Below, one piece after another: positions 1-64,000 of a stretch of 64,000 bases of DNA. The DNA comes from Pigmentiphaga aceris (GTDB lineage: Bacteria > Pseudomonadota > Gammaproteobacteria > Burkholderiales > Burkholderiaceae_B): contig NZ_CP043046.1 in NCBI RefSeq assembly GCF_008119665.1, forward strand, positions 248,001 to 312,000, given 5' to 3'. Every line of letters starts with the position of its first letter. Within the stretch, counting starts at the first letter, position 1. Below the pieces are notes generated by a model. That model ran no database searches, was not told where the DNA came from, and saw only the letters and a program-made list of their open reading frames with translations. The position numbers were made by a program, and so were the translations under genes.

Positions 1-3000
1 TTTGACGAAGACGGCTTTCTGGTTGGCATCTCGATTGCCAGCGGTCAACGCGTGTCGATCCGGCGTGCACGCGACATGGGACGACACCGTGGTGCCTTGC
101 TTGAAGTGGCTGATCCGCAAGGCAGGCAGTTGGCGTTTCGGTATGGCGCAGCCGAACCAGATGGCTGGCGACCGCTGCAAGGCGTGGACACGCCGGGCGG
201 GCGTTTCACTTATGCACAGGACGCCGAGCGCCGCTTATCCACTGCCATCCGCCCCGATGGCGATGCGCGCGACTACTTATACGAATCCGGTTCGGCAGCA
301 TGGCTGACCGGCATCGTGGCGCGCCCGCTCGGGCAAGCGCCACAACGTGTGCGCAGCTGGATGTATGACACCCGCGGCCGGGTAGTGACCGCCGTGCAGG
401 GCGCGCCAGATGCACAGACCGGGCGGCAGCAGATCGACTATGCCGATGGGCAGACCACGGTGCGCGACGAGGCCGGCGCGGTGACACGTTTGCTGCATCG
501 TCAGGCGGGTGCGCGCACCGTGCTTACGTCAGTAGAAGGCGCGGGCTGCGAAGGCTGCGCACCGATTGACAACAGCCGTCGTTACGATGCGCTGGGGCGG
601 CTGACGCAAGCCGAAGGCATTGGTGTCACGCGCGATGTGCTCGGTCGGGTGATGAGCCTGCGCGATGCCGGTGGCGCAACGCAGATTGCCTGGCTGGGCG
701 ACAGCAGTTTGCCCACGCAGGTCGATGCGCCCAGCAGGGTGGGTGGGCAGCGGCATACGCGACATATCGACTGGTTGTCCTTCACCGATCCCGCCACGGG
801 GGTGTGGCGCGCCGTGCCCAAACGTATCTCGGAAGCAGGGTGGCGGCCGGGTGCCGATGGTCCGCAAGCCATCACGCGGGCGTGGGTGCTGAACTGGAAG
901 ATCGAGCGTGGCGTGGCGACGTTGTCGGATGTGGTGCCGGAGCAGTCCGCGTTGCATGAGGGCAGCGGGATGCGCGCGGTGCAAGCGGCAGCATCGAATC
1001 GGTCTTTGCAATCAACCCAATCAACTCCGTTAACACTGTTAACTCAATCGGAACCTGCGCAAGGTGCTCGGAAAGCTGGCGCAGCCCGTCAACTGCAACC
1101 GACAAAGCCAGCCGACGCCGATGCCAAACTAACGCCCATTACCGGCTGGCCAGACCTGCGCTGGCGGCGCGATGACTTCGGCCTGCCGGTACGGGCAGAA
1201 GGCAAGGGCGGCAAGCCGGTGGCAGGGACCGAAACACGCGACTACGATGCCGCCGGTCGTCTGGTGCTGCGCCTGTTCTCGGACGGCACCCGCTGGACCT
1301 ACGACTACAACACGAGCGGGCAGTTGCAGACCCATCGGGCAACACGCGCGGGTGAATCTGTCGAGACGAAATTGCGTTGGAAACAGGACTTGCCGATCCG
1401 CATCGATCACCCGGTCGAGTCCGAACGCCGGGGCTATGGACCGGATGGCCGCATGGCATGGCGCGAGGTCTTCAGGCCCGTTGCTTCGGTGGCGGGTGTC
1501 AATGATGCGGCCGTGCGTTATGCCGAGTCATTCGCCTGGGATGCGCAAGGACGCATGGTGCGGCATGACCTGCCCGAAGGCGGCAGCCTGTTCTATGCGT
1601 GGTCCGACCAGGGCGTAACCGACATTCGTTATGCGCCGCGCGATGGAGACACCGTACTGGTGTTTCAGCAGTCGCCTGGCTTGAATGGTATTTCTCGGCG
1701 TTGGTTCAACGGAGTGAGCAGCGTGTCGCAAGCTGGGCGGAGGCTGCATTACCAGGGCAAAGACGGGGTCTTGTTAGGGCTGGCTCGGCAGATGGGTGCG
1801 GAGACAACATGGCAGCCGAGCTCACAGAAAAGTGGCGCGATGTCTGGGCAGAAAAATGGCCAGACAAGAGATCAAGTCAGCAGTCAGACGAACCGTCAGA
1901 ACCATGATCGAACAGACGCTCAAGAACGGGTCGCGGCCGAAGTGGTGTATCGCCCGAGCCTGAAGACACCTGGCGCGGATCAGGCCGCCTCGTCATCCGG
2001 CGTGTTCGCCGTGCATCGTTATGCCTACGACGACGCAGGTCGCTTGATCGTCGCCAGTCATGCAGGCGGGGCGGGTGCCGTCCCCGCCATGTGGACGCCG
2101 CAACCCGTTGACTACTACGCGTGGCGCGACGGCGGTGAAGCGGTTGCGATTGCTGCGCAAGGAGTATCGATGCGACCGGCGCGCTTGCGTGAGGCGGGTG
2201 GTCTGCCGACGCGTGTCGATGGCCACACGCTGCGCTACGGTCCGTCGCGACGCTTGGCGGCAGTGGATCGAGGTGGTGTAGCCGTGGCTCGATATCGGCA
2301 CAACGCATTCGGCGAACGAGTGATCCGGGAAGTGAACGGCAAACCCGCCACGCATGACTTCTATCTAGGCCAGCAATTGGTTGCCGAACAAGGCGACGGC
2401 CCGCTTGGCACGATTGCACGTCGTTATATCTATGCCGGACACGAAGCGGTGGCGATCCTGGAATATGCGGGCGGTCGTCAGATCGGCATGCGGCGCGTCG
2501 CTGCGGTAGACAAAGATGATGAAAGTGCAGGACAACCCGCCACGACAAACGGCGCATCAGGTTTGCTCACCACCTTATCTGTGACGCAGGACGAATCGTC
2601 CGGCTTCCTCGCCCATATGCGTCGGGCTGCGTCGTTCTTGCTGCCGTCGGCGTCAGACACCTTGCCCGTGCAAATACTCGCGGTTCACCCCGATGCCGTC
2701 GGCACGCCCAGGCTGGTTACTGATGCCGATCAGACCGAACGCTGGCGCGGCGATTTCGGCCCGTTCGGCGCGCTGCGCAGCGAAGCCGGCGACATGGGCA
2801 TGCGACTGCGCCTGCCAGGGCAGGTGATCGATCCCGAGACTGGTTGGCATGACAACTATCTGCGCACCTACGATCCCTTGTCTGGCGCGTATCTGGAACC
2901 CGATCCGCTGGGCGCAGAGCCGGGCACCGAGGCCTATGGCTACGCGGCCCAGCAGCCCGCGCAGTTCATCGATCCCTTGGGGTTGCTGCTGTTTGCGTTT

Positions 3001-4050
3001 GATGGGACGGCAAATTCTCCACAGTCTCAGACGAATATTTTTCTGATGCAGCGCTGGTATCAGGATGAGGACGCAAGCGCGGCAAGAGTGGCACCCCAGC
3101 ATTACGTATCAGGCCCTGGTTCTCAAGATAACCCGATCACATCGGGTTCGGATATTGCAGCTGCTTATACCTCCGACCTTCGGATAGAAGAGCAATGGCG
3201 AAATCTGCTCAACGCGTTATCAAGGTTTCCGGGCACCAGAGAGAAGCCCGTTCAAATCGACATCATCGGTTTTTCCCGTGGGGCAGCGTTGGCTCGGCAG
3301 TTCGCCAATAAGATTGGCGAACAAGTGAAGGACGGGCTTTTTTCTGCGCGCAGATATCCCTTATTCGGAGAATTGATCACGGCATGCGTGAATCTTCGAT
3401 TCCTGGGTGTGTTCGATACTGTGCCGCAGATGTTTGTGGGGGCGACAGACATTGGTTGGAATTTTTCCATCGGTGCTGGCTGGGACAAGGTGGCACACGC
3501 AACCGCGCTGCATGAAACGCGGACGTTGTTTCCGTTGACGACCATGGAGGTCGGAGCCAACGGCTTTGGCGCACCCGCCAGTCCGGTCATCGAGATTGGC
3601 CTGATCGGCTCCCATTCGGATTTGGGGGGTGGGTACTTCTACACAGAAAATGGCAAGCGGATGGGCGACTTATCCAATGTGTCGCTGAACTGGATGATGT
3701 CGCAAGCGCTCGATGCAGGTTTGCAGTTCGCAAACCTGCCCACCGCATATCGGTACGTTAACGACCCCGCTTTACATGCAGAGACCAACTTTCGTATCCC
3801 TGCAGTCTCGGAACTCTTTACGCCTGTTGATCGATGGGTAAATACGGCAAATTCAGCCAAGAAATATGACCGGCAGGATCTACACCCTCTCCTTGGGAAA
3901 AGTCTGCGCGATCAAGTCAATACTTTCATTACCCCGGTCGAACGTTGGGTAAGCAAAACAGGGCCGGTAGTCGGCAACGTGGACATGGTTGCCTACAACG
4001 CGTGGTTGGAAAAAATGTACGGCTTGCGCATGCAGCCGTCGCCCATGTAA
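1..4050 (+). CDS. Rhs-family polymorphic toxin with C-terminal Tle1-like (DUF2235) lipase domain, 5'-truncated
   Basis: The frame is open from base 1, so the gene starts before the window and 1349 codons are visible; the GTG at 52 is not taken as the true start. YD/RHS repeats recur (YDTRGR, YDALGR, YDAAGR, YDDAGR), followed by the Rhs-core end motif around PDPLGAEPGTEAYGYA and then FIDPLG near 2970-2982. After that motif the sequence changes to an alpha/beta-hydrolase of about 355 residues with FDGT at its start, the nucleophile elbow GFSRG near 3268, LGVFDTV near 3402 and SHSDLGGGY near 3612. These are hallmarks of DUF2235/Tle1 phospholipase effectors delivered by type VI secretion. Two low-complexity Gln/Ser/Thr-rich insertions interrupt the repeat region (about 950-1130 and 1810-1930). 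The toxin tip looks less GC-rich than the core, as is usual for exchanged Rhs tips. No immunity gene follows; argS begins 127 nt downstream. Confidence 0.9.
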   Translation, partial: FDEDGFLVGISIASGQRVSIRRARDMGRHRGALLEVADPQGRQLAFRYGAAEPDGWRPLQGVDTPGGRFTYAQDAERRLSTAIRPDGDARDYLYESGSAAWLTGIVARPLGQAPQRVRSWMYDTRGRVVTAVQGAPDAQTGRQQIDYADGQTTVRDEAGAVTRLLHRQAGARTVLTSVEGAGCEGCAPIDNSRRYDALGRLTQAEGIGVTRDVLGRVMSLRDAGGATQIAWLGDSSLPTQVDAPSRVGGQRHTRHIDWLSFTDPATGVWRAVPKRISEAGWRPGADGPQAITRAWVLNWKIERGVATLSDVVPEQSALHEGSGMRAVQAAASNRSLQSTQSTPLTLLTQSEPAQGARKAGAARQLQPTKPADADAKLTPITGWPDLRWRRDDFGLPVRAEGKGGKPVAGTETRDYDAAGRLVLRLFSDGTRWTYDYNTSGQLQTHRATRAGESVETKLRWKQDLPIRIDHPVESERRGYGPDGRMAWREVFRPVASVAGVNDAAVRYAESFAWDAQGRMVRHDLPEGGSLFYAWSDQGVTDIRYAPRDGDTVLVFQQSPGLNGISRRWFNGVSSVSQAGRRLHYQGKDGVLLGLARQMGAETTWQPSSQKSGAMSGQKNGQTRDQVSSQTNRQNHDRTDAQERVAAEVVYRPSLKTPGADQAASSSGVFAVHRYAYDDAGRLIVASHAGGAGAVPAMWTPQPVDYYAWRDGGEAVAIAAQGVSMRPARLREAGGLPTRVDGHTLRYGPSRRLAAVDRGGVAVARYRHNAFGERVIREVNGKPATHDFYLGQQLVAEQGDGPLGTIARRYIYAGHEAVAILEYAGGRQIGMRRVAAVDKDDESAGQPATTNGASGLLTTLSVTQDESSGFLAHMRRAASFLLPSASDTLPVQILAVHPDAVGTPRLVTDADQTERWRGDFGPFGALRSEAGDMGMRLRLPGQVIDPETGWHDNYLRTYDPLSGAYLEPDPLGAEPGTEAYGYAAQQPAQFIDPLGLLLFAFDGTANSPQSQTNIFLMQRWYQDEDASAARVAPQHYVSGPGSQDNPITSGSDIAAAYTSDLRIEEQWRNLLNALSRFPGTREKPVQIDIIGFSRGAALARQFANKIGEQVKDGLFSARRYPLFGELITACVNLRFLGVFDTVPQMFVGATDIGWNFSIGAGWDKVAHATALHETRTLFPLTTMEVGANGFGAPASPVIEIGLIGSHSDLGGGYFYTENGKRMGDLSNVSLNWMMSQALDAGLQFANLPTAYRYVNDPALHAETNFRIPAVSELFTPVDRWVNTANSAKKYDRQDLHPLLGKSLRDQVNTFITPVERWVSKTGPVVGNVDMVAYNAWLEKMYGLRMQPSPM

Positions 4051-4177
4051 TGCGATGCTAACCAAGTAAGCTGGATGCGCTGTCGCGCGCATCCCACCAC
4101 CGTTTCCCCTGCTCACGGTCGAGACCGCCCGTGCCTGCTAACATTCCGCTCTTGCCCATCGCTATCGAATCGCCGAC

Positions 4178-5899
4178 ATGCTCCCTGAGCAACAGCAAAA
4201 CCTCCTGTCCCTGATCGGCGCCGCCGTCGCCGCCGTCGCCCCCGAAGCTCGTCCGACCCTCACCCTGGAGCGCCCGAAAGTGGCTGCCCACGGTGACGTC
4301 GCCAGCAACGTGGCCATGCAGATCGCCAAGCCCCTGAAGCGCAATCCGCGCGATCTGGCGCAGGCGATCGTTGACGCGCTGCTGGCGCAGTCGGGCGCAG
4401 ACGCCCTGATCGCTGCCGCCGAAATCGCCGGCCCGGGCTTCATCAACCTGCGCCTGAGCGCAGCGGCCAAGCAGCAAGTCATCACCGCCGTGCGCGAACA
4501 AGGCGCAGCCTTCGGTCGTGCCGCACGCGCCGACCGCAAGGTGCTGGTCGAATTCGTGTCGGCCAACCCGACTGGCCCGCTGCACGTGGGCCATGCCCGC
4601 CAAGCAGCGCTGGGCGACGCCATGTGCCGCCTGTTCGACGCCAGCGGCTGGGATGTCACGCGCGAGTTTTATTACAACGACGCGGGCAACCAGATTCATA
4701 ACCTGGCAATCAGCGTGCAGGCACGTGCGCGCGGTTTCGTGCCGGACGGCGATGGATTCCCGGAAGACGGTTATCGCGGTGAGTACATCGCCGATATCGC
4801 CGCAGACTATGTCGCCAAGAAGTCCGTGCAGGCTGCCGACTGCGAGCCCGTGCAGGCCACCGGCGACCTGGACAGCCTGGACGATATCCGTCGCTTTGCG
4901 GTGGCCTACCTGCGCCGCGAACAAGACCTGGATCTTCAGGCCTTCGACCTGAAGTTCGACAATTACTACCTGGAAAGCTCGCTCTACACCTCGGGTCGTG
5001 TCGACAAGACCGTGCAGCGCCTGATCGACGCCGGTCACACCTACGAGCTGGACGGCGCGCTGTGGTTGCGCACCACCGAACTCGGCGAAGGTGACGACAA
5101 GGACCGCGTGATGCGCAAGTCCGAGGGCGGCTACACCTACTTCGTGCCGGACGTGGCCTATCACGTGGCCAAGTGGGAGCGTGGTTTCACCAAGGCCGTG
5201 AACATTCAGGGCAGCGATCACCACGGCACCATCGCGCGTGTGCGTTCGGGCCTGCAAGGGCTGGATGTGGGTATCCCGAAGGGCTACCCCGACTACGTGT
5301 TGCACAAGATGGTCAAGGTGGTGCGCAGCGGGGAAGAGGTCAAGATCTCCAAGCGCGCCGGCAGCTATGTGACCCTGCGCGACCTGATCGACTGGGTGGG
5401 CCGCGACGCGGTGCGCTTCTTCCTGATCTCGCGCAAGGCCGACACCGAATTCACCTTCGATGTCGATCTGGCGCTGAAGCAGTCGGATGAGAACCCGGTG
5501 TTCTACATCCAGTACGCGCACGCCCGGGTGAACTCGGTAATCGCGCAGTGGGGCGGCGACGTGTCCACGGTGGCTTCCGCCGACATCACGCTGCTGACCG
5601 CCGAGCGCGAGTTTGCGCTGATGCAGCGTCTGGCTGAATTCCCCGCGATCATTGCGCAGGCCGCCAGTGAGCTGGCCCCGCATCACATTGCGTTCTGGCT
5701 GACCGCAGTCGCGTCCGACTTCCACGCGTTCTACAACGCGGAACGTGTGCTGGTCGACGACGAGGCCCTGCGCCTGGCGCGTCTGGCCTTGCTGCTGGCC
5801 ACCAAGCAGGTGATCGCCAACGGCCTGGCCCTGTTGGGCGTGTCTGCACCGGAACGTCTGGTGCGCGCGGATATCCCCAGCGCCGATCCCGCCGCGTGA
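4178..5899 (+). CDS. argS: arginyl-tRNA synthetase
   Basis: Class I aminoacyl-tRNA synthetase of 573 residues that charges tRNA-Arg in the cytoplasm. The N-terminal arginyl-specific domain is followed by the HIGH-type motif HVGH in [16 protein letters not shown] (about residue 135). The KMSKS-like motif appears as [14 protein letters not shown] near residue 390. The C-terminal DALR anticodon-binding domain ends the protein, including [15 protein letters not shown]. Length and motif order fit a complete single-copy argS. It is followed by the SPOR-domain gene and dsbA on the same strand, an order I recall from Bordetella and Achromobacter. A long open frame exists on the opposite strand but is a coding-bias shadow. 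Confidence 0.98.
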
Positions 5900-5994
5900 T
5901 TCTCCGATAACGTCCCGTAAATCGCAGGCCGCCAACCATGCGGCTGCGATCCGGGGCGTGTTCCGGCAAGCACGTTTTTTTGTACAAGGCAGGC

Positions 5995-6681
5995 ATGAGT
6001 CCTTTGGCATCCACTTCTTCATTCGCGCGCACGCAGCGTGGTGGCACCCTGTTCGGCGCGATTGGCGGACTGCTGATCGGCTTGGTGGTCGCGGTGCTGG
6101 TCGCCATCTACGTGACCCGTGCACCGGTTCCGTTCGTCAATCGTGGCCTGGGCAAAGCGCCCGACCCGACGGTGATCGATCCGAGCAAGGCACCCGATCC
6201 GAACCGTGGCATGTACAGCGGTCGCGATGCACCGGCAGGCACCGCCCCGACGGTGACTCCTGGGACGCCCGCCACGGAAGGTGTGGGCACGCCTGCGCCG
6301 ATCCCGGGTGCCCCGGCTCCGACCACGCCGACACCGATTCCGGTGCCTGGTACCGGCGTGTCGCCGCCTGTCATCCCTGGCTTCAATTCGCCTGCAACCC
6401 CGGCCCCGACGCCGGTTGCGCCGCCGACGGCACCCGCTGACGATGGAAGCACTTACTATCTGCAGGTGGGTGCATTCCGTGGTGTCGAGGAAGCGGAAAC
6501 CTTCAAGGCGCGCTTGGCGCTGATGGGCTTCGAGGCCTTCGTGGCGTCGGCGCAGGTTAACCAGAACACCTTGTACCGGGTGCGCCTGGGCCCGTTCCGT
6601 CGCCTTGACGATATGAACCGTGCCCGTGCCCGTCTGGCAGAAAGCAAGATCGAAGCGTCGGTGATCAAGACGCGTCAGTGA
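5995..6681 (+). CDS. SPOR-domain inner-membrane protein (FtsN/DedD-like)
   Basis: A 228-residue bitopic membrane protein. A short cytoplasmic start is followed by one transmembrane helix (residues about 18-40, GAIGGLLIGLVVAVLVAIYV), then a long Pro/Ala/Thr-rich periplasmic linker (about 55-145). A C-terminal SPOR domain (about 150-225) begins with YYLQVGAFRGVEEAE. SPOR domains bind denuded septal peptidoglycan, so a cell-division or cell-envelope role is likely. I chose the ATG at 5995, giving MSPLASTSSF, because the 19 residues encoded upstream from 5938 are unlike the family and the transmembrane helix is then placed normally. It lies 95 nt after argS. Confidence 0.85.
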   Translation: MSPLASTSSFARTQRGGTLFGAIGGLLIGLVVAVLVAIYVTRAPVPFVNRGLGKAPDPTVIDPSKAPDPNRGMYSGRDAPAGTAPTVTPGTPATEGVGTPAPIPGAPAPTTPTPIPVPGTGVSPPVIPGFNSPATPAPTPVAPPTAPADDGSTYYLQVGAFRGVEEAETFKARLALMGFEAFVASAQVNQNTLYRVRLGPFRRLDDMNRARARLAESKIEASVIKTRQ

Positions 6682-6716
6682 TCGACGCTGTCATGGTGTG
6701 CCGGTAATGTGGAACG

Positions 6717-6764
6717 CGCGCCGGGCAAACGCAGCACAAATGTGCAAGGCGCTTGCCCGGCGCG
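6717..6764. repeat. Long perfect inverted repeat between the SPOR gene and dsbA
   Basis: A perfect 12-bp stem, CGCGCCGGGCAA at 6717-6728 paired with its complement at 6753-6764, encloses a 24-nt loop that contains a second small hairpin (GCAC...GTGC). No T-run follows, so it is not a textbook intrinsic terminator. It may be a processing or attenuation structure, or a Rho-associated 3' end of the SPOR transcript. Confidence 0.6.
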
Positions 6765-6852
6765 GAACTTCCCGCCTGGGGAGTGGGTCGGAGAACCTGT
6801 CCGGCTACACCTGCCGTTTTACTTTTCTTAAATTTATTCAGGGATGTTCATA

Positions 6853-7515
6853 ATGGGTCGTCCGCTTTTCACCCGGGTTCTGTTTGGTCTGTCGTTTGCC
6901 GCAGCCGCTTTTGTCGCCGTTGCACCCGCTGCCCAAGCCCAGGGTACGGCACCGCGTCCGGGCACCGAGTTCCGCCTGATCGATCCGCCGCAGCCTGCTG
7001 ACGATCCGTCGAAGATCGAAGTGGTCGAGTTCTTCTGGTACGCATGCCCGCATTGCAACGCCTTCGAGCCGGAACTGGTCGAGTGGGCGAAGAAGCTGCC
7101 TTCGGATGTGGTCTTCAAGCGTGTGCCGGTGCAGTTCAATGCCGGTTTCGAGCCGCAGCAACGCCTGTTCTACACGCTGGAAGCCATGGGCAAGATCGAC
7201 GCCCTGCACGGCAAGGTGTTCCAGGCCATCCACACGCAGCGCCAACAGCTGAACACGGCTGACCGCATCACCACCTGGGCCGAGCAGCAAGGTCTGGATG
7301 CCAAGGCATTCGGCGACGCCTACAAGTCCTTCGGTGTGCAATCCAAAGTGCAGCGCGCCACCAAGATGATGACGTCCTACGGCGTGGACGGCGTGCCGAT
7401 GCTGGCCATCGGTGGTCGTTACGTCACCAGCCCGTCGCAGGCTGGCAGCGGCACCCGTGCCCTGCAGGTTGCCGACTTCCTGATCGAGCAAGCCCGCAAG
7501 TCGAAGGGAAAATAA
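6853..7515 (+). CDS. dsbA: periplasmic thiol:disulfide interchange protein DsbA
   Basis: A 220-residue thioredoxin-fold oxidase that introduces disulfide bonds into exported proteins. A signal peptide (residues 1 to about 29) ends in AQA. The catalytic CPHC motif appears in FFWYACPHCNAFEP at about residue 63, and the cis-proline loop is seen as DGVPMLAIGG. The start at 6853 is preferred over the ATG at 6844 because AGGGA at 6840-6844 then lies 8 nt upstream. The gene sits between the SPOR gene and an SDR gene 7 nt downstream, so dsbA and the SDR are probably co-transcribed. Confidence 0.95.
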   Translation: MGRPLFTRVLFGLSFAAAAFVAVAPAAQAQGTAPRPGTEFRLIDPPQPADDPSKIEVVEFFWYACPHCNAFEPELVEWAKKLPSDVVFKRVPVQFNAGFEPQQRLFYTLEAMGKIDALHGKVFQAIHTQRQQLNTADRITTWAEQQGLDAKAFGDAYKSFGVQSKVQRATKMMTSYGVDGVPMLAIGGRYVTSPSQAGSGTRALQVADFLIEQARKSKGK

Positions 7516-7522
7516 GCTTCGC

Positions 7523-8287
7523 ATGATTGTCTTCATCACCGGCGCCAACAGCGGGATCGGCATGGCCCTCGCACGCGAATATGCGCGGCGGGGCGCGACA
7601 CTGGGCCTGCTTGCGCGCCGGGGTGAGGCGCTTGAAGCGTTGGCCACCGAGCTAGGTGGCGGCGCACACCGGGTGTACTCAGTAGATGTGCGTGACCGTG
7701 CGGCCTTGCATGCGGCGGCGGCCGACTTCATCGCCACCACGGGTTGTCCGGACATCGTGATTGCCAATGCCGGCATCTCGGTGGGTAATCTGACCAGCGA
7801 GGTGGACGATTTCGAGGACACACGTGCGGTCTTCGAGATCAACGTACTGGGCCTGATTGCCAGCTTCGAGCCGTTCATCGGCCCGATGCGGCACATGGGC
7901 GGCGGTCAACTCGTTGGCATTGCCAGCGTAGCAGGCGTGCGCGGCTTGCCAGGAGCAGGTGCTTACTCTGCGTCCAAGGCAGCGGTGGCAACTTACTGCG
8001 AAAGCCTTCGCAACGAAGTGCGCCGCGACAAGATTTATGTCACGACCCTGTCGCCCGGTTATATCCGCACGCCGCTGACTGCCGGCAATCCGTACCGCAT
8101 GCCTTTCCTGCTTGACCCGGCCGTGTTCGCGCAGCGGGCGGCGGTGGCAATCGAACGGCGGGTGCGCAGCACTGTGATTCCTTGGCAGATGGGTATTGTG
8201 GCGTGGTTCCTGCGCCGGGTGCCTGATCGCCTGTTCGACCTGTTTGCCGAAAACGGGCCGCGCAAACCGCGGCGGGTCGAACGCTGA
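7523..8287 (+). CDS. SDR-family NAD(P)-dependent oxidoreductase
   Basis: A 254-residue classical short-chain dehydrogenase. The Rossmann glycine motif TGANSGIG is at residues 6-13, NAG is present in the middle (IVIANAGISVG), and the catalytic Ser-Tyr-Lys set includes the YSASK motif (GAGAYSASKAAVATY). The substrate cannot be assigned from sequence. It begins 7 nt after dsbA, so it is probably the last gene of that transcription unit. The C-terminus carries a hydrophobic/basic tail (MGIVAWFLRRVPDRLFDLF), compatible with membrane association. Confidence 0.9.
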   Translation: MIVFITGANSGIGMALAREYARRGATLGLLARRGEALEALATELGGGAHRVYSVDVRDRAALHAAAADFIATTGCPDIVIANAGISVGNLTSEVDDFEDTRAVFEINVLGLIASFEPFIGPMRHMGGGQLVGIASVAGVRGLPGAGAYSASKAAVATYCESLRNEVRRDKIYVTTLSPGYIRTPLTAGNPYRMPFLLDPAVFAQRAAVAIERRVRSTVIPWQMGIVAWFLRRVPDRLFDLFAENGPRKPRRVER

Positions 8288-8351
8288 GCCAGCTACCCGC
8301 TTCCACTAATCCGGGCGCATGTGTGCGTCGGGGTGTTGAGCGGGCCTTCTG

Positions 8352-9061
8352 ATGGCTATTTTCCTGCTGCTGTGGCTGTTGTCGCTCGTCGCGCTGATCG
8401 TGCTGTGCGTCAAGGGGCTGCGGCTGGCCTTTCGCCCAGCTGCGCGTGCCGAGGCATGCCGGCGCTGGCTGATGACGGTCAGTCGGTGCGGCTGGAGGAA
8501 TGCCGGGCAGCAAAAGGCAATCTGCTCGACGGTCATCCCATTCCAGTGAACAGCACGATCACCGCAACCGGCCCCCGCCAGTTGGATGGTCGCTGGCGTG
8601 TCAGCGCACCCCGCGAGGAAATGGTCGTGTTGCGGGGCGTTCCCGTGTTCAAGACCAGTTTCCTGCTCGATGACGCGCGGCGGCTCAGTTTCGTGGAACA
8701 CGGCGAACTGGCCTGCCGCTTGAGCCTGGGTGACTTTGTCTACCCGGCGGGCACCGAGATCGAAAGCGCAGACGGCGACTGGCGCACGCGCGCGCCGGAT
8801 GCCTGGATGTTCATCACTACCGCGAATCGGCAGGCATTGCGTAAGAGCGAGGCCGTTGCGGGCGGCGACTGGGTAGTACAGTCTCTGGATGGCAGGCTGC
8901 ACGACGTCATTCCGGCTGCCCAGACACGCAGGCCGTTCGCGCGTTTCAAAACCGAAGGTGTGCGCGAGCCGCGACCGCCGTCCCCGGAAGCGTCTTGTGG
9001 TGAGATGATGTCGTCTATGCCCGCCACGACGCTTGCGCCGCAGGTACCCACTTTGCAGTAG
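8352..9061 (+). pseudogene. Decayed paralogue of the downstream membrane-anchored unknown (frameshift plus internal deletion)
   Basis: A start at 8352 gives a membrane-anchor N-terminus (MAIFLLLWLLSLVALIVLCV) that loses similarity after about residue 40 and stops at 8549. A different frame, readable from about 8460 to the TAG at 9059-9061, encodes a clear homologue of the C-terminal half of the next gene. Shared blocks include GNLLDGHPIPVNS against GNLVDGHALPLGS, GTEIESADGDWR in both, and GDWVVQSLDG against GAWVVQSPDG. About 140 residues present in the intact copy are missing at the join, and the frame changes there. The simplest reading is a tandem duplicate inactivated by a deletion and frameshift between about 8440 and 8480; a sequencing or assembly error cannot be excluded. 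Confidence 0.8.
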
Positions 9062-9087
9062 GCCATCTTTTTGAGCCGGTTCTATCC

Positions 9088-10215
9088 ATGACGTCCTTTG
9101 CCTCCAATGATGTGTTGGCGCTGCGCGACCTGATCGTGCTGATTTCCGGTCTTGGCCTGGTGGTATTGGGAATCTGGATGTGGCGGCTGATATCCCGGCC
9201 GGTCACCCGTCAGCAGCCGCGCGACCGGCGTCTGCACACCATGATCGTGCTGGGCATGCTGGCGTTTGCGTCGGCGCCCATCATCTTCCTGGCGTTCAAT
9301 TTCTCGCGATTGCAGCCCACATCCTTCGCCACCGAAGAACCCACGCGAACGGTGCTGAACGCGCCTACGCGCGTCGGTGGCATCGACATGCCCAGCGGCA
9401 CGCGGCTTCAGCTTGAGCGCGAAGAACAGCTCGACTCATTCAGCTCGGCGGTCTTTACCAGCCCGGTTCAGGCCTACGGTGTGCCGGCCATGCGCATCAA
9501 CCGCCAACTGCGCGTGACCCAGCGCGATGGTGACGAAGTCCACGAACCCACGGGTGCCTACGTGACCGTGGCCGGTGACCAGACCGTGGACGGGTGGACG
9601 TGCACCTCTGGTGCCGTGGAAGGTCGTCGTCGCCCCACCTTGCATTTCCAGCTTGCGCGCGATGGCAGCGCACGTGCCTTCGAAGGGTGTCTGACAGCGG
9701 CCGGCAATCTGGTGGACGGCCACGCATTGCCGCTGGGCAGCGACATCGGTGCCGCCAAATACCCCGACCGGCCGGCGATCCGCTGGCGCGTCAGTCCGGG
9801 CGATGACAAGCTGTTCACGGTGCGGGGCATCCCGGTCTACAACGCCACCTTGTTGGTCGATGCCAAGCGCCAGGTAGTGGGCGTGCAGCACGCACAACTG
9901 GCGTGCCGATTGACCTTGGGACCGGTGACTTATGCCCCCGGCACGGAAATCGAAAGCGCCGACGGCGACTGGCGTAAGCGCTTCCCCGATGCCTGGTTCT
10001 TCAAGACCTCATCGACCCGCCTGGCCACGCAGGTGGGTGGCGACATCACGCCCGGTGCCTGGGTGGTGCAATCGCCCGACGGCGTCCTGCGCGGCACCAT
10101 GGCGGCACGCGGCGACGCGCGCACCCTGGGGCGTGACAAGTCCACCCGCACGCCGGGGTTTGCTGCACCGGCGCAGGATGAACCTTGCCCATTTGTGCCT
10201 GCGGCGCAAAGCTGA
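9088..10215 (+). CDS. Membrane-anchored protein of unknown function (intact copy of the tandem pair)
   Basis: A 375-residue protein with two N-terminal transmembrane segments (about residues 12-33 and 52-70), followed by an extracytoplasmic domain of about 300 residues. I do not recognise the family. The domain shows an internal repeat-like pattern of short beta-rich segments with conserved Cys (WTCTSG, EGCLTAAGN, LACRLTLG) and the motif GTEIESADGDW. The preceding pseudogene is a truncated homologue of the same protein, so this is the surviving copy of a duplication. It stands between the dsbA-SDR unit and the convergent TetR gene. Codon usage looks native. Confidence 0.75.
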   Translation: MTSFASNDVLALRDLIVLISGLGLVVLGIWMWRLISRPVTRQQPRDRRLHTMIVLGMLAFASAPIIFLAFNFSRLQPTSFATEEPTRTVLNAPTRVGGIDMPSGTRLQLEREEQLDSFSSAVFTSPVQAYGVPAMRINRQLRVTQRDGDEVHEPTGAYVTVAGDQTVDGWTCTSGAVEGRRRPTLHFQLARDGSARAFEGCLTAAGNLVDGHALPLGSDIGAAKYPDRPAIRWRVSPGDDKLFTVRGIPVYNATLLVDAKRQVVGVQHAQLACRLTLGPVTYAPGTEIESADGDWRKRFPDAWFFKTSSTRLATQVGGDITPGAWVVQSPDGVLRGTMAARGDARTLGRDKSTRTPGFAAPAQDEPCPFVPAAQS

Positions 10216-10276
10216 CGCGGATGTGCAGCGGGTCTGTAGTCAGGCGATGGTCTGAGGCCGTTTGATCTATGGCCGT

Positions 10277-11098
10277 TCAGGCAGGCTGCGTCGCGACGGG
10301 ATCGTCTGGCAACACAGATGCCGCCTTCACCCTCGCCAAGGCCCCACTCACTTCGCTGTGAAAGCGCATCAGCGCCAGCGTATCCAGCGCAGGCGGCTGC
10401 ACGGTCTGCCATAACAGCCGCATGATCTGATCGGCCGTGACATCGATATCGACCGCCTCATTGCGGCGAATGGCTCCCCACAACACGTGTTCCATCGGCC
10501 CGTAGATCATGGCGCGCAGCAGCCGCAGCGGCACATCGTCGCGGATTTCACCGCACTCGCGTGCCTCGGCCAGCACGGCCATCACGGGGGCGGTGTAGCG
10601 GCGTTGCAGCGCTGAAAACGTCTCGCCAAGTTCGTCGTTGCGTGCCCGTCCTTCAGCCAGGATCAGCGCGCACAGTCCGGTGCCGTCGACCAGCAGATGG
10701 CGCAGGTGGCTGTGCACCACGAAGTGCAGCTTGGCGTAGGTGCCGGACAAGGCAGGCAGCTTGCTTTCGATATCGACAATTATCTCGTCGTACCAGTCGC
10801 TCAGTACCCGCACGCAGAGTTCGCGTTTGCCCCGGAAATAGGTGAACACGGTTGCCTCGGATACCCCAAGGCGCTGCGCAATATCGGTAGTGGTGGCGCG
10901 CTCGAACCCGTGCTCTGAGAACACCGCCCGCGCGACCCGAAGAATGTCCTTGATGCGCTGTTCCGACTTGGCGCTGGCAGGCGCGCGCCTGACCCGCACG
11001 ACCGTAGTGTCAGCGGATTGCGCATCAGCAGACTGCACATCAACAAGCGGCGCAGAAACAGGCGATAGATCGGTGGGTGAATGAGCGGTCTTGGCCAT
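10277..11098 (-). CDS. TetR-family transcriptional regulator
   Basis: A 273-residue regulator. A Ser/Ala/Val-rich N-terminal extension of about 45 residues precedes the helix-turn-helix domain, with RVARAVFSEHGFERATTTDI, then AQRLGVSEATVFTYFRGKREL. The C-terminal part is a typical ligand-binding helical domain. It is transcribed divergently from an SDR and an acyl-CoA synthetase. A palindrome covers the SDR promoter in the 249-nt intergenic region, so it probably represses that pair and responds to an acyl-CoA or related ligand (inference). Confidence 0.92.
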   Translation of the reverse strand: MAKTAHSPTDLSPVSAPLVDVQSADAQSADTTVVRVRRAPASAKSEQRIKDILRVARAVFSEHGFERATTTDIAQRLGVSEATVFTYFRGKRELCVRVLSDWYDEIIVDIESKLPALSGTYAKLHFVVHSHLRHLLVDGTGLCALILAEGRARNDELGETFSALQRRYTAPVMAVLAEARECGEIRDDVPLRLLRAMIYGPMEHVLWGAIRRNEAVDIDVTADQIMRLLWQTVQPPALDTLALMRFHSEVSGALARVKAASVLPDDPVATQPA

Positions 11099-11223
11099 GA
11101 AAGCACTCCGAAGCGATGCGCCATGCTACCAGCGTCATGGCTAGCCCTCATATTGTTGAGCCTGAATCAATTTCCCGGAATTTGATGAATCATAGGTTAG
11201 GGTTTATCAATATGTCCGATCAA

Positions 11224-11253
11224 TTGACATTAAATTGAGTATTACTCAATATT
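11224..11253 (+). promoter_or_regulatory. Sigma-70-like promoter with overlapping TetR-type operator
   Basis: TTGACA at 11224-11229 is followed after 18 nt by AATATT at 11248-11253. Inside the spacer and the -10 box lies the palindrome ATTGAGTATTACTCAAT (11234-11250), two 8-bp arms around a single central T. An operator over the -10 region would block polymerase, which fits repression by the divergent TetR protein. Confidence 0.6.
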
Positions 11254-11347
11254 TCTACCAGGCTCGAAGTCGGACTCGCCAGCCATCCTGCATTCGCAGG
11301 GCCTGTACACGGCGACACCGCATTCACCACCCAAAAGGAGTCCTGCT

Positions 11348-12304
11348 GTGCCGCATGGAAATGACATGGTGCCCCCACACGCGGATAGCCCTGCAAGCGC
11401 AGGCAGCGCTTCAGATGCAGACACCACATCGCGTTATCGCTCTGCCTTCCGTCCCGGCCTGTTTGACGGGCGAGTGGTGGTAGTGACCGGCGGCGGCAGC
11501 GGTCTGGGCCGCTGCACCGCGCACGAATTGGTGTCGCTGGGCGCACAAGTGGTGCTGGTGGGCCGCAAGACCGACAAGCTGGTGGCGGTGCAAGACGAAC
11601 TCAGCCGCATCTACCCGGACCAGGCGCACACGCTGCGCCACCATGCGGTCGATATCCGTGACGAAGCCGGTGTGCGTGCAACGGTTGCCGCAATACTGGC
11701 AGACGTCGGACGCATCGATGGTTTGTTCAACTGCGCAGGCGGACAGTTTGCCGCGCCGCTGGACAAGATATCGGCCAACGGCTGGGAGGCAGTGGTACGC
11801 ACCAACCTGCTGGGCACTTTCCTGATGGCGCGCGAGTGTTTTACCCAATGGATGTCTGCGCACGGGGGTGCGATCGTCAACATGCTGGCCGACATCTGGG
11901 GCGGCATGCCAGGCATGGGGCACTCGGGCGCAGCGCGTGCCGGGGTATGGAACTTCACGGAAACGGCTGCGTGTGAATGGGCCTACGCAGGGGTGCGGGT
12001 CAATGCGGTGGCACCGGGGTGGATTGCATCGCACGGCATGGACAGCTACGACCCGTCCTACCAGGCCGTGTTGCGGGCGCTGAAAAAGAAGGTGCCCCTG
12101 CAACGCTTCGGCAATGAGGCCGAACTGGCCGCTGCGGTCACCTTCCTGTTGTCGGATGCCGCATCATTCATCAACGGCACAGTCATCCGGGTAGATGGCG
12201 GGGTGCCGAACGCCCGCCATTCGTGGGAGCTGGCCCCGGCCGAGCGCACCAGCAGCTTCGACGGCTTTCCTCTTTACCGCCCGCCTGCGGGCTTGCAAGA
12301 ATAA
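11348..12304 (+). CDS. SDR oxidoreductase, 2,4-dienoyl-CoA reductase / citronellol dehydrogenase-like
   Basis: A 318-residue short-chain dehydrogenase with the cofactor motif TGGGSGLG. The active-site segment reads GHSGAARAGVWNF where classical SDRs have Tyr-x3-Lys; the form lacking Tyr is typical of the 2,4-dienoyl-CoA reductase branch, and the Lys position is Arg here. The GTG start is supported by AAAAGGAG at 11333-11340, 7 nt upstream. The N-terminal extension of about 35 residues is low-complexity. The acyl-CoA synthetase follows 30 nt later on the same strand and a TetR gene is divergent, so a role in degrading an unusual fatty or terpenoid acid is likely but unproven. Confidence 0.85.
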   Translation: MPHGNDMVPPHADSPASAGSASDADTTSRYRSAFRPGLFDGRVVVVTGGGSGLGRCTAHELVSLGAQVVLVGRKTDKLVAVQDELSRIYPDQAHTLRHHAVDIRDEAGVRATVAAILADVGRIDGLFNCAGGQFAAPLDKISANGWEAVVRTNLLGTFLMARECFTQWMSAHGGAIVNMLADIWGGMPGMGHSGAARAGVWNFTETAACEWAYAGVRVNAVAPGWIASHGMDSYDPSYQAVLRALKKKVPLQRFGNEAELAAAVTFLLSDAASFINGTVIRVDGGVPNARHSWELAPAERTSSFDGFPLYRPPAGLQE

Positions 12305-12334
12305 GGACAGGATTCTGATGAGCAGGACGACAAC

Positions 12335-14017
12335 ATGCTGACGCCGACCGACGACTACGCTTCGCTGGCAAGCAGCTTTGCCTGGCAGGTGCCCACGCAC
12401 TACAACATCGGTGTGGATGTCTGCGACAAGTGGGCCGACGGCAGCGGCCGCCTGGCGCTGATCTACGAACAGGCCGATGGCCACCAGACCCACTACACCT
12501 TTGACGACATCCGTGCGCTGTCGAACCGGCTGGCCAACAGCCTGACCGAACAAGGCGTGGTGGTGGGGGATCGCATCGGCATTCTGTTGCCGCAAGCGCC
12601 CGAGACGGCGGTGGCGCACGTGGCGGCCTACAAGCTGGGCGCGATTGCCGTGCCGCTCTTCACGCTGTTCGGCGTGGATGCGCTGGAATACCGCTTGGGC
12701 AATTGCGGGGCCACCGCCTTGGTGACCGATCGCGAAGGGGTCGAGAAAATCCGCCCGATCCGGCATCTGTTGCCGGCTTTGAAGACGGTGTATTGCGTGG
12801 ATGTGGCGAGTTCTGCGGCTGTGCCGGCGCAGCCTGCCACCGGACAGATCGACGGCAGCGCGCACACGAACCTGTCTGCCGATGCAGTGCTCGATTTCCA
12901 TGCTGAACTGGCCGCGTCTTCGCCAGCCTTCATTCCCCGCCAGACCCTGGCCGACGATCCGGCCGTGATCATCTACACCTCGGGCACCACCGGCAAACCC
13001 AAGGGCGCACTGCATGCACACCGGGTGCTGCTGGGCCACCTGCCGGGCGTGGAGATGTCGCACAACTTCTTCCCGCAAGATGCCGGGCTGATGTGGACGC
13101 CGGCCGACTGGGCGTGGATCGGCGGCTTGCTGGATGTGTTGATGCCGTCGTGGCATCACGGCATTCCGGTGCTGGCCCGACGCTTTGAAAAATTCGAGGC
13201 GTCGGCAGCCGTCGAGCTGATGGCGCGTCACAAGGTCACGCACACCTTCCTGCCGCCCACTGCCTTGAAACTCATGCGTGGCAAGGTCGATGAGTCGGTG
13301 CGGCCCGGCCTGTCATTGAAGTCGGTGGCCAGTGGTGGCGAATCGCTGGGCGAAGAACTGATCGACTGGGGACGTCGTGTGTTCGGCGTGACCATCAACG
13401 AGTTCTACGGCCAGACCGAATGCAACATGACCGTGTCCTCGTGCTCGGCCATGTTCGCGCCGCAGGTCGGTGCCATCGGCAAGGCCGTTCCCGGCCATGC
13501 GGTGGCCATCGTCGATGACAACGGTGTGCCGGTAGCAATCGGGGTCGAGGGCAACATCGGCGTGCGCTCGCCCGACCCGGTGATGTTCCTGGGCTACTGG
13601 AACAACCCCGAGGCCACGCGCGAAAAATTCGCGGGCGACTACCTGTTGACCGGTGACATGGGCACCTGCGACGAGGACGGCTTCATCCGCTTCGTGGGCC
13701 GCAATGACGACGTGATCACCAGCGCGGGTTATCGCATCGGCCCGGGTCCGATCGAGGACTGCCTGATCAGCCACCCGGCCGTGCGCATGGCGGTGGTGGT
13801 GGGCCGGCCGGATGACATCCGCACCGAGATCGTGAAGGCCTTCATCATCCTGCACGAAGGGGTGGTCGGTGACGATGCGTTGGTACGCGAAATCCAGGCG
13901 CATGTGCGCACACGCCTGGCTGCACACGAGTACCCGCGCGAAATCACCTTTGTCGACAGCCTGCCGATGACCGCCACCGGCAAGATCATTCGCCGGGAAT
14001 TGCGTCAGTTGGGCTGA
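12335..14017 (+). CDS. AMP-forming acyl-CoA synthetase
   Basis: A 560-residue ANL-superfamily enzyme that activates a carboxylic acid to its CoA thioester through an acyl-adenylate. Visible motifs are the P-loop-like YTSGTTGKPKGALH (about residue 210), the adenylate motif NEFYGQTE (about 350), LTGDMG (about 435), and the C-terminal catalytic lysine in MTATGKIIRREL. It resembles medium-chain acyl- or acetyl-CoA synthetase-like proteins; the chain length cannot be set from sequence. It is the second gene of the TetR-controlled unit and ends at a strong hairpin shared with the convergent argE. Confidence 0.92.
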   Translation: MLTPTDDYASLASSFAWQVPTHYNIGVDVCDKWADGSGRLALIYEQADGHQTHYTFDDIRALSNRLANSLTEQGVVVGDRIGILLPQAPETAVAHVAAYKLGAIAVPLFTLFGVDALEYRLGNCGATALVTDREGVEKIRPIRHLLPALKTVYCVDVASSAAVPAQPATGQIDGSAHTNLSADAVLDFHAELAASSPAFIPRQTLADDPAVIIYTSGTTGKPKGALHAHRVLLGHLPGVEMSHNFFPQDAGLMWTPADWAWIGGLLDVLMPSWHHGIPVLARRFEKFEASAAVELMARHKVTHTFLPPTALKLMRGKVDESVRPGLSLKSVASGGESLGEELIDWGRRVFGVTINEFYGQTECNMTVSSCSAMFAPQVGAIGKAVPGHAVAIVDDNGVPVAIGVEGNIGVRSPDPVMFLGYWNNPEATREKFAGDYLLTGDMGTCDEDGFIRFVGRNDDVITSAGYRIGPGPIEDCLISHPAVRMAVVVGRPDDIRTEIVKAFIILHEGVVGDDALVREIQAHVRTRLAAHEYPREITFVDSLPMTATGKIIRRELRQLG

Positions 14018-14028
14018 TATCGGGTGAT

Positions 14029-14068
14029 GCATCCTGGGGCGTGCATGTACCGCGACGCCCCAGGATGC
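14029..14068. terminator. Hairpin between convergent acyl-CoA synthetase and argE genes
   Basis: A perfect 13-bp stem, GCATCCTGGGGCG at 14029-14041 and its complement at 14056-14068, with a 14-nt loop, fills the 57-nt gap between two convergent genes. It is probably a bidirectional terminator, although T-runs on either side are weak. Confidence 0.7.
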
Positions 14069-14074
14069 CCCTGG

Positions 14075-15253
14075 TTATTTCAGCGCGAAACCCGGCTTCG
14101 CAATCTGCGCCAGCAAGTCCTGCATGAACTGATCGCAGCGTGCCAACTGATCCAGCTCGATGAACTCATCCGGCCGGTGCGCCTGTTCGATCGAACCCGG
14201 TCCGCAGACGATGGCCGGAATGTCGATTTCTTCGAACAAGCCGCCCTCGGTACCAAAGGACAGCGTGATGGTGTCCTTGAAACCGGTCAGCGCGCAGCAG
14301 AAGCTTTGCAGACCGTGGGCATTGCGGCCTTGTAGGCCGGGGTAGGCCGAGATCCGCTGGAAGTGCACGCCGCAGGCTGGGTCCACCACACGCATCTGCG
14401 GTTCCACGGTTTCGCGTGCGAAGGTGCTGACTTCATCGATCATCGACACCACGTCGTCCGTGGGCAGATACCGGATCTCGAAGTCGAATTCGCAGCGCTC
14501 GGGGATCACGTTGATCGCAATGCCACCCGACACCTTGCCCGTCTGGATCGTGGTGTAGGCCGGCTCGAACGCCGCATCGTGCGGGCCGTCATCACGCAGG
14601 CTGTTGGCCTTGTTGCGCAGGAAGGAAATCAGGTCGCAGGCGTATTCAATTGCGTTGACCCCCAGGTGGGTCAGCGCCGAATGTCCGGCGCGGCCTTCAA
14701 CCACCACGCGATAGGCCTGCTTGCCCTTGTGTCCACGCGCCACGTGCATCAGCGTGGGTTCGCCAATGATCACGGCCAGCGGTTTCACCGGTTCGTTGGC
14801 CAAGGCCGCCAGCAAACCACGCACGCCCACGCAGCCGACTTCCTCGTCGTAGCTGAAGGCCAGGTGGATGGGCACGTCGCGCACACCCGCCACGAACGAC
14901 GGCACGGCGGCCAGCACGCAGGCGATGAAGCCCTTCATGTCCGACGTGCCCCGGCCGAACACCTTGCCGTCGCGTTCCACCAGCGTATAGGGGTCGGCAG
15001 TCCACGGCTGGCCGGTGGTCGGGACCACATCGGTGTGGCCCGACAAACAGATGCCGGCCACACCCTTCGGGCCGATGGTCGCGTACAGGTTGGCCTTGGT
15101 GCCTTCGGTATTGAAGGTCAGGGCGCTTTCCACGCCATGCTGCGCCAGATAGGCCTCGATCCAGCGGATCAGATCCAGGTTGGATTTGCTGCTGGTGGTG
15201 TCGAAGGCGATCAGCTGGGCGAGCAGGTCGCGGGTGGAATACGTGGTGGGCAT
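14075..15253 (-). CDS. argE: acetylornithine deacetylase (M20 family)
   Basis: A 392-residue zinc hydrolase that removes acetyl from N-acetylornithine in arginine synthesis. The metal and catalytic motifs of M20 peptidases are present: SGHTDVVP (about residue 77), GRGTSDMKGF, the general-base region YDEEVGCVG, and GEPT. Length matches ArgE. The gene is monocistronic in appearance, convergent with the acyl-CoA synthetase and 135 nt downstream of the end of the DUF3604 gene. Related M20 deacylases share these motifs, so the exact substrate rests on overall resemblance. Confidence 0.9.
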   Translation of the reverse strand: MPTTYSTRDLLAQLIAFDTTSSKSNLDLIRWIEAYLAQHGVESALTFNTEGTKANLYATIGPKGVAGICLSGHTDVVPTTGQPWTADPYTLVERDGKVFGRGTSDMKGFIACVLAAVPSFVAGVRDVPIHLAFSYDEEVGCVGVRGLLAALANEPVKPLAVIIGEPTLMHVARGHKGKQAYRVVVEGRAGHSALTHLGVNAIEYACDLISFLRNKANSLRDDGPHDAAFEPAYTTIQTGKVSGGIAINVIPERCEFDFEIRYLPTDDVVSMIDEVSTFARETVEPQMRVVDPACGVHFQRISAYPGLQGRNAHGLQSFCCALTGFKDTITLSFGTEGGLFEEIDIPAIVCGPGSIEQAHRPDEFIELDQLARCDQFMQDLLAQIAKPGFALK

Positions 15254-15388
15254 GATGGGGGCGGTGGCAGGCGAGTTCGTGGATGTAACGCAACTTCCTT
15301 CGGGCCGTTCTGCTTGATCGACATCGTCAGAAGGTGGGGTCTAATCATAAAGCGAACTTGCGGCGGCCATCCGCCTGGTCATCAGCCG

Positions 15389-17764
15389 CTATGCAGTCAT
15401 GGTCAAAAACAGTGCCGAGGTCCATACGCGTGATTGATCGCGCTGACGCGCGCATATGAACAATGGATGTTCGCGATCCGCGCTCAGATGAAGGTCTTTG
15501 ATACCGATCTGACCCGCCAATTCGCGTGGCAGGGCATGCGCGCTTATGCGTTCAAGAGACAGCTTCAGTTCTGCGCCCGGCAAGGCAATGACGCGTTGCC
15601 CCTCGGCCAGCAAGTCGTCACCGGCGACGGCAAGTTCGACGCTGGGCGCATGCACATAAGCTTCCGGCTGAGCGGGGTCCCCGACCTTCACATAGCTGTC
15701 GATGCGGCTGTGGATCTCGATGCTGGCCCCGGCCAACTGAGACAGCTCGATTTCAATGCTGTCCGTGTCGCCATTGGTGTCGGTGCGGAAGGCCAGGCTG
15801 GTGGCGTCCTGACGCCATACCGTCTGCTCGGGATGATCCAGACCGAGTGCGTCGAACTGTTTGATGACGACACCTGTCACCCGGATTTCGCCGGTCCAGT
15901 AGGCACCGCGATACCGGTCCTTGATGCGTGCGCCGCCCAGGCGCAGGCGAACACGCTGGCTGCTGAAGCCCAGTTCTTCGTGCAGGTTGCGTGACCAGAT
16001 CAGGCGTTCGCCGTCGAACAGATCGACTTGTTCCCAACCGCTTTCCCCCAGCAGGCGGTAATCAAGCGTGGTCTCTGTCGTTGCGGTGAAAACTTCACCC
16101 ATCACATGTTCGCCCGCTCGCAAGCTGGCGAATGAACGTTCTCCGGTGGTCGCAAAGGTGCGACGGGCGCGTAGTGCCTTGCCAACATTGGCACGGTCAA
16201 ACCCCGACGACAGCACGCCTGTCAGTCCGCCGCGTGAGCCGAACACCGCCGTAGCCGGCACGCCGCCCCCACAGCGGCCCTGGTGCTCGTCGCTATTGGC
16301 GGCGGCACCCACGCGATAGCCGCGTTGCAAAGCTTCGGCATACACCCAATGGAATTGGCCCCACGCCGAGCCGACTTCGATCAGGCGTTCCAGGTCCGGG
16401 TGATGCCAGTCCAGATTGCAGCGACGGCCGCCCACGTGCGGCATCATCAAATGGCCTTCGGGATCTTTGGCATAGGCTGCATACAGTTCGTCCACCGGCC
16501 AGGCACCTGGTTTGATGGTCCCTGCGGTGAATTCGTTCCATTCGAAGGACCGCACCAGACGTCCCTGATTGTCGAATGGAAACTCCGGTTTTCGGTCGTG
16601 CAGGAACACCACGTTGCGGTCTCCACCTGCGCAGGAATTGCCACACCATTCCGTGCCCGGGTAGCAGACAAAGCGGCCGGGCTCGTTCAGCTCATGAATC
16701 AGCTCGACGGCCTGATCCCAGCGCGCTTCGGTGATGTTGAAATCGTTGGCGGTGTAACCCAGGATGTCCAAGCCAGCAACATCTCGGCCGTAGCTCAGGT
16801 TGTATAACGTGTCGTTGGTGCCTACCGTGTCGTCGGAGTGCACGTGCAGGTCTGCATAAAGCGGCCGCAACCCGGTGCCTTGTGGGTCTGCATTGACGAA
16901 GGCCTGTGCCGGTGCCACATCAAGATGATCGACATGGGCGCGCAGTTGCCATTCGCCGATTTTCTGAAGCCGCAGACCAGGCAGGCGCACGACTGCCCAG
17001 CCTTCGCTGGCAAGCGTGAAAGACAAGCTTTGCGATTCGCCATCCGGTCCCCGCAAATGCAGAGTGCCTGGCAGTGGCAACTGGCGGCAGGTGTTGCCCC
17101 AGACATCGTCCACACGCAGCAATACGTCGAACGCCTCATCGACGCTGATCAGTCGCGGCGCAATCAGCTGCAAGCGGCTGGGGGCACCCGGCACGATGTC
17201 CCACACCAGGTCGCCGGGTACTTCGGCAAATTTCGAACTGCCCAGCGGATCGATGAACAGGCGCAGTCGGAAATCCTTTTCGACGAAACTCTGTACACGC
17301 GTGCCCGCGCCGCCTTGGCGACGGTCGCCCAGACGAACGACAATGCGGTCGCCAGGGTTCAGGTAGCCATCGACGATGTCGATGATGATCGCCTTTTGAA
17401 AGGGGCGCTCGTGCCCTTTCTGGTCGAAGCGGACCTTCAGGTGCTGCACGGTGGCCTGGCTCTGGCCCGGGACCAGTTCACCTGCCTGATATTCGACGCT
17501 GACATAGTTGGCACCTGCCGGGTTGGAGGTCTGAAACAGCGCCCAGTCGGAATAGAACTTGAAGGCGAGCTTCAACCAGGCTCCATCGGCAAGGCCACTG
17601 GCACCCACTTCATAGGTCAGGGTGATCTCATCCCATTGCCCGGCGACCAAGGTCTGCCGGTTGCTCTGGATGCTTCCCAGAAACGGACGGGCTTTGTTGC
17701 GTTCGTAGAGGCCTTGCGGCGCGGTGTAATTACCGGCGTCGCGCGGATCGAAAGATGTGGTCAA
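15389..17764 (-). CDS. DUF3604-family protein with PHP-like hydrolase motifs
   Basis: A 791-residue protein. The N-terminal third is beta-rich. The central part carries a PHP/amidohydrolase-like metal site, with YADLHVHSDDTVG, then MMPHVGGRRCNL, then AAANSDEHQGR and YPGTEWCGN. These features match DUF3604, whose function is not established. I prefer the TTG at 17764 (giving TTSFDPRDAG) with GAGGTG just upstream; an upstream start at 17824 would overlap the permease gene. It is the last gene of an ABC-transporter operon, 44 nt after the permease, so it probably acts on the imported compound. No signal peptide is evident, so it should be cytoplasmic. Confidence 0.75.
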   Translation of the reverse strand: MTTSFDPRDAGNYTAPQGLYERNKARPFLGSIQSNRQTLVAGQWDEITLTYEVGASGLADGAWLKLAFKFYSDWALFQTSNPAGANYVSVEYQAGELVPGQSQATVQHLKVRFDQKGHERPFQKAIIIDIVDGYLNPGDRIVVRLGDRRQGGAGTRVQSFVEKDFRLRLFIDPLGSSKFAEVPGDLVWDIVPGAPSRLQLIAPRLISVDEAFDVLLRVDDVWGNTCRQLPLPGTLHLRGPDGESQSLSFTLASEGWAVVRLPGLRLQKIGEWQLRAHVDHLDVAPAQAFVNADPQGTGLRPLYADLHVHSDDTVGTNDTLYNLSYGRDVAGLDILGYTANDFNITEARWDQAVELIHELNEPGRFVCYPGTEWCGNSCAGGDRNVVFLHDRKPEFPFDNQGRLVRSFEWNEFTAGTIKPGAWPVDELYAAYAKDPEGHLMMPHVGGRRCNLDWHHPDLERLIEVGSAWGQFHWVYAEALQRGYRVGAAANSDEHQGRCGGGVPATAVFGSRGGLTGVLSSGFDRANVGKALRARRTFATTGERSFASLRAGEHVMGEVFTATTETTLDYRLLGESGWEQVDLFDGERLIWSRNLHEELGFSSQRVRLRLGGARIKDRYRGAYWTGEIRVTGVVIKQFDALGLDHPEQTVWRQDATSLAFRTDTNGDTDSIEIELSQLAGASIEIHSRIDSYVKVGDPAQPEAYVHAPSVELAVAGDDLLAEGQRVIALPGAELKLSLERISAHALPRELAGQIGIKDLHLSADREHPLFICARQRDQSRVWTSALFLTMTA

Positions 17765-17808
17765 GATGCACCTCGTGCAAAAGATCGGGTATGCGGTCGA
17801 GCGCAGGA

Positions 17809-18552
17809 TCAGTCCGCGCGCCAAGCCTGGTAATGACGTTCAATGCGGCGAAACACCAGGCTTTCCATCAGCCAGGCCATCAGGCCGATCAGCGCAATGC
17901 CCAGCAGCACCTGGCTGCTGTTGCCGATCTGCCCGCCCATCGACACCATCCAGCCGATGCCTTGTGATGCGCCGATCATTTCTGCGGCCACCAGCGCCCG
18001 CCAGCCCTGACTGAAACCAATGCGCAGGGCAGCAGTCAGGAAAGGCAGCGAGGCCGGCAGATAGATGTGTGCCAGCAGTTGCCACGGGTTGGCTCCCAGC
18101 GTGCGCGCAGCACGTACCTCGCCGCCGCGAATGCTCTGTACGCCCTCTTGAATCGTGACAGCCATCGGAAACATGGCAGCGATGAAAATCACCAGCACGA
18201 TCGAGAAGAATCCCAGGCCGAACACAATCATGATCAGCGGTGCCCACGCGATTGGGGGGATCGCCATGAACAGGCTGTTGAGCGGTGCGACGAAGTCACG
18301 GAATTGCCGTGACAGTCCGCCTGCCATTCCCAGCAAGACGGCCACCACTACCGCCGAGCAGAAGCCCGCCAGCTCTGCCAGCATGCTGGCGCGAAACTGT
18401 TTCCACAGCGACCCGTCGCCGATCCAGCGAACAGCTTCTTGCGCCACTGTCCACGGCTGCGGCAGCACGTAGCTGGGTACCTGCGAGGCCGCAACGATCC
18501 AGATCAGCAGCAGAAAGGGCAGGGAAGCCCAGCCCCAGGTCGGTTTCAACAT
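17809..18552 (-). CDS. ABC transporter permease (nitrate/sulfonate/taurine type)
   Basis: A membrane permease of about 247 residues with six hydrophobic segments. The EAA-type cytoplasmic loop is seen as GEVRAARTLGANPWQLLAHI, typical of the SsuC/TauC/NrtB class. The ATG at 18552 is chosen because AGGTGA lies 5 nt upstream; an alternative upstream start would run into the preceding binding-protein gene. The gap to that gene is 13 nt. It forms the channel of the transporter with the neighbouring ATPase and binding protein. Confidence 0.9.
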   Translation of the reverse strand: MLKPTWGWASLPFLLLIWIVAASQVPSYVLPQPWTVAQEAVRWIGDGSLWKQFRASMLAELAGFCSAVVVAVLLGMAGGLSRQFRDFVAPLNSLFMAIPPIAWAPLIMIVFGLGFFSIVLVIFIAAMFPMAVTIQEGVQSIRGGEVRAARTLGANPWQLLAHIYLPASLPFLTAALRIGFSQGWRALVAAEMIGASQGIGWMVSMGGQIGNSSQVLLGIALIGLMAWLMESLVFRRIERHYQAWRAD

Positions 18553-18565
18553 TGGCATCACCTGT

Positions 18566-19558
18566 TCAGCGCGAGGCTTTTTCCAGGTAGGACGTATCCA
18601 CCAAGTCGGCAATTGCCGGTTTGCCATTCATGAAACCCAGATCGGTTGAATAGTTCATCAGGCGTTCGATGAATTCAATGTCCTTGGCCCGCAGTTCGGT
18701 AGACCAGCCAAGGCGCGTTCGCGCCTGCGCAACGATGTCCACCGGATTGATGGTCTTGCCGTCCGCCCCTTGCACCGCTTCGAGCTTGAATGCCTCGGCG
18801 ATGATGCGGTTGGATTCCTCTGGATGCTGATTCAGGAAGTCCACTGCCTTGCGGTGCGCGCGCAGCAGTTTCACGACATCGTCGGGACGTTCCTGCAAGG
18901 TCTTGGGCAGACCGATCACCACATACCAGGGGTATTGCGGCAATGCCTGATTGATGTCGAGCAGCACGCGGCTGTTGCCGCGCAACAAGGCTTGACTGAC
19001 AAAAGGCTCCCAGGTGAATGCCGCATCGACAATGCCCTTGTCCAAGGCGGCATTCATGTTGCCCGGGGGCATGTCGATGATGTTCACGTCTTTGTCGGGA
19101 TTGAGGTTGGCGTTTTCCTTCAGCACATAACCGCGCAGCAGCACGTCCATGCCGCTGCCTTTCTTTACGCCGGCGAGCTTCTTGTCTTTCAGATCGACCA
19201 GTGTCTGGACCGGACTTTGTTTGCCGACGATGACCGCCGCCTGTCCGTAATTCACCTTGGCCAGAATGGTGCTCTTCAGGCCACGCGTGTACCACTGGTA
19301 GACGGGTGGGGTGCCCACGTAGGCCACGTCGAGTTCGCCCGCAGCCAGTGCCTGCTGGATCACCGGGCCATCACCCAGCGCACGCAGGTCGACCTCCAGG
19401 CCTTCCTGTTTGTAGAACCCTTGTTTGTCGGCGATCAGCGCCGGGGCATTGGCCATGGCAAAGACATATCCGACGCGCAACGGTCGGTCAGCGGCCCAGG
19501 CGTTGCCGGTCAAAGTCAGGGCAAGCATGGAAGCTGCCAGGAGTGTGCGTTTGATCAT
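18566..19558 (-). CDS. ABC transporter substrate-binding protein (NitT/TauT type)
   Basis: A 330-residue periplasmic binding protein. A signal peptide (residues 1-23) ends NAWA-A, and the mature start is DRPLRVGYVF. The fold is of the SsuA/TauA/NMT1 kind, with MANAPALIADKQGFYKQEGL, GELDVAYVGTPP, GKQSPVQTLVDLKDKKLAG and FTWEPFVSQAL. Such proteins bind sulfonates, taurine, nitrate, bicarbonate or pyrimidine-like compounds; the ligand here is not resolvable. It is the second gene of the operon, 21 nt behind the ATPase. Confidence 0.92.
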   Translation of the reverse strand: MIKRTLLAASMLALTLTGNAWAADRPLRVGYVFAMANAPALIADKQGFYKQEGLEVDLRALGDGPVIQQALAAGELDVAYVGTPPVYQWYTRGLKSTILAKVNYGQAAVIVGKQSPVQTLVDLKDKKLAGVKKGSGMDVLLRGYVLKENANLNPDKDVNIIDMPPGNMNAALDKGIVDAAFTWEPFVSQALLRGNSRVLLDINQALPQYPWYVVIGLPKTLQERPDDVVKLLRAHRKAVDFLNQHPEESNRIIAEAFKLEAVQGADGKTINPVDIVAQARTRLGWSTELRAKDIEFIERLMNYSTDLGFMNGKPAIADLVDTSYLEKASR

Positions 19559-19579
19559 GCGTTCAACTCGGGTGAAGGG

Positions 19580-20395
19580 CTAGGGTTGGATGGCGTTTTC
19601 GGACTGCGCCATGACACTGGCAATGCGCTCCATGAGCGTGTTGCGATAATCCAGAAACGCAGACAGGCGGCGCGTCTGCAAGTTGTTGCGCGGGCGCGGC
19701 AGATCGATCTGCAACTCGCTGTGTATGCCACCCGGCGCGATGTTCAGCATCACGACCCGATCGGCCAGAAACACGGCTTCGTCGATGTCGTGCGTGATGA
19801 ACAACACCGTCTGGCCTAGTTGTGCCCAAATGCGCAAAATCTCTTCGTTCATGGCGGCGCGGCTGATCGCATCCAGCGCGGCGAACGGTTCATCCATCAG
19901 CAATACGCCAGGTTCTAGCGCAAGCGTGCGGGCCAATGACACCCGCTGCTGCATGCCACCCGACAGCTCTCGGGGCAGACGCAATGCCGCGTGTTCAAGA
20001 CCGACCAGACGCAGGTATGACCTGGCCTTCTCGCGTTGTTCGGCCACACTGCCCTGGCGTGCCATACGCAGGCCAAAGCGGACGTTTTCCAGCGCACTCA
20101 GCCAAGGGAACAGTTGCGGTCCCTGAAACACGTAACCCAGCTCGGCACGTTCGGGGCGGACCGGCGCATTGTTGATGTGGATATGGCCGGCCTGAGGTTG
20201 TTGAAAGCCAGACAGCAGGTTCAGCAATGTGGTCTTGCCACAGCCGGACGGCCCCAGGATGGCAACGAATTCACCGGGCTTGGCGCGCAGGCTGAAACGG
20301 TCGAATACCGGGCGGCCATTGGCGTAGCTGAAGCTGACCGCATCGGCGCGCAATGCATCGACCGACGGGCGCGACTCTGGCGGAATTTGGGGCAT
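19580..20395 (-). CDS. ABC transporter ATP-binding protein (NitT/TauT type)
   Basis: A 271-residue ATPase with Walker A GPSGCGKTT, a Q-loop (YVFQGPQLFPW), the signature LSGGMQQR, Walker B VLLMDEPFAALD and the switch His (FITHDIDEA). It energises uptake through the permease encoded two genes downstream. It is the first gene of the operon; the divergent GntR regulator starts 141 nt away and a long palindrome lies between them. Confidence 0.94.
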   Translation of the reverse strand: MPQIPPESRPSVDALRADAVSFSYANGRPVFDRFSLRAKPGEFVAILGPSGCGKTTLLNLLSGFQQPQAGHIHINNAPVRPERAELGYVFQGPQLFPWLSALENVRFGLRMARQGSVAEQREKARSYLRLVGLEHAALRLPRELSGGMQQRVSLARTLALEPGVLLMDEPFAALDAISRAAMNEEILRIWAQLGQTVLFITHDIDEAVFLADRVVMLNIAPGGIHSELQIDLPRPRNNLQTRRLSAFLDYRNTLMERIASVMAQSENAIQP

Positions 20396-20426
20396 GACGG
20401 CGGGCGCGCACTACTACAATAGAGAT

Positions 20427-20452
20427 CTTGCAATAATACGTATTAATACAAG
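20427..20452. promoter_or_regulatory. 26-bp imperfect palindrome, candidate GntR operator
   Basis: In the AT-rich gap between the ABC operon and the GntR gene, 11 of 13 base pairs match across the centre, and the inner 12 bp (TAATACGTATTA, 20434-20445) are perfect. Position and symmetry fit an operator for the divergent GntR/UTRA regulator controlling both units. Confidence 0.65.
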
Positions 20453-20536
20453 TTGGCTTAAGACTGTATTGTCATATCCATAGAGACGAAGCAAGATGCC
20501 GCGCCGATATGGCTCCCGCGCTTTTGGAATTTCACT

Positions 20537-21268
20537 TTGAGTATTCTTCGCGACAGCACTACATCGCTTTACCAGCAGATCGCTCAACAGCTTCTGGATG
20601 AAATCCGGCGTGGGGATTTCGAGCCTTCTGGCAAGTTGCCGTCCGAGGCCGAACTGGGTCAGCGTTTCAAGGTCAGCCGGGTCACAGTCCGTCTGGCGAT
20701 CGGCAAACTCAGCGATGACGGCGTGGTCGAACGCAAACAGGGCAAGGGTACGTTCGCGGCAGCCAAACAGGTGCGGCACGGCCTGGATGCTTTGCGCAGC
20801 TTTCATGAAGCGCTGCTGCTGCAAGGCTTGAACGCAAGCATGCGAGTGACCGGCAGTCAGGTAGTGGCTGTACCCGAGACGCTGCGGGTGCTGTTTGGTT
20901 CGTCACTGCAATGTCTGTGCGTCGAGCGCCTTCACTTCGTCGACGGCGAGGCCATTGCGATGGGACGCAGTTATTTGCCGCTTGAACTGGAAACCGTGGT
21001 GTGGAAAGACGTGGAGCAGCAACCGATCTACTCGGTGCTGGAAAGCGTCACCGGCTGTGCAGTCAGCCGTGCCGACATGGCCATCCGTGCCCAGCAGGCA
21101 GACAAGACATTGGCCACTGCGCTGAACGTGCCGCGCGGGGCGGCGTTGCTGGTGATGGAGCGTACGTCCTGGTTCGCCGATGGCCGCTGCTGCGACCGAA
21201 CAACGTTCTACATCCGGCCGGAACGCTATTCCTTCGTACTCAGTGGCGTATTCAAACAAGGGCATTGA
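20537..21268 (+). CDS. GntR-family regulator with UTRA domain (HutC type)
   Basis: A 243-residue regulator. The winged helix-turn-helix spans about residues 8-75, with LYQQIAQQLLDEIRRGDFEPSGKLPSEAELG broken here only to name it: LYQQIAQQLLDEIRR, then KLPSEAELGQRFKVSRVTVR and the wing RKQGKGTFAA. The C-terminal UTRA ligand-binding domain covers about 95-240. The start is a TTG at 20537 giving MSILRDSTTS, with only a weak GGAA upstream. It is divergent from the ABC/DUF3604 operon, whose probable operator lies in the shared gap, so it likely senses the imported substrate or its product. Confidence 0.88.
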   Translation: MSILRDSTTSLYQQIAQQLLDEIRRGDFEPSGKLPSEAELGQRFKVSRVTVRLAIGKLSDDGVVERKQGKGTFAAAKQVRHGLDALRSFHEALLLQGLNASMRVTGSQVVAVPETLRVLFGSSLQCLCVERLHFVDGEAIAMGRSYLPLELETVVWKDVEQQPIYSVLESVTGCAVSRADMAIRAQQADKTLATALNVPRGAALLVMERTSWFADGRCCDRTTFYIRPERYSFVLSGVFKQGH

Positions 21269-21413
21269 GTTGGAAATCAACGTGTCTGCCGCAACGAGCG
21301 ACGTGAATCCATAGCCGTGTGGAACGGTGATGCGGGACCTGGGTATAGTCGGGCCAGATGGCCTGCCCTTAGACAGCTTGCATATCCTGGTTTTTTCTCA
21401 TGATCCTTGCACG

Positions 21414-23105
21414 ATGAGCCGCGCCCGCTGGCAGACCTGGCTCCGCCCCTATGCCCCATTCCTGGCTTGGCCACGCCCCACCGCGTCCAGCCTGCGCGCC
21501 GACGCGCGTGCCGGGCTGACACTGGGCCTGATCCTGGTACCGCAAGCCGTGGCCTATGCCATCCTGGCCGGCATGCCGCCGATCACCGGCTTGTATGCGG
21601 CATTGCTGCCGCCGCTGGTGGGCATTTTGTGGGGATCTTGCGGCCTGCTGGGTATCGGGCCGGTAGCCCTGACCAGCATGTTGATCGCCGGTTCGCTGTC
21701 CGGGCTGGCATGGGCCGGATCGCCACGATGGGCAGAACTCGGCGTGTGGCTGGCGCTCATGTCGGGGGCGATCCAGTTCGCCATTGGTGCCTTGCGCCTG
21801 GGCACCATTGTTGATTTCCTGTCATCCACTGTGGTGAAGGCGTTCACGCAGGCGGCCGCCTTGCTGATCGTACTGTCGCAGTTGCCGGCCTTGTTGGGCA
21901 TGGATGCAAGCCAGGTGTGGGGTGCCCTGCGCGAAGGCGCGCCCGCGGTTGCGTGGTACAGCATCGACAAGCTGGGTGCCTTGTTCGGCCTGGGCACGAT
22001 GGCGTTTCTGGTCTTGCTGCGCCGCTACGGAAAACGTTATCCACTGGTGGTGTTTGCGGCCTTATGCACAGGCGTGCTCAGCTGGATCACCGGCTACCGC
22101 GCACGCGGTGGCGCGGTCGTGGGTGAGTTGCCGGCAGGTCTGCCGGACATCACCATGCCCACGCTGATGAACTGGTCCGACTACCGTGCGCTGCTGCCCG
22201 CAGCAATTGTGATTGCGCTGGTCAGCTTTGTGGAAACCTTGGCCAGCGCCCGCAGCATTTCGCGTATTCAGCGCGTGCGCTGGGATGGCAATCAGGAATT
22301 GATCGGACAGGGCCTGGCCAAGGTGGCCAGCGGTTTCTGCGGGGCATTCCCGGTCAGCGCGTCGTTCTCGCGTTCGGCATTGAATGTCTACAGCGGTGCG
22401 TTCAGCGGCTGGACGGCAGGCTTCTCGTTCCTGTGTGTGCTGGCGACTTTGCTGTGGTTCACGCCGCTGCTGGCCTGGTTGCCGCTGCCGACTCTGGCCG
22501 CAGTGATCATCGTGTCGTCGGTACTGAACCTGATGGAACCCAAGTGGTTCGTGCAGCTGTGGCGCGCATCGCGGACAGAAACCTTCATCGCACTGGCAAC
22601 CGTGGTGGCGACCCTGATCGCCGCTCCGCAATTGCAGTGGGGCGTGCTGGCGGGCTTTTTGCTGTCCCTGGGGCATTACCTGTACCAGCGTTCACACCCG
22701 CGCATCATCGAGGTCAGTGCGCATGAAGACGGCACCTTGCGCGACCGTCAACGGCTGGATTTGCCGCCGCTTGCCCCCGGCCTGCTGGCCGTGCGCATGG
22801 ACGAGGCGCTGAACTTCGTCACCGCATCGCCCTTGGAACACTTCATCCTGGACCGTTGCCGCGCCGACCCGGGCATCCGCCAGGTGTTGCTGCATGCCGG
22901 GCCGATCAACGGCATCGACAACAGCGGCGTCGAGACGCTTGCCTACCTGGTTGGTGCCTTGCGCGAGCGTGGCATCGCACTGCACCTGTCTGGTTTGAAA
23001 AAGCAGGTCGAAGACGTGTTGCGGGCCACTCAGGTGCTGCCCCTGCCCGAACCAGGCAAGGTGTTCGCGACGGAAGGGCAGGCGATTGCGGAACTGCGCA
23101 GCTAG
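21414..23105 (+). CDS. SulP-family inorganic anion permease with STAS domain
   Basis: A 563-residue transporter. About ten to fourteen hydrophobic helices span residues 30-410, including the SulP signature region (LTLGLILVPQAVAYAILAGM, then PPITGLYAALLPPLVG). A cytoplasmic STAS domain occupies about 425-560 (GPINGIDNSGVETLAYLVGA). The ATG at 21414 is chosen because the 29 residues encoded from 21327 are unlike the family. SulP proteins move sulfate, bicarbonate or dicarboxylates; the substrate is not resolvable. It is convergent with the metallo-hydrolase gene and may or may not be functionally tied to the adjacent ABC operon. Confidence 0.9.
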   Translation: MSRARWQTWLRPYAPFLAWPRPTASSLRADARAGLTLGLILVPQAVAYAILAGMPPITGLYAALLPPLVGILWGSCGLLGIGPVALTSMLIAGSLSGLAWAGSPRWAELGVWLALMSGAIQFAIGALRLGTIVDFLSSTVVKAFTQAAALLIVLSQLPALLGMDASQVWGALREGAPAVAWYSIDKLGALFGLGTMAFLVLLRRYGKRYPLVVFAALCTGVLSWITGYRARGGAVVGELPAGLPDITMPTLMNWSDYRALLPAAIVIALVSFVETLASARSISRIQRVRWDGNQELIGQGLAKVASGFCGAFPVSASFSRSALNVYSGAFSGWTAGFSFLCVLATLLWFTPLLAWLPLPTLAAVIIVSSVLNLMEPKWFVQLWRASRTETFIALATVVATLIAAPQLQWGVLAGFLLSLGHYLYQRSHPRIIEVSAHEDGTLRDRQRLDLPPLAPGLLAVRMDEALNFVTASPLEHFILDRCRADPGIRQVLLHAGPINGIDNSGVETLAYLVGALRERGIALHLSGLKKQVEDVLRATQVLPLPEPGKVFATEGQAIAELRS

Positions 23106-23160
23106 GCTGCGCATCTTGTGATGTCAGCCTCCAGGCGCTCAACCCCAGGAACGCAGACTT

Positions 23161-24216
23161 TTACCCAGCCACCACAAAGCGCACGATCCCATCGTCCCCG
23201 ATCGTGCGCGTCAACTGCCCGCTGTAATACAGCAGATGCTGATGCGCCAGCGCTTCGCCCAGCGCAAAGGTCAGCTGGTGCACATCCAGCTTGCGCTTGA
23301 ACATCAGCGGCACGATCTCGGCGGCAGACTGGGGTGTCTTGCTGGCGGCCAGCACCTCGGCCAGGCGCTCGGCATGGTGGTCTTCCTGCTGACGAATGCG
23401 CTCGTGCAAGCCGTGGAAAGGGCGGCCGTGCGAAGGCAGTACCAGCGCATCTTCCGGCAAGGGCGCGAACTTCTTGATTGAGCGCAGATACAGACGCAGC
23501 GGGTCGGCCTCGGGTTCGGTATCGAACACGCTGACATTGGTCGAGATGCGCGGCAACACCATGTCGCCCGCGATCAGGATGTTGCGCTCGCGGTCATACA
23601 GCGCCGCATGTTCCGGCGAATGGCCGGCACCGTCGATCACCTCCCAGGTGAAATCACCGATGCGAATCTGGTCGCCATCCATGATGCGAACCATCTGGTC
23701 GGGCACCGCAGGCACCAGATCGGAAAAATAGCTGCTGCGCGCACGCAGCTGTCCCAGCGCATCCGGGTCGGTCACGCCGTGGCGCGCATAGTGCGCGGCG
23801 ATCTGATCGCCACGGCCCGGGTTGCGGCTTTCCGTATGTAGCTTGGCCAGCGCGTAATCCGTCATGGTCATCCACAGCGGCGCATTCCAGGTCTCCGTCA
23901 ACCACGACGCCAGGCCCACATGGTCTGGGTGCATGTGGGTGACCAGCACGCGCAGGATCGGCAGACCATCCAGGCCGTGATCGAAAATCTCGGTCCAGTA
24001 CGCCTTCAGATTGTCGCGCGACACCCCACAGTCGACTACCGTCCAGCCCTCGCGACCATCGATGCGGTCGCGCAGCAGCCAAAGGTTGACGTGGTCCAGC
24101 GCAAACGGCAGCGGCATGCGCACCCAGCGCAGGCCGGGGACGATGTCGCGGGTCTTGCCGAATTCGGGCAGTGCATCGCCGAAGGGATAGTTGAGGCGGG
24201 CTTCCAGAGGATTCAT
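23161..24216 (-). CDS. MBL-fold metallo-hydrolase in the LiuR regulon
   Basis: A 351-residue metallo-beta-lactamase-fold hydrolase. The metal motif reads THMHPDHVG (about residue 90), with further ligands in DGAGHSPEH, IAGDMVLPR and LPSHGRPFHG. The ATG at 24216 (MNPLEARLNY) is supported by AGGA 6 nt upstream. A LiuR-type palindrome lies 84 nt before the start, so it is probably co-regulated with leucine catabolism and may hydrolyse a thioester or lactone intermediate; that role is inference. It is separated from liuR by the antitoxin-like gene. Confidence 0.85.
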   Translation of the reverse strand: MNPLEARLNYPFGDALPEFGKTRDIVPGLRWVRMPLPFALDHVNLWLLRDRIDGREGWTVVDCGVSRDNLKAYWTEIFDHGLDGLPILRVLVTHMHPDHVGLASWLTETWNAPLWMTMTDYALAKLHTESRNPGRGDQIAAHYARHGVTDPDALGQLRARSSYFSDLVPAVPDQMVRIMDGDQIRIGDFTWEVIDGAGHSPEHAALYDRERNILIAGDMVLPRISTNVSVFDTEPEADPLRLYLRSIKKFAPLPEDALVLPSHGRPFHGLHERIRQQEDHHAERLAEVLAASKTPQSAAEIVPLMFKRKLDVHQLTFALGEALAHQHLLYYSGQLTRTIGDDGIVRFVVAG

Positions 24217-24293
24217 GGCGTTCCTGGGTGTGCTGGTGTGCTTGGCAAGAGGCCAGCCAGCCACGGAAACAGCCTGGCGGGCGGCGAGGATTG

Positions 24294-24328
24294 GTTGACG
24301 TTTACGTAAACTGCAAGTGTACGTGAGC
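24294..24328 (+). repeat. 35-bp direct repeat, copy 1 (contains LiuR palindrome)
   Basis: Matches 24918-24952 at 34 of 35 positions, in the same orientation, exactly 624 bp away. The pair brackets the HigA-like gene. Each copy contains GTTTACGTAAAC followed by a GTGTACGTGAGC segment. Confidence 0.9.
24300..24311. promoter_or_regulatory. LiuR-type operator upstream of the metallo-hydrolase
   Basis: Perfect 12-bp palindrome GTTTACGTAAAC, 84 nt upstream of the minus-strand metallo-hydrolase start. It is identical to the core found before liuR, liuA and the second acyl-CoA dehydrogenase. Confidence 0.75.
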
Positions 24329-24411
24329 GCCAGATCCTGTGGCTGCCTTGGCAGCGTATTTGGTGCCACGCTGCTTTTTGAAGGACTTGCTGTGGGCAGA
24401 AGGTCGCCGTG

Positions 24412-24735
24412 CTATGCCAAGACTTGCAAGCCGTGTTTTTGAACGATGCTCAGCAGTTTGAGCGCCATGCCGCTTGGGCGTTTGGCCCCCGTCTCCCACT
24501 TTTCGACGGTGCTCTCGCTGGTGTTGAGATAGCGGGCAAAAACCGGCTGGCTGACGTTGTTGGCCTCGCGAAGTTGTTTGATCTGCGCAGGTTCGATGCT
24601 GTCGGGCACTGCCAAGTGACGTGCATCAAAGTCCCGCATCGTTGCTTTGTCGAGTGCACCAAGCTTGTGGAGCATGGCCGCAGCCGAATGGATCGCTTCG
24701 GAGCTGTCGCGCTTGAACTTATTTTTGGTTGTCAT
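24412..24735 (-). CDS. HigA/NadS-like helix-turn-helix antitoxin, apparently without a toxin partner
   Basis: A 107-residue protein starting MTTKNKFKRDSSEAIHSAAA. A C-terminal HTH_3-type domain (about residues 50-105) contains IKQLREANNVSQPVFARYLN followed by STVEKWETGAKRPSG. This is typical of HigA/NadS antitoxins that pair with a RelE/HigB-type toxin, normally encoded just upstream. Neither flank encodes such a toxin: the 272 nt upstream hold no credible gene, and downstream is the operator of the metallo-hydrolase. A perfect inverted repeat lies directly upstream, suggesting self-repression. The gene sits between two copies of a 35-bp repeat. Confidence 0.85.
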   Translation of the reverse strand: MTTKNKFKRDSSEAIHSAAAMLHKLGALDKATMRDFDARHLAVPDSIEPAQIKQLREANNVSQPVFARYLNTSESTVEKWETGAKRPSGMALKLLSIVQKHGLQVLA

Positions 24736-24744
24736 GGCAAAAAT

Positions 24745-24761
24745 GTAGCACTGGGTGCTAC
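24745..24761. promoter_or_regulatory. Inverted repeat, candidate autoregulatory operator of the HigA-like gene
   Basis: GTAGCAC (24745-24751) and GTGCTAC (24755-24761) form a perfect 7-bp inverted repeat with a 3-nt spacer, 10 nt before the minus-strand start codon. HigA-type antitoxins typically bind such palindromes in their own promoter. Confidence 0.7.
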
Positions 24762-24917
24762 CAAGCGGATACCGCACAAACCTTTCGTCGCCAGCAAGTG
24801 GTCGATGCAAGCGGCTACGGGACAACAGTGCTGGCGCTGGATTGGCCTTGAAGCAAGTAAACGATGGGGGAGAGGGCGGCCGAGCATGGACGACGGTGAC
24901 ATCGTCCACTAGAATGA

Positions 24918-24952
24918 GTTGACGTTTACGTAAACTGCCAGTGTACGTGAGC
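24918..24952 (+). repeat. 35-bp direct repeat, copy 2 (contains LiuR palindrome)
   Basis: Second copy of the repeat at 24294-24328 with one mismatch. It lies upstream of liuR and carries the same GTTTACGTAAAC core. Confidence 0.9.
24924..24935. promoter_or_regulatory. LiuR-type operator upstream of liuR
   Basis: GTTTACGTAAAC, 72 nt before the liuR start, overlapping a TTGACG element at 24919-24924 that could be a -35 box. This is consistent with autoregulation. Confidence 0.75.
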
Positions 24953-25007
24953 CCCGGGCCGCAGGCCCAGCCCAACCCGCAATCAAGCGGGGTATGCAGG
25001 AGTTTCC

Positions 25008-25565
25008 ATGGCCACGCCAAGCACCAAACCGCCCGTCCAGACCGCAGCGACGACCGCACCGACCACGCCACCCGCTGCGTCTTCTGCGACCTACACGATC
25101 TCTGCGCTGGCGCGCGAGTTCGACATCACGCCGCGTGCGATTCGTTTCTACGAAGACCAGGGCATCCTGTCGCCGTCGCGCGCGGGTCGCAATCGTGTCT
25201 ACGCTGCCCGCGACCGGGCACGGTTGAAGCTGCTGCTGCGGGGCAAACGCCTTGGCCTGTCCTTGTCGGAAGTGCGCTCGCTGATCGATATGTACGACTC
25301 GCCGCGTGACACCGAGGCGCAGTTGCGCGAATTCCTGGCCGTGCTGGCGCGCCATCGTGCCACGCTGGAGCGTCAACGCGAAGATATCGGGGTGACCTTG
25401 GCCGAAATCAGCGCCCATGAAACGCAGTGCCACGCCTTGCTGGTTGCCCAGGAAACCGCGTCAGCCGCCGCCGACAGCGCCGATTCGCAGGCTGCGTCTA
25501 CCAAAACACCCACCAAGGCACCCGCCAAACGGGCGCGCAGCCGCGCAACCGCCGCCCAGGAATAA
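25008..25565 (+). CDS. liuR: MerR-family regulator of leucine/isovalerate catabolism
   Basis: A 185-residue MerR-type regulator. A Thr/Ala/Pro-rich lead of about 27 residues is followed by the HTH (TISALAREFDITPRAIRFYE, then DQGILSPSRAGRNRVYAARD) and a coiled-coil dimerisation helix (about 90-145). The Lys/Ala-rich tail has the character of a disordered segment. It lacks the Cys residues of metal-sensing MerR proteins. It precedes liuA by 132 nt, and identical palindromes lie before this gene and three other transcription units. LiuR is the established MerR-family repressor of branched-chain amino acid degradation in many beta- and gammaproteobacteria. Confidence 0.9.
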   Translation: MATPSTKPPVQTAATTAPTTPPAASSATYTISALAREFDITPRAIRFYEDQGILSPSRAGRNRVYAARDRARLKLLLRGKRLGLSLSEVRSLIDMYDSPRDTEAQLREFLAVLARHRATLERQREDIGVTLAEISAHETQCHALLVAQETASAAADSADSQAASTKTPTKAPAKRARSRATAAQE

Positions 25566-25639
25566 ACACCTTGGTCATCCCGCAGATCGTCTTGCGGGTT
25601 TTGACCAGTTGAATTTCTCCATCGATCCTGCGTAAAGTG

Positions 25640-25655
25640 ACGTTTACGTAAACGT
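25640..25655. promoter_or_regulatory. LiuR-type operator upstream of liuA
   Basis: The palindrome ACGTTTACGTAAACGT (16 bp, perfect) ends 42 nt before the liuA start. A further GTAAAC half-site follows immediately, so this may be a double site. Confidence 0.8.
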
Positions 25656-25697
25656 AAACACAGTAGTTAACAGGGGCCTGCGCCCAGGAGACCGTCC

Positions 25698-26876
25698 ATG
25701 AACCTTCCCGGCCTGAATTTCGATCTGGGCGATGACATCGACATGTTGCGCGACGCCGTGCGCGATTTTGCACAGACCGAAATCGCGCCGCGCGCCGCCG
25801 AGATCGATCGCAGCGACGTGTTTCCGGCAGACCTGTGGCAAAAGATGGGCACGCTTGGCGTGCTGGGCGTGACGGTCGACGAAGCCTACGGCGGCGCGGG
25901 CATGGGTTACCTGGCGCACATGATCGCCATGGAAGAAATCTCGCGCGCCAGTGCATCGGTAGGCTTGTCCTACGGCGCGCATTCGAACCTGTGCGTGAAC
26001 CAGATCCACCGCAACGGCACGGAAGCACAGAAGCAGAAATACCTGCCCAAGCTGATCAGCGGCGAACACGTCGGTGCCTTGGCGATGAGCGAACCCGGTG
26101 CCGGGTCCGATGTGGTCAGCATGCGCCTGCGCGCCGAACACAAGGGCGACCGCTACGTGTTGAACGGCACGAAGATGTGGATCACCAACGGGCCAGACGC
26201 CGACACCCTGGTGGTCTACGCCAAGACCGACCCGGACATGAAGTCGCGCGGCATCACCGCTTTCCTTATCGAAAAAGGATTCAAGGGCTTTTCCATCGCC
26301 CAGAAGCTCGACAAACTGGGCATGCGCGGCAGCCACACCGGTGAACTGGTGTTCGAGAACTGCGAAGTGCCCGAGGAAAACGTGCTGGGCGGCGTGGGCA
26401 ATGGCGTGAAGGTCTTGATGAGCGGCCTGGACTACGAACGTGCCGTGTTGTCCGGTGGCCCGATCGGCATCATGCAGGCTTGCCTGGATTCCGTCATTCC
26501 CTACGTGCATGAACGCAAGCAGTTCGGCCAGGCCATCGGCGAATTCCAGCTGATTCAAGGCAAGCTGGCCGACATGTACACCATCTTCCAGGCCAGCCGT
26601 TCTTACTGCTACACGGTGGGCAAGAACCTGGACCGCCTGGGCAACGAACACGTTCGCCAAGTGCGCAAGGATTGCGCATCCCTGATCCTGTATTGCGCCG
26701 AAAAAGCCACCTGGATGGCGGGTGAATCGATTCAGGTACTGGGTGGCAATGGCTACATCAATGAATACCCGGTGGGCCGCCTGTGGCGCGATGCCAAGCT
26801 GTATGAAATCGGTGCCGGCACCAGCGAGATCCGTCGTATGCTGATCGGCCGCGAATTGTTCAACGAGACCACCTGA
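25698..26876 (+). CDS. liuA: isovaleryl-CoA dehydrogenase
   Basis: A 392-residue FAD acyl-CoA dehydrogenase that oxidises isovaleryl-CoA to 3-methylcrotonyl-CoA in leucine breakdown. The acyl-CoA dehydrogenase signatures are present ([39 protein letters not shown]). The overall sequence, including [14 protein letters not shown] and the C-terminal [18 protein letters not shown], is that of the isovaleryl-CoA branch, where the catalytic Glu lies in the middle region ([10 protein letters not shown]). AGGAG precedes the ATG by 6-7 nt. A LiuR-type operator lies 42 nt upstream. aceK starts 7 nt after its stop. Confidence 0.96.
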
Positions 26877-26883
26877 GCCTGTC

Positions 26884-28698
26884 GTGGATCGTCATGGTGA
26901 CCTGCCCGTGATCGTGCAGGCTCCGGCTGCTGCGCCGGTAGCCAGCGCGGTTGCGCGTGCGATCCTGGCGGGCTTCGATCGTCACTACGCGCTGTTCCGT
27001 TATTGCGCACAGCGCGCCAAGTCCTTGTTCGAATCGGGCGACTGGATTGGCATCCAGCGCCTGGCGCGCGAACGCATCGAATACTACGACGCACGGGTAC
27101 GCGAATGTGTGGCCAAGCTTCGCGCCGCCTACGGCGATGCCTTGTCGTCCGATGCGTTCTGGGCACCGTTGAAGCAGGAATTCGTACTGCTGCTGGCCGA
27201 CCACAGCCAGCCCGAATGTGCGGAGACCTTCTTCAATTCGGTCTGCAGCCAGGTGCTGCACCGAGATCACTTCAACAACGCCTTCCTGTTCGTGCGCCCC
27301 GCCGTGGCAACCGACCATCTGGATGCCGGCGTCCCGTCCTATCGCTGCTATTACCCCTTGCAGCAAGGCTGGCGCGCGAGCCTGACGCAGATGATGGCCG
27401 ACGTGGGCCTGGCATGTCCGTATGCCGATCTGCCTGCCGACATCGGCCGCGTCATGCGGGCGGGCGTCCGTTATCTGCGTGCGTTGCCGGGTGCGCCCTT
27501 GGCCGGTTTCGAGCTGGCCCTCGATTGCCAATTGCAGGTGCTGGGCACGCTGTTCTATCGCAACAAGGGTGCTTATCTGGTCGGACGGCTGGTCAATCAG
27601 CACACCATCTACCCGTTTGCGTTGCCCCTGCTGCGAGATCCGGGCGGCAGGCTGTATATCGACGCGCTGCTGTTCGACCGCGATGACCTGACCGCACTCT
27701 TCAGTTTCACGCGCGCGTACTTCCTGGTCGACATGGAAGTGCCCGCCGCCTACGTGCGTTTTCTGCGCACGCTGATCCCCAACAAGCCCGAAGCCGAGCT
27801 GTACACCACCATCGGTCTGCACAAGCAGGGCAAGACACTTTTCTACCGCGACTTCCTTCACCACCTGCGTCATTCGCATGACCGATTTGTGATTGCGCCA
27901 GGTATTCGCGGCATGGTCATGTTGGTCTTCACGCTGCCGTCATACCCATATGTGTTCAAGATCATTCGTGACCGCATTGCCAAAGACCGCATGGACCGCA
28001 CCACCGTGCTGGCCAAATACCAGCTGGTGAAGTTGCATGACCGGGTCGGCCGTCTGGCGGACACCTGGGAATACTCGCAAGTAGCCTTGCCGCGTGCGCG
28101 CGTCGCCCCCGCGCTGATCGAGGAATTGCAGCGTCTGGCACCCAGCGCGATCGAAGAAGTGGGTGACATGCTGGTGGTCAAGCACGTGTATATCGAGCGC
28201 CGCATGACGCCGCTCAACCTTTATCTGCAAGACGCCAATGATGTCCAGCTTGAACATGGGATACGCGAATATGGCAATGCCATTCGTGAGTTGGCCGCGG
28301 CCAATATCTTCCCTGGCGACATGCTTTTCAAAAATTTTGGCGTGACGAGACTCGGCCGTGTCGTGTTCTACGATTACGATGAAATCCAGTACATGACGGA
28401 GATGAATTTCCGTCGTATACCGGAGGCTCCCAACGAAGAAGCAGAGCTCGCCAGCGAGCCCTGGTATCCGGTGGGGGCCAATGACGTCTTTCCCGAGGAG
28501 TTCGAGCGTTTCCTGCTGGGTGATGCACGGGTTCGTCGCACGTTCATGAAAGAACATGCGGCGCTGCTCGATGCCGACTACTGGCAAGCGGCGCGCGCAC
28601 GCAATCGGCGTGGGCGTCTGGATGACATCTTCCCGTACGACACAACCCGGCAATTTGTCCGCACGACCCGTGACGCCGTTCGCGCGTCACGCAAGTGA
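26884..28698 (+). CDS. aceK: isocitrate dehydrogenase kinase/phosphatase
   Basis: A 604-residue bifunctional kinase/phosphatase that switches isocitrate dehydrogenase off and on and so sets flux between the TCA cycle and the glyoxylate shunt. Family-specific sequence is seen in SQVLHRDHFNNAFLFVRPA and in the nucleotide-binding region FVIAPGIRGMVMLVF followed by PYVFKIIRDRI. The Asp-rich catalytic part ends VVFYDYDEIQYMTE. Length is normal. The start is a GTG 7 nt after the liuA stop with no obvious ribosome-binding site, suggesting translational coupling. AceK usually sits in an aceBAK operon; here it is in the leucine operon instead. Confidence 0.96.
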   Translation: MDRHGDLPVIVQAPAAAPVASAVARAILAGFDRHYALFRYCAQRAKSLFESGDWIGIQRLARERIEYYDARVRECVAKLRAAYGDALSSDAFWAPLKQEFVLLLADHSQPECAETFFNSVCSQVLHRDHFNNAFLFVRPAVATDHLDAGVPSYRCYYPLQQGWRASLTQMMADVGLACPYADLPADIGRVMRAGVRYLRALPGAPLAGFELALDCQLQVLGTLFYRNKGAYLVGRLVNQHTIYPFALPLLRDPGGRLYIDALLFDRDDLTALFSFTRAYFLVDMEVPAAYVRFLRTLIPNKPEAELYTTIGLHKQGKTLFYRDFLHHLRHSHDRFVIAPGIRGMVMLVFTLPSYPYVFKIIRDRIAKDRMDRTTVLAKYQLVKLHDRVGRLADTWEYSQVALPRARVAPALIEELQRLAPSAIEEVGDMLVVKHVYIERRMTPLNLYLQDANDVQLEHGIREYGNAIRELAAANIFPGDMLFKNFGVTRLGRVVFYDYDEIQYMTEMNFRRIPEAPNEEAELASEPWYPVGANDVFPEEFERFLLGDARVRRTFMKEHAALLDADYWQAARARNRRGRLDDIFPYDTTRQFVRTTRDAVRASRK

Positions 28699-28735
28699 GC
28701 TCAAACTTCGTGGCACTCTTATCCTGGAGCTTTGC

Positions 28736-29917
28736 ATGTCCGATTCCATCGTTATCGTTTCCGCCGCTCGCACGCCCGTAGGCAGCATGCTGGGCGAGTT
28801 GTCTTCCTTCACTGCGCCGCAGTTGGGCAGCATCGCCATCAAGGCCGCGGTTGAGCGCGCCGGGTTGAAGCCGGAAGACGTGCAGGAACTGATCTTTGGC
28901 AACGTATTGCCTGCGGGCATTGGTCAGGCACCTGCACGTCAGGCCGTGATCGGCGCGGGCCTGCCGCTGTCGACCGGTGCCACCACCATCAACAAGGTCT
29001 GCGGCTCGGGCATGAAGGCCACGATGCTGGCCCATGACCTGATCCTGGCCGGTACCGCCGACGTCATGGTGGCGGGTGGCATGGAAAGCATGAGCAATGC
29101 CCCCTACCTGATCCCCAAGGGTCGCCAGGGTTACCGCTTCGGCCACGCCACCATGTATGACCACATGGCCCTGGATGGTCTGGAAGATGCCTACGAGCGC
29201 GGCACCGCCATGGGCGTCTACGCCGAAGCATGCGTGTCCAAGTACAGCTTCACCCGCGAAGACCAGGACGCCTTTGCACTCGAATCGCTGCGCCGCGCAC
29301 GCCAGGCGACGGAAGACGGTGGCTTCAAGTGGGAAATCGCCCCGATCACGATCAAGGGCAAGAAGGGTGACCAGGTCATCGACCGTGACGAAGGTCCGGT
29401 GCGCGCCATGCCGGAAAAGATCCCCGGTCTGAAGCCCGCCTTCAAGAAAGACGGTTCGGTTACCGCCGCCAATTCCTCGTCGATCTCCGATGGCGCAGCT
29501 GCGCTGGTGGTGGCACGCGAATCGAAGGCGCAAGCACTGGGCTTGACGCCGATTGCTCGCATCGTTGCGCACACCACGCACTCGCAGGAACCGGAATGGT
29601 TCACCACTGCCCCGGTCGGCGCGATCAGCAAGCTGCTGGACAAGACCGGCTGGAAGGTCGAGGACGTGGATCTGTTCGAGATCAACGAAGCCTTCGCGGT
29701 CGTGGCGATGGCAGCGATGAAAGAACTGAACCTGCCGCATGAGAAGGTCAATGTGCACGGTGGTGCCACCGCACTGGGTCACCCGATCGGTGCCAGCGGT
29801 GCCCGCATTCTGGTGACGCTGATCGGCGCGCTGAAGCAAAGCGGCGGCAAGCGCGGCATTGCCAGCCTGTGCATTGGTGGCGGTGAGGCTACGGCCATGG
29901 CGATCGAGCTGATCTGA
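28736..29917 (+). CDS. acetyl-CoA C-acetyltransferase (thiolase)
   Basis: A 393-residue thiolase II-type enzyme. The acylated Cys lies in INKVCGSGMKA (about residue 88), the His in GATALGHPIGASGARI (about 350), and the second Cys in SLCIGGGEATAM (about 380). ATG at 28736 with TGGAG 6 nt upstream is the natural start. It can interconvert acetoacetyl-CoA and two acetyl-CoA, the last step after the HMG-CoA lyase product acetoacetate is activated. It is probably the last gene of the liuA-aceK-thiolase unit, ended by a strong hairpin. Confidence 0.95.
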   Translation: MSDSIVIVSAARTPVGSMLGELSSFTAPQLGSIAIKAAVERAGLKPEDVQELIFGNVLPAGIGQAPARQAVIGAGLPLSTGATTINKVCGSGMKATMLAHDLILAGTADVMVAGGMESMSNAPYLIPKGRQGYRFGHATMYDHMALDGLEDAYERGTAMGVYAEACVSKYSFTREDQDAFALESLRRARQATEDGGFKWEIAPITIKGKKGDQVIDRDEGPVRAMPEKIPGLKPAFKKDGSVTAANSSSISDGAAALVVARESKAQALGLTPIARIVAHTTHSQEPEWFTTAPVGAISKLLDKTGWKVEDVDLFEINEAFAVVAMAAMKELNLPHEKVNVHGGATALGHPIGASGARILVTLIGALKQSGGKRGIASLCIGGGEATAMAIELI

Positions 29918-29950
29918 ACTGAGTTCAACTCGTAGGTAGTGCCCTGAGCG

Positions 29951-29991
29951 GGCGGCAGGTGTGCATGCACATCTGCCGCCTGTTTTCATTT
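29951..29991 (+). terminator. Rho-independent terminator after the thiolase gene
   Basis: A near-perfect 15-bp inverted repeat (29951-29965 against 29966-29980, one G-T wobble) is followed by TGTTTTCATTT. Confidence 0.85.
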
Positions 29992-30554
29992 GGTCCTGAA
30001 CGTTGACGCGGTGCAGTCGGGTGTACTGACGACTACACCATCACGTGCGAAGGCGGCGCGATGATTGCCTTGGTCAACGGCAACAATTTCATGAACAGTC
30101 ATGCTTGTGTCGCGAATATGTAATGACCGGGTAAAAGACCGACAACATAGCTGATGGCTCGGTGTGACTGAGGTCACAGGCTCTGGGGATTTAACCGTCA
30201 GGCAAAACTTTTCCGACAAAAATCAATACTTTTACCCTGACGATTCTCTTACAAATACTTGCACGCGGGGCGAGATTTGAGAGAACCGGATGACAGTAGT
30301 GACGCAGATCGCCGCGGGTGGCACAGCCCGCCGGAATACACCACCGAGGGCTCGCTCGAGTCGTCTCGCGGTTGCGCCATGAGGGCTTGCCGTTTTCCCG
30401 TTGACCATCTTGCCGCCCTGCTACCTCACCTTGCGACGCCCCTGGCCGGAGAACCGCCGGACGCGTATGGCGAAGGCAATCCTGCCTCCCTTCATCGCCG
30501 CACCAACGTTCGTCGGTGTGTATCCCGACTGCACGATTTCCTGACTGGACCCAC
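29992..30554 (+). other. Long regulatory leader region before the adhesin gene
   Basis: No credible gene is seen in these 563 nt, which are locally AT-rich around 30100-30265. They hold a CRP-type box (listed separately). A possible promoter is TTTACC (30231-30236) followed after 17 nt by AATACT (30254-30259). A 7-bp inverted repeat CGTCAGG/CCTGACG (30196-30202 and 30236-30242) overlaps the -35 region. A short open frame at 30259-30558 lacks coding character. Confidence 0.5.
30163..30178. promoter_or_regulatory. CRP/Vfr-type binding site
   Basis: TGTGACTGAGGTCACA matches the classical TGTGA-N6-TCACA consensus perfectly. It lies 53 nt upstream of the proposed -35 box of the adhesin gene, consistent with cAMP-receptor-protein control. 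Confidence 0.6.
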
Positions 30555-33500
30555 ATGAGCTACAGCACCCAAACCGGCACGATCAATATCGAGTCGCCCG
30601 TCGACAGCATCTCCAGCTACGAAGCCACGGGTTTGGCCGGTGGCGGCATCGCGAGCCTGTATACGCGGTCGTCGTCCGGGAATCCAGCGCAGTATTTCCT
30701 GGAAATGTTCGATGCCAGTGGCACCCAGATTGGTCAACTGATCAGCTTGCGCGGCTTCGTTAGCACCACAATGGAGAATTACACGTTCCGGGTTCTGGGG
30801 CTCTCCGATGGAAAGGTGGCCGTTGCCTATTACAAACCCAGTACCACTGGGGTAGGTCCCGGCAACGCATATTTTTTCGTCGTCGATCAAAGCGGCAACA
30901 AGGTCGTGGCCGACACGCAGATCAATACCTTCACCGGGAGTTCGCTTACCCGGGCGCTTGACTTGGTCGAACTGGAAAACGGCAACATCGCCTTTTCGTA
31001 TCAGCGCGCCGACAATGCCAGCCACGCCACGCGGGTCTTCACGCCCACGGGAACAGCTGTCAGCGCCGAAACGCTTGCATCCAATTCGATCTCGTCGCTC
31101 AGTGCTATCGCTGCGAATAAGAACGGCGGCTATATCGTCACCTATGGGAACAACGGCGCGCTCGATTTCAAGATCTACTCTGCCGATGGCGTACAGCAGT
31201 CGGCCGGCACCGCCTATACCCCGTCCGGTACCACTTCCATCCTGTGGGAGGTCACCGGGCTGGAGACCGGAAATTACTTGCTCACCTACATTCCCGGATC
31301 GACCACCACGCTGACGTCGTCCGGCGTCCTGGTGACTGGTGGCGGCCAGGTGTCGTCGATCGGGACCATCCAGGGCGGTGGTGGTGCCGGGCGCGTGGTG
31401 TCGGTCGTGAATTCTGACGGCACGTCGGGGTTCGTGACAATGAACACGCCCACCGCGAACAGGGATCAGGCCACGCTGTACTACTACTCCAATGACGGCG
31501 TGCTGCAAGGGTCGACCCCGAATGCCGCGTCGGCCGTCAACAACGGGGTGGTACCGGGCTTCCAGCTCTATGCCGGTCATGCTCAAGGCTCGACGCTTCT
31601 CATCCGCGAAGCTCCAACCGCTAGCGCTGCAAATGGCACGACCCTGAAAGCCGTGTTGTTCGACCAGGCTGCCACCCCCGTCGTCTCGCTGTCGACCAAC
31701 ACCGCGTCGATCAATGAAGCTGCAGGCATTGCCACCATCACGGCAACGATCAGCAGCGTGGCCGCCACCGACACCATCGTCACGCTGAAGCTGGAAGGCA
31801 CGGCCACGGGCGGTGGTGTGGACTACAGCGCGGCCGCGCCCACCATCACCATCCAGGCCGGTCAGTTGACCGGCACGACCACGCTGACTGCGGTCCAGGA
31901 CACCCTGGATGAGAACGACGAAACCATCGTGGTCGGCATCCAGTCGGTCAGCGGGGGCGGCAATGCGCGGGCGGGCACGGGCCAGGTCACGGTGACCATC
32001 ATCGACGACGATCTGCCCCCTGCCTTGTCGATTGCGGACAGCAGCGTGCAGGAAGGGAATACCGGCACCACGGCCATGGTCTTCACGGTGAGCCTGGGTG
32101 CTGCGTCAGGCAAGGCCGTGACGGTCAACTACGCCACTGCCGATGGCACCGCCACCGCCGGCAGCGACTACACGGCCGCCAGTGGCACGCTGACCTTCGC
32201 CGCGGGCGAAACCAGCAAACAGATCACGGTGCTGGTGATCGGTGACACGATCACGGAGGCCAACAAGACCTTCACCGTCAATCTCTCCGCACCCACCAAT
32301 GCGTCGGTCGGTACCGCCAGCGCGACCGGCACGATCATCGACGACGAGAACCCTGCGCCCACGCTGGCTACGCCCTCGCCGATCACCCTGGTCGACACCG
32401 CCGCCGCCGACACCTTCACGAACGTCACCGGCAGCCTGAGCGCAAGCGATGCCGACGGCATTGCAGGCTATGGCATCACGGGAAGCAGCGCCGTCAACGT
32501 GTCGATCGATGGCGCGACCTACAACCTCAGCCGCACGGGTAGCTACGGCACGCTCTACCTCGCCAGCAGCACGGGCAACTACGTGTATGTGCCCAATGCC
32601 ACTGCCATCGATGCGCTGGGTGCCGGGCCGCAGTCGGAAACCTTCACCGTATCTGCCACGGACAGCCATGCGTCGCCGGCCACCGCCACGGCATCCCTGG
32701 TCGTCAACGTGACCGGTGCCAACGATGCACCGACGGCGCTGGCGCTGAGCCGGGCCAGCGTCAACCAGAGTGCGGGCGTGAACGCCCTTGTGGGTAGTCT
32801 CACGACGACCGACGCGGAAAGCGGCCAGACCCACACCTACAGCCTGATTGCGGGCAACGGCACCAACGATCAGCACAATGCCAGCTTTGACGTCGTGGGT
32901 GCCGCTCTGCAGGCGAAGAATGCGGGTGCGCTGGCAGCCGGTACCTACAACGTCTTTGTCCGTACCGACGACGGCCAAGGCGGCCACTTCGACCGCGCCT
33001 TCACGATCACCGTGGTCGACGACGTCCCACCCACCACCACGCTCGCAGGCATCGGCTTCAACGACACCGGCGAGAACACCACCGACTTCATCACCAACTT
33101 GGCCGCGCAGACGGTAACCGCCACGCTCAGCCAGGGCCTGGCGGTTGGCGAGCGCGTGCTGGCATCGGTGAATGGCGGCACGGACTGGGCCGATGTGACC
33201 GGCAGCGTGCTCGGCACCAGCCTGACCTGGACGGCAGCAACGTTCCTGCCGGGCATCCAGGAGCTCCAGCTGAAGGTGGTCGATGCCGCCAACAATTCGG
33301 GAACGGTCGGCAGGCAGGCATATGAACTCGATGTCACGGTGCCTGCCAATCCGGTGATCACCTCGGCGGCGCAGACCAGAAATGCCGCGCCCGTGATTTC
33401 CGGCACAGCCGAAGCCGGTACCCGCGTCACGCTGACGGTGGGCGGGGCAACCTACACCACCACGGCCACAGGCGGTAACTGGTCCGTCGACCTGGCCACG

Positions 33501-36488
33501 GCGCAGCCGAACGATGGGTCGCTGACGCTGAATGACAATGGCAACAACGCGGTATCGGTGACGTCCAAGGACGTCGCCGGCAACGAGTCGCCGCAAACCA
33601 CCCAGACCCTGGTCATCGACAGCATTGCGCCTCTGGCACCAGTCATCAGCTCTCCAGCGCTGACCAAGCAGGCCGCACCCGTCATCAGCGGCACGGCCGA
33701 GGTGGGGGCAAGCGTCACGGTGACGATCGGCACGGCGACCTACACCACCACCGCGACGGCGGGCGCCTGGTCGGTCGACCTTGGCACTGCCCCGACGCAG
33801 GGATCTTTGTCGCTGAACACGAATGGCAGCAACGCCGTGTCGGTGACGGCGACCGACCCTGCCGGCAACGACTCGCCCCCGGCGACGCAGGCGCTGGTCA
33901 TCGACACCACCCCGCCAGCGACGGTCTTCAGCGCGGTGACCTTCAGCGACGACGTGGGCACCGACACAACCGACCTCATCACGAATGTCACCGTCCAGAC
34001 CATCAGGGCGACCTTGAGCATCGCCCCGATCGTTGGCGACAAGGTTTTCGGCTCAGTGGACGGTTTGACCTGGGTCGACATCACGGCCAGCGTGGTCAAC
34101 ACAGCGCTGACCTGGGAGAACGTTTCCTTGCCGGCAGGCACGGGCACGCTGCGCTTGAAGGTGACGGACGCGGCCGGTAACGACAGCGTCGTTCAAGACA
34201 AAACCTACGTTCTGGACCTCGTGGTGCCGACCACGCAGGCCACGGCAGCTTCGTTCTCGCTGCTGGCGGACACGGGTGCCCAGTCCAATGACTTGATCAC
34301 CAGGACGGCGCAGCAGGACCTGAGCGGTCAATTGAATGCCGCGCTGCAGAGCGGCGAATTCGTTGAAGTGTCCGTCAACGGCGGCACGACCTGGGTCCGC
34401 GCACAGGCCAATGTCGGCGACTCCACCTGGACGGCAGGCAACCTGACCCTGCTGCCGGGTGCCCAGTCCTTCGCGGTACGGGTGTCCGACATCGCCGGCA
34501 ATCACGGTGAAGCCATCAGCCGGGCCTACGTGCTGGATACGGGTGCCCCGCAGTTCAGTGAGGCGCGTGTCAATGGCACGAGCCTGGTGCTGAGCTACAC
34601 CGACACGAGTTTGCTCGATGCGGTGAACTTGCCCGCCAACAGCGCGTTCACCGTGACGGTGGCGGGCGACGTGATCGCAGTGGAGTCCGTGACGATCGAC
34701 GCAACGGCCGGCACGGTGACGCTCACCCTGGCAAGCGCGGTCACTGCGGGTCAGGCGGTTACGGTCGCCTACACGGACCAGGTCGGAGACGATGCCAACG
34801 CCATCCAGGACTTGGCCGGTAACGATGCCGCGACATTTGCGGCTGTGTCGGTGAGCAACGTCACGCCAGTTCCGCCGGTGACGCCGCCCGTCACGCCGCC
34901 GGCCGGCACGATGGTGGACGGCGTGCCGGTGCAGGTCGGCACCGGGTCGGACGGCCAGCAGCAGATCACCGTTCCGGTGGTCACCCCCACCCGCAGCGAA
35001 GACAACAGCACGCCCAACAGCACGCTTGCGGATATCGCGGTGGTGAGGAATGCCAGCGGTGACGCATTGCTCAACCTGGGTCTGCCAGTTGGTACGGGCC
35101 TGACGACCAACGGTCCCGCCACCACGGTGTCGGTCACCAACGCCCATGCGGTGCTCGATGGCCGCATCGCCTCGGTCAGCGGCACGGCGGCGCAATCCGC
35201 TGCGGCACAGGCCTTCCTGGATTCATTGCCGGCAGGTAACCAGGTGGTGGTGCAGACGGTGACAATCACCGCGCAAGCTGCCGGAGGCGGTCCGCTGGTC
35301 ATCAGCGCGGCCAACCTGCAGAACGGTCAAAATACGGCGGTGGTGATCGATACGCGGGCGCTGCCGGCCGGCACGCTGCTGAGCCTGAACAACATCGACT
35401 TCGCGATCATCGTGGGCAACGCCCGGGTCACTGGCGGCGCAGGTGCCAACATTGCCTACGGCGATGACGATAACCAGTTCATCCTGCTTGGCGAAGGCGA
35501 CGACATCCTGCACGGTGCGGGGGGCAACGACACGGTCGGTTCGCTGCGCGGCAACGACCAGACCTTCGGCGATGGCGGCGACGACATCGTCTACGGCGGC
35601 ACCGGCAACGACACGCTGCACGGTGGCAGCGGCAACGACCGCATGAATGGCGGTTTCGGATTCGACACCGCCGTGCAGTCGGGCGTGCTGAGCGACTACA
35701 CCTATGCACTGGACGGCCACACCGTCGTGCTGACGCACAAGGTAAGCGGTGAGATCGACCGTTTCCTCGATGTCGAGAACATTGTTTTCGACAGCGGTCG
35801 TTCGATCATCGTCGCGCACGAGGCCGGCGACGTGGCCACCTTGACCGCGCGGGTCGCCGATGCGGAGCTCATCGCCTTGAACGCGAACCGAGCAGTCAGC
35901 GGTACCGCGGGCAACGACGAGGTCACACCCACGCTGGGCATGGCGCTGAACATAAATCTGGGTGACGGCATCGACATCGTCCGCCTGGGCGGGGGCCGCA
36001 CCGACGTGCACATCGACGTCGAAGCAGGTGAACGTGCGGAACTGACCCGGTTGGAAGACGGTGCGATGCTGGCGTTCAACAAGGTGGAAATGCTTGCCTT
36101 CGCCAACGGCAATGTGACCGTGCTCGCGCATAACCACGCTGAGGCCGTGATCGGTCGCAGCTACGAGCTGCTGCTTGGCCGCAATGTCGACACCGGGGGT
36201 TATGGGTTCTGGATCACGGGCATCCGTACCGGGGTCGGCCTGCACGACACCTTGAACCGCATGATGCAATCGCCGGAGTTCACCGGCGGTACACTGTCCA
36301 ACGCCGACTTCATCGAGTCGCTGTACACGACGGGGTTGAACCGGGCGTCGGACGCCAGCGGCAAGGCGTTCTGGGTCGGGGCGCTGGAAAATGGCGTCAG
36401 CCGCGCGCAGGTGTTGGACGGTTTTGCCTCCACGACCGAGGCCGTCGCCACCATCGGCAGCACCATCGATGTAACCGTCGTGTCGTAA
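30555..36488 (+). CDS. Giant secreted adhesin: Calx-beta, Ig-like, SwmB-like, RTX and DUF4214 domains
   Basis: A 1977-residue Thr/Ser/Gly/Asp-rich, Cys-poor protein without a Sec signal, typical of type I secretion substrates. In order: an N-terminal repetitive beta region (1 to about 370); two Calx-beta domains (about 373-485 and 490-600, each ending IIDD); a VCBS/cadherin-like region (about 600-820); several bacterial Ig-like repeats with VISGTAE...VTLTVG and AGNESP/AGNDSP motifs (about 820-1330); a SwmB-like domain (about 1330-1435); a Pro-rich hinge; a short block of RTX nonapeptides (GEGDDILHG, GGTGNDTLHG, GGSGNDRMNG; about 1645-1700); and a C-terminal DUF4214 domain (about 1858-1975). 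RTX repeats bind calcium and fold outside the cell. No type I exporter is encoded in the window. It splits the liu gene cluster and has its own regulatory leader. ATG 30555 is preferred to 30516. Confidence 0.88.
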   Translation: MSYSTQTGTINIESPVDSISSYEATGLAGGGIASLYTRSSSGNPAQYFLEMFDASGTQIGQLISLRGFVSTTMENYTFRVLGLSDGKVAVAYYKPSTTGVGPGNAYFFVVDQSGNKVVADTQINTFTGSSLTRALDLVELENGNIAFSYQRADNASHATRVFTPTGTAVSAETLASNSISSLSAIAANKNGGYIVTYGNNGALDFKIYSADGVQQSAGTAYTPSGTTSILWEVTGLETGNYLLTYIPGSTTTLTSSGVLVTGGGQVSSIGTIQGGGGAGRVVSVVNSDGTSGFVTMNTPTANRDQATLYYYSNDGVLQGSTPNAASAVNNGVVPGFQLYAGHAQGSTLLIREAPTASAANGTTLKAVLFDQAATPVVSLSTNTASINEAAGIATITATISSVAATDTIVTLKLEGTATGGGVDYSAAAPTITIQAGQLTGTTTLTAVQDTLDENDETIVVGIQSVSGGGNARAGTGQVTVTIIDDDLPPALSIADSSVQEGNTGTTAMVFTVSLGAASGKAVTVNYATADGTATAGSDYTAASGTLTFAAGETSKQITVLVIGDTITEANKTFTVNLSAPTNASVGTASATGTIIDDENPAPTLATPSPITLVDTAAADTFTNVTGSLSASDADGIAGYGITGSSAVNVSIDGATYNLSRTGSYGTLYLASSTGNYVYVPNATAIDALGAGPQSETFTVSATDSHASPATATASLVVNVTGANDAPTALALSRASVNQSAGVNALVGSLTTTDAESGQTHTYSLIAGNGTNDQHNASFDVVGAALQAKNAGALAAGTYNVFVRTDDGQGGHFDRAFTITVVDDVPPTTTLAGIGFNDTGENTTDFITNLAAQTVTATLSQGLAVGERVLASVNGGTDWADVTGSVLGTSLTWTAATFLPGIQELQLKVVDAANNSGTVGRQAYELDVTVPANPVITSAAQTRNAAPVISGTAEAGTRVTLTVGGATYTTTATGGNWSVDLATAQPNDGSLTLNDNGNNAVSVTSKDVAGNESPQTTQTLVIDSIAPLAPVISSPALTKQAAPVISGTAEVGASVTVTIGTATYTTTATAGAWSVDLGTAPTQGSLSLNTNGSNAVSVTATDPAGNDSPPATQALVIDTTPPATVFSAVTFSDDVGTDTTDLITNVTVQTIRATLSIAPIVGDKVFGSVDGLTWVDITASVVNTALTWENVSLPAGTGTLRLKVTDAAGNDSVVQDKTYVLDLVVPTTQATAASFSLLADTGAQSNDLITRTAQQDLSGQLNAALQSGEFVEVSVNGGTTWVRAQANVGDSTWTAGNLTLLPGAQSFAVRVSDIAGNHGEAISRAYVLDTGAPQFSEARVNGTSLVLSYTDTSLLDAVNLPANSAFTVTVAGDVIAVESVTIDATAGTVTLTLASAVTAGQAVTVAYTDQVGDDANAIQDLAGNDAATFAAVSVSNVTPVPPVTPPVTPPAGTMVDGVPVQVGTGSDGQQQITVPVVTPTRSEDNSTPNSTLADIAVVRNASGDALLNLGLPVGTGLTTNGPATTVSVTNAHAVLDGRIASVSGTAAQSAAAQAFLDSLPAGNQVVVQTVTITAQAAGGGPLVISAANLQNGQNTAVVIDTRALPAGTLLSLNNIDFAIIVGNARVTGGAGANIAYGDDDNQFILLGEGDDILHGAGGNDTVGSLRGNDQTFGDGGDDIVYGGTGNDTLHGGSGNDRMNGGFGFDTAVQSGVLSDYTYALDGHTVVLTHKVSGEIDRFLDVENIVFDSGRSIIVAHEAGDVATLTARVADAELIALNANRAVSGTAGNDEVTPTLGMALNINLGDGIDIVRLGGGRTDVHIDVEAGERAELTRLEDGAMLAFNKVEMLAFANGNVTVLAHNHAEAVIGRSYELLLGRNVDTGGYGFWITGIRTGVGLHDTLNRMMQSPEFTGGTLSNADFIESLYTTGLNRASDASGKAFWVGALENGVSRAQVLDGFASTTEAVATIGSTIDVTVVS

Positions 36489-36625
36489 TCGGATCAGCAT
36501 CGCCGGTCCTGGAACAGGGGTTGGCGATGCCGTGGCATGCGGATTCATCATGGCGCGCCGGGTTCATGTTGCGGCGCACTGCGGGTTTAGCCTGCCTTGA
36601 ATCGTGGGCCCAGGTGCGCATAAAT

Positions 36626-36645
36626 TGACGTTTACGTAAACGTCA
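36626..36645. promoter_or_regulatory. LiuR-type operator upstream of the second acyl-CoA dehydrogenase
   Basis: TGACGTTTACGTAAACGTCA is a perfect 20-bp palindrome, the best-conserved LiuR-type site in the window, 100 nt before the gene start. Confidence 0.85.
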
Positions 36646-36745
36646 TTGATGTGGGTGGTGTCGACCCGTGCCGCCGAACAGACAGTGGCATGGTCGGGGC
36701 GTCGGGCCCGCCCGCCATTCTGCAGCACACTGCGAAGGAGAATGC

Positions 36746-37879
36746 ATGTCCCTCACTGAAGACCAGCGCATGGTGCAAGAGGCGGTCCGCACCTACGTGA
36801 GCGAACAGGTCGCCCCGCATGCCGCGTCATGGGACAAGGAAAGCCGGTTCCCGGCCGAGGCCCTGAAGGGCTTGGCCGAGCTGGGCTGCTTTGGCATCAC
36901 CGTGCCGGAGCAATATGGTGGTGCAGCGCTGGACTACGTGTCCCTGGCACTCATCATCGAAGAAATCGCAGCCGGCGACGGCGCGACTTCCACCATCATT
37001 TCGGTGAACAACTGCCCGGTGTGTTCCATCGTGCAGACCTTCGGCAACGAAGCGCAGAAACAGCAGTGGCTGGTGCCGCTGGCGCGCGGCGAGATGCTGG
37101 GTGCGTTCTGCCTGACCGAGCCGCACGTGGGGTCTGACGCATCCGCCTTGCGCACCACTGCGCGCCGTGATGGCGACGAATATGTGATCGACGGGGTGAA
37201 GCAGTTCATCACGTCCGGCAAGAATGCCGATGTGGCCATCGTGCTGGCCGTCACCGACCGCGACGCCGGTAAGCGTGGCATCAGCGCGTTCCTGGTGCCG
37301 ACCAATGCGCCGGGCTACATCGTTGCACGCATCGAAGACAAGCTCGGTCAGCACGCGTCCGACACCGCGCAGATCGTGTTCGAGAACTGCCGTATTCCAG
37401 CCGCCAATCTGCTGGGCGCGGAAGGCGCGGGCTACAAGATGGCGCTGGCCGGGCTGGAAGGCGGGCGTATCGGTATCGCATCCCAATCAGTAGGCATGGC
37501 GCGCGCGGCATTCGACGCTGCCTTGAAGTACGCGCACGAACGCACAGCGTTCGGCAAAACCATTTTTGAACATCAGGCCGTGCAGTTCCGCCTGGCCGAC
37601 ATGGCCACGCAGCTGGAAGCCGCACGCCAATTGATTCACCACGCAGCGCGCCTGCGCGACGCTGGCGTGCCGTGCCTGAAAGAAGCGGCGATGGCGAAGC
37701 TGTTCGCCTCGGAAGCCGCCGAAAAAATCTGCTCGGACGCCATCCAGATTCATGGTGGCTACGGCTATCTGTCCGACTTTCCGGTCGAGCGCATTTACCG
37801 CGACGTGCGCGTGGCGCAGATCTACGAAGGCACCAGTGATATTCAGCGCCTGTTGATCGGCCGCGCATTGGCTGCGTAG
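36746..37879 (+). CDS. short/branched-chain acyl-CoA dehydrogenase in the LiuR regulon
   Basis: A 377-residue FAD enzyme of the acyl-CoA dehydrogenase family, with the signatures AFCLTEPHVGSDASALRT and IQIHGGYGYLSDFPVERIYRD and the catalytic Glu probably in the C-terminal YEGTSDIQRL segment. ATG 36746 follows GAAGGAG by 5 nt; frames extending upstream to 36668 would cover the operator region. It differs clearly from liuA, so it may act on isobutyryl- or 2-methylbutyryl-CoA or another short acyl-CoA. It heads the downstream liuB-liuC-liuD-liuE gene string. Confidence 0.93.
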   Translation: MSLTEDQRMVQEAVRTYVSEQVAPHAASWDKESRFPAEALKGLAELGCFGITVPEQYGGAALDYVSLALIIEEIAAGDGATSTIISVNNCPVCSIVQTFGNEAQKQQWLVPLARGEMLGAFCLTEPHVGSDASALRTTARRDGDEYVIDGVKQFITSGKNADVAIVLAVTDRDAGKRGISAFLVPTNAPGYIVARIEDKLGQHASDTAQIVFENCRIPAANLLGAEGAGYKMALAGLEGGRIGIASQSVGMARAAFDAALKYAHERTAFGKTIFEHQAVQFRLADMATQLEAARQLIHHAARLRDAGVPCLKEAAMAKLFASEAAEKICSDAIQIHGGYGYLSDFPVERIYRDVRVAQIYEGTSDIQRLLIGRALAA

Positions 37880-38024
37880 AAGAAGCTAGCGGCGGGCTGC
37901 ATGGTGCGAGTGCGGCCCTGGCGAACACTCCGCCGCGCTTCTGAATTCCATCACGCAGCGCTTCAAACGATTCCTCCTTTTCAGAGTCCAGAATGCAAAC
38001 ACCCCCACGCTCTCTTCGTTCGCT

Positions 38025-38039
38025 GCCCCCCAAGGGGGC
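38025..38039. repeat. Small G/C palindrome in the gap before liuB
   Basis: GCCCCC, a 3-nt loop and GGGGGC form a short hairpin within the 195-nt acd-liuB gap. A similar CAAGGGGG segment recurs at about 42703 after liuD. Such elements are common between genes in Burkholderiales; function here is unknown. Confidence 0.5.
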
Positions 38040-38074
38040 TTCAGTAACCTTCGGGCGGCCGGGCGGTTACTGAT

Positions 38075-39682
<1,608 letters not shown>

Positions 39683-39812
39683 GTGCTGGCCGTGAGTTTT
39701 GCCTGGCAGCCTGCCCCGGCTGCCAGGTTTTTCGGCCCGTTTTTTCGGCGTGCGACCCTGGCCAGTACCGCTCGCGCGCCCCCAGTTTCCCGCAAGACGG
39801 AGATCGCATTTC

Positions 39813-40667
39813 ATGAGTATTGCCGCTGCCATTGACCACACCGCCTGGAAGACCATCGAGCTTGAACGCAAGCCGCATGCAGCCATCGTCTGGTTGAACC
39901 GCCCGACCGTGCGCAATGCCTTCAACGAGGTGATGATTGCCGAGGTCACCGAGGTCTTCCGCTTCCTGTCGGTCGACACCTCGCTGCGAGTGGTGGTGCT
40001 GGCCTCGCGTGGCCCGGTGTTCTGCGCGGGTGGCGATCTGAGCTGGATGAAGTCGATGGCCACCTACACGCCGGAACAGAATCTGGCCGATGCACACGGC
40101 CTGGCCGACATGCTGCGTGTGATCGACCGTTGCCCGCATGCCGTCGTGGCACGAGTGCAGGGTGCCTGCTACGCCGGTGGCCTGGGTCTGGTGACGGTGG
40201 CCGACGTGGCGATTGCCAGCGACGACGCTGAATTCTGCCTGTCCGAGACGCGCATCGGCCTGATCCCGGCCACCATTTCGCCCTATGTGTTGCGGGCCAT
40301 GGGCGAGCGTGAGGCACGCCGCTGGTTCCTGTCGGCCGAACGCTTCGATGCCGCGCGCGCAGCGCGCATGGGCGTGGTGCACGAAGTCGTGCCGGTGGAC
40401 GAACTCGACGCCACCGTGGACCGCCTGCTGGCCACGCTGGTACGCGTCAGCCCGAACGCCCTGCGCGAATCCAAGACGCTGGTGCGCGATGTGGCCGGAC
40501 GCACCATCAGCGACGAACTGATTGACGACACCGCCAGCCGCATTGCGGCCATCCGCGTGTCGGAAGAAGGGCAAGAGGGCGTCAAGTCCTTCCTGGAAAA
40601 GCGCAAGCCCAATTGGCTGCCCCAGGAACTGCCCACCATCTCGGTAACCGCCCCTTCGGAGCAATGA
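39813..40667 (+). CDS. liuC: methylglutaconyl-CoA hydratase (enoyl-CoA hydratase family)
   Basis: A 284-residue crotonase-fold enzyme that hydrates 3-methylglutaconyl-CoA to HMG-CoA. The oxyanion-hole segments are seen in VFCAGGDLSWMK and in GACYAGGLGLV; the SETRIGLIPATISPYVLRAM segment is typical of the LiuC/AUH branch. ATG 39813 is preferred to upstream frames. It overlaps nothing: the liuD start codon follows its stop after one base, which argues for tight translational coupling. Confidence 0.93.
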   Translation: MSIAAAIDHTAWKTIELERKPHAAIVWLNRPTVRNAFNEVMIAEVTEVFRFLSVDTSLRVVVLASRGPVFCAGGDLSWMKSMATYTPEQNLADAHGLADMLRVIDRCPHAVVARVQGACYAGGLGLVTVADVAIASDDAEFCLSETRIGLIPATISPYVLRAMGEREARRWFLSAERFDAARAARMGVVHEVVPVDELDATVDRLLATLVRVSPNALRESKTLVRDVAGRTISDELIDDTASRIAAIRVSEEGQEGVKSFLEKRKPNWLPQELPTISVTAPSEQ

Positions 40668-40668
40668 C

Positions 40669-42687
40669 GTGTTCCAGACCTTGTTGATCGCCAATCGCGG
40701 CGAAATCGCCTGCCGCGTCGCCGCCACTGCCCGCCGACTGGGCATCCGCACCGTTGCGGTGTATTCCGATGCCGATGCCAACAGCCGCCACGTGGCTGCC
40801 TGCGACGAGGCCGTGCACATCGGCGGCCCCGCACCGCGCGACAGTTACCTGCGCGCCGAACGCATTCTGCAAGCAGCCCGCGACACGGGCGCGCAGGCCG
40901 TGCATCCGGGCTACGGTTTCCTGTCGGAGAATGAAGGGTTTGCGAAAGCCTGCGCCGACGCAGGCATTGTCTTTGTCGGCCCGCCGGCATCTGCCATTGC
41001 CGCGATGGGCAGCAAATCCGCCGCCAAGACCTTGATGGAAAAAGCGGGCGTACCCTTGGTACCCGGTTATCACGGCGATAACCAAGACCCCGCTTTCCTG
41101 CATGAACAAGCCGACAAGATCGGCTACCCGGTGTTGATCAAGGCCAGCGCGGGTGGTGGTGGCAAGGGCATGCGCATCGTCGAGGCATCCGCCGATTTCG
41201 ATGCGGCCCTGGTGTCGTGCAAGCGCGAGGCTGCATCCAGCTTCGGCGACGACCGCGTGCTGATCGAGCGCTACCTGAAGAAGCCACGCCACATCGAAAT
41301 CCAGGTGTTTGCAGACACGCACGGCAACGTGGTCTATCTGTTCGAGCGCGACTGCTCGGTGCAGCGTCGCCACCAGAAGGTGATCGAAGAAGCCCCTGCC
41401 CCCGGCATGACCGAAGAACGTCGCCGCTCGATGGGCGAGGCTGCTGTCGCTGCGGCCCGTGCAGTGGGTTATGTCGGCGCAGGCACCGTGGAATTCATTG
41501 CCGAGCCCGATGGCCGCTTCTACTTCATGGAAATGAACACGCGCCTGCAGGTCGAGCATCCTGTGACGGAAATGATCACTGGTTTCGACCTGGTTGAATG
41601 GCAACTGCGTGTGGCGGCAGGTGAAGCGCTGCCGGCCACGCAGGAATCGCTGCGCATTCATGGTCATGCGATCGAAGCACGTGTCTACGCCGAGAACCCC
41701 GACACCGGTTTCCTGCCGTCCATCGGCACGCTGTCGCACCTGGCTTTGCCGCCGCATGTGGCGTTCCAGCGCAATGCCAGCGGCCACGCGGGTGACGAAC
41801 CTGCAGCGGTCCGTATCGACGGCTCGGTGCGCCAGGGCGACACCATCACCCCGCATTACGATCCGATGATCGCCAAGCTGATCGTCTGGGGTGCCGACCG
41901 TGACCAGGCGCGTGCGCGCATGGTGCAGGCGCTGGCGCAGACTCGCGTAGTGGGCGTGCAGACCAACGTGGCGTTCCTCGCGCGGCTGATGCAGGACACC
42001 GCCTTTGCCGCTGCCGATCTGGACACCGGTCTGATCGAACGCCAGCGCGAGACCCTGCTGCCCACACCCAAGCCTGTGGCCGATACGGTGCTGGCGCTGG
42101 CCGTGGCGGCCGTGCTGGCACGCGAGGCAGCCCCGGTGTCGACCGACCCTTGGGCGATTCCCGACAACTGGCGGCCCGGTGGCGTGGCCACCCGCAGCTT
42201 CCAGTTTGACGATCATGGCCAGGTTCGCCACGTATCGCTGCTGCGTCGTCGCAGCGGCCTGGCGCTCGACCTGGGCCAGGGCGAACAGACCTTCACCTGG
42301 GCCACTGCCGACAGCGCGCTGCGTGTGCAAGTGGGCGAGACCCGTGCCGCTGGCACCGTGATCGAACAACCCGGACACGAGCAGGATCGCCTGACCGTGT
42401 TTGTAGGCACCGCTGCGCATCCGTTGATCCTGCAAGACCCGCTGGCGGTGGCCAGCCACGTCGAAGCCGAAGGCGGCCGTCTGACCGCGCCGATGCCGGG
42501 CAAGGTCATCGCTGTGTCGGTCAAGGAAGGTGATGTGGTCGAGCAAGGCCAGCCGCTGCTGGTGATGGAAGCCATGAAAATGGAACACACGATTGGTGCG
42601 CCGAGCGCGGGAACCGTGCGCGAGGTGTTTTACAGTGTGGGGGAACAAGTGCAGGAAGGCGCGCAACTGATCTCGCTGGAGGTCTGA
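40669..42687 (+). CDS. liuD: methylcrotonyl-CoA carboxylase, biotin-containing (alpha) subunit
   Basis: A 672-residue protein with a biotin carboxylase part (residues 1 to about 450: LIANRGEIACRV, ASAGGGGKGMRIVEA, EMNTRLQVEHPVTE) and a C-terminal biotin-carrier domain holding the biotinylation motif VMEAMKMEHT (about residue 637). It carboxylates biotin with ATP and bicarbonate for the liuB partner. The GTG start at 40669 lies one base after the liuC stop. Length and domain order are normal for MccA/LiuD. Confidence 0.96.
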   Translation: MFQTLLIANRGEIACRVAATARRLGIRTVAVYSDADANSRHVAACDEAVHIGGPAPRDSYLRAERILQAARDTGAQAVHPGYGFLSENEGFAKACADAGIVFVGPPASAIAAMGSKSAAKTLMEKAGVPLVPGYHGDNQDPAFLHEQADKIGYPVLIKASAGGGGKGMRIVEASADFDAALVSCKREAASSFGDDRVLIERYLKKPRHIEIQVFADTHGNVVYLFERDCSVQRRHQKVIEEAPAPGMTEERRRSMGEAAVAAARAVGYVGAGTVEFIAEPDGRFYFMEMNTRLQVEHPVTEMITGFDLVEWQLRVAAGEALPATQESLRIHGHAIEARVYAENPDTGFLPSIGTLSHLALPPHVAFQRNASGHAGDEPAAVRIDGSVRQGDTITPHYDPMIAKLIVWGADRDQARARMVQALAQTRVVGVQTNVAFLARLMQDTAFAAADLDTGLIERQRETLLPTPKPVADTVLALAVAAVLAREAAPVSTDPWAIPDNWRPGGVATRSFQFDDHGQVRHVSLLRRRSGLALDLGQGEQTFTWATADSALRVQVGETRAAGTVIEQPGHEQDRLTVFVGTAAHPLILQDPLAVASHVEAEGGRLTAPMPGKVIAVSVKEGDVVEQGQPLLVMEAMKMEHTIGAPSAGTVREVFYSVGEQVQEGAQLISLEV

Positions 42688-42771
42688 GGCGCGGCCGGCC
42701 TGCCTCAAGGGGGACCGCATCGCCGCCTGGCGCGTGCGTGTCCCATCTCCGACCGCTTAGCTGGAACTTTC

Positions 42772-43701
42772 ATGCACATCCTGTATGCCCCCAACGATGC
42801 TGGTGCTTCCGAGTGGATCACCGCGTTGACCGCAGCCGTTCCCGAGGCCACCGTATCGGTCTGGGACCCGGAAGGCCCGAGTGTCGGTGCCGACGTGGCG
42901 GTGGTCTGGGGGCCGCCGAAAAACCTGTTTACGCGCGAACCCGGCCTGAAGGTGGTGTTCACCCGTGGCGCAGGGGTGGACAGCGTGCTGGCCTTGCCCG
43001 ACCAGTCGGCCTCGGTGCGCATCATCCGTCTGGAAGATGCCGGCATGGGCGTGCAGATGGCCGAGTACGTGGTGCACGAACTGGTGCATGCGTCGCGCGC
43101 CTTCGGCAAATTGGCGGTGGCGCAGGCCGAACGCGAGTGGTTGAACCTGCCCGCGACCGAGCGTCGCGATTGGCCCGTCGGCGTGCTGGGCCTGGGGCAA
43201 CTGGGCACCCGTGTGGCGCAAGTGGTCGCCAGCCTGGGTTATCCGGTGGCAGGTTGGTCGCGTTCGCCGCGCGAGGTCGACGGTGTGGAATGTTTCTCTG
43301 GCCAGGCCTCGCTGAATGCCTTCCTGGCGCGCACGCGGGTGCTGGTCAACGTGCTGCCGCTCACCCCGGAAACTGAAAACATCCTTTGCCGCGATACCTT
43401 GTCGCGCCTGTGGCCCGATGCCTACCTGATCAACGTGGCGCGCGGGCATCACCTGGTCGATCAGGACTTGTTGGACTTGCTCGATGCCGGATACCTGGCG
43501 GGTGCGTCGCTGGACGCCTTCCGGGTGGAACCGCTGCCCATCGACCATCCGTTCTGGACTCACCCCAAAATTCGCATTACCCCGCACAACGCAGCCATGA
43601 CCCTGCGCGATGAGTCGATTGTCCAGATTGCCGACAAGCTGGCTGCGCTCGCGCGCGGTGAAACCGTCGGCGGGACCGTCGACCGTCAGCGCGGGTATTG
43701 A
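42772..43701 (+). CDS. ghrA: glyoxylate/hydroxypyruvate reductase A-like 2-hydroxyacid dehydrogenase
   Basis: A 309-residue NAD(P)-dependent D-2-hydroxyacid dehydrogenase. The Rossmann motif is GVLGLGQLGTRVAQ (about 140), the catalytic Arg lies in INVARGHHLVD and the catalytic His in RITPHNAAM. The short N-terminal domain and overall length match GhrA. It is inserted between liuD and liuE, 84 nt after liuD, and could reduce glyoxylate made by the glyoxylate shunt that aceK controls (inference). The assignment to GhrA rather than another member of the family is by overall resemblance. Confidence 0.85.
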   Translation: MHILYAPNDAGASEWITALTAAVPEATVSVWDPEGPSVGADVAVVWGPPKNLFTREPGLKVVFTRGAGVDSVLALPDQSASVRIIRLEDAGMGVQMAEYVVHELVHASRAFGKLAVAQAEREWLNLPATERRDWPVGVLGLGQLGTRVAQVVASLGYPVAGWSRSPREVDGVECFSGQASLNAFLARTRVLVNVLPLTPETENILCRDTLSRLWPDAYLINVARGHHLVDQDLLDLLDAGYLAGASLDAFRVEPLPIDHPFWTHPKIRITPHNAAMTLRDESIVQIADKLAALARGETVGGTVDRQRGY

Positions 43702-43816
43702 GCCTGCCTTTGCTTTGCCGCTGCGTTTCCTTCGCACTCGCAGCGCGTATGAAGGCGCGTAGCGCGGCCACTTTGTCGCGCGCGCTGCCGCGTTTACCGA
43801 TTCCTGGAGTTCGTTG

Positions 43817-44722
43817 ATGTCGTATCCCCAACGCGTGAAGATTGTCGAAGTCGGCCCCCGTGACGGCCTGCAAAACGAAAAAGAACTCGTCCCCACCGAC
43901 GTCAAGGTGGAATTGTGCGACCGCCTGAGCGCAGCCGGTTTCCCCAATGTGGAAGCCACCTCGTTCGTGTCGCCCAAGTGGGTGCCGCAGATGGCCGATG
44001 GTGCGGAAGTGATGGCGCGCATCGCGCGTCGTCCGGGCACCATCTACTCGGTGCTCACGCCGAACATGAAGGGTTTTGAAGGCGCACTGGCTGCCAAGGC
44101 CGATGAAGTCGTGATTTTCGGCGCGGCCAGCGAAGCGTTTTCACAGAAAAACCTGAACTGTTCGATTGCCGAATCCATGGACCGCTTCGCGCCCGTGGCT
44201 GAAGCCGCGAAGGCGCATGGCATCCGTCTGCGTGGTGCGCTCAGCACTGCGCTGGGCTGCCCTTACCAAGGCGAAGTGCCGATCGAAGACGTGCTGTATG
44301 TGGCGCGCCGCTTCAAGGAAATGGGCTGCATCGAGATCGACATTGCCGACACCATCGGCGTGGCCACCCCGCAGAAAGTGCGCAAGGTGATGGAAGCCGT
44401 GGCCAAGGAATTCCCCATCGAGGGCATCGCCGGTCACTTCCACGACACCTACGGCCAGGCCGTGGCCAACGTGGTGGCGGCGCTGGATGTGGGCATCAGC
44501 ATCTTCCATTCGTCGGCTGCCGGCCTGGGCGGCTGCCCGTTCGCCAAGGGCGCAACTGGCAACGTGGCCAGCGAAGACGTGCTGTACCTGATGCGCGGTC
44601 TGGATATCGAAACCGGCGTCGATCTGGATGCCGTGGTCGATACCGGCCAATGGATCTCGGCGCACCTGCAGCGCAAGTCCTCGCGCGCCGGCAACGCGAT
44701 CGCAGCCAAGCGCGCAGCATAA
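43817..44722 (+). CDS. liuE: hydroxymethylglutaryl-CoA lyase
   Basis: A 301-residue TIM-barrel lyase that splits HMG-CoA into acetyl-CoA and acetoacetate, the final liu step. Visible motifs are EVGPRDGLQNE (catalytic Arg-Asp), the metal His pair in GHFHDTYGQA, and the active-site Cys loop GGCPFAKGATGNVASED. ATG 43817 is preferred to a TTG three bases earlier because CTGGAG ends 7 nt upstream. It follows ghrA by 115 nt and closes the catabolic block. Confidence 0.96.
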   Translation: MSYPQRVKIVEVGPRDGLQNEKELVPTDVKVELCDRLSAAGFPNVEATSFVSPKWVPQMADGAEVMARIARRPGTIYSVLTPNMKGFEGALAAKADEVVIFGAASEAFSQKNLNCSIAESMDRFAPVAEAAKAHGIRLRGALSTALGCPYQGEVPIEDVLYVARRFKEMGCIEIDIADTIGVATPQKVRKVMEAVAKEFPIEGIAGHFHDTYGQAVANVVAALDVGISIFHSSAAGLGGCPFAKGATGNVASEDVLYLMRGLDIETGVDLDAVVDTGQWISAHLQRKSSRAGNAIAAKRAA

Positions 44723-44733
44723 GCGGGCTGGTG

Positions 44734-45000
44734 ATGAGTGCATCTTTGCCGCTGCCCAAGGTGGCGGTGCAGTTCGACCCTGCCGTCGATCCCGACCCGG
44801 TGCCCAGTCCTTGTGTCAGCGCCTGCAAGATCAGTCTGGTCGATGGCTGGTGCGAGAGCTGCACCCGCAGCCTGGATGAAATCAAGGCATGGCGCGCGGC
44901 CGACAACGATGCGCGTCGCGCGATCTGGCGCAATCTGCCGGATCGGCGTGCGCAGCGATTGGCTGAGCTTGCTCAGGCAGCGGATCGAAAATTGGCCTGA
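44734..45000 (+). CDS. DUF1289-family small Cys-rich protein
   Basis: An 88-residue protein. The conserved core contains SPCVSACKISLVDGWC followed by ESCTRSLDEI, giving four closely spaced Cys, and a W-R-R/A-W-type helical tail. This matches DUF1289, a small family of unknown role. It lies 11 nt after liuE and may share its transcript, although DUF1289 genes occur in many contexts. The ATG at 44734 is chosen over the adjacent GTG. Confidence 0.85.
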   Translation: MSASLPLPKVAVQFDPAVDPDPVPSPCVSACKISLVDGWCESCTRSLDEIKAWRAADNDARRAIWRNLPDRRAQRLAELAQAADRKLA

Positions 45001-45041
45001 ATAACGGGCCTGGCTCAGGTCTGCGGACAAGGGGCGGGCGA

Positions 45042-46121
45042 GTGGAGATCAATGCGGTGAACACCATAGTGATCGATACGGGCACCAAGGCCTCCGGGGA
45101 CCGCCTGGCCCCTGATCGGCAGCCCGCAGCGCCTGCGCCAGACTCGTCCCCTGACAGTGCAGCCCAGTGTCTTGCTCGCGTGCCCGCACTGCGTGTGCTT
45201 GAACGCGGCTGGTTGTCTGCCAACAGCATCGTGTTTCTGGATGGCAACCGCTTAGCCGATGACCACCTGGCTGACAGCCAACCGACGCTGCCCGGCGCAG
45301 TCGTCGTCGACACCGGTTATGTCAGTGATGCCGCGCAAACCGTGTCCTTGCTGCGCGACACCTTGAATGGACGCCTGCTGTCGGCCATTCTGAACACCCA
45401 CCTGCATTCCGACCATTGCGGCGGCAACGCTGCCGTGCAGGCGGCTTGGCACTGTCCGATCCTGATTCCCCCTGGCGAAGCCGATGCGGTCGCTGCCTGG
45501 GACGCCGGTGCGCTCAGTTACGACGCCACCGGCCAGGAATGCCCGCGTTTCGCCTACGACGCCTTGCTGACGCCGGGCGACACGCTGCGTCTGGGCGGCA
45601 CGAACTGGGACGTGCACGCCGCGCCCGGTCACGACCCGCATTCCATCATGCTGTTCGCCCCCGAGCATCGGCTGCTGATCTCGGCCGATGCCTTGTGGGA
45701 AAACGGTTTGGGCATCATTTTCCCGGAACTGCTTGGCCGCCCCGGTTTTGGGGCCGCGAAAGAGGCGCTGGATCGCATCGAAAGCCTGGCTCCCGACTGT
45801 GTAATTCCAGGTCACGGCCCTGCCTTCGTTGACGTACCGCAAGCCATCGCCCGCGCACGCGCACGCCTGGCGGGGTTCGAGGCAAACCCCGACCGACACG
45901 CCATGTACGCGCTGAAAGTGTTGGTGCAGTTCCTGTTGCTGGACCAGCGCACGCTGTCGCTGGCGCAGATTGAAACGCTGCTGGGCAGTGCGGATTACCT
46001 GGTGCAGCTGAACCAGCGTTATCTGCGTCAGACCGTGCCAATGCTTGCACGGCAGGCCTGCGAGGCGCTGGCCAAGTCTGGGGTGGCGGTATTCGACGGG
46101 ACGGGGCTGCGTCTGCCGTAG
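45042..46121 (+). CDS. MBL-fold metallo-hydrolase
   Basis: A 359-residue metallo-beta-lactamase-fold hydrolase. The motif THLHSDHCGG (about residue 113), GHDPHS, SADALWENG and the final IPGHGP supply the usual metal ligands. It is distinct from the metallo-hydrolase at the other end of the locus. The start (GTG 45042) is uncertain; the first 45 residues are low-complexity and a later start is possible. It follows the DUF1289 gene by 41 nt. Substrate unknown. Confidence 0.85.
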   Translation: MEINAVNTIVIDTGTKASGDRLAPDRQPAAPAPDSSPDSAAQCLARVPALRVLERGWLSANSIVFLDGNRLADDHLADSQPTLPGAVVVDTGYVSDAAQTVSLLRDTLNGRLLSAILNTHLHSDHCGGNAAVQAAWHCPILIPPGEADAVAAWDAGALSYDATGQECPRFAYDALLTPGDTLRLGGTNWDVHAAPGHDPHSIMLFAPEHRLLISADALWENGLGIIFPELLGRPGFGAAKEALDRIESLAPDCVIPGHGPAFVDVPQAIARARARLAGFEANPDRHAMYALKVLVQFLLLDQRTLSLAQIETLLGSADYLVQLNQRYLRQTVPMLARQACEALAKSGVAVFDGTGLRLP

Positions 46122-46229
46122 AAGACGTTGGGCGCATAGCTGCAGAAGCGAAGCGCAGAACGTCCGCCTGACCCCGACTCTGGGGCCAATCAGGGAAGCC
46201 ACCGCTGGTGACCCCTTGACCGTTACCCC

Positions 46230-47927
46230 TCAAACCTTGAACGTCCCCACCAGCGTATCCAGTCGCACCGACATGTCACGCATGTCGCTGGCCGAACGCG
46301 CGGTTTCTTCCATGCCCGCGTTGGTCTGTTCGACCATTTGTGCAATGCCTTCCACACGCTGCGCAATCGAGGTACTGGCCGACGATTGTTCGCGCGTGGC
46401 ATGGGCCACTTCACGCACGCGTTCCAGGGTCTGGTCTGCACGGTGACGGATTTCACGCAGCGACTCGGCCACATGCTGCGTGAGCGACGTGCCTTCTTCC
46501 ACAATCGGGCGAACCCGGCTCATGGTCGCGGTCGAGTCCTTGGTCTCGGCTTGCACCGCGTGCACCATCTGCTCGATTTCAATCGTGGCAGACGCCGTCC
46601 GTTCCGCCAGCTTGCGCACCTCGTCTGCCACCACGCTGAAGCCGCGCCCTTGCTCACCGGCGCGCGCTGCTTCAATTGCGGCATTCAGCGCCAGCAGGTT
46701 GGTCTGCGACGCGATTTCCTTGATCGATGCGGCAATCACATTGATCTGCTCGGCGCGCAATTCCAGGCCTGCGATTTTTTCCGACGCTTCGCCCACGGCC
46801 GCCGCAATGCGCTGCATGCCGCTGGAGGCGCTGTTGACCTGGCTTTCGCTGTCGCGGCACAACACGGCCACGCCTTCCGACAGTTTCTCGGTTTCCAGTG
46901 CGGCTTCCGAAATATGGCTGACCGATACCGTCAGTTCTTCAATCGCAGCAGCCATCGATGCCGTGGCCTCGCTCTGGCTGGCGGTGGCGGCCGAGACCTG
47001 GTGCACCGATTCCGACAGGCGATTGGCGTCGCGGCTGAGTGAACCCGCTTCATCGCGCACGTTGACGATCATGCCGCGAATGGACTGCGACATGGCCCCA
47101 AACGCCGCCAGCAGGCTGCCTGGTGCCGACGCGTTGGATGCGCTGCCGGTGAAGTCGCCTTCGGCCGCGCGCTGCATCACCACCACTGCGCCTGCCGGCT
47201 CGCCGCCCAGCTGGCGCATCACGCGGCGCACGATCAATACGCCGCCAAGCACCAGAATCAGTGTCACGACAATGGCCAGCACGGCGCTCTGGACCAGTTC
47301 ATCGTGGAATTCCGCCTCGACACGATCCAGCCAGACACCGGTGCCCACCACCACACCCCAGGGTTCGTACAAGCTGATGATGTTCTGCTTGCGCATGGGT
47401 TCCGGCGACCCGGCGCGTGCAAGCAGCGTGCTGTAGACAAGCTCTCCCTTGTTGGCGCGCATGTCGGCAACCCGGGCGGCGGCAATGGCTTCCTTGGTGG
47501 TATTGCCCACCACGGCGCGGAACTGGTGTTGCCCTTCCTGCGCAGCGTTCGCGTGCACCAGGGTAATGGCATCTTTTTCACGCCAGACGAACACGTAGTC
47601 GGCGTTGTCGCCGAAGCGGATACTGCGCAGGGCCTCATAGGCCGTCTGTTCCGCCTGCTCGCGCGGCATCTGGCCTGACGAGGCAAGCTTGGCGTAGCGG
47701 TCCAGCACGCTTCGGGCGGCCTGGGTGATGGAGCGGATCTCGGTGGTCTTGGCTTCAAGCTGCTGTTGATAGCTGCGATATACCGAATAGACCTGAATGC
47801 CGATCAGCAGAAGCGCGGCAAGCGCCACCAGGCCGTACAGCTTCAGGCGGAATGCCTCACGCCAGCCGCTGCGGGGTGCGCGGGAGTGAGCAGGCGATAC
47901 GGGAGCATGGACCAGGGTAGCGGCCAT
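46230..47927 (-). CDS. methyl-accepting chemotaxis protein 1 of 7 (sCache_2-like sensor)
   Basis: A 565-residue chemoreceptor. TM1 spans about residues 29-50; a periplasmic single-Cache-like domain about 58-200 contains [25 protein letters not shown] and [17 protein letters not shown]2 is about 212-233; a HAMP-like segment follows; the signalling domain (about 300-560) carries the tip motif [20 protein letters not shown]. The tail ends LVGTFKV with no CheR/CheB-docking pentapeptide. Its linker [17 protein letters not shown] differs from all other copies. AAGGA precedes the ATG. It is the 3'-most member of the array and is separated from copy 2 by a terminator and a long gap, so it is probably transcribed alone. 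Confidence 0.94.
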
Positions 47928-48377
47928 GAGAGATCCTTCGTGGGTGATGTGGGCAGACAAGCGATCCGCCCAGCGTGAAATACAAGGCTGGTGTCGACGC
48001 GCAATGCCCCTGGTCGGCGCGGGAACCGCACGACCGGCAAAACGTCACCAGCAACAACGGGGAAGTGAGCCTGTGAACAGGGACCACGCAGGGACCTGTG
48101 TACGGAGGCAAGGACAACGCGGGGGCAAGGCCTCAAAGGCTGCGGCTTTGGACCAAGCCCATGCCTGAACGCCATGACCGCCAAGCGTTTGCAGCCGGCT
48201 CGTCGTGAACTGACGGCCTCTGTATGAACGGCAAAAATCCGGGTTTCTTGATGACCGTTGGTCTGGTATCCAAGTGGATCATCCTGGCTTGTCGCGCCGT
48301 GTGCGGTGTGACTTGAACGTATTTCCAAAAACACTTCCGCGTGGCACGGACATTCACCAGCAAGTAAAAGATAAACG
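47928..48377 (-). other. Upstream region of chemoreceptor 1 (no gene seen)
   Basis: About 450 nt without a credible gene. On the minus strand the segment 48251-48225 reads TCAA, 15 nt, GCCGTTCA, which resembles the flagellar sigma-28 promoter (TAAA-N15-GCCGATAA) at 3 of 4 and about 6 of 8 positions. It is 300 nt from the start codon, so it is only a candidate. Confidence 0.3.
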
Positions 48378-48414
48378 CAAAAAAACGCGCTCGCTGACAG
48401 GGTCAGCGAGCGCG
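48378..48414 (-). terminator. Rho-independent terminator of chemoreceptor 2
   Basis: A perfect 13-bp stem (48386-48398 with 48402-48414) and a 3-nt loop are followed on the minus strand by a T-run (A-run 48379-48385 on the plus strand). It lies 24 nt beyond the stop codon of copy 2. Confidence 0.9.
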
Positions 48415-48437
48415 TCGATACGTTCGCCCTGTCTTTG

Positions 48438-50162
48438 TCAGACCTTGAACTGGCCTACCAGCGTATCCAGACGCACCGACATATCACGCATGTCGCTGGC
48501 CGAGCGCGCGGTTTCTTCCATGCTGGCGTTGGTTTCTTCAACCATCTGCGCAATGCCTTCCACACGCTGCGCAATCGCCGTGCTGGCCGACGATTGCTCG
48601 CGGGTGGCGTTGGCCACTTCACGGATGCGTTCCAAGGTCATGTCGGCACGGCTACGGATTTCGCGCAGCGATTCGGCCACTTCGTGGGTCAGCGACGTAC
48701 CTTCTTCCACGATCGGACGCACGCGGCTCATGGTGGCCGTCGAATCCTTGGTTTCGGCCTGCACGGCCTGCACCATCTGTTCGATTTCAATCGTGGCAGA
48801 CGCGGTACGTTCGGCCAGCTTGCGAACCTCGTCAGCCACCACGCTGAAGCCGCGACCTTGTTCACCGGCGCGCGCCGCTTCAATCGCGGCGTTGAGCGCC
48901 AGCAAGTTGGTCTGCGACGCGATTTCCTTGATGGCTCCGGCGATCACATTGATCTGCTCGGCACGTGCTTCCAGTCCGGCAATTTTGGTGGATGCCTCAC
49001 CCACGGCTGCCGCAATGCGCTGCATGCCGCTGGATGCGCTGTTGACCTGGTTTTCGCTGTTGCGGCACAGGCTGGCCACGCCTTCCGACAACTTCTCGGT
49101 TTCGATCGCGGCTTCCGAGATATGACTGACCGACACCGTCAGTTCTTCAATCGCCGCAGCCATCGAAGACGTGGCTTCGCTTTGTGTGGTGGCGGCGGTG
49201 GTGACCTGCTGGACCGAATCGGCCAAACGGGTGGCGTCAGTCTTCAGCGTGCCCGCTTCGCCCCGGATGTTCTGCAGCGTGCTGCGGATCGAGCCGGACA
49301 TGTCACCGAAGGCGGCCAACAGGCTGCCCGGATGGGCGCGGCCGTTGTCGGTGCGCGAGAAGTCGCCTTGTGCGGCGGCGGTCATGACCTGCACGGCACC
49401 GGCCGGCTCGCCACCCAACTGACGCATCACGCTGCGCACGATCAGCATGCCGATCACCAGCAGCAGTGCAATCGCAACGATGGACACGACGATGCTCTCG
49501 ATGATGCTTTCGCGGAAAGCGGCGTCGACGCGATCCAGGTACGTCCCAGATCCCACCACCAGGCCCCAGGGCTCATAGATGGTGTTCATGTTCATCTTGG
49601 TGACGGGTTGCGAGGCACCCGGGCGTGCTTGCAGCACCTGGGCGAACTCGCGGCCGCCCTTGGCACGAACGCTGTCGACACGCGCCTGTGACACCTTTTC
49701 GGCGGCCTCCAGCGGCATGTTTCTCAAGGCCACCGACACACGTGTGATCGAGCCTCCTTCGATGCCGGGTACGCCGTGCACCACGGCAATCTTGTCGCTG
49801 ATGCGCCAGGCGAAGACGAAGTCCTTGTCCGGTCCGAAGCGCATGCCACGCAGCGCCTGGTAGGCCTGCGTTTCCGCCGTGGCGCGATCAATCTTGCCTT
49901 CCTTGACCAGCTTGTCGAAGCCATCGAGCACCCCCATGGCCGAATCCAGCACCGAGCTGAGTTCGGTTTCCTTGGCCTCGATCTGTTCCTGATAGTTGCG
50001 CACCAGCGTGTAGGCGTTGAATGCCAACAGCAGCAGGGCTGCCACCGCCACCAGGCTGTAGAGCTTGAGGCGGAATGAGGCGCGCCAGGCTTTTTTGGAT
50101 CGCCGCGACGCAGTCGGAGCTTGTGTCAGGATGGGTGATGACGGAGGGAAGGTGGCTGCCAT
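48438..50162 (-). CDS. methyl-accepting chemotaxis protein 2 of 7 (sCache_2-like sensor)
   Basis: A 574-residue receptor built like copy 1. The sensor domain has [26 protein letters not shown] and [15 protein letters not shown]; the central stretch [20 protein letters not shown] lacks the DSRPKEVI motif seen in copies 5-7. Together with copy 3 (also PDKDFVFAW and VGSG) it forms the most divergent sensor pair. The signalling half is nearly identical to copies 3 and 5. It ends in its own strong terminator, which cuts it off from copy 1. Confidence 0.94.
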
Positions 50163-50271
50163 GGCGCGTAGGGTTCCAGAAAACAGAGAAGGGCGCGTTC
50201 ATGACGTGCCCACGTGACAATCTATTGATGAAAAGGTGTTCCCGGTCTGCAGAACTTATCGTGTCGAAGCC

Positions 50272-50295
50272 GTCAGAGGCGTTAAGTCCTCTGAC
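50272..50295. repeat. Inverted repeat after chemoreceptor 3
   Basis: GTCAGAGG (50272-50279) and CCTCTGAC (50288-50295) form a perfect 8-bp stem, 6 nt beyond the stop of copy 3 on the minus strand. No T-run follows, so termination is uncertain. Confidence 0.5.
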
Positions 50296-50301
50296 TTAGC
50301 C

Positions 50302-52008
50302 TCAGACCTTGAACTGTCCGACCAGGCTGTCCAGGCGTACCGACATGTCGCGCATGTCGCTGGCCGAACGGGCTGTCTCTTCCATGCTGGCGTTGGTTTC
50401 TTCGACCATCTGCGCAATGCCTTCCACGCGCTGTGCAATCGAGGTGCTGGCCGACGATTGTTCACGGGTGGCATTGGCCACTTCACGCACGCGTTCCAGG
50501 GTCATGTCGGCACGGCTGCGAATTTCGCGCAACGATTCCGCCACTTGGTTGGTCAGCGAGTTGCCTTCCTCGACGATGGGCCGCACGCGGCTCATGGTTG
50601 CCGTCGAATCCTTGGTTTCGGCTTGCACGGCCTGCACCATCTGTTCGATCTCGATGGTGGCGGACGCCGTGCGCTCGGCCAGCTTGCGCACCTCGTCGGC
50701 CACCACGCTGAAGCCCCGGCCTTGCTCGCCGGCGCGTGCCGCTTCAATCGCGGCGTTGAGCGCCAGCAAGTTCGTCTGCGATGCGATTTCCTTGATCGCG
50801 CCGGCGATCACGTTGATCTGTTCGGCGCGTGCTTCCAGGCCGGCGATCTTGGTGGACGCTTCACCCACGGCTGACGCAATGCGCTGCATGCCGCTCGACG
50901 CGCTGTTGACCTGGCTTTCGCTGTTGCGGCACAAGGTAGCCACGCCTTCCGACAGCTTTTCCGTCTCGATGGCGGCTTCAGAAATATGGCTGACCGACAC
51001 CGTCAGTTCTTCAATCGCAGCGGCCATCGAAGCCGTGGCTTCGCTCTGGTGGCTGGCGGCCGATGACACTTGCTCTACCGATTCCGACAGGCGGCCTGCA
51101 TCGCGTTTGAGCGAGCTGGCTTCGTCACGGACATTGACGATCATGCCGCGAATGGAGCCGGACATATTGCCGAAGGCGGCCAGCAGGCTGCCGGGAATCG
51201 TCTTGCCATAAGTATGGATGGCAAAGTCGCCGTCGGCGGCGCGCTGCATGACGGCAACGGCGCTGGCGGGTTCGCCGCCCAGTTGGCGCATCACGCTGCG
51301 CACGATTAAGGCACCGCTCAGCAGCAGTACGCCGATCACGGCCAGCGAAATGATGATGCCCTTGATCAGATCGGCACGCAGATTGTCCTGGATATTGTCC
51401 AGCCACACACCCGAACCCACCATCAGACCCCAGGGTTCGTACAGCGCGCTCAAGTTGAGTTTGGCGACCGGGGCTTCCGTGCCCGGGCGCTTTTGCATCA
51501 CCTGAACGTATTCACGTCCGCCCGCAGCACGCACGGCGTTGATACGCGCCTGTGCCATTTCGACAGGCGAGCGGCCATTCGACACCACGTTGCGGGCAAT
51601 CGACTGACCTTCGGTCCCCGGAATGCCATGCACCATTGCAATGGTGTCGGCCAGTCGCCACGCGAAGACGAAGTCCTTGTCCGGGCCGTAGCGCATGCCG
51701 CGCAAGGCCTCGTAGGCCTGTTGTTCGGCCGTGGCGCGATCTAGCTTGCCGTCGTCGACTTGCTTGGCATACCGGTTGAGTACGCCAATGGCGGCGTCCA
51801 GCACCGAGCCGACTTCCCGTTGCTTGGCTGCAAGCGCTTCCTGATAGTTGCTGTACAGCGTGTAGGCATTGAAGCCCAGCAGCAGGACGGTGGCTACCGC
51901 AACCAGGGCATACAACTTCACGCGAAACGAATTTCGCCAGCCTTGCAAGCTGCGGCGCACGGGTTTGTGGGCGTGCAGGGCTACAGGCGTGGCGAGGGTG
52001 GTTTCCAT
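50302..52008 (-). CDS. methyl-accepting chemotaxis protein 3 of 7 (sCache_2-like sensor)
   Basis: A 568-residue receptor. The ATG at 52008 ([10 protein letters not shown]) places TM1 at about residues 30-52; frames extending to 52182 cover non-coding-looking sequence. Sensor hallmarks are [26 protein letters not shown] and [15 protein letters not shown]. The loop between them reads [17 protein letters not shown], unlike any other copy, while PDKDFVFAW ties it to copy 2. The cytoplasmic domain from about residue 300 is almost the same as in copies 2 and 5. Confidence 0.94.
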
Positions 52009-52174
52009 GTCGTCTCGTATTCGGGGTGGGTAAAATCGAATTTGTCGATAGGGATAGTTACCTGTTACGACAAAAATCAATCCCCCGAATAGCGGGAATC
52101 TGGCCAATCGTGCCGAAAACACCACAGCCAACCGCATGGTCGACTGGTCAGCACGCCTTGTCATGAAACGGCAT

Positions 52175-52199
52175 GGGAGCACTGTTAAGCAATGCTCCC
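52175..52199. repeat. Inverted repeat after chemoreceptor 4, possible terminator
   Basis: GGGAGCA (52175-52181) and TGCTCCC (52193-52199) pair perfectly and can extend inward with one mismatch. The element lies 10 nt beyond the copy-4 stop on the minus strand; no clear T-run follows. Confidence 0.5.
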
Positions 52200-52208
52200 T
52201 GCGTTCGA

Positions 52209-53909
52209 TCAGACCTTGAAGGCACCCACCAGGCTGTCCAGCCGTACCGACATGTCACGCATGTCGCTGGCCGAACGCGCCGTTTCTTCCATGGTGGCGT
52301 TGGTTTCTTCCACCATCTGCGCAATGCCTTCGACGCGTTGCGCAATCGAGGTGCTGGCCGACGACTGTTCGCGGGTGGCGTGGGCCACTTCGCGCACGCG
52401 TTCCAGACTCATGTCGGCACGCTGGCGGATCTCGCGCAGCGAATCGGCCACCTGGCGGGTGAATGCCGTGCCTTCGTCCACGATCGGGCGCACCCGATCC
52501 ATGGTGATCGTCGATTCCCGGGTCTCGGTCTGGACGGCATTGACCATCTGCTCGATTTCCACCGTGGCAGAGGCCGTGCGTTCAGCCAGCTTGCGCACTT
52601 CGTCGGCCACTACGCTGAAGCCACGGCCTTGTTCCCCGGCACGCGCCGCTTCAATCGCGGCGTTCAAGGCCAGCAGATTGGTTTGCGAGGCAATTTCCTT
52701 GATCGACGCGGCAATTACCGAAATCTGTTCTGCACGCGTTTGCAGACCGGCGATCTTGGTGGACGCATCGCCCACGGCGGTGGCGATGCGTTCCATGCCT
52801 TCAGAGGCGCTGTTGACCTGGCCTTCGCTGCTGCGGCACAGGCTGGCAACGTCTTCCGACAGCTGTTCGGTGTCGCGGGCGGCCTCTGAGATATGGCTGA
52901 CCGAGACGGTCAGTTCTTCAATGGCAGCCGCCATCGAGGCCGTGGCCTCGCTCTGGTGGGTGGATGCCTTGGACACCTGGTGCACCGATTCCGACAGGCG
53001 CGTGGCGTCTTCCCGAAGCGCGCCGGCTTCGTCGCGCACGTTCACGATCATGCCGCGCACCGACGCCGACATGTCACCGAACGCAGCCAGCAGGCTGCCT
53101 GCCGGCACACGACCGGTGCCAAGCTGGCTGCCTTGTGTGAAGTCACCGCCGGCGGCCTGTTGCATGACCAGCACTGCACCGGTGGGTTCACCGCCCAATT
53201 GGCGCATCACACCACGCACGATCCAGATGCCGCCCAGAACCAGCACCAGAATGACCAGCACCGAGGTCACCACGCGTTCGATCAGGTCTGCACGGAATTC
53301 GGCTTCTACCCGGTCCAGGAACACGCCCGTGCCCACCACCACGCCCCAAGGTTCGAACAAGGCATTGATGTTCTGCTTGGGCAGCGGATCGGGCATGCCG
53401 GCACGGGTCTGCGTGACCCGCGCCAAGGCCTGGCCACCGGCTTTGCGCAGCACGCCCAGCCGGTCGGCAACGATCACATCCTTGGGCCGCTTGTCGGTGC
53501 CGATGTTGAATTGGTACTGGCCTTCCTGGCTGGCAATGCCGTGGACCATGGTGATTGCATCGCTGATGCGCCAGGCGAAGACGTAGTCGTCGTTTTCGCC
53601 ATAGCGCATGCCGCGCAGTGCGTCATAGGCGGCGCGCTCGGCATCTTCGCGGGACATTTTCCCTTGCTCGGCCAGCGTGGCGTAGCGTTTGAGAATGCCC
53701 AATGCCGTCTGCATCACCGACTGGATTTCGGTGGTCTTGGCTTCAAGCTTGTCGTGATAGCTCAGCACCACGGAATAGGTCTGCAAGGCGATCATCAGCA
53801 GTGCAGCAATCGCCACCAAGCCATACAGCTTGGCGCGGAATCCGGCCTGCCAGCGCGAGGTGCGCGTGGCAGCAGGCGGCGGGGAAATGGAAGAATGGGT
53901 AGCGTTCAT
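52209..53909 (-). CDS. methyl-accepting chemotaxis protein 4 of 7 (sCache_2-like sensor)
   Basis: A 566-residue receptor starting at ATG 53909 ([10 protein letters not shown]). The sensor shows [27 protein letters not shown] and [15 protein letters not shown], with [17 protein letters not shown] between. Its signalling domain is the most divergent of the set: [40 protein letters not shown] and [15 protein letters not shown] differ from the common versions, although the tip is unchanged. This suggests an older duplicate or one less subject to gene conversion. Confidence 0.94.
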
Positions 53910-54347
53910 GTGGCGTCTCGGTAGGGCGGTTGTCGGCCCGAGGGGCCAGTTCAAGCCTGGTGCACAGGGCGCGATCGCAACGCGGCGGCCTTCATGCGGT
54001 TGCCGCATGATGACTGGCTGTCAGCGTGTCAATCGAAGGAACTGGCGGGTGTTTGTACGTGTTTATACGTATCTGCTGGGAAGCCGTTTTTTCAAACGTC
54101 GCATCGCGCCAACACGGTCGTCGGACCGTGGGGCAGGAGGCATGTACGGCATGCAAAAGGGATCGGATTCAGGCCGGGCGAAATCAGCGATTCGCGTGGT
54201 GCGGCTTGGGGATGCGGCATGTGAGATGCCGCATTGAAAGACCCCATCAGCCGGGCCTGCCGGCCCGACTGAACGAGGTAAAAAGTCTGAGGCAGAGATC
54301 CGTGATTGGATCTGGCTGCTTCAGACCTGCAATTCAGACTTGCAAGG
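53910..54347 (-). other. Gap between chemoreceptors 4 and 5 with hairpins, no gene
   Basis: 438 nt without a credible gene. Near the copy-5 end are two inverted repeats: ATGCGGCAT/ATGCCGCAT (54212-54220 and 54226-54234) and a CGGGCC/GGCCCG hairpin at about 54255-54270. These may end the copy-5 transcript. The remainder presumably holds the copy-4 promoter, which I could not identify. Confidence 0.45.
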
Positions 54348-56048
54348 TCAGACCTTGAAAGCACCCACCAGCGTATCCAGACGCACCGACATGTCACGCA
54401 TGTCGCTGGCTGAACGGGCTGTTTCTTCCATGCTGGCATTGGTCTGTTCGACCATCTGCGCAATGCCTTCCACACGCTGTGCAATCGAGGTGCTGGCCGA
54501 CGACTGTTCGCGGGTGGCGTTGGCCACTTCGCGTACACGTTCCAGGGTCATGTCGGCACGGCTGCGAATCTCGCGCAGCGACTCCGCCACCTGATGCGTG
54601 AGCGACGTGCCTTCTTCCACGATCGGACGCACGCGGCTCATGGTCGCGGTCGATTCCTTGGTTTCGGCCTGGACGGCATGCACCATCTGCTCGATCTCAA
54701 TCGTGGCAGACGCCGTACGTTCAGCCAGCTTGCGCACCTCGTCGGCCACCACGCTGAAGCCCCGGCCCTGCTCACCGGCACGGGCGGCTTCAATTGCCGC
54801 GTTCAAGGCCAGCAAGTTGGTCTGCGATGCAATTTCCTTGATGGCCGCTGCAATCACATTGATCTGCTCGGCGCGTGCTTCCAGACCAGCGATCTTGGTG
54901 GATGCCTCACCCACGGCCGAAGCAATACGCTGCATGCCGCTGGACGCGCTGTTGACCTGGTCTTCGCTGTTGCGGCACAGGCTGGCGACACCTTCGGACA
55001 GCTTCTCGGTTTCAATCGCGGCTTCCGAGATATGGCTGACCGACACCGTCAGTTCTTCAATCGCAGCAGCCATGGAAGATGTGGCTTCGCTCTGGTGGCT
55101 GGCGGCCGACGACACTTGCCCCACGGATTCCGACAGGCGTTCGGCGTCGCGTTTGAGCGAGCCGGCTTCGTCACGCACGTTGACGATCATGCTGCGAATG
55201 GAACCCGACATGTCACCGAAGGCGGACAGCAGGCTGCCGGGGATTTTCTTGCCGCTGGTGGATGTGGTGAAGTCACCGTTGGCCGCCTGCGCCATCACGC
55301 GCACGGCACCGGCAGGCTCGCCACCCAGCTGGCGCATGACCGAGCGGACGACGACCAGGCCCAGGCCCAGCAGCACCAGCGCCGAGATGGCGCTGAGCAC
55401 CACGCTGGCAATGATGTCTCGTCGGAATTCGGCTTCCACGCCATCCAGCCAGACGCCGGTACCGATCACCACGCCCCAGGGTTCGTAGATGACACCGACG
55501 TTCTGCCGTCCGACCGGCTCGGTGGTGCCAGGGCGCTTCTGCATGACCTGGTACAGACGGCGACCGCCGTTGGCGCGCATGTCGTTGACGTTTTCGGCAA
55601 CGATGGCTTCGCGGGGACGCGAATCGACCACGCTGCTGAACATCATCCGGCTTTCCTGTTCGGGCGTGGCATGTACCAGGGTGGCACCGTTTTCCACCTT
55701 CCAGGCAATCATGTAGTTCTTGTTGTCGCCATAGCGCATGCCGCGCACGGCCCGGAAGGCTTGCTTCTGTGCTTCGGCCATATCAAGGGTGCCATCCTTG
55801 ACCAGCTTGTCGTAGGTCGCAAGAATGCCCACCGCCGCATCGGCCATCGACGAGATTTCGTCACGCTTGGAATCAAGGGCGTCTTCGTGGGTTTTCACCA
55901 CCCCGTAGATCTGCAGCGCGATCAACAGGATGGTGGCAATACAGACCAGGCCATACAGCTTCAGGCGGAAAGAATCGCGCCAGGTGTTGCGACGTGATGA
56001 GGCAGCTGTGGGGCTGGTGGCGGGCGGCGTGGAGAGAACGGCAGCCAT
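54348..56048 (-). CDS. methyl-accepting chemotaxis protein 5 of 7 (sCache_2-like sensor)
   Basis: A 566-residue receptor. Its sensor is the most individual: [20 protein letters not shown] replaces the usual [24 protein letters not shown] replaces the EGQ(N/Y)QF segment, and [15 protein letters not shown] follows. The motif [13 protein letters not shown] relates it to copies 6 and 7. TM1 is [18 protein letters not shown] (about 33-50). The signalling half matches copies 2 and 3 closely. A 253-nt gap separates it from copy 6. Confidence 0.94.
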
Positions 56049-56301
56049 AAAACCTTTTCTGATGGATGCGAGCGGGGGAATCTGGATACAGCGGGTATCC
56101 CGTCGTACCTACTTTGGCACTGCCGTGATCCCGGCGCGGCACGGCCGGGAAAAAGCGGTAACTGCATTAACGACCAGGCACGGAAGAACATTAGGGTTAA
56201 TACCTAAATGCGCTTGGTTCTCGTTCACTTTTCCGGCTGACTTGTCTTGTGCCGCAGCAGGAGTGCTGCACGTGCAGCACGCCCGCTTCGCCATACCTTG
56301 C

Positions 56302-58011
56302 TCAGACCTTGAAGGCGCCTACCAACTGATCCAGGCGCACCGACATGTCGCGCATGTCGCCTGCCGAACGGGCGGTTTCTTCCATGCTGGCGTTGGTCTG
56401 TTCAACCATTTGCGCAATGCTCTCCACGCGTTGGGCAATCGCGGTGCTGGCCGACGATTGTTCACGGGTGGCATTGGCCACTTCACGCACGCGTTCCAGC
56501 GTCATGTCGGCACGGCTGCGGATTTCGCGCAGCGAATCGGCCACGTGCTGGGTCAGCGCATTGCCTTCGTCAACGATCGGTCGCACACGCGCCATGGTCT
56601 GCGTCGATTCCTTGGTCTCGCGCTGCACGGACGACACCATCTGCTCGATCTCAATCGTGGCCGATGCCGTGCGTTCAGCCAGCTTGCGCACCTCGTCGGC
56701 CACCACGCTGAACCCACGGCCTTGCTCACCAGCACGGGCGGCTTCAATCGCGGCGTTCAAGGCCAGCAGATTGGTCTGCGATGCGATTTCCTTGATCGAT
56801 GCGGCAATCACGTTGATCTGCTCGGCACGTGCTTCCAGGCCGGCGATCTTGGTGGACGCTTCACCCACAGCAGAAGCAATGCGTTGCATGCCTTCGGACG
56901 CGCTGCTGACCTGGCTTTCGCTGCTGCGGCACAAGCTGGCCACGCCTTCCGACAACTGCTCGGTTTCGATTGCGGCGTCCGAAATGTGATTGACCGACAC
57001 CGTCAGTTCTTCGATGGCTGCGGCCATCGAGGCCGTGGCTTCGCTTTGGTGACCGGCGGCGGATGACACCTGCTGCACCGATTCCGACAGACGGCTGGCA
57101 TCGTGTCGCAACGAGCCCGCCTCGGTCCGCACATTGACGATCATGCTGCGAATCGATCCCGACATGTCACTGAAGGCCGTCAACAGACTGCCCGCGCTGC
57201 GTTTGCCGCCGAGCGTCGAGCCGCTGAAATCGCCGCCTGCGGCGCGCTGCATGACCTGTACCGCACCAGCCGGTTCACCACCAAGCTGGCGCATCACGCT
57301 GCGTACGACCAGGGAGCCACCTGCGATCAGCAGCAGCGCGGCGACGGCGGTCTGGATCAGGCTGAAGATCATGCCTTGTTGAAAGGCGTCGTTGACCCGA
57401 TCCATCCAGGTACCGGTGCCGACCACCAGGCCCCAGGGTTCGAAGATCACGATGATGTTCATCTTCGGCAGCGGTGCCGAGTCGCCGCGTTTCTGCATCA
57501 CGTTGTTCATGGCTTCGCCGCCACTGCTGCGGATGCTGTTCACACGGTCTGCCGCAATGACTTCCTTGGGGCGCGAATCGGTGATGTTGCGGAACTGGTT
57601 CTGGCCTTCCTGGCCCGGAATGCCGTGTACCACCGTCGTCGCATCGGAAATGCGCCAGACGAACACGTAATCGGCGTTGTCACCAAAACGCATGCCGCGC
57701 AGGGCTTCGAACGCGGCCTGCTCGGCCTGGGCGCGATCCATCTTGCCGTCGGTCACCAGCTTGGCGTAGCGCCCCAGAATGCCGGTTGCGGATTGCGATA
57801 CTGATCGGATTTCATTGATCTTGGCGGTCACCTGTTGCTGGTAGTCGCTATATACCGACCAGGCCTGCAGTACCAGCACGATGAGGGTCGCCAGGGCCAC
57901 CAGGCCATACAGCTTCAGACGGAACGAATCGCGCCAGCGACCTCGCGCAACGGTGGCGGGTGTCGTCGCAGTGACGGGGGAAGAAAAGGCGTCGGAGGGG
58001 ATGGCAGCCAT
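56302..58011 (-). CDS. methyl-accepting chemotaxis protein 6 of 7 (sCache_2-like sensor)
   Basis: A 569-residue receptor starting at ATG 58011 ([10 protein letters not shown]) with AGGA 5 nt upstream. Sensor: [40 protein letters not shown] and [15 protein letters not shown]. It is the nearest relative of copy 7. The signalling domain has private changes ([30 protein letters not shown]), while [17 protein letters not shown] is shared only with copy 7. Confidence 0.94.
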
Positions 58012-58294
58012 GTCGATCCTAGGATGACTGTGTAAAGACGAATGTGTCGGTGAAGCCATACGGATGACGAGCGGGCGCGGATGAGGCGATGTCGCACGTT
58101 TTGAATAAAGAGGGTCGAATCGCCAGCAATGACGCAGGTTTTCTGCTCGGGCAGATGCCGCAGGCGGGCGTGCGCGACCATGACGCGATGATGACTGAGC
58201 GCGAACGGCTCAATCGAATGAATTAGAAGGTTTTTTGGGGCTTCGGCGGTTGAGCCTAATAATTTATTAGGGAAAGCCCGAGCAATTTACTGCG

Positions 58295-58822
58295 TTATTT
58301 ACGCAGCGCGGTTTTACCCGGTGGCAAGATAACCACGCTTTGCAGGCAGTAACGCCGGTGCTCGGGAAAACCGAAACCGATAGTGCCCGCCTCATCCGTC
58401 ACTGCGTAATAGGTCTGTTCGTGAATGGCACCGCCACGCGGCGCATCGGTCAGTTTTACACCCGGATAATTCTTGCGAACAGTATGTTGACGCACGCAAA
58501 TGCGATCGATATCGAATGCCAATCGTTTTATCGTCAACGGGAACGCTTTGGGCACCCGATATTCAAGATAATCCACACTGCCTTGGCGCAGTGGAAATTC
58601 AGATGTTTGAAAGGTGCTGACCGTATCGGTGTCGTTGACCAATTCGGCCGGTATCGGCAACAAGGCTTCCACGTCGCTTACGCCGCCAGACACCGCGCCG
58701 CGCATCTGGTGTACGAATTGCCAGAACTCAGTTGCCGACCGGTCGCCAGCCACGGCAATCGATGACAGGCTGCCCAAAACCAGGGCAGCTGCGAGCAGGG
58801 CGGCGGGATGACGCAGGGACAT
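58295..58822 (-). CDS. Exported protein of unknown function inside the chemoreceptor array
   Basis: A 175-residue protein. The ATG at 58822 gives a clear signal peptide (MSLRHPAALLAAALVLGSLS, cleavage near AVA-GDRS). The mature part has about 150 residues with two Cys (DRICVRQH and RYCLQSVV) that could form a disulfide, and ends KTALRK. I do not recognise the family. It lies 70 nt after the copy-7 stop and 283 nt before copy 6, on the same strand, and may be co-transcribed with copy 7. A periplasmic accessory or ligand-binding role is possible but only suggested by position. Confidence 0.75.
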   Translation of the reverse strand: MSLRHPAALLAAALVLGSLSSIAVAGDRSATEFWQFVHQMRGAVSGGVSDVEALLPIPAELVNDTDTVSTFQTSEFPLRQGSVDYLEYRVPKAFPLTIKRLAFDIDRICVRQHTVRKNYPGVKLTDAPRGGAIHEQTYYAVTDEAGTIGFGFPEHRRYCLQSVVILPPGKTALRK

Positions 58823-58892
58823 CGTCGTCGTGGGTGCGAAGAAGGGAGACCGGCACTCTATCACCCTGTCGTGCCGGCCGTACTACCACGCG

Positions 58893-60596
58893 TCAGACTT
58901 TGAAGGCACCCACCAGGGTGTCCAGGCGCACCGACATGTCGCGCATGTCACCGGCCGAGCGGGCGGTTTCTTCCATGCTGGCGTTGGTTTCTTCAACCAT
59001 CTGCGCAATGCTCTCCACGCGTTGCGCAATCGCGGTGCTGGCCGACGATTGTTCACGGGTGGCATGGGCCACTTCACGCACGCGTTCCAGCGTCATGTCG
59101 GCGCGGCTGCGAATCTCGCGCAGCGATTCCGCTACCTGATTGGTCAGCGAAGTGCCTTCCTCCACGATGGGCCGGATGCGGCTCATCGTGGCGGTGGATT
59201 CTTTGGTCTCGGCGTTCACGGCGTGCACCATCTGCTCGATTTCAATCGTGGCAGACGCCGTACGTTCGGCCAGCTTGCGCACTTCGTCGGCCACCACACT
59301 GAAACCACGGCCCTGCTCACCGGCGCGGGCCGCTTCAATCGCCGCGTTCAAGGCCAGCAGATTGGTCTGGGACGCGATTTCCTTGATCGCCCCGGCAATC
59401 ACATTGATCTGCTCGGTGCGCGCTTCCAGACCGCTGATCTGGGCAGACGCTTCACCTACGGCTGCCGCAATGCGCTGCATGCCGCTCGCCGCGCTGTTGA
59501 CCTGGCCTTCGCTGTTGCGGCACAGGGTCGCCACGCCTTCGGAGAGTTGCTCGGTTTCAATGGCGGCATCCGAAATGTGGTTGACCGAGACCGTCAATTC
59601 TTCGATGGCCGCCGCCATGGACGACGTCGCTTCGCTCTGGTGACCCGCTGCGGCAGAAACCTGCTGGACCGATTCCGACAGGCGGCCTGCGTCGTGTCGC
59701 AACGATCCGGCTTCGTTGCGCACATTGACGATCATGTTGCGAATCGAGTTCGACATGTCGCCAAAGGCGGCCAGCAGGCTGCCGGGCACCCGTTTGTCAC
59801 TGCGACCGCTGGTGAAATCGCCGGCAGCTGCCTGCTTCATCACCTGCACCGCACCGGCCGGTTCCCCGCCCAACTGGCGCATGACACTTCGCACGATCAG
59901 CGCACTGCTCAGGATCAGCAGCAGTGCGGCAGCCAGCGTCTCCAGCCCGCTTTTCAGCAAGCCCCGCTCGAACGCCTCGTCGACATGATCGAGCCACACG
60001 CCGGTACCCAATACCAAGCCCCACGGCTCGAAAATCATGGTGATGTTCTGCTTGGGCAGCGGATCGGGCGAGTCGCCCCGTTTCTGCATCACCAAGGTCA
60101 GTGCCGAGCCGCCTTGGCTGCGCAGTGCCTTGACGCGATCGGCGGCAATGACCTCTTTGGGGCGGGAATCGACAATGGCGCGGAACTGGTTCTGACCTTC
60201 CTGAGCAGGATTGGCGTGCACGACCGTCGTGGCATCTGCCATGCGCCAAACAAACACGTAGTCGGCATGGTCGCCAAACCGCATGCCACGCAAGGCTTCA
60301 AACGCCGCGTGTTCGGCCTGCGGGCGCGTAAGTTTGCCGTCGTCCACCGCTTTGGCAAAGCGCGTCAGAATGCCGATTGCCGACTGCGCCACCGAGCGAG
60401 CCTCTGTAGTTTTGGCTGCGATCTGCTGGCGATAATCGCTGTAGACCACCCAGGCCTGCAAGGCGATCACGATCAGCGTGGCCAAGGCCACCAGCGCGAA
60501 AAGCTTCACGCGAAACGATTGATGCCAGCGCGATCTTTGAGCGGTGTTCAGCGTACTGGGCGGGGAAGTCGGGGTTTGGGCTAGAGGGGTAGTCAA
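58893..60596 (-). CDS. methyl-accepting chemotaxis protein 7 of 7 (sCache_2-like sensor)
   Basis: A 567-residue receptor. I chose the TTG at 60596 ([10 protein letters not shown]) because AGGAT lies 4 nt upstream, as in copies 1 and 6; a TTG at 60611 is the alternative. Sensor: [40 protein letters not shown] and [15 protein letters not shown]. Its VHANxAQEG stretch resembles copy 1, while the rest resembles copy 6. It is the 5'-most copy of the array and is separated from the MFS gene by an intrinsic terminator. Confidence 0.93.
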
Positions 60597-60937
60597 GTTA
60601 ATCCTGAACAACAGGTGAATGCTAAGAATCGGTGAATGTGCACGCGAACTACCGTCTTCGTTTTGCGCAAATCAACGCAACCGGGGCGTGGGCAAAAAAG
60701 ACGTGGCGGATAAAAAAACCCGTGCTGAACACGGGCTTGAATATCGACGCAAAGCATCCTTGTCGCGAGACGACTCAACCAGATTGATTAGTGGTGCTGG
60801 TGGGATAGTTTTTTATCGGGGTGGAAATATATGACGGTTTTTTTCTCGCCGCAATATCATTTGCGGCAATTAATTATTCCGTTGTTCGATATCAGACTGT
60901 CATCAAACTGAATTCCAAGGCGGTGTGCATCCCGTCG
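60597..60937. other. Gap between the MFS gene and chemoreceptor 7
   Basis: 341 nt without a gene. It contains the MFS terminator and an AT-rich part with a GCCGCAA/TTGCGGC hairpin (60848-60854 and 60861-60867). The copy-7 promoter should lie between 60600 and 60710 but I see no convincing boxes. Confidence 0.5.
60712..60735 (-). terminator. Rho-independent terminator downstream of the MFS gene
   Basis: The stem CCCGTG/CACGGG (60719-60724 and 60730-60735) with a 5-nt loop is followed on the minus strand by seven T (60712-60718). It is about 200 nt past the MFS stop. Confidence 0.8.
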
Positions 60938-62386
60938 CTAGCTGGACGTTTTTGCCCGGTGTCCGCTGACTTCATCACCCGCATCGTGCGGCAGACGCAT
61001 GGCGTCGATCACGGCCAGGGCGGCAAGCACGCCCATGGCTGCCAGCGCCAGCTGGAAGTCCAACATCGTCGGCAGCGCGTCTGCACCCACGGGGCGGCTG
61101 ACGTAAGCCGCCACCTGCAAGGCCAGCGCGCCCAGCGCCACGCCCATGCCGGCATTCATCTGCTGCAACACGCTGAACAAGGTGGTGCTGCCACTCATCT
61201 GCGCGGGTTTCACATCGGCAAACGCAATCGTGTTGAGCGCGGTGAACTGCATGGATCGGCACGCCCCGCAGAAGAACAGAATGGCCGCCATGACCGGAAT
61301 CGGGGTGGCGGGCGTAAGCAGGGCGCAGCCCGCAAAACCCACCGCCACCAGCAAGCCGTTCACTACCAGCACCTTGCGAAAACCAAAGCGGCGCAGCGTC
61401 CAGGTGGTACCGGGTTTCATCAGTAGATTGCCGGCGAACAGCGCCAGCATCAGCATGCCTGCCGTGACCGCCGACAGGCCGAAGGCCAGCTGGAACATCA
61501 GCGGCAACAGGAACGGCGCGCTGCCGATCGCAATGCGAAACAGTGAACCGCCGAGCACATTCACGGCAAAGGTAGGCACCGGCAACGCCGACACATCGAC
61601 GAGCGGATGAGGGGTGCGCTTCATGTGGCGCAGCGTCAGCACGATGCTGATCACGCCCACGCCAAGCGTGGCGGCAACCAGCGGTCCCTGCAAGGGCATC
61701 TGGCTGGCCAGTTCCAGCCCGATCATCAACGCCGTGCATCCCAGCGCCGACAACACGAAGCCGGTCTTGTCGAAGGGACGGATGCCGCCCGGTGCCCCGC
61801 GAATCCAGCGCAACGCCAGCACCAGGCCAATCAGGCCAAGCGGAATGTTGAGATAGAAAATCCAGTGCCAGCCGAAATGCGTGGTGATGAATCCGCCAAT
61901 CGGCGGCCCGATCACCGGTGCCGCCAAACCCGGCCAGGTGATCGTGGATATCGCCCGCACCAGGTCTTTTTTGCTGGTGCCACGCAAGACCACCAGTCGC
62001 CCCACCGGCACCATCATCGCCCCGCCCATGCCTTGCAGAATGCGGGCGGCGGTGAAGGTTTCCAGCGTGGTTGCCAGTCCACAGGCAAGCGATGCCAAGG
62101 TGAAGATCGCAATCGCACTGCCGAACACGCGACGCGGCCCGAAGCGGTCTGCCAACCAGCCACTCAGGGGAATGAACACGGCCAGCGCCAGCAGGTAGGC
62201 GCTGATGCCGATCGATAACTGGGCGGGTGCCACCCCAAAGCTGCGCGCCATTTCTGGCAAAGCCGTGGTGATGACGGTTGCGTCGAGGTTCTCCATGAAG
62301 AACGCACCAGCAACCAGATAAGGGATGTAGCGCGCGCCGGATGCGTCAGGCGCATCAGGTGTCATCGGCTGAGATGCACTGCTCAA
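60938..62386 (-). CDS. MFS transporter, DHA2 (14-TM drug/H+ antiporter) family
   Basis: A 482-residue multi-pass membrane protein with about 14 hydrophobic segments. Early motifs typical of DHA2 exporters are MENLDATVITTALPEMARSF and the loop GWLADRFGPRRVFG; motif C appears as PGLAAPVIGPPIGGF. It probably expels a drug or small molecule with proton exchange. The start is uncertain: TTG 62386 or ATG 62365 (MTPDAPDASG), neither with a strong ribosome-binding site. It lies 171 nt after the flavin monooxygenase gene on the same strand. Confidence 0.9.
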   Translation of the reverse strand: MSSASQPMTPDAPDASGARYIPYLVAGAFFMENLDATVITTALPEMARSFGVAPAQLSIGISAYLLALAVFIPLSGWLADRFGPRRVFGSAIAIFTLASLACGLATTLETFTAARILQGMGGAMMVPVGRLVVLRGTSKKDLVRAISTITWPGLAAPVIGPPIGGFITTHFGWHWIFYLNIPLGLIGLVLALRWIRGAPGGIRPFDKTGFVLSALGCTALMIGLELASQMPLQGPLVAATLGVGVISIVLTLRHMKRTPHPLVDVSALPVPTFAVNVLGGSLFRIAIGSAPFLLPLMFQLAFGLSAVTAGMLMLALFAGNLLMKPGTTWTLRRFGFRKVLVVNGLLVAVGFAGCALLTPATPIPVMAAILFFCGACRSMQFTALNTIAFADVKPAQMSGSTTLFSVLQQMNAGMGVALGALALQVAAYVSRPVGADALPTMLDFQLALAAMGVLAALAVIDAMRLPHDAGDEVSGHRAKTSS

Positions 62387-62557
62387 GGGAAAAGCCTTCG
62401 TGGCGGTCCCGGCGAGCGCCGGGAAGATGACGGGACAAGGCGCTCATGTTACGCCTCGCTCTTTACGCCTGGGTCATTACGCCCCGCCCGTTATGCCTCC
62501 CTCCTTGCTTGCCTCTTGTCCGTGTCGGCTTTCCGCCGCCGTGTCGTCGCCACGGAC

Positions 62558-63829
62558 TTACAGGAAGCGTCCTTCCGACAGCAGTTCAGTGGCACCGTTG
62601 ATCAGGTAGTCGCCAGTTGCCTTGGCCTTGTAGGCCGTCGGGTTGTGGCTGATGACAGTGCGGATATTGCGCCAGTGGCGATCCAGGTTGTGTGCGCGCC
62701 CGGTGGCCGACCCGCCGGCTATGTCGAAGATCAATTCACCCGCACGTGGCCCGAGCTGCGCCACCAGCACCTGGGTCTGCGCGACTGCAAGCGTGCTTTC
62801 CAGGACCAGCGCATCGGCGTTGTCTGCATGGTCGATGATCGCCTGATACGAACGATCGAGCGCGGCAGCCGCGTCGCGCACCAGCAAGGGCAGGGCGCGG
62901 GCAATGGCGGCGATTTCGCCCACCACTTTCTGCGTGAAATAGTCGCCGCCTGCCGTCTCGGCATGGCTGTGGGCAATCGGCCGGGCATGGCTGCGGACAT
63001 AGGCAACGGCATCGTCGCGCACGGCTTGTGAGATGCCCGCTGCCACGGCGGCCAGGTGCAACTGGCGGAACGACGACGCATAACGTCCGATCAGGTTGGC
63101 GCTGCCGCCTGACGCAATTTCCGCTTGCCACACCTTCACGTTGTCGACGGTAATCGTGCCACTGGCCGTCAGGCGTTGGCCCATACCGTCCCAGTCGTCC
63201 ACCACCGACACACCTTCGCGGGTGGCAGGTACCGTGACCACGACGCGTTGCTCGTTTTCATCGTTGGCGCTGATGTACAGATAGTCGGCATAGATCGAAC
63301 CGGTACCGTAATACTTGCGGCCGTTCAGGCGGAAGTGGTCACCTTCACGGGTCAGCCGGGTGTTCAAGATGCCGGGCCGGGGCGTGCCGCGTTCAGTGCT
63401 GCCCGCCGCATAGATTTTGCCCGCCAGAAAGCGCGGTACGTGCTCGGCCAATTCGGCCGGATTGCGATGCAAAGTCAGCTTCTCACCAAAGCCGAAATGC
63501 GAACGCAGCGAGTGCGCCACCTGCGGGTCTTTGGCGGCCAGCGTCAGCAGCAAGTCGAACACATCCTGCACGGATCCACCCGGCCCGCCCAGGGATGCAG
63601 GTATGCGCAGACCGGTCAGCCCGCTGTCGCGCAGCAGTTGGAAGCCTGCAAAGGGATATTCCCGCTCACGCTCGCGTTGGCTTTCACCCTCGCCGATCTG
63701 TGCCGACACCGGGACGATGCGGTCGAGCAGGGCTTGCAAGCTTGGAGTGGTTGGTGCGGCGGATGACTGCACCGATGAGGACGCACGCGAATCTGACCTG
63801 GACGAATCCAACACAAGCGAAAGAGGCAC
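62558..63829 (-). CDS. acyl-CoA dehydrogenase-fold flavin monooxygenase (DszC/SfnB-like)
   Basis: A 423-residue protein of the acyl-CoA dehydrogenase fold that belongs with the DszC/SfnB group of reduced-flavin-dependent monooxygenases. Features are GLRIPASLGGPGGSVQDVFD, then RLNGRKYYGTGSIYADYLYI, LGPRAGELIFDIAGGSATGR and NLDRHWRNIRTVISHNPTAY; the last is characteristic of that branch. It lacks the usual acyl-CoA dehydrogenase C-terminal Glu signature. These enzymes often act in sulfur acquisition from organosulfur compounds; the substrate here is unknown. The start is a GTG at 63829, preceded by a weak ribosome-binding site. Confidence 0.85.
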   Translation of the reverse strand: MPLSLVLDSSRSDSRASSSVQSSAAPTTPSLQALLDRIVPVSAQIGEGESQREREREYPFAGFQLLRDSGLTGLRIPASLGGPGGSVQDVFDLLLTLAAKDPQVAHSLRSHFGFGEKLTLHRNPAELAEHVPRFLAGKIYAAGSTERGTPRPGILNTRLTREGDHFRLNGRKYYGTGSIYADYLYISANDENEQRVVVTVPATREGVSVVDDWDGMGQRLTASGTITVDNVKVWQAEIASGGSANLIGRYASSFRQLHLAAVAAGISQAVRDDAVAYVRSHARPIAHSHAETAGGDYFTQKVVGEIAAIARALPLLVRDAAAALDRSYQAIIDHADNADALVLESTLAVAQTQVLVAQLGPRAGELIFDIAGGSATGRAHNLDRHWRNIRTVISHNPTAYKAKATGDYLINGATELLSEGRFL

Positions 63830-64000
63830 GATAAATTCCGATGAGGCTTATGGAAGGCCGCATCCGGGCGATGCGCGGCCAGCCAAAAAGCATACGTGCT
63901 GGGTCCGTCCGGGAAAAATAGCTGTGTGCGATATGCATATCCTTGCGCGTGCCGCGAAGACCGTGCAATCGCACGAGCGGTCAGCGGGCGACGCCCTGCC
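63830..64000. other. Window end, no gene identified
   Basis: 171 nt upstream of the monooxygenase gene; no coding sequence or clear promoter elements are seen. Confidence 0.5.

Follow-up and report, generated by a model that had tools for sequence, protein, structure and literature searches.

An old tandem array of seven sCache_2 chemoreceptor genes with diverged sensors and conserved signalling halves in Pigmentiphaga aceris

A tandem array of seven chemoreceptor genes is located on one strand (minus) at positions 46230–60611 of a 64,000 nt stretch of Pigmentiphaga aceris contig NZ_CP043046.1 (contig positions 248,001–312,000; this whole stretch is termed the window). The reading that we favour, and consider probable, is that of seven single-Cache receptors that stem from old duplications, sense carboxylates, share a pathway and have been subject to rare recombination at the hinge. 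The copies likely arose by tandem duplication and would report into a common chemotaxis pathway. The signalling half may be kept alike mainly because little change is compatible with its contacts to CheA, CheW and adjacent receptors, and crossover near the hinge may on rare occasions have put other sensors on the array's signalling half, as mosaic proteins of relatives suggest. The genes are as follows:

m1, 46230–47927, minus strand: sCache_2 chemoreceptor (Pfam sCache_2 and MCPsignal); ORF opens at 47960, inner start
m2, 48438–50162, minus strand: sCache_2 chemoreceptor (Pfam and alignment); ORF 48438–50162
m3, 50302–52008, minus strand: sCache_2 chemoreceptor (Pfam); ORF opens at 52182, inner start
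m4, 52209–53909, minus strand: sCache_2 chemoreceptor (Pfam); ORF opens at 54008, inner start
m5, 54348–56048, minus strand: sCache_2 chemoreceptor (Pfam); ORF 54348–56048
m6, 56302–58011, minus strand: sCache_2 chemoreceptor (Pfam); ORF opens at 58059, inner start
189-aa ORF, 58295–58864, minus strand: not an MCP; between m6 and m7, 28 bases after the m7 stop
m7, 58893–60611, minus strand: sCache_2 chemoreceptor (Pfam); start codon uncertain

The inner start codons adopted for m1, m3, m4 and m6 were chosen by eye from a candidate list. The 189-aa ORF is the one non-MCP ORF that breaks the array; it matches no family in Pfam (threshold 0.001) or NCBIfam (0.01). The initial annotation described seven same-strand MCP genes with Cache-like sensors, and profile searches confirm this: all seven copies score above the Pfam cut-offs for both MCPsignal (137.6–144.2 bits, cut-off 34.6) and sCache_2 (52.8–68.3 bits, cut-off 25). 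An alignment of the seven, read by eye, displays hydrophobic stretches flanking the sensor, followed by the cytoplasmic half; the conserved hinge VMRQLGGEP lies after the second hydrophobic stretch in each protein. The m2 sensor has five residues more than the remaining copies. The best-scoring NCBIfam family for m5 is CtpM (NF058645; 177.7 bits, residues 38–566), whose ligand is malate. Membership of m5 in this family was rejected, the score being far under the family cut-off of 900 bits.

The two halves of the proteins differ greatly in conservation. Over the 21 pairs of copies, amino-acid identity is 0.42–0.66 in the sensor (mean 0.479) versus 0.79–0.92 in the signalling half (mean 0.849). 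The proposed diversification of sensors is thus evident, and the cytoplasmic halves are indeed alike, but to call them nearly identical, as was done initially, is an overstatement: DNA identity in the last 300 nt of the copies is 81–89% (among the 20 of 26 repeat families listed) and the longest identical tract between any two copies is 57 nt. The suggestion that long tracts of identity drive present-day swapping of sensors finds no basis in a tract of this length. Local DNA identity among the seven copies is 0.79 at the hinge, 0.50 before it and 0.46–0.58 after it, and from column 285 onwards it returns to the same level. The idea that the hinge is a shared DNA word was dropped; a degenerate DNA pattern for it occurs four times in the genome, with two of the occurrences in the array, and is too weak to argue from. 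Four other tandem groups in the genome (5, 3, 3 and 2 genes) show the same contrast as the array, with sensors 24–60% and signalling halves 74–93% identical when the halves are split 150 residues before the tip and not at the hinge. The contrast recurs in a trio of this genome that is unlinked to the array.

The array is old, not recent, because 4-fold silent sites have reached saturation in the sensors and come close to it in the signalling halves. Identity at these sites is 0.511 in the sensor, where 0.493 is expected from composition, and 0.604 in the signalling half (0.487 expected). Silent identity is higher in the signalling half, but both values are near saturation and do not point to recent homogenisation. 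Between the array's signalling halves and those of the unlinked trio the 4-fold identity is 0.528 versus 0.449 expected, i.e., approximately two thirds of the excess seen within the array.

Local duplication is supported. With m5 as query, the six nearest proteins in the genome are the other copies (67–71% identical), and the next protein is 52% identical. As to groups among the sensors, 6/7 and 2/3 are recovered with support of 100/99 and 100/100, respectively; a proposed 1/4 group is unsupported, and copy 5 does not stand apart but joins 2/3 at 95/95. Sensor orthologues were found in metagenomes for m1 (P0012, P0024, P0026, P0028), m2 (P0035, P0031), m3 (P0019, P0033), m4 (P0036, P0042, P0029, P0034) and m5 (P0002–P0008), and m6 has the relatives P0041, P0013 and P0020; among the metagenomic matches listed, no sensor orthologue of its own was seen for m7. 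Since the m1–m6 sensors each have their own orthologues, the sensor types, as judged from protein sequences, separated before the species did. A scan of relatives' genome contigs with m5 yielded five loci at 25–35% identity, none close enough for array membership. In 10 genus mates there is no match to the metallo-hydrolase or HMGL-like flank (thresholds 1e-50 and 1e-80) and the MFS flank is only 51–56% alike, so an empty site without the array cannot be defined.

The explanation initially proposed was recent amplification, with the signalling part possibly homogenised by gene conversion. The high identity of the signalling halves and their excess at 4-fold sites over the sensors are in its favour, as are signalling distances over all contigs, where 27 of 38 within-contig pairs lie below the cross-contig mean (means 0.144 versus 0.152). 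However, only seven of these 38 pairs are below every cross pair; of the 20 pairs in this genome, 11 lie below the cross-genome mean and nine do not, and four are below every cross pair. A GENECONV-type test on silent sites, of the kind recommended initially, gave a lowest global p of 0.432 for the whole gene and 0.482 for the signalling half, and none of 210 triplet tests on silent sites passed Bonferroni correction. Recent gene conversion in this genome was accordingly rejected. With silent sites near saturation, a 57-base maximum tract and sensor orthologues in other organisms, the explanation as a whole is highly improbable, and conversion does not hold up as the main cause of uniformity. 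The lack of a surviving conversion signal, the short tracts and the sensor orthologues indicate that the uniformity of the signalling half is therefore mostly conservation.

Tests that include all sites give scattered signals. With all nucleotide sites, the GENECONV-type test of the whole gene finds three short runs below 0.05 (m3–m6, columns 393–406; m4–m7, 187–196; m2–m4, 118–125). By half, the passing runs are m3–m6 (0.022) for the signalling half and m4–m7, m2–m4, m2–m5 (0.016) and m1–m5 (0.044) for the sensor half. Of the 210 full-length triplet tests, at least 12 passed on nucleotides, and on amino acids the number was likewise at least 12 of 210; unequal rates in the two halves contribute to both counts. 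When restricted to the signalling half, no nucleotide test passed, and two of 210 amino-acid tests did (m1 between m4 and m2; m3 between m2 and m4). The protein m7 is m6-like, yet residues 366–495 are m5-like at the amino-acid level (14 of 14 informative residues). This tract reaches the floor p of 0.00005 over the full length, does not pass in the signalling half alone (p 0.0006 and 0.0014, parents m2 and m3), and gives p 0.0032 in a switch test with P0020 and P0004 as parents. The ratio of signalling to sensor divergence is 0.186 and 0.210 for paralogues versus 0.366 for orthologues (m7, P0009, P0010, P0021, P0025 and P0031 are in no orthologue group). This gap is no proof of concerted evolution, because, as the outgroup comparison (0.277) and the trio (0.161) indicate, it is accounted for just as well by faster change in the sensors.

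Apart from m7, the evidence for swapping consists of amino-acid sequences of metagenomic proteins among the matches listed. In five metagenomic receptors (P0056, P0057, P0059, P0060 and P0068) an unrelated sensor joins an array-type signalling half at the LGGE hinge. Their signalling halves are 76–87% like those of m2, m5 and m6, with sensors at 19–27%; conversely, the sensors are 53–62% like those of P0121, P0122, P0124, P0128, P0129 and P0131, with signalling halves at only 30–37%. This graft appears to be the clearest case of a swap among the mosaic proteins of relatives. Two further proteins switch type at the hinge, P0010 (69:14 in the sensor, 2:29 in the signalling half) and P0031 (101:9, then 8:58). 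Switch tests are weaker for P0018 (p 0.00005 and 0.053 by parent chosen) and P0016 (0.00095 and 0.218). The exchange of sensors between signalling halves that was foreseen from the array is thus seen in metagenomic relatives. Because of the five grafts and the type switches of P0010 and P0031, exchange probably did happen, rarely and long ago.

Two alternatives bear on these hybrids. Pure duplication and selection, in which the copies diverged without exchange and purifying selection alone keeps the signalling halves alike, is a serious competitor, though on balance not the probable one. It agrees with the lack of a silent-site conversion signal after correction, with within-contig signalling distances hardly below cross-contig ones and with the like contrast in the unlinked trio. 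Orthology of the signalling halves withstands AU tests in each of the five sets under suspicion (p 0.617, 0.126, 0.568, 0.168, 0.242), and the orthology-constrained tree is better than the free tree in two of them; the five unrelated-sensor proteins, which make up a sixth set, already form a single clade. Against it, those five receptors require one or more sensor swaps, the hinge marks a change of type in both P0010 and P0031, and m7 has its m5-like tract (14:0). The discordant metagenomic proteins might instead be assembly chimaeras of reads joined across similar signalling halves. The longest contigs of P0031 and P0009 are only 2,111 and 4,121 bases, as such chimaeras could have; this is nevertheless unlikely, since P0004 and P0010 (longest contig 63,824 bases each) have signalling halves that are 95.1% rather than 100% alike, and the unrelated-sensor type was found five times on longest contigs of 3,779 to 233,383 bases. 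Old duplication with rare hinge recombination remains the favoured reading. A bolder extension of it, which we regard as rather doubtful, is that in this betaproteobacterial lineage the array serves as a permanent workshop for receptors, where the hinge accepts unrelated sensors and new ligands would come by crossover and point mutation; the graft and the hinge-point switches in relatives would then be its products.

Carboxylic acids are the predicted ligands of the sensors, and it is likely that the copies do not all bind the same acids. The closest solved sensor by sequence is PscD (5G4Y/5G4Z; E 2.4e-17 with m5), an sCache sensor of Pseudomonas syringae pv. actinidiae whose pocket is fitted to C2 and C3 acids, according to the excerpt available (PMC5062169). 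The position of PscD Tyr90 is Tyr in five of seven copies and Phe in m2 and m3; Lys156 is Lys in six and Arg in m5; and His103 has a His one column off in all seven in the multiple alignment, which falls on His103 itself in the pairwise alignment of m5. Trp92, Phe126, Tyr143 and Trp145 are replaced in every copy. With four of seven PscD ligand contacts replaced throughout, assignment of the copies as PscD/McpP-type C2/C3-carboxylate sensors was rejected. Larger or more polar acids are predicted as ligands, because most of the residues that contact the carboxylate are conserved and other residues take the place of the bulky pocket wall. At the nine pocket columns taken from PscD, m6 and m7 share every residue and m4 departs from them at one, so the pocket offers no grounds for expecting different ligands among these three.

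There are known precedents for such receptors in PctA/PctB/PctC, Tlp2/Tlp3/Tlp4 and Tlp11. The array matches the pattern of the first, from Pseudomonas aeruginosa: neighbouring paralogues formed by gene duplication, with signalling >96% alike and sensors <56%, in which the binding motif is kept and flanking positions vary by paralogue cluster; two relatives hold eight and nine homologues. However, these are dCache_1 amino-acid sensors, not sCache_2, and three genes in close proximity, not seven, and the available part of that paper does not describe a sensor graft (PMC6974571). In Campylobacter jejuni, as given in the portions available of the sources, Tlp2, Tlp3 and Tlp4 have diverged dCache_1 sensors and identical signalling domains, unlike the 79–92% of the array; the genes are described as pairs of neighbours and not as a seven-gene array, Tlp proteins show extensive recombination, and Tlp11 is read by the authors as a likely recent domain swap (PMC9769880, PMC5080441, PMC6433261). 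With its seven old, same-family sensors on comparable signalling halves, and with orthologues and hinge hybrids in relatives, the array can be used to ask which residues of the pocket determine the ligand and whether signalling is preserved in natural hybrids; in the literature, as far as the available excerpts cover it, ligand gain has been studied in paralogue sets of about three.

Candidate sigma-28 promoter sites upstream of the genes were also scored. The best sites have 9 of 12 matches, with seven in 2,149 upstream bases versus 92 (at least 9 matches) on both strands of the window, as counts uncorrected for base composition.

The array consists of seven chemoreceptor genes (m1–m7, numbered by rising coordinate). 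In a profile search all seven show both MCPsignal and sCache_2 above the Pfam cut-offs, which bears out the initial annotation of seven same-strand MCP genes. The features are as follows:

46230–60611, minus strand: m1–m7, chemoreceptor genes, head to tail (ORF list and Pfam)
58295–58864, minus strand: 189-aa ORF between m6 and m7, with no relation to MCPs (ORF list)
L091, L092, L093 and L098, same genome: four further tandem chemoreceptor groups of 5, 3, 3 and 2 genes

The 189-aa ORF has an N-terminal stretch that, by eye, resembles a signal peptide. It is without match in Pfam and NCBIfam, and a search among plasmids gives one weak match, from Eleftheria terrae (27.9%). Across the single 6.17-Mb contig of the genome, MCPsignal gives 46 matches, at least 20 of which belong to tandem groups, i.e., the array of 7 and the others of 5, 3, 3 and 2. 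Two matches elsewhere in the genome (G000:C1:6099540-6100034 and 135748-136239) are each listed with one internal stop codon; here the match may overrun the gene end. We read positions 38075–44722 (plus strand) as a gene cluster for leucine/isovalerate breakdown: they encode a carboxyltransferase, an enoyl-CoA hydratase, a biotin carboxylase that includes a methylcrotonyl-CoA carboxylase BT domain, a 2-hydroxyacid dehydrogenase and an HMGL-like protein. None of 10 genus mates matches the HMGL-like gene at E 1e-80.

When the proteins are cut at the conserved LGGE hinge, the sensor halves are 42–66% identical and the signalling halves 79–92%. This contrast is not special to the array, because a diverged sensor with a more uniform signalling half is also present in three unlinked chemoreceptors of the same genome and in L091, L092, L093 and L098, and is stronger in PctA/B/C (PMC6974571). 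In published accounts, PctA/B/C and Tlp2/3/4 are, like the array, duplicated chemoreceptors with conserved signalling halves, and one natural domain swap is claimed, in Tlp11 (PMC5080441). The array is large and old, and its kind is already known. Among the matches listed by a literature search, with most subscription papers outside its reach, no title concerns this lineage's array, and for Pigmentiphaga and chemotaxis no title or abstract start concerns its receptors.

Recent amplification, as initially proposed, is not borne out by silent divergence in the two halves. At four-fold sites the sensor halves have an identity of 0.511 versus 0.493 from composition alone, and are therefore saturated. 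The signalling halves show 0.604 versus 0.487, and array against unlinked trio, a comparison where conversion is not expected, shows 0.528 versus 0.449. Approximately two thirds of the signalling excess (0.079 of 0.117) is thus explicable without conversion. No silent-site conversion tract among m1–m7 survives correction, and runs of identity from copy to copy reach at most 57 nt (m3–m6); neither conversion as the main upkeep of uniformity nor the suggested long tracts of identity are supported. The sensor types predate the species, since in the sensor tree each of m1–m6 groups with metagenomic proteins that share its type (m7 is inside the m6 group). The array is otherwise unseen in the genomes searched: of the family's 268 genomes, 1 gives a match at E 1e-170 (scoring covered the top five candidates in each), and a species-wide contig scan, which detects close relatives only, found it in none. 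Ten genus mates have one or two related receptors each, 51–54% identical to m5, and three named Pigmentiphaga proteins match m5 at 53%.

The proposed swapping of sensors between signalling halves is partly upheld, by mosaic metagenomic proteins. The strongest case for exchange, which lies outside the window, is that of the metagenomic proteins P0056, P0057, P0059, P0060 and P0068, whose sensor is unlike a Cache domain. A Pfam scan of four of the five matched no sensor family. P0131, a relative by sensor, carries PF12729, a four-helix-bundle family, and the five sensors are on this basis probably helical. They are 53–62% identical to the sensors of the receptors P0121, P0122, P0124, P0128, P0129 and P0131, while the signalling halves are only 30–37% like those of the same six and 76–87% identical to m2, m5 and m6. 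P0126 is intermediate (sensor 30–31%, signalling 45–48%). A single graft onto an m6-type signalling half would be the simplest account, as the signalling tree unites all five in a clade (95/95) nested within the m6 group. One of them presumably sits in an array with five Cache-type members, since the longest contig is 63,824 bases for all six. P0059 has no full-length match in the P. aceris genome; array copies align only from about residue 166 onward.

Type switches, scored as informative residues siding with either parent type, are seen in P0010 (sensor m6/m7-type, 69:14; signalling half P0004-type, 29:2) and P0031 (sensor m2-type, 101:9; signalling half m1-type, 58:8), and the end of P0057 (residues 374–532) is m6-type, 31:0. 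The switch-test p is at its floor of 0.00005 for these three versus 0.010–0.975 for six orthologue controls. Counting against exchange, AU tests reject orthology in none of five suspected sets, and two signalling halves from one contig are hardly more alike than two from different contigs (27 of 38 such pairs overall fall below the cross-contig mean distance, and 11 of 20 in this genome). In m7, which is m6-like elsewhere, residues 366–495 are m5-like at 14 of 14 informative residues. This tract is visible over the full length in amino acids and all nucleotides. It is absent at silent sites and does not pass correction in the signalling half alone, and so is either old or shaped by selection. 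Our reading is that exchange would be rare, with no continuing homogenisation. P0041, a metagenomic relative of m6, has a C-terminal part resembling a shifted frame by eye, which may reflect faulty assembly or sequencing, or decay of the gene.

The best-scoring named family for m5 is CtpM, far below the family cut-off. The nearest solved sensor in a sequence search is PscD, for which the published account (PMC5062169) describes binding of C2 and C3 carboxylates via Tyr90, His103, Tyr143 and Lys156, and packing of the ligand by Trp92, Trp145 and Phe126; the authors regard Tyr90, His103 and Lys156 as critical for the carboxylate and credit the bulky hydrophobic residues with keeping out larger acids. 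The array has Tyr at position 90 in five of seven copies (Phe in m2 and m3), a His in all seven (one column off His103 in the multiple alignment, in register in the m5 pairwise alignment) and Lys at 156 in six (Arg in m5). In contrast to PscD, Trp92 is replaced by Phe/Ile, Trp145 by Gln/Leu, Tyr143 by Val/Thr and Phe126 by Ala/Gln. The predicted ligands are carboxylates larger or more polar than C2/C3. At the pocket columns m1, the pair m2 and m3, and m5 are each distinct; since m6 equals m7 and m4 differs from them at one column, the pocket does not predict different ligands for these three. Pocket states are mostly common to members of an orthologue group, with exceptions, e.g., the relative P0033.
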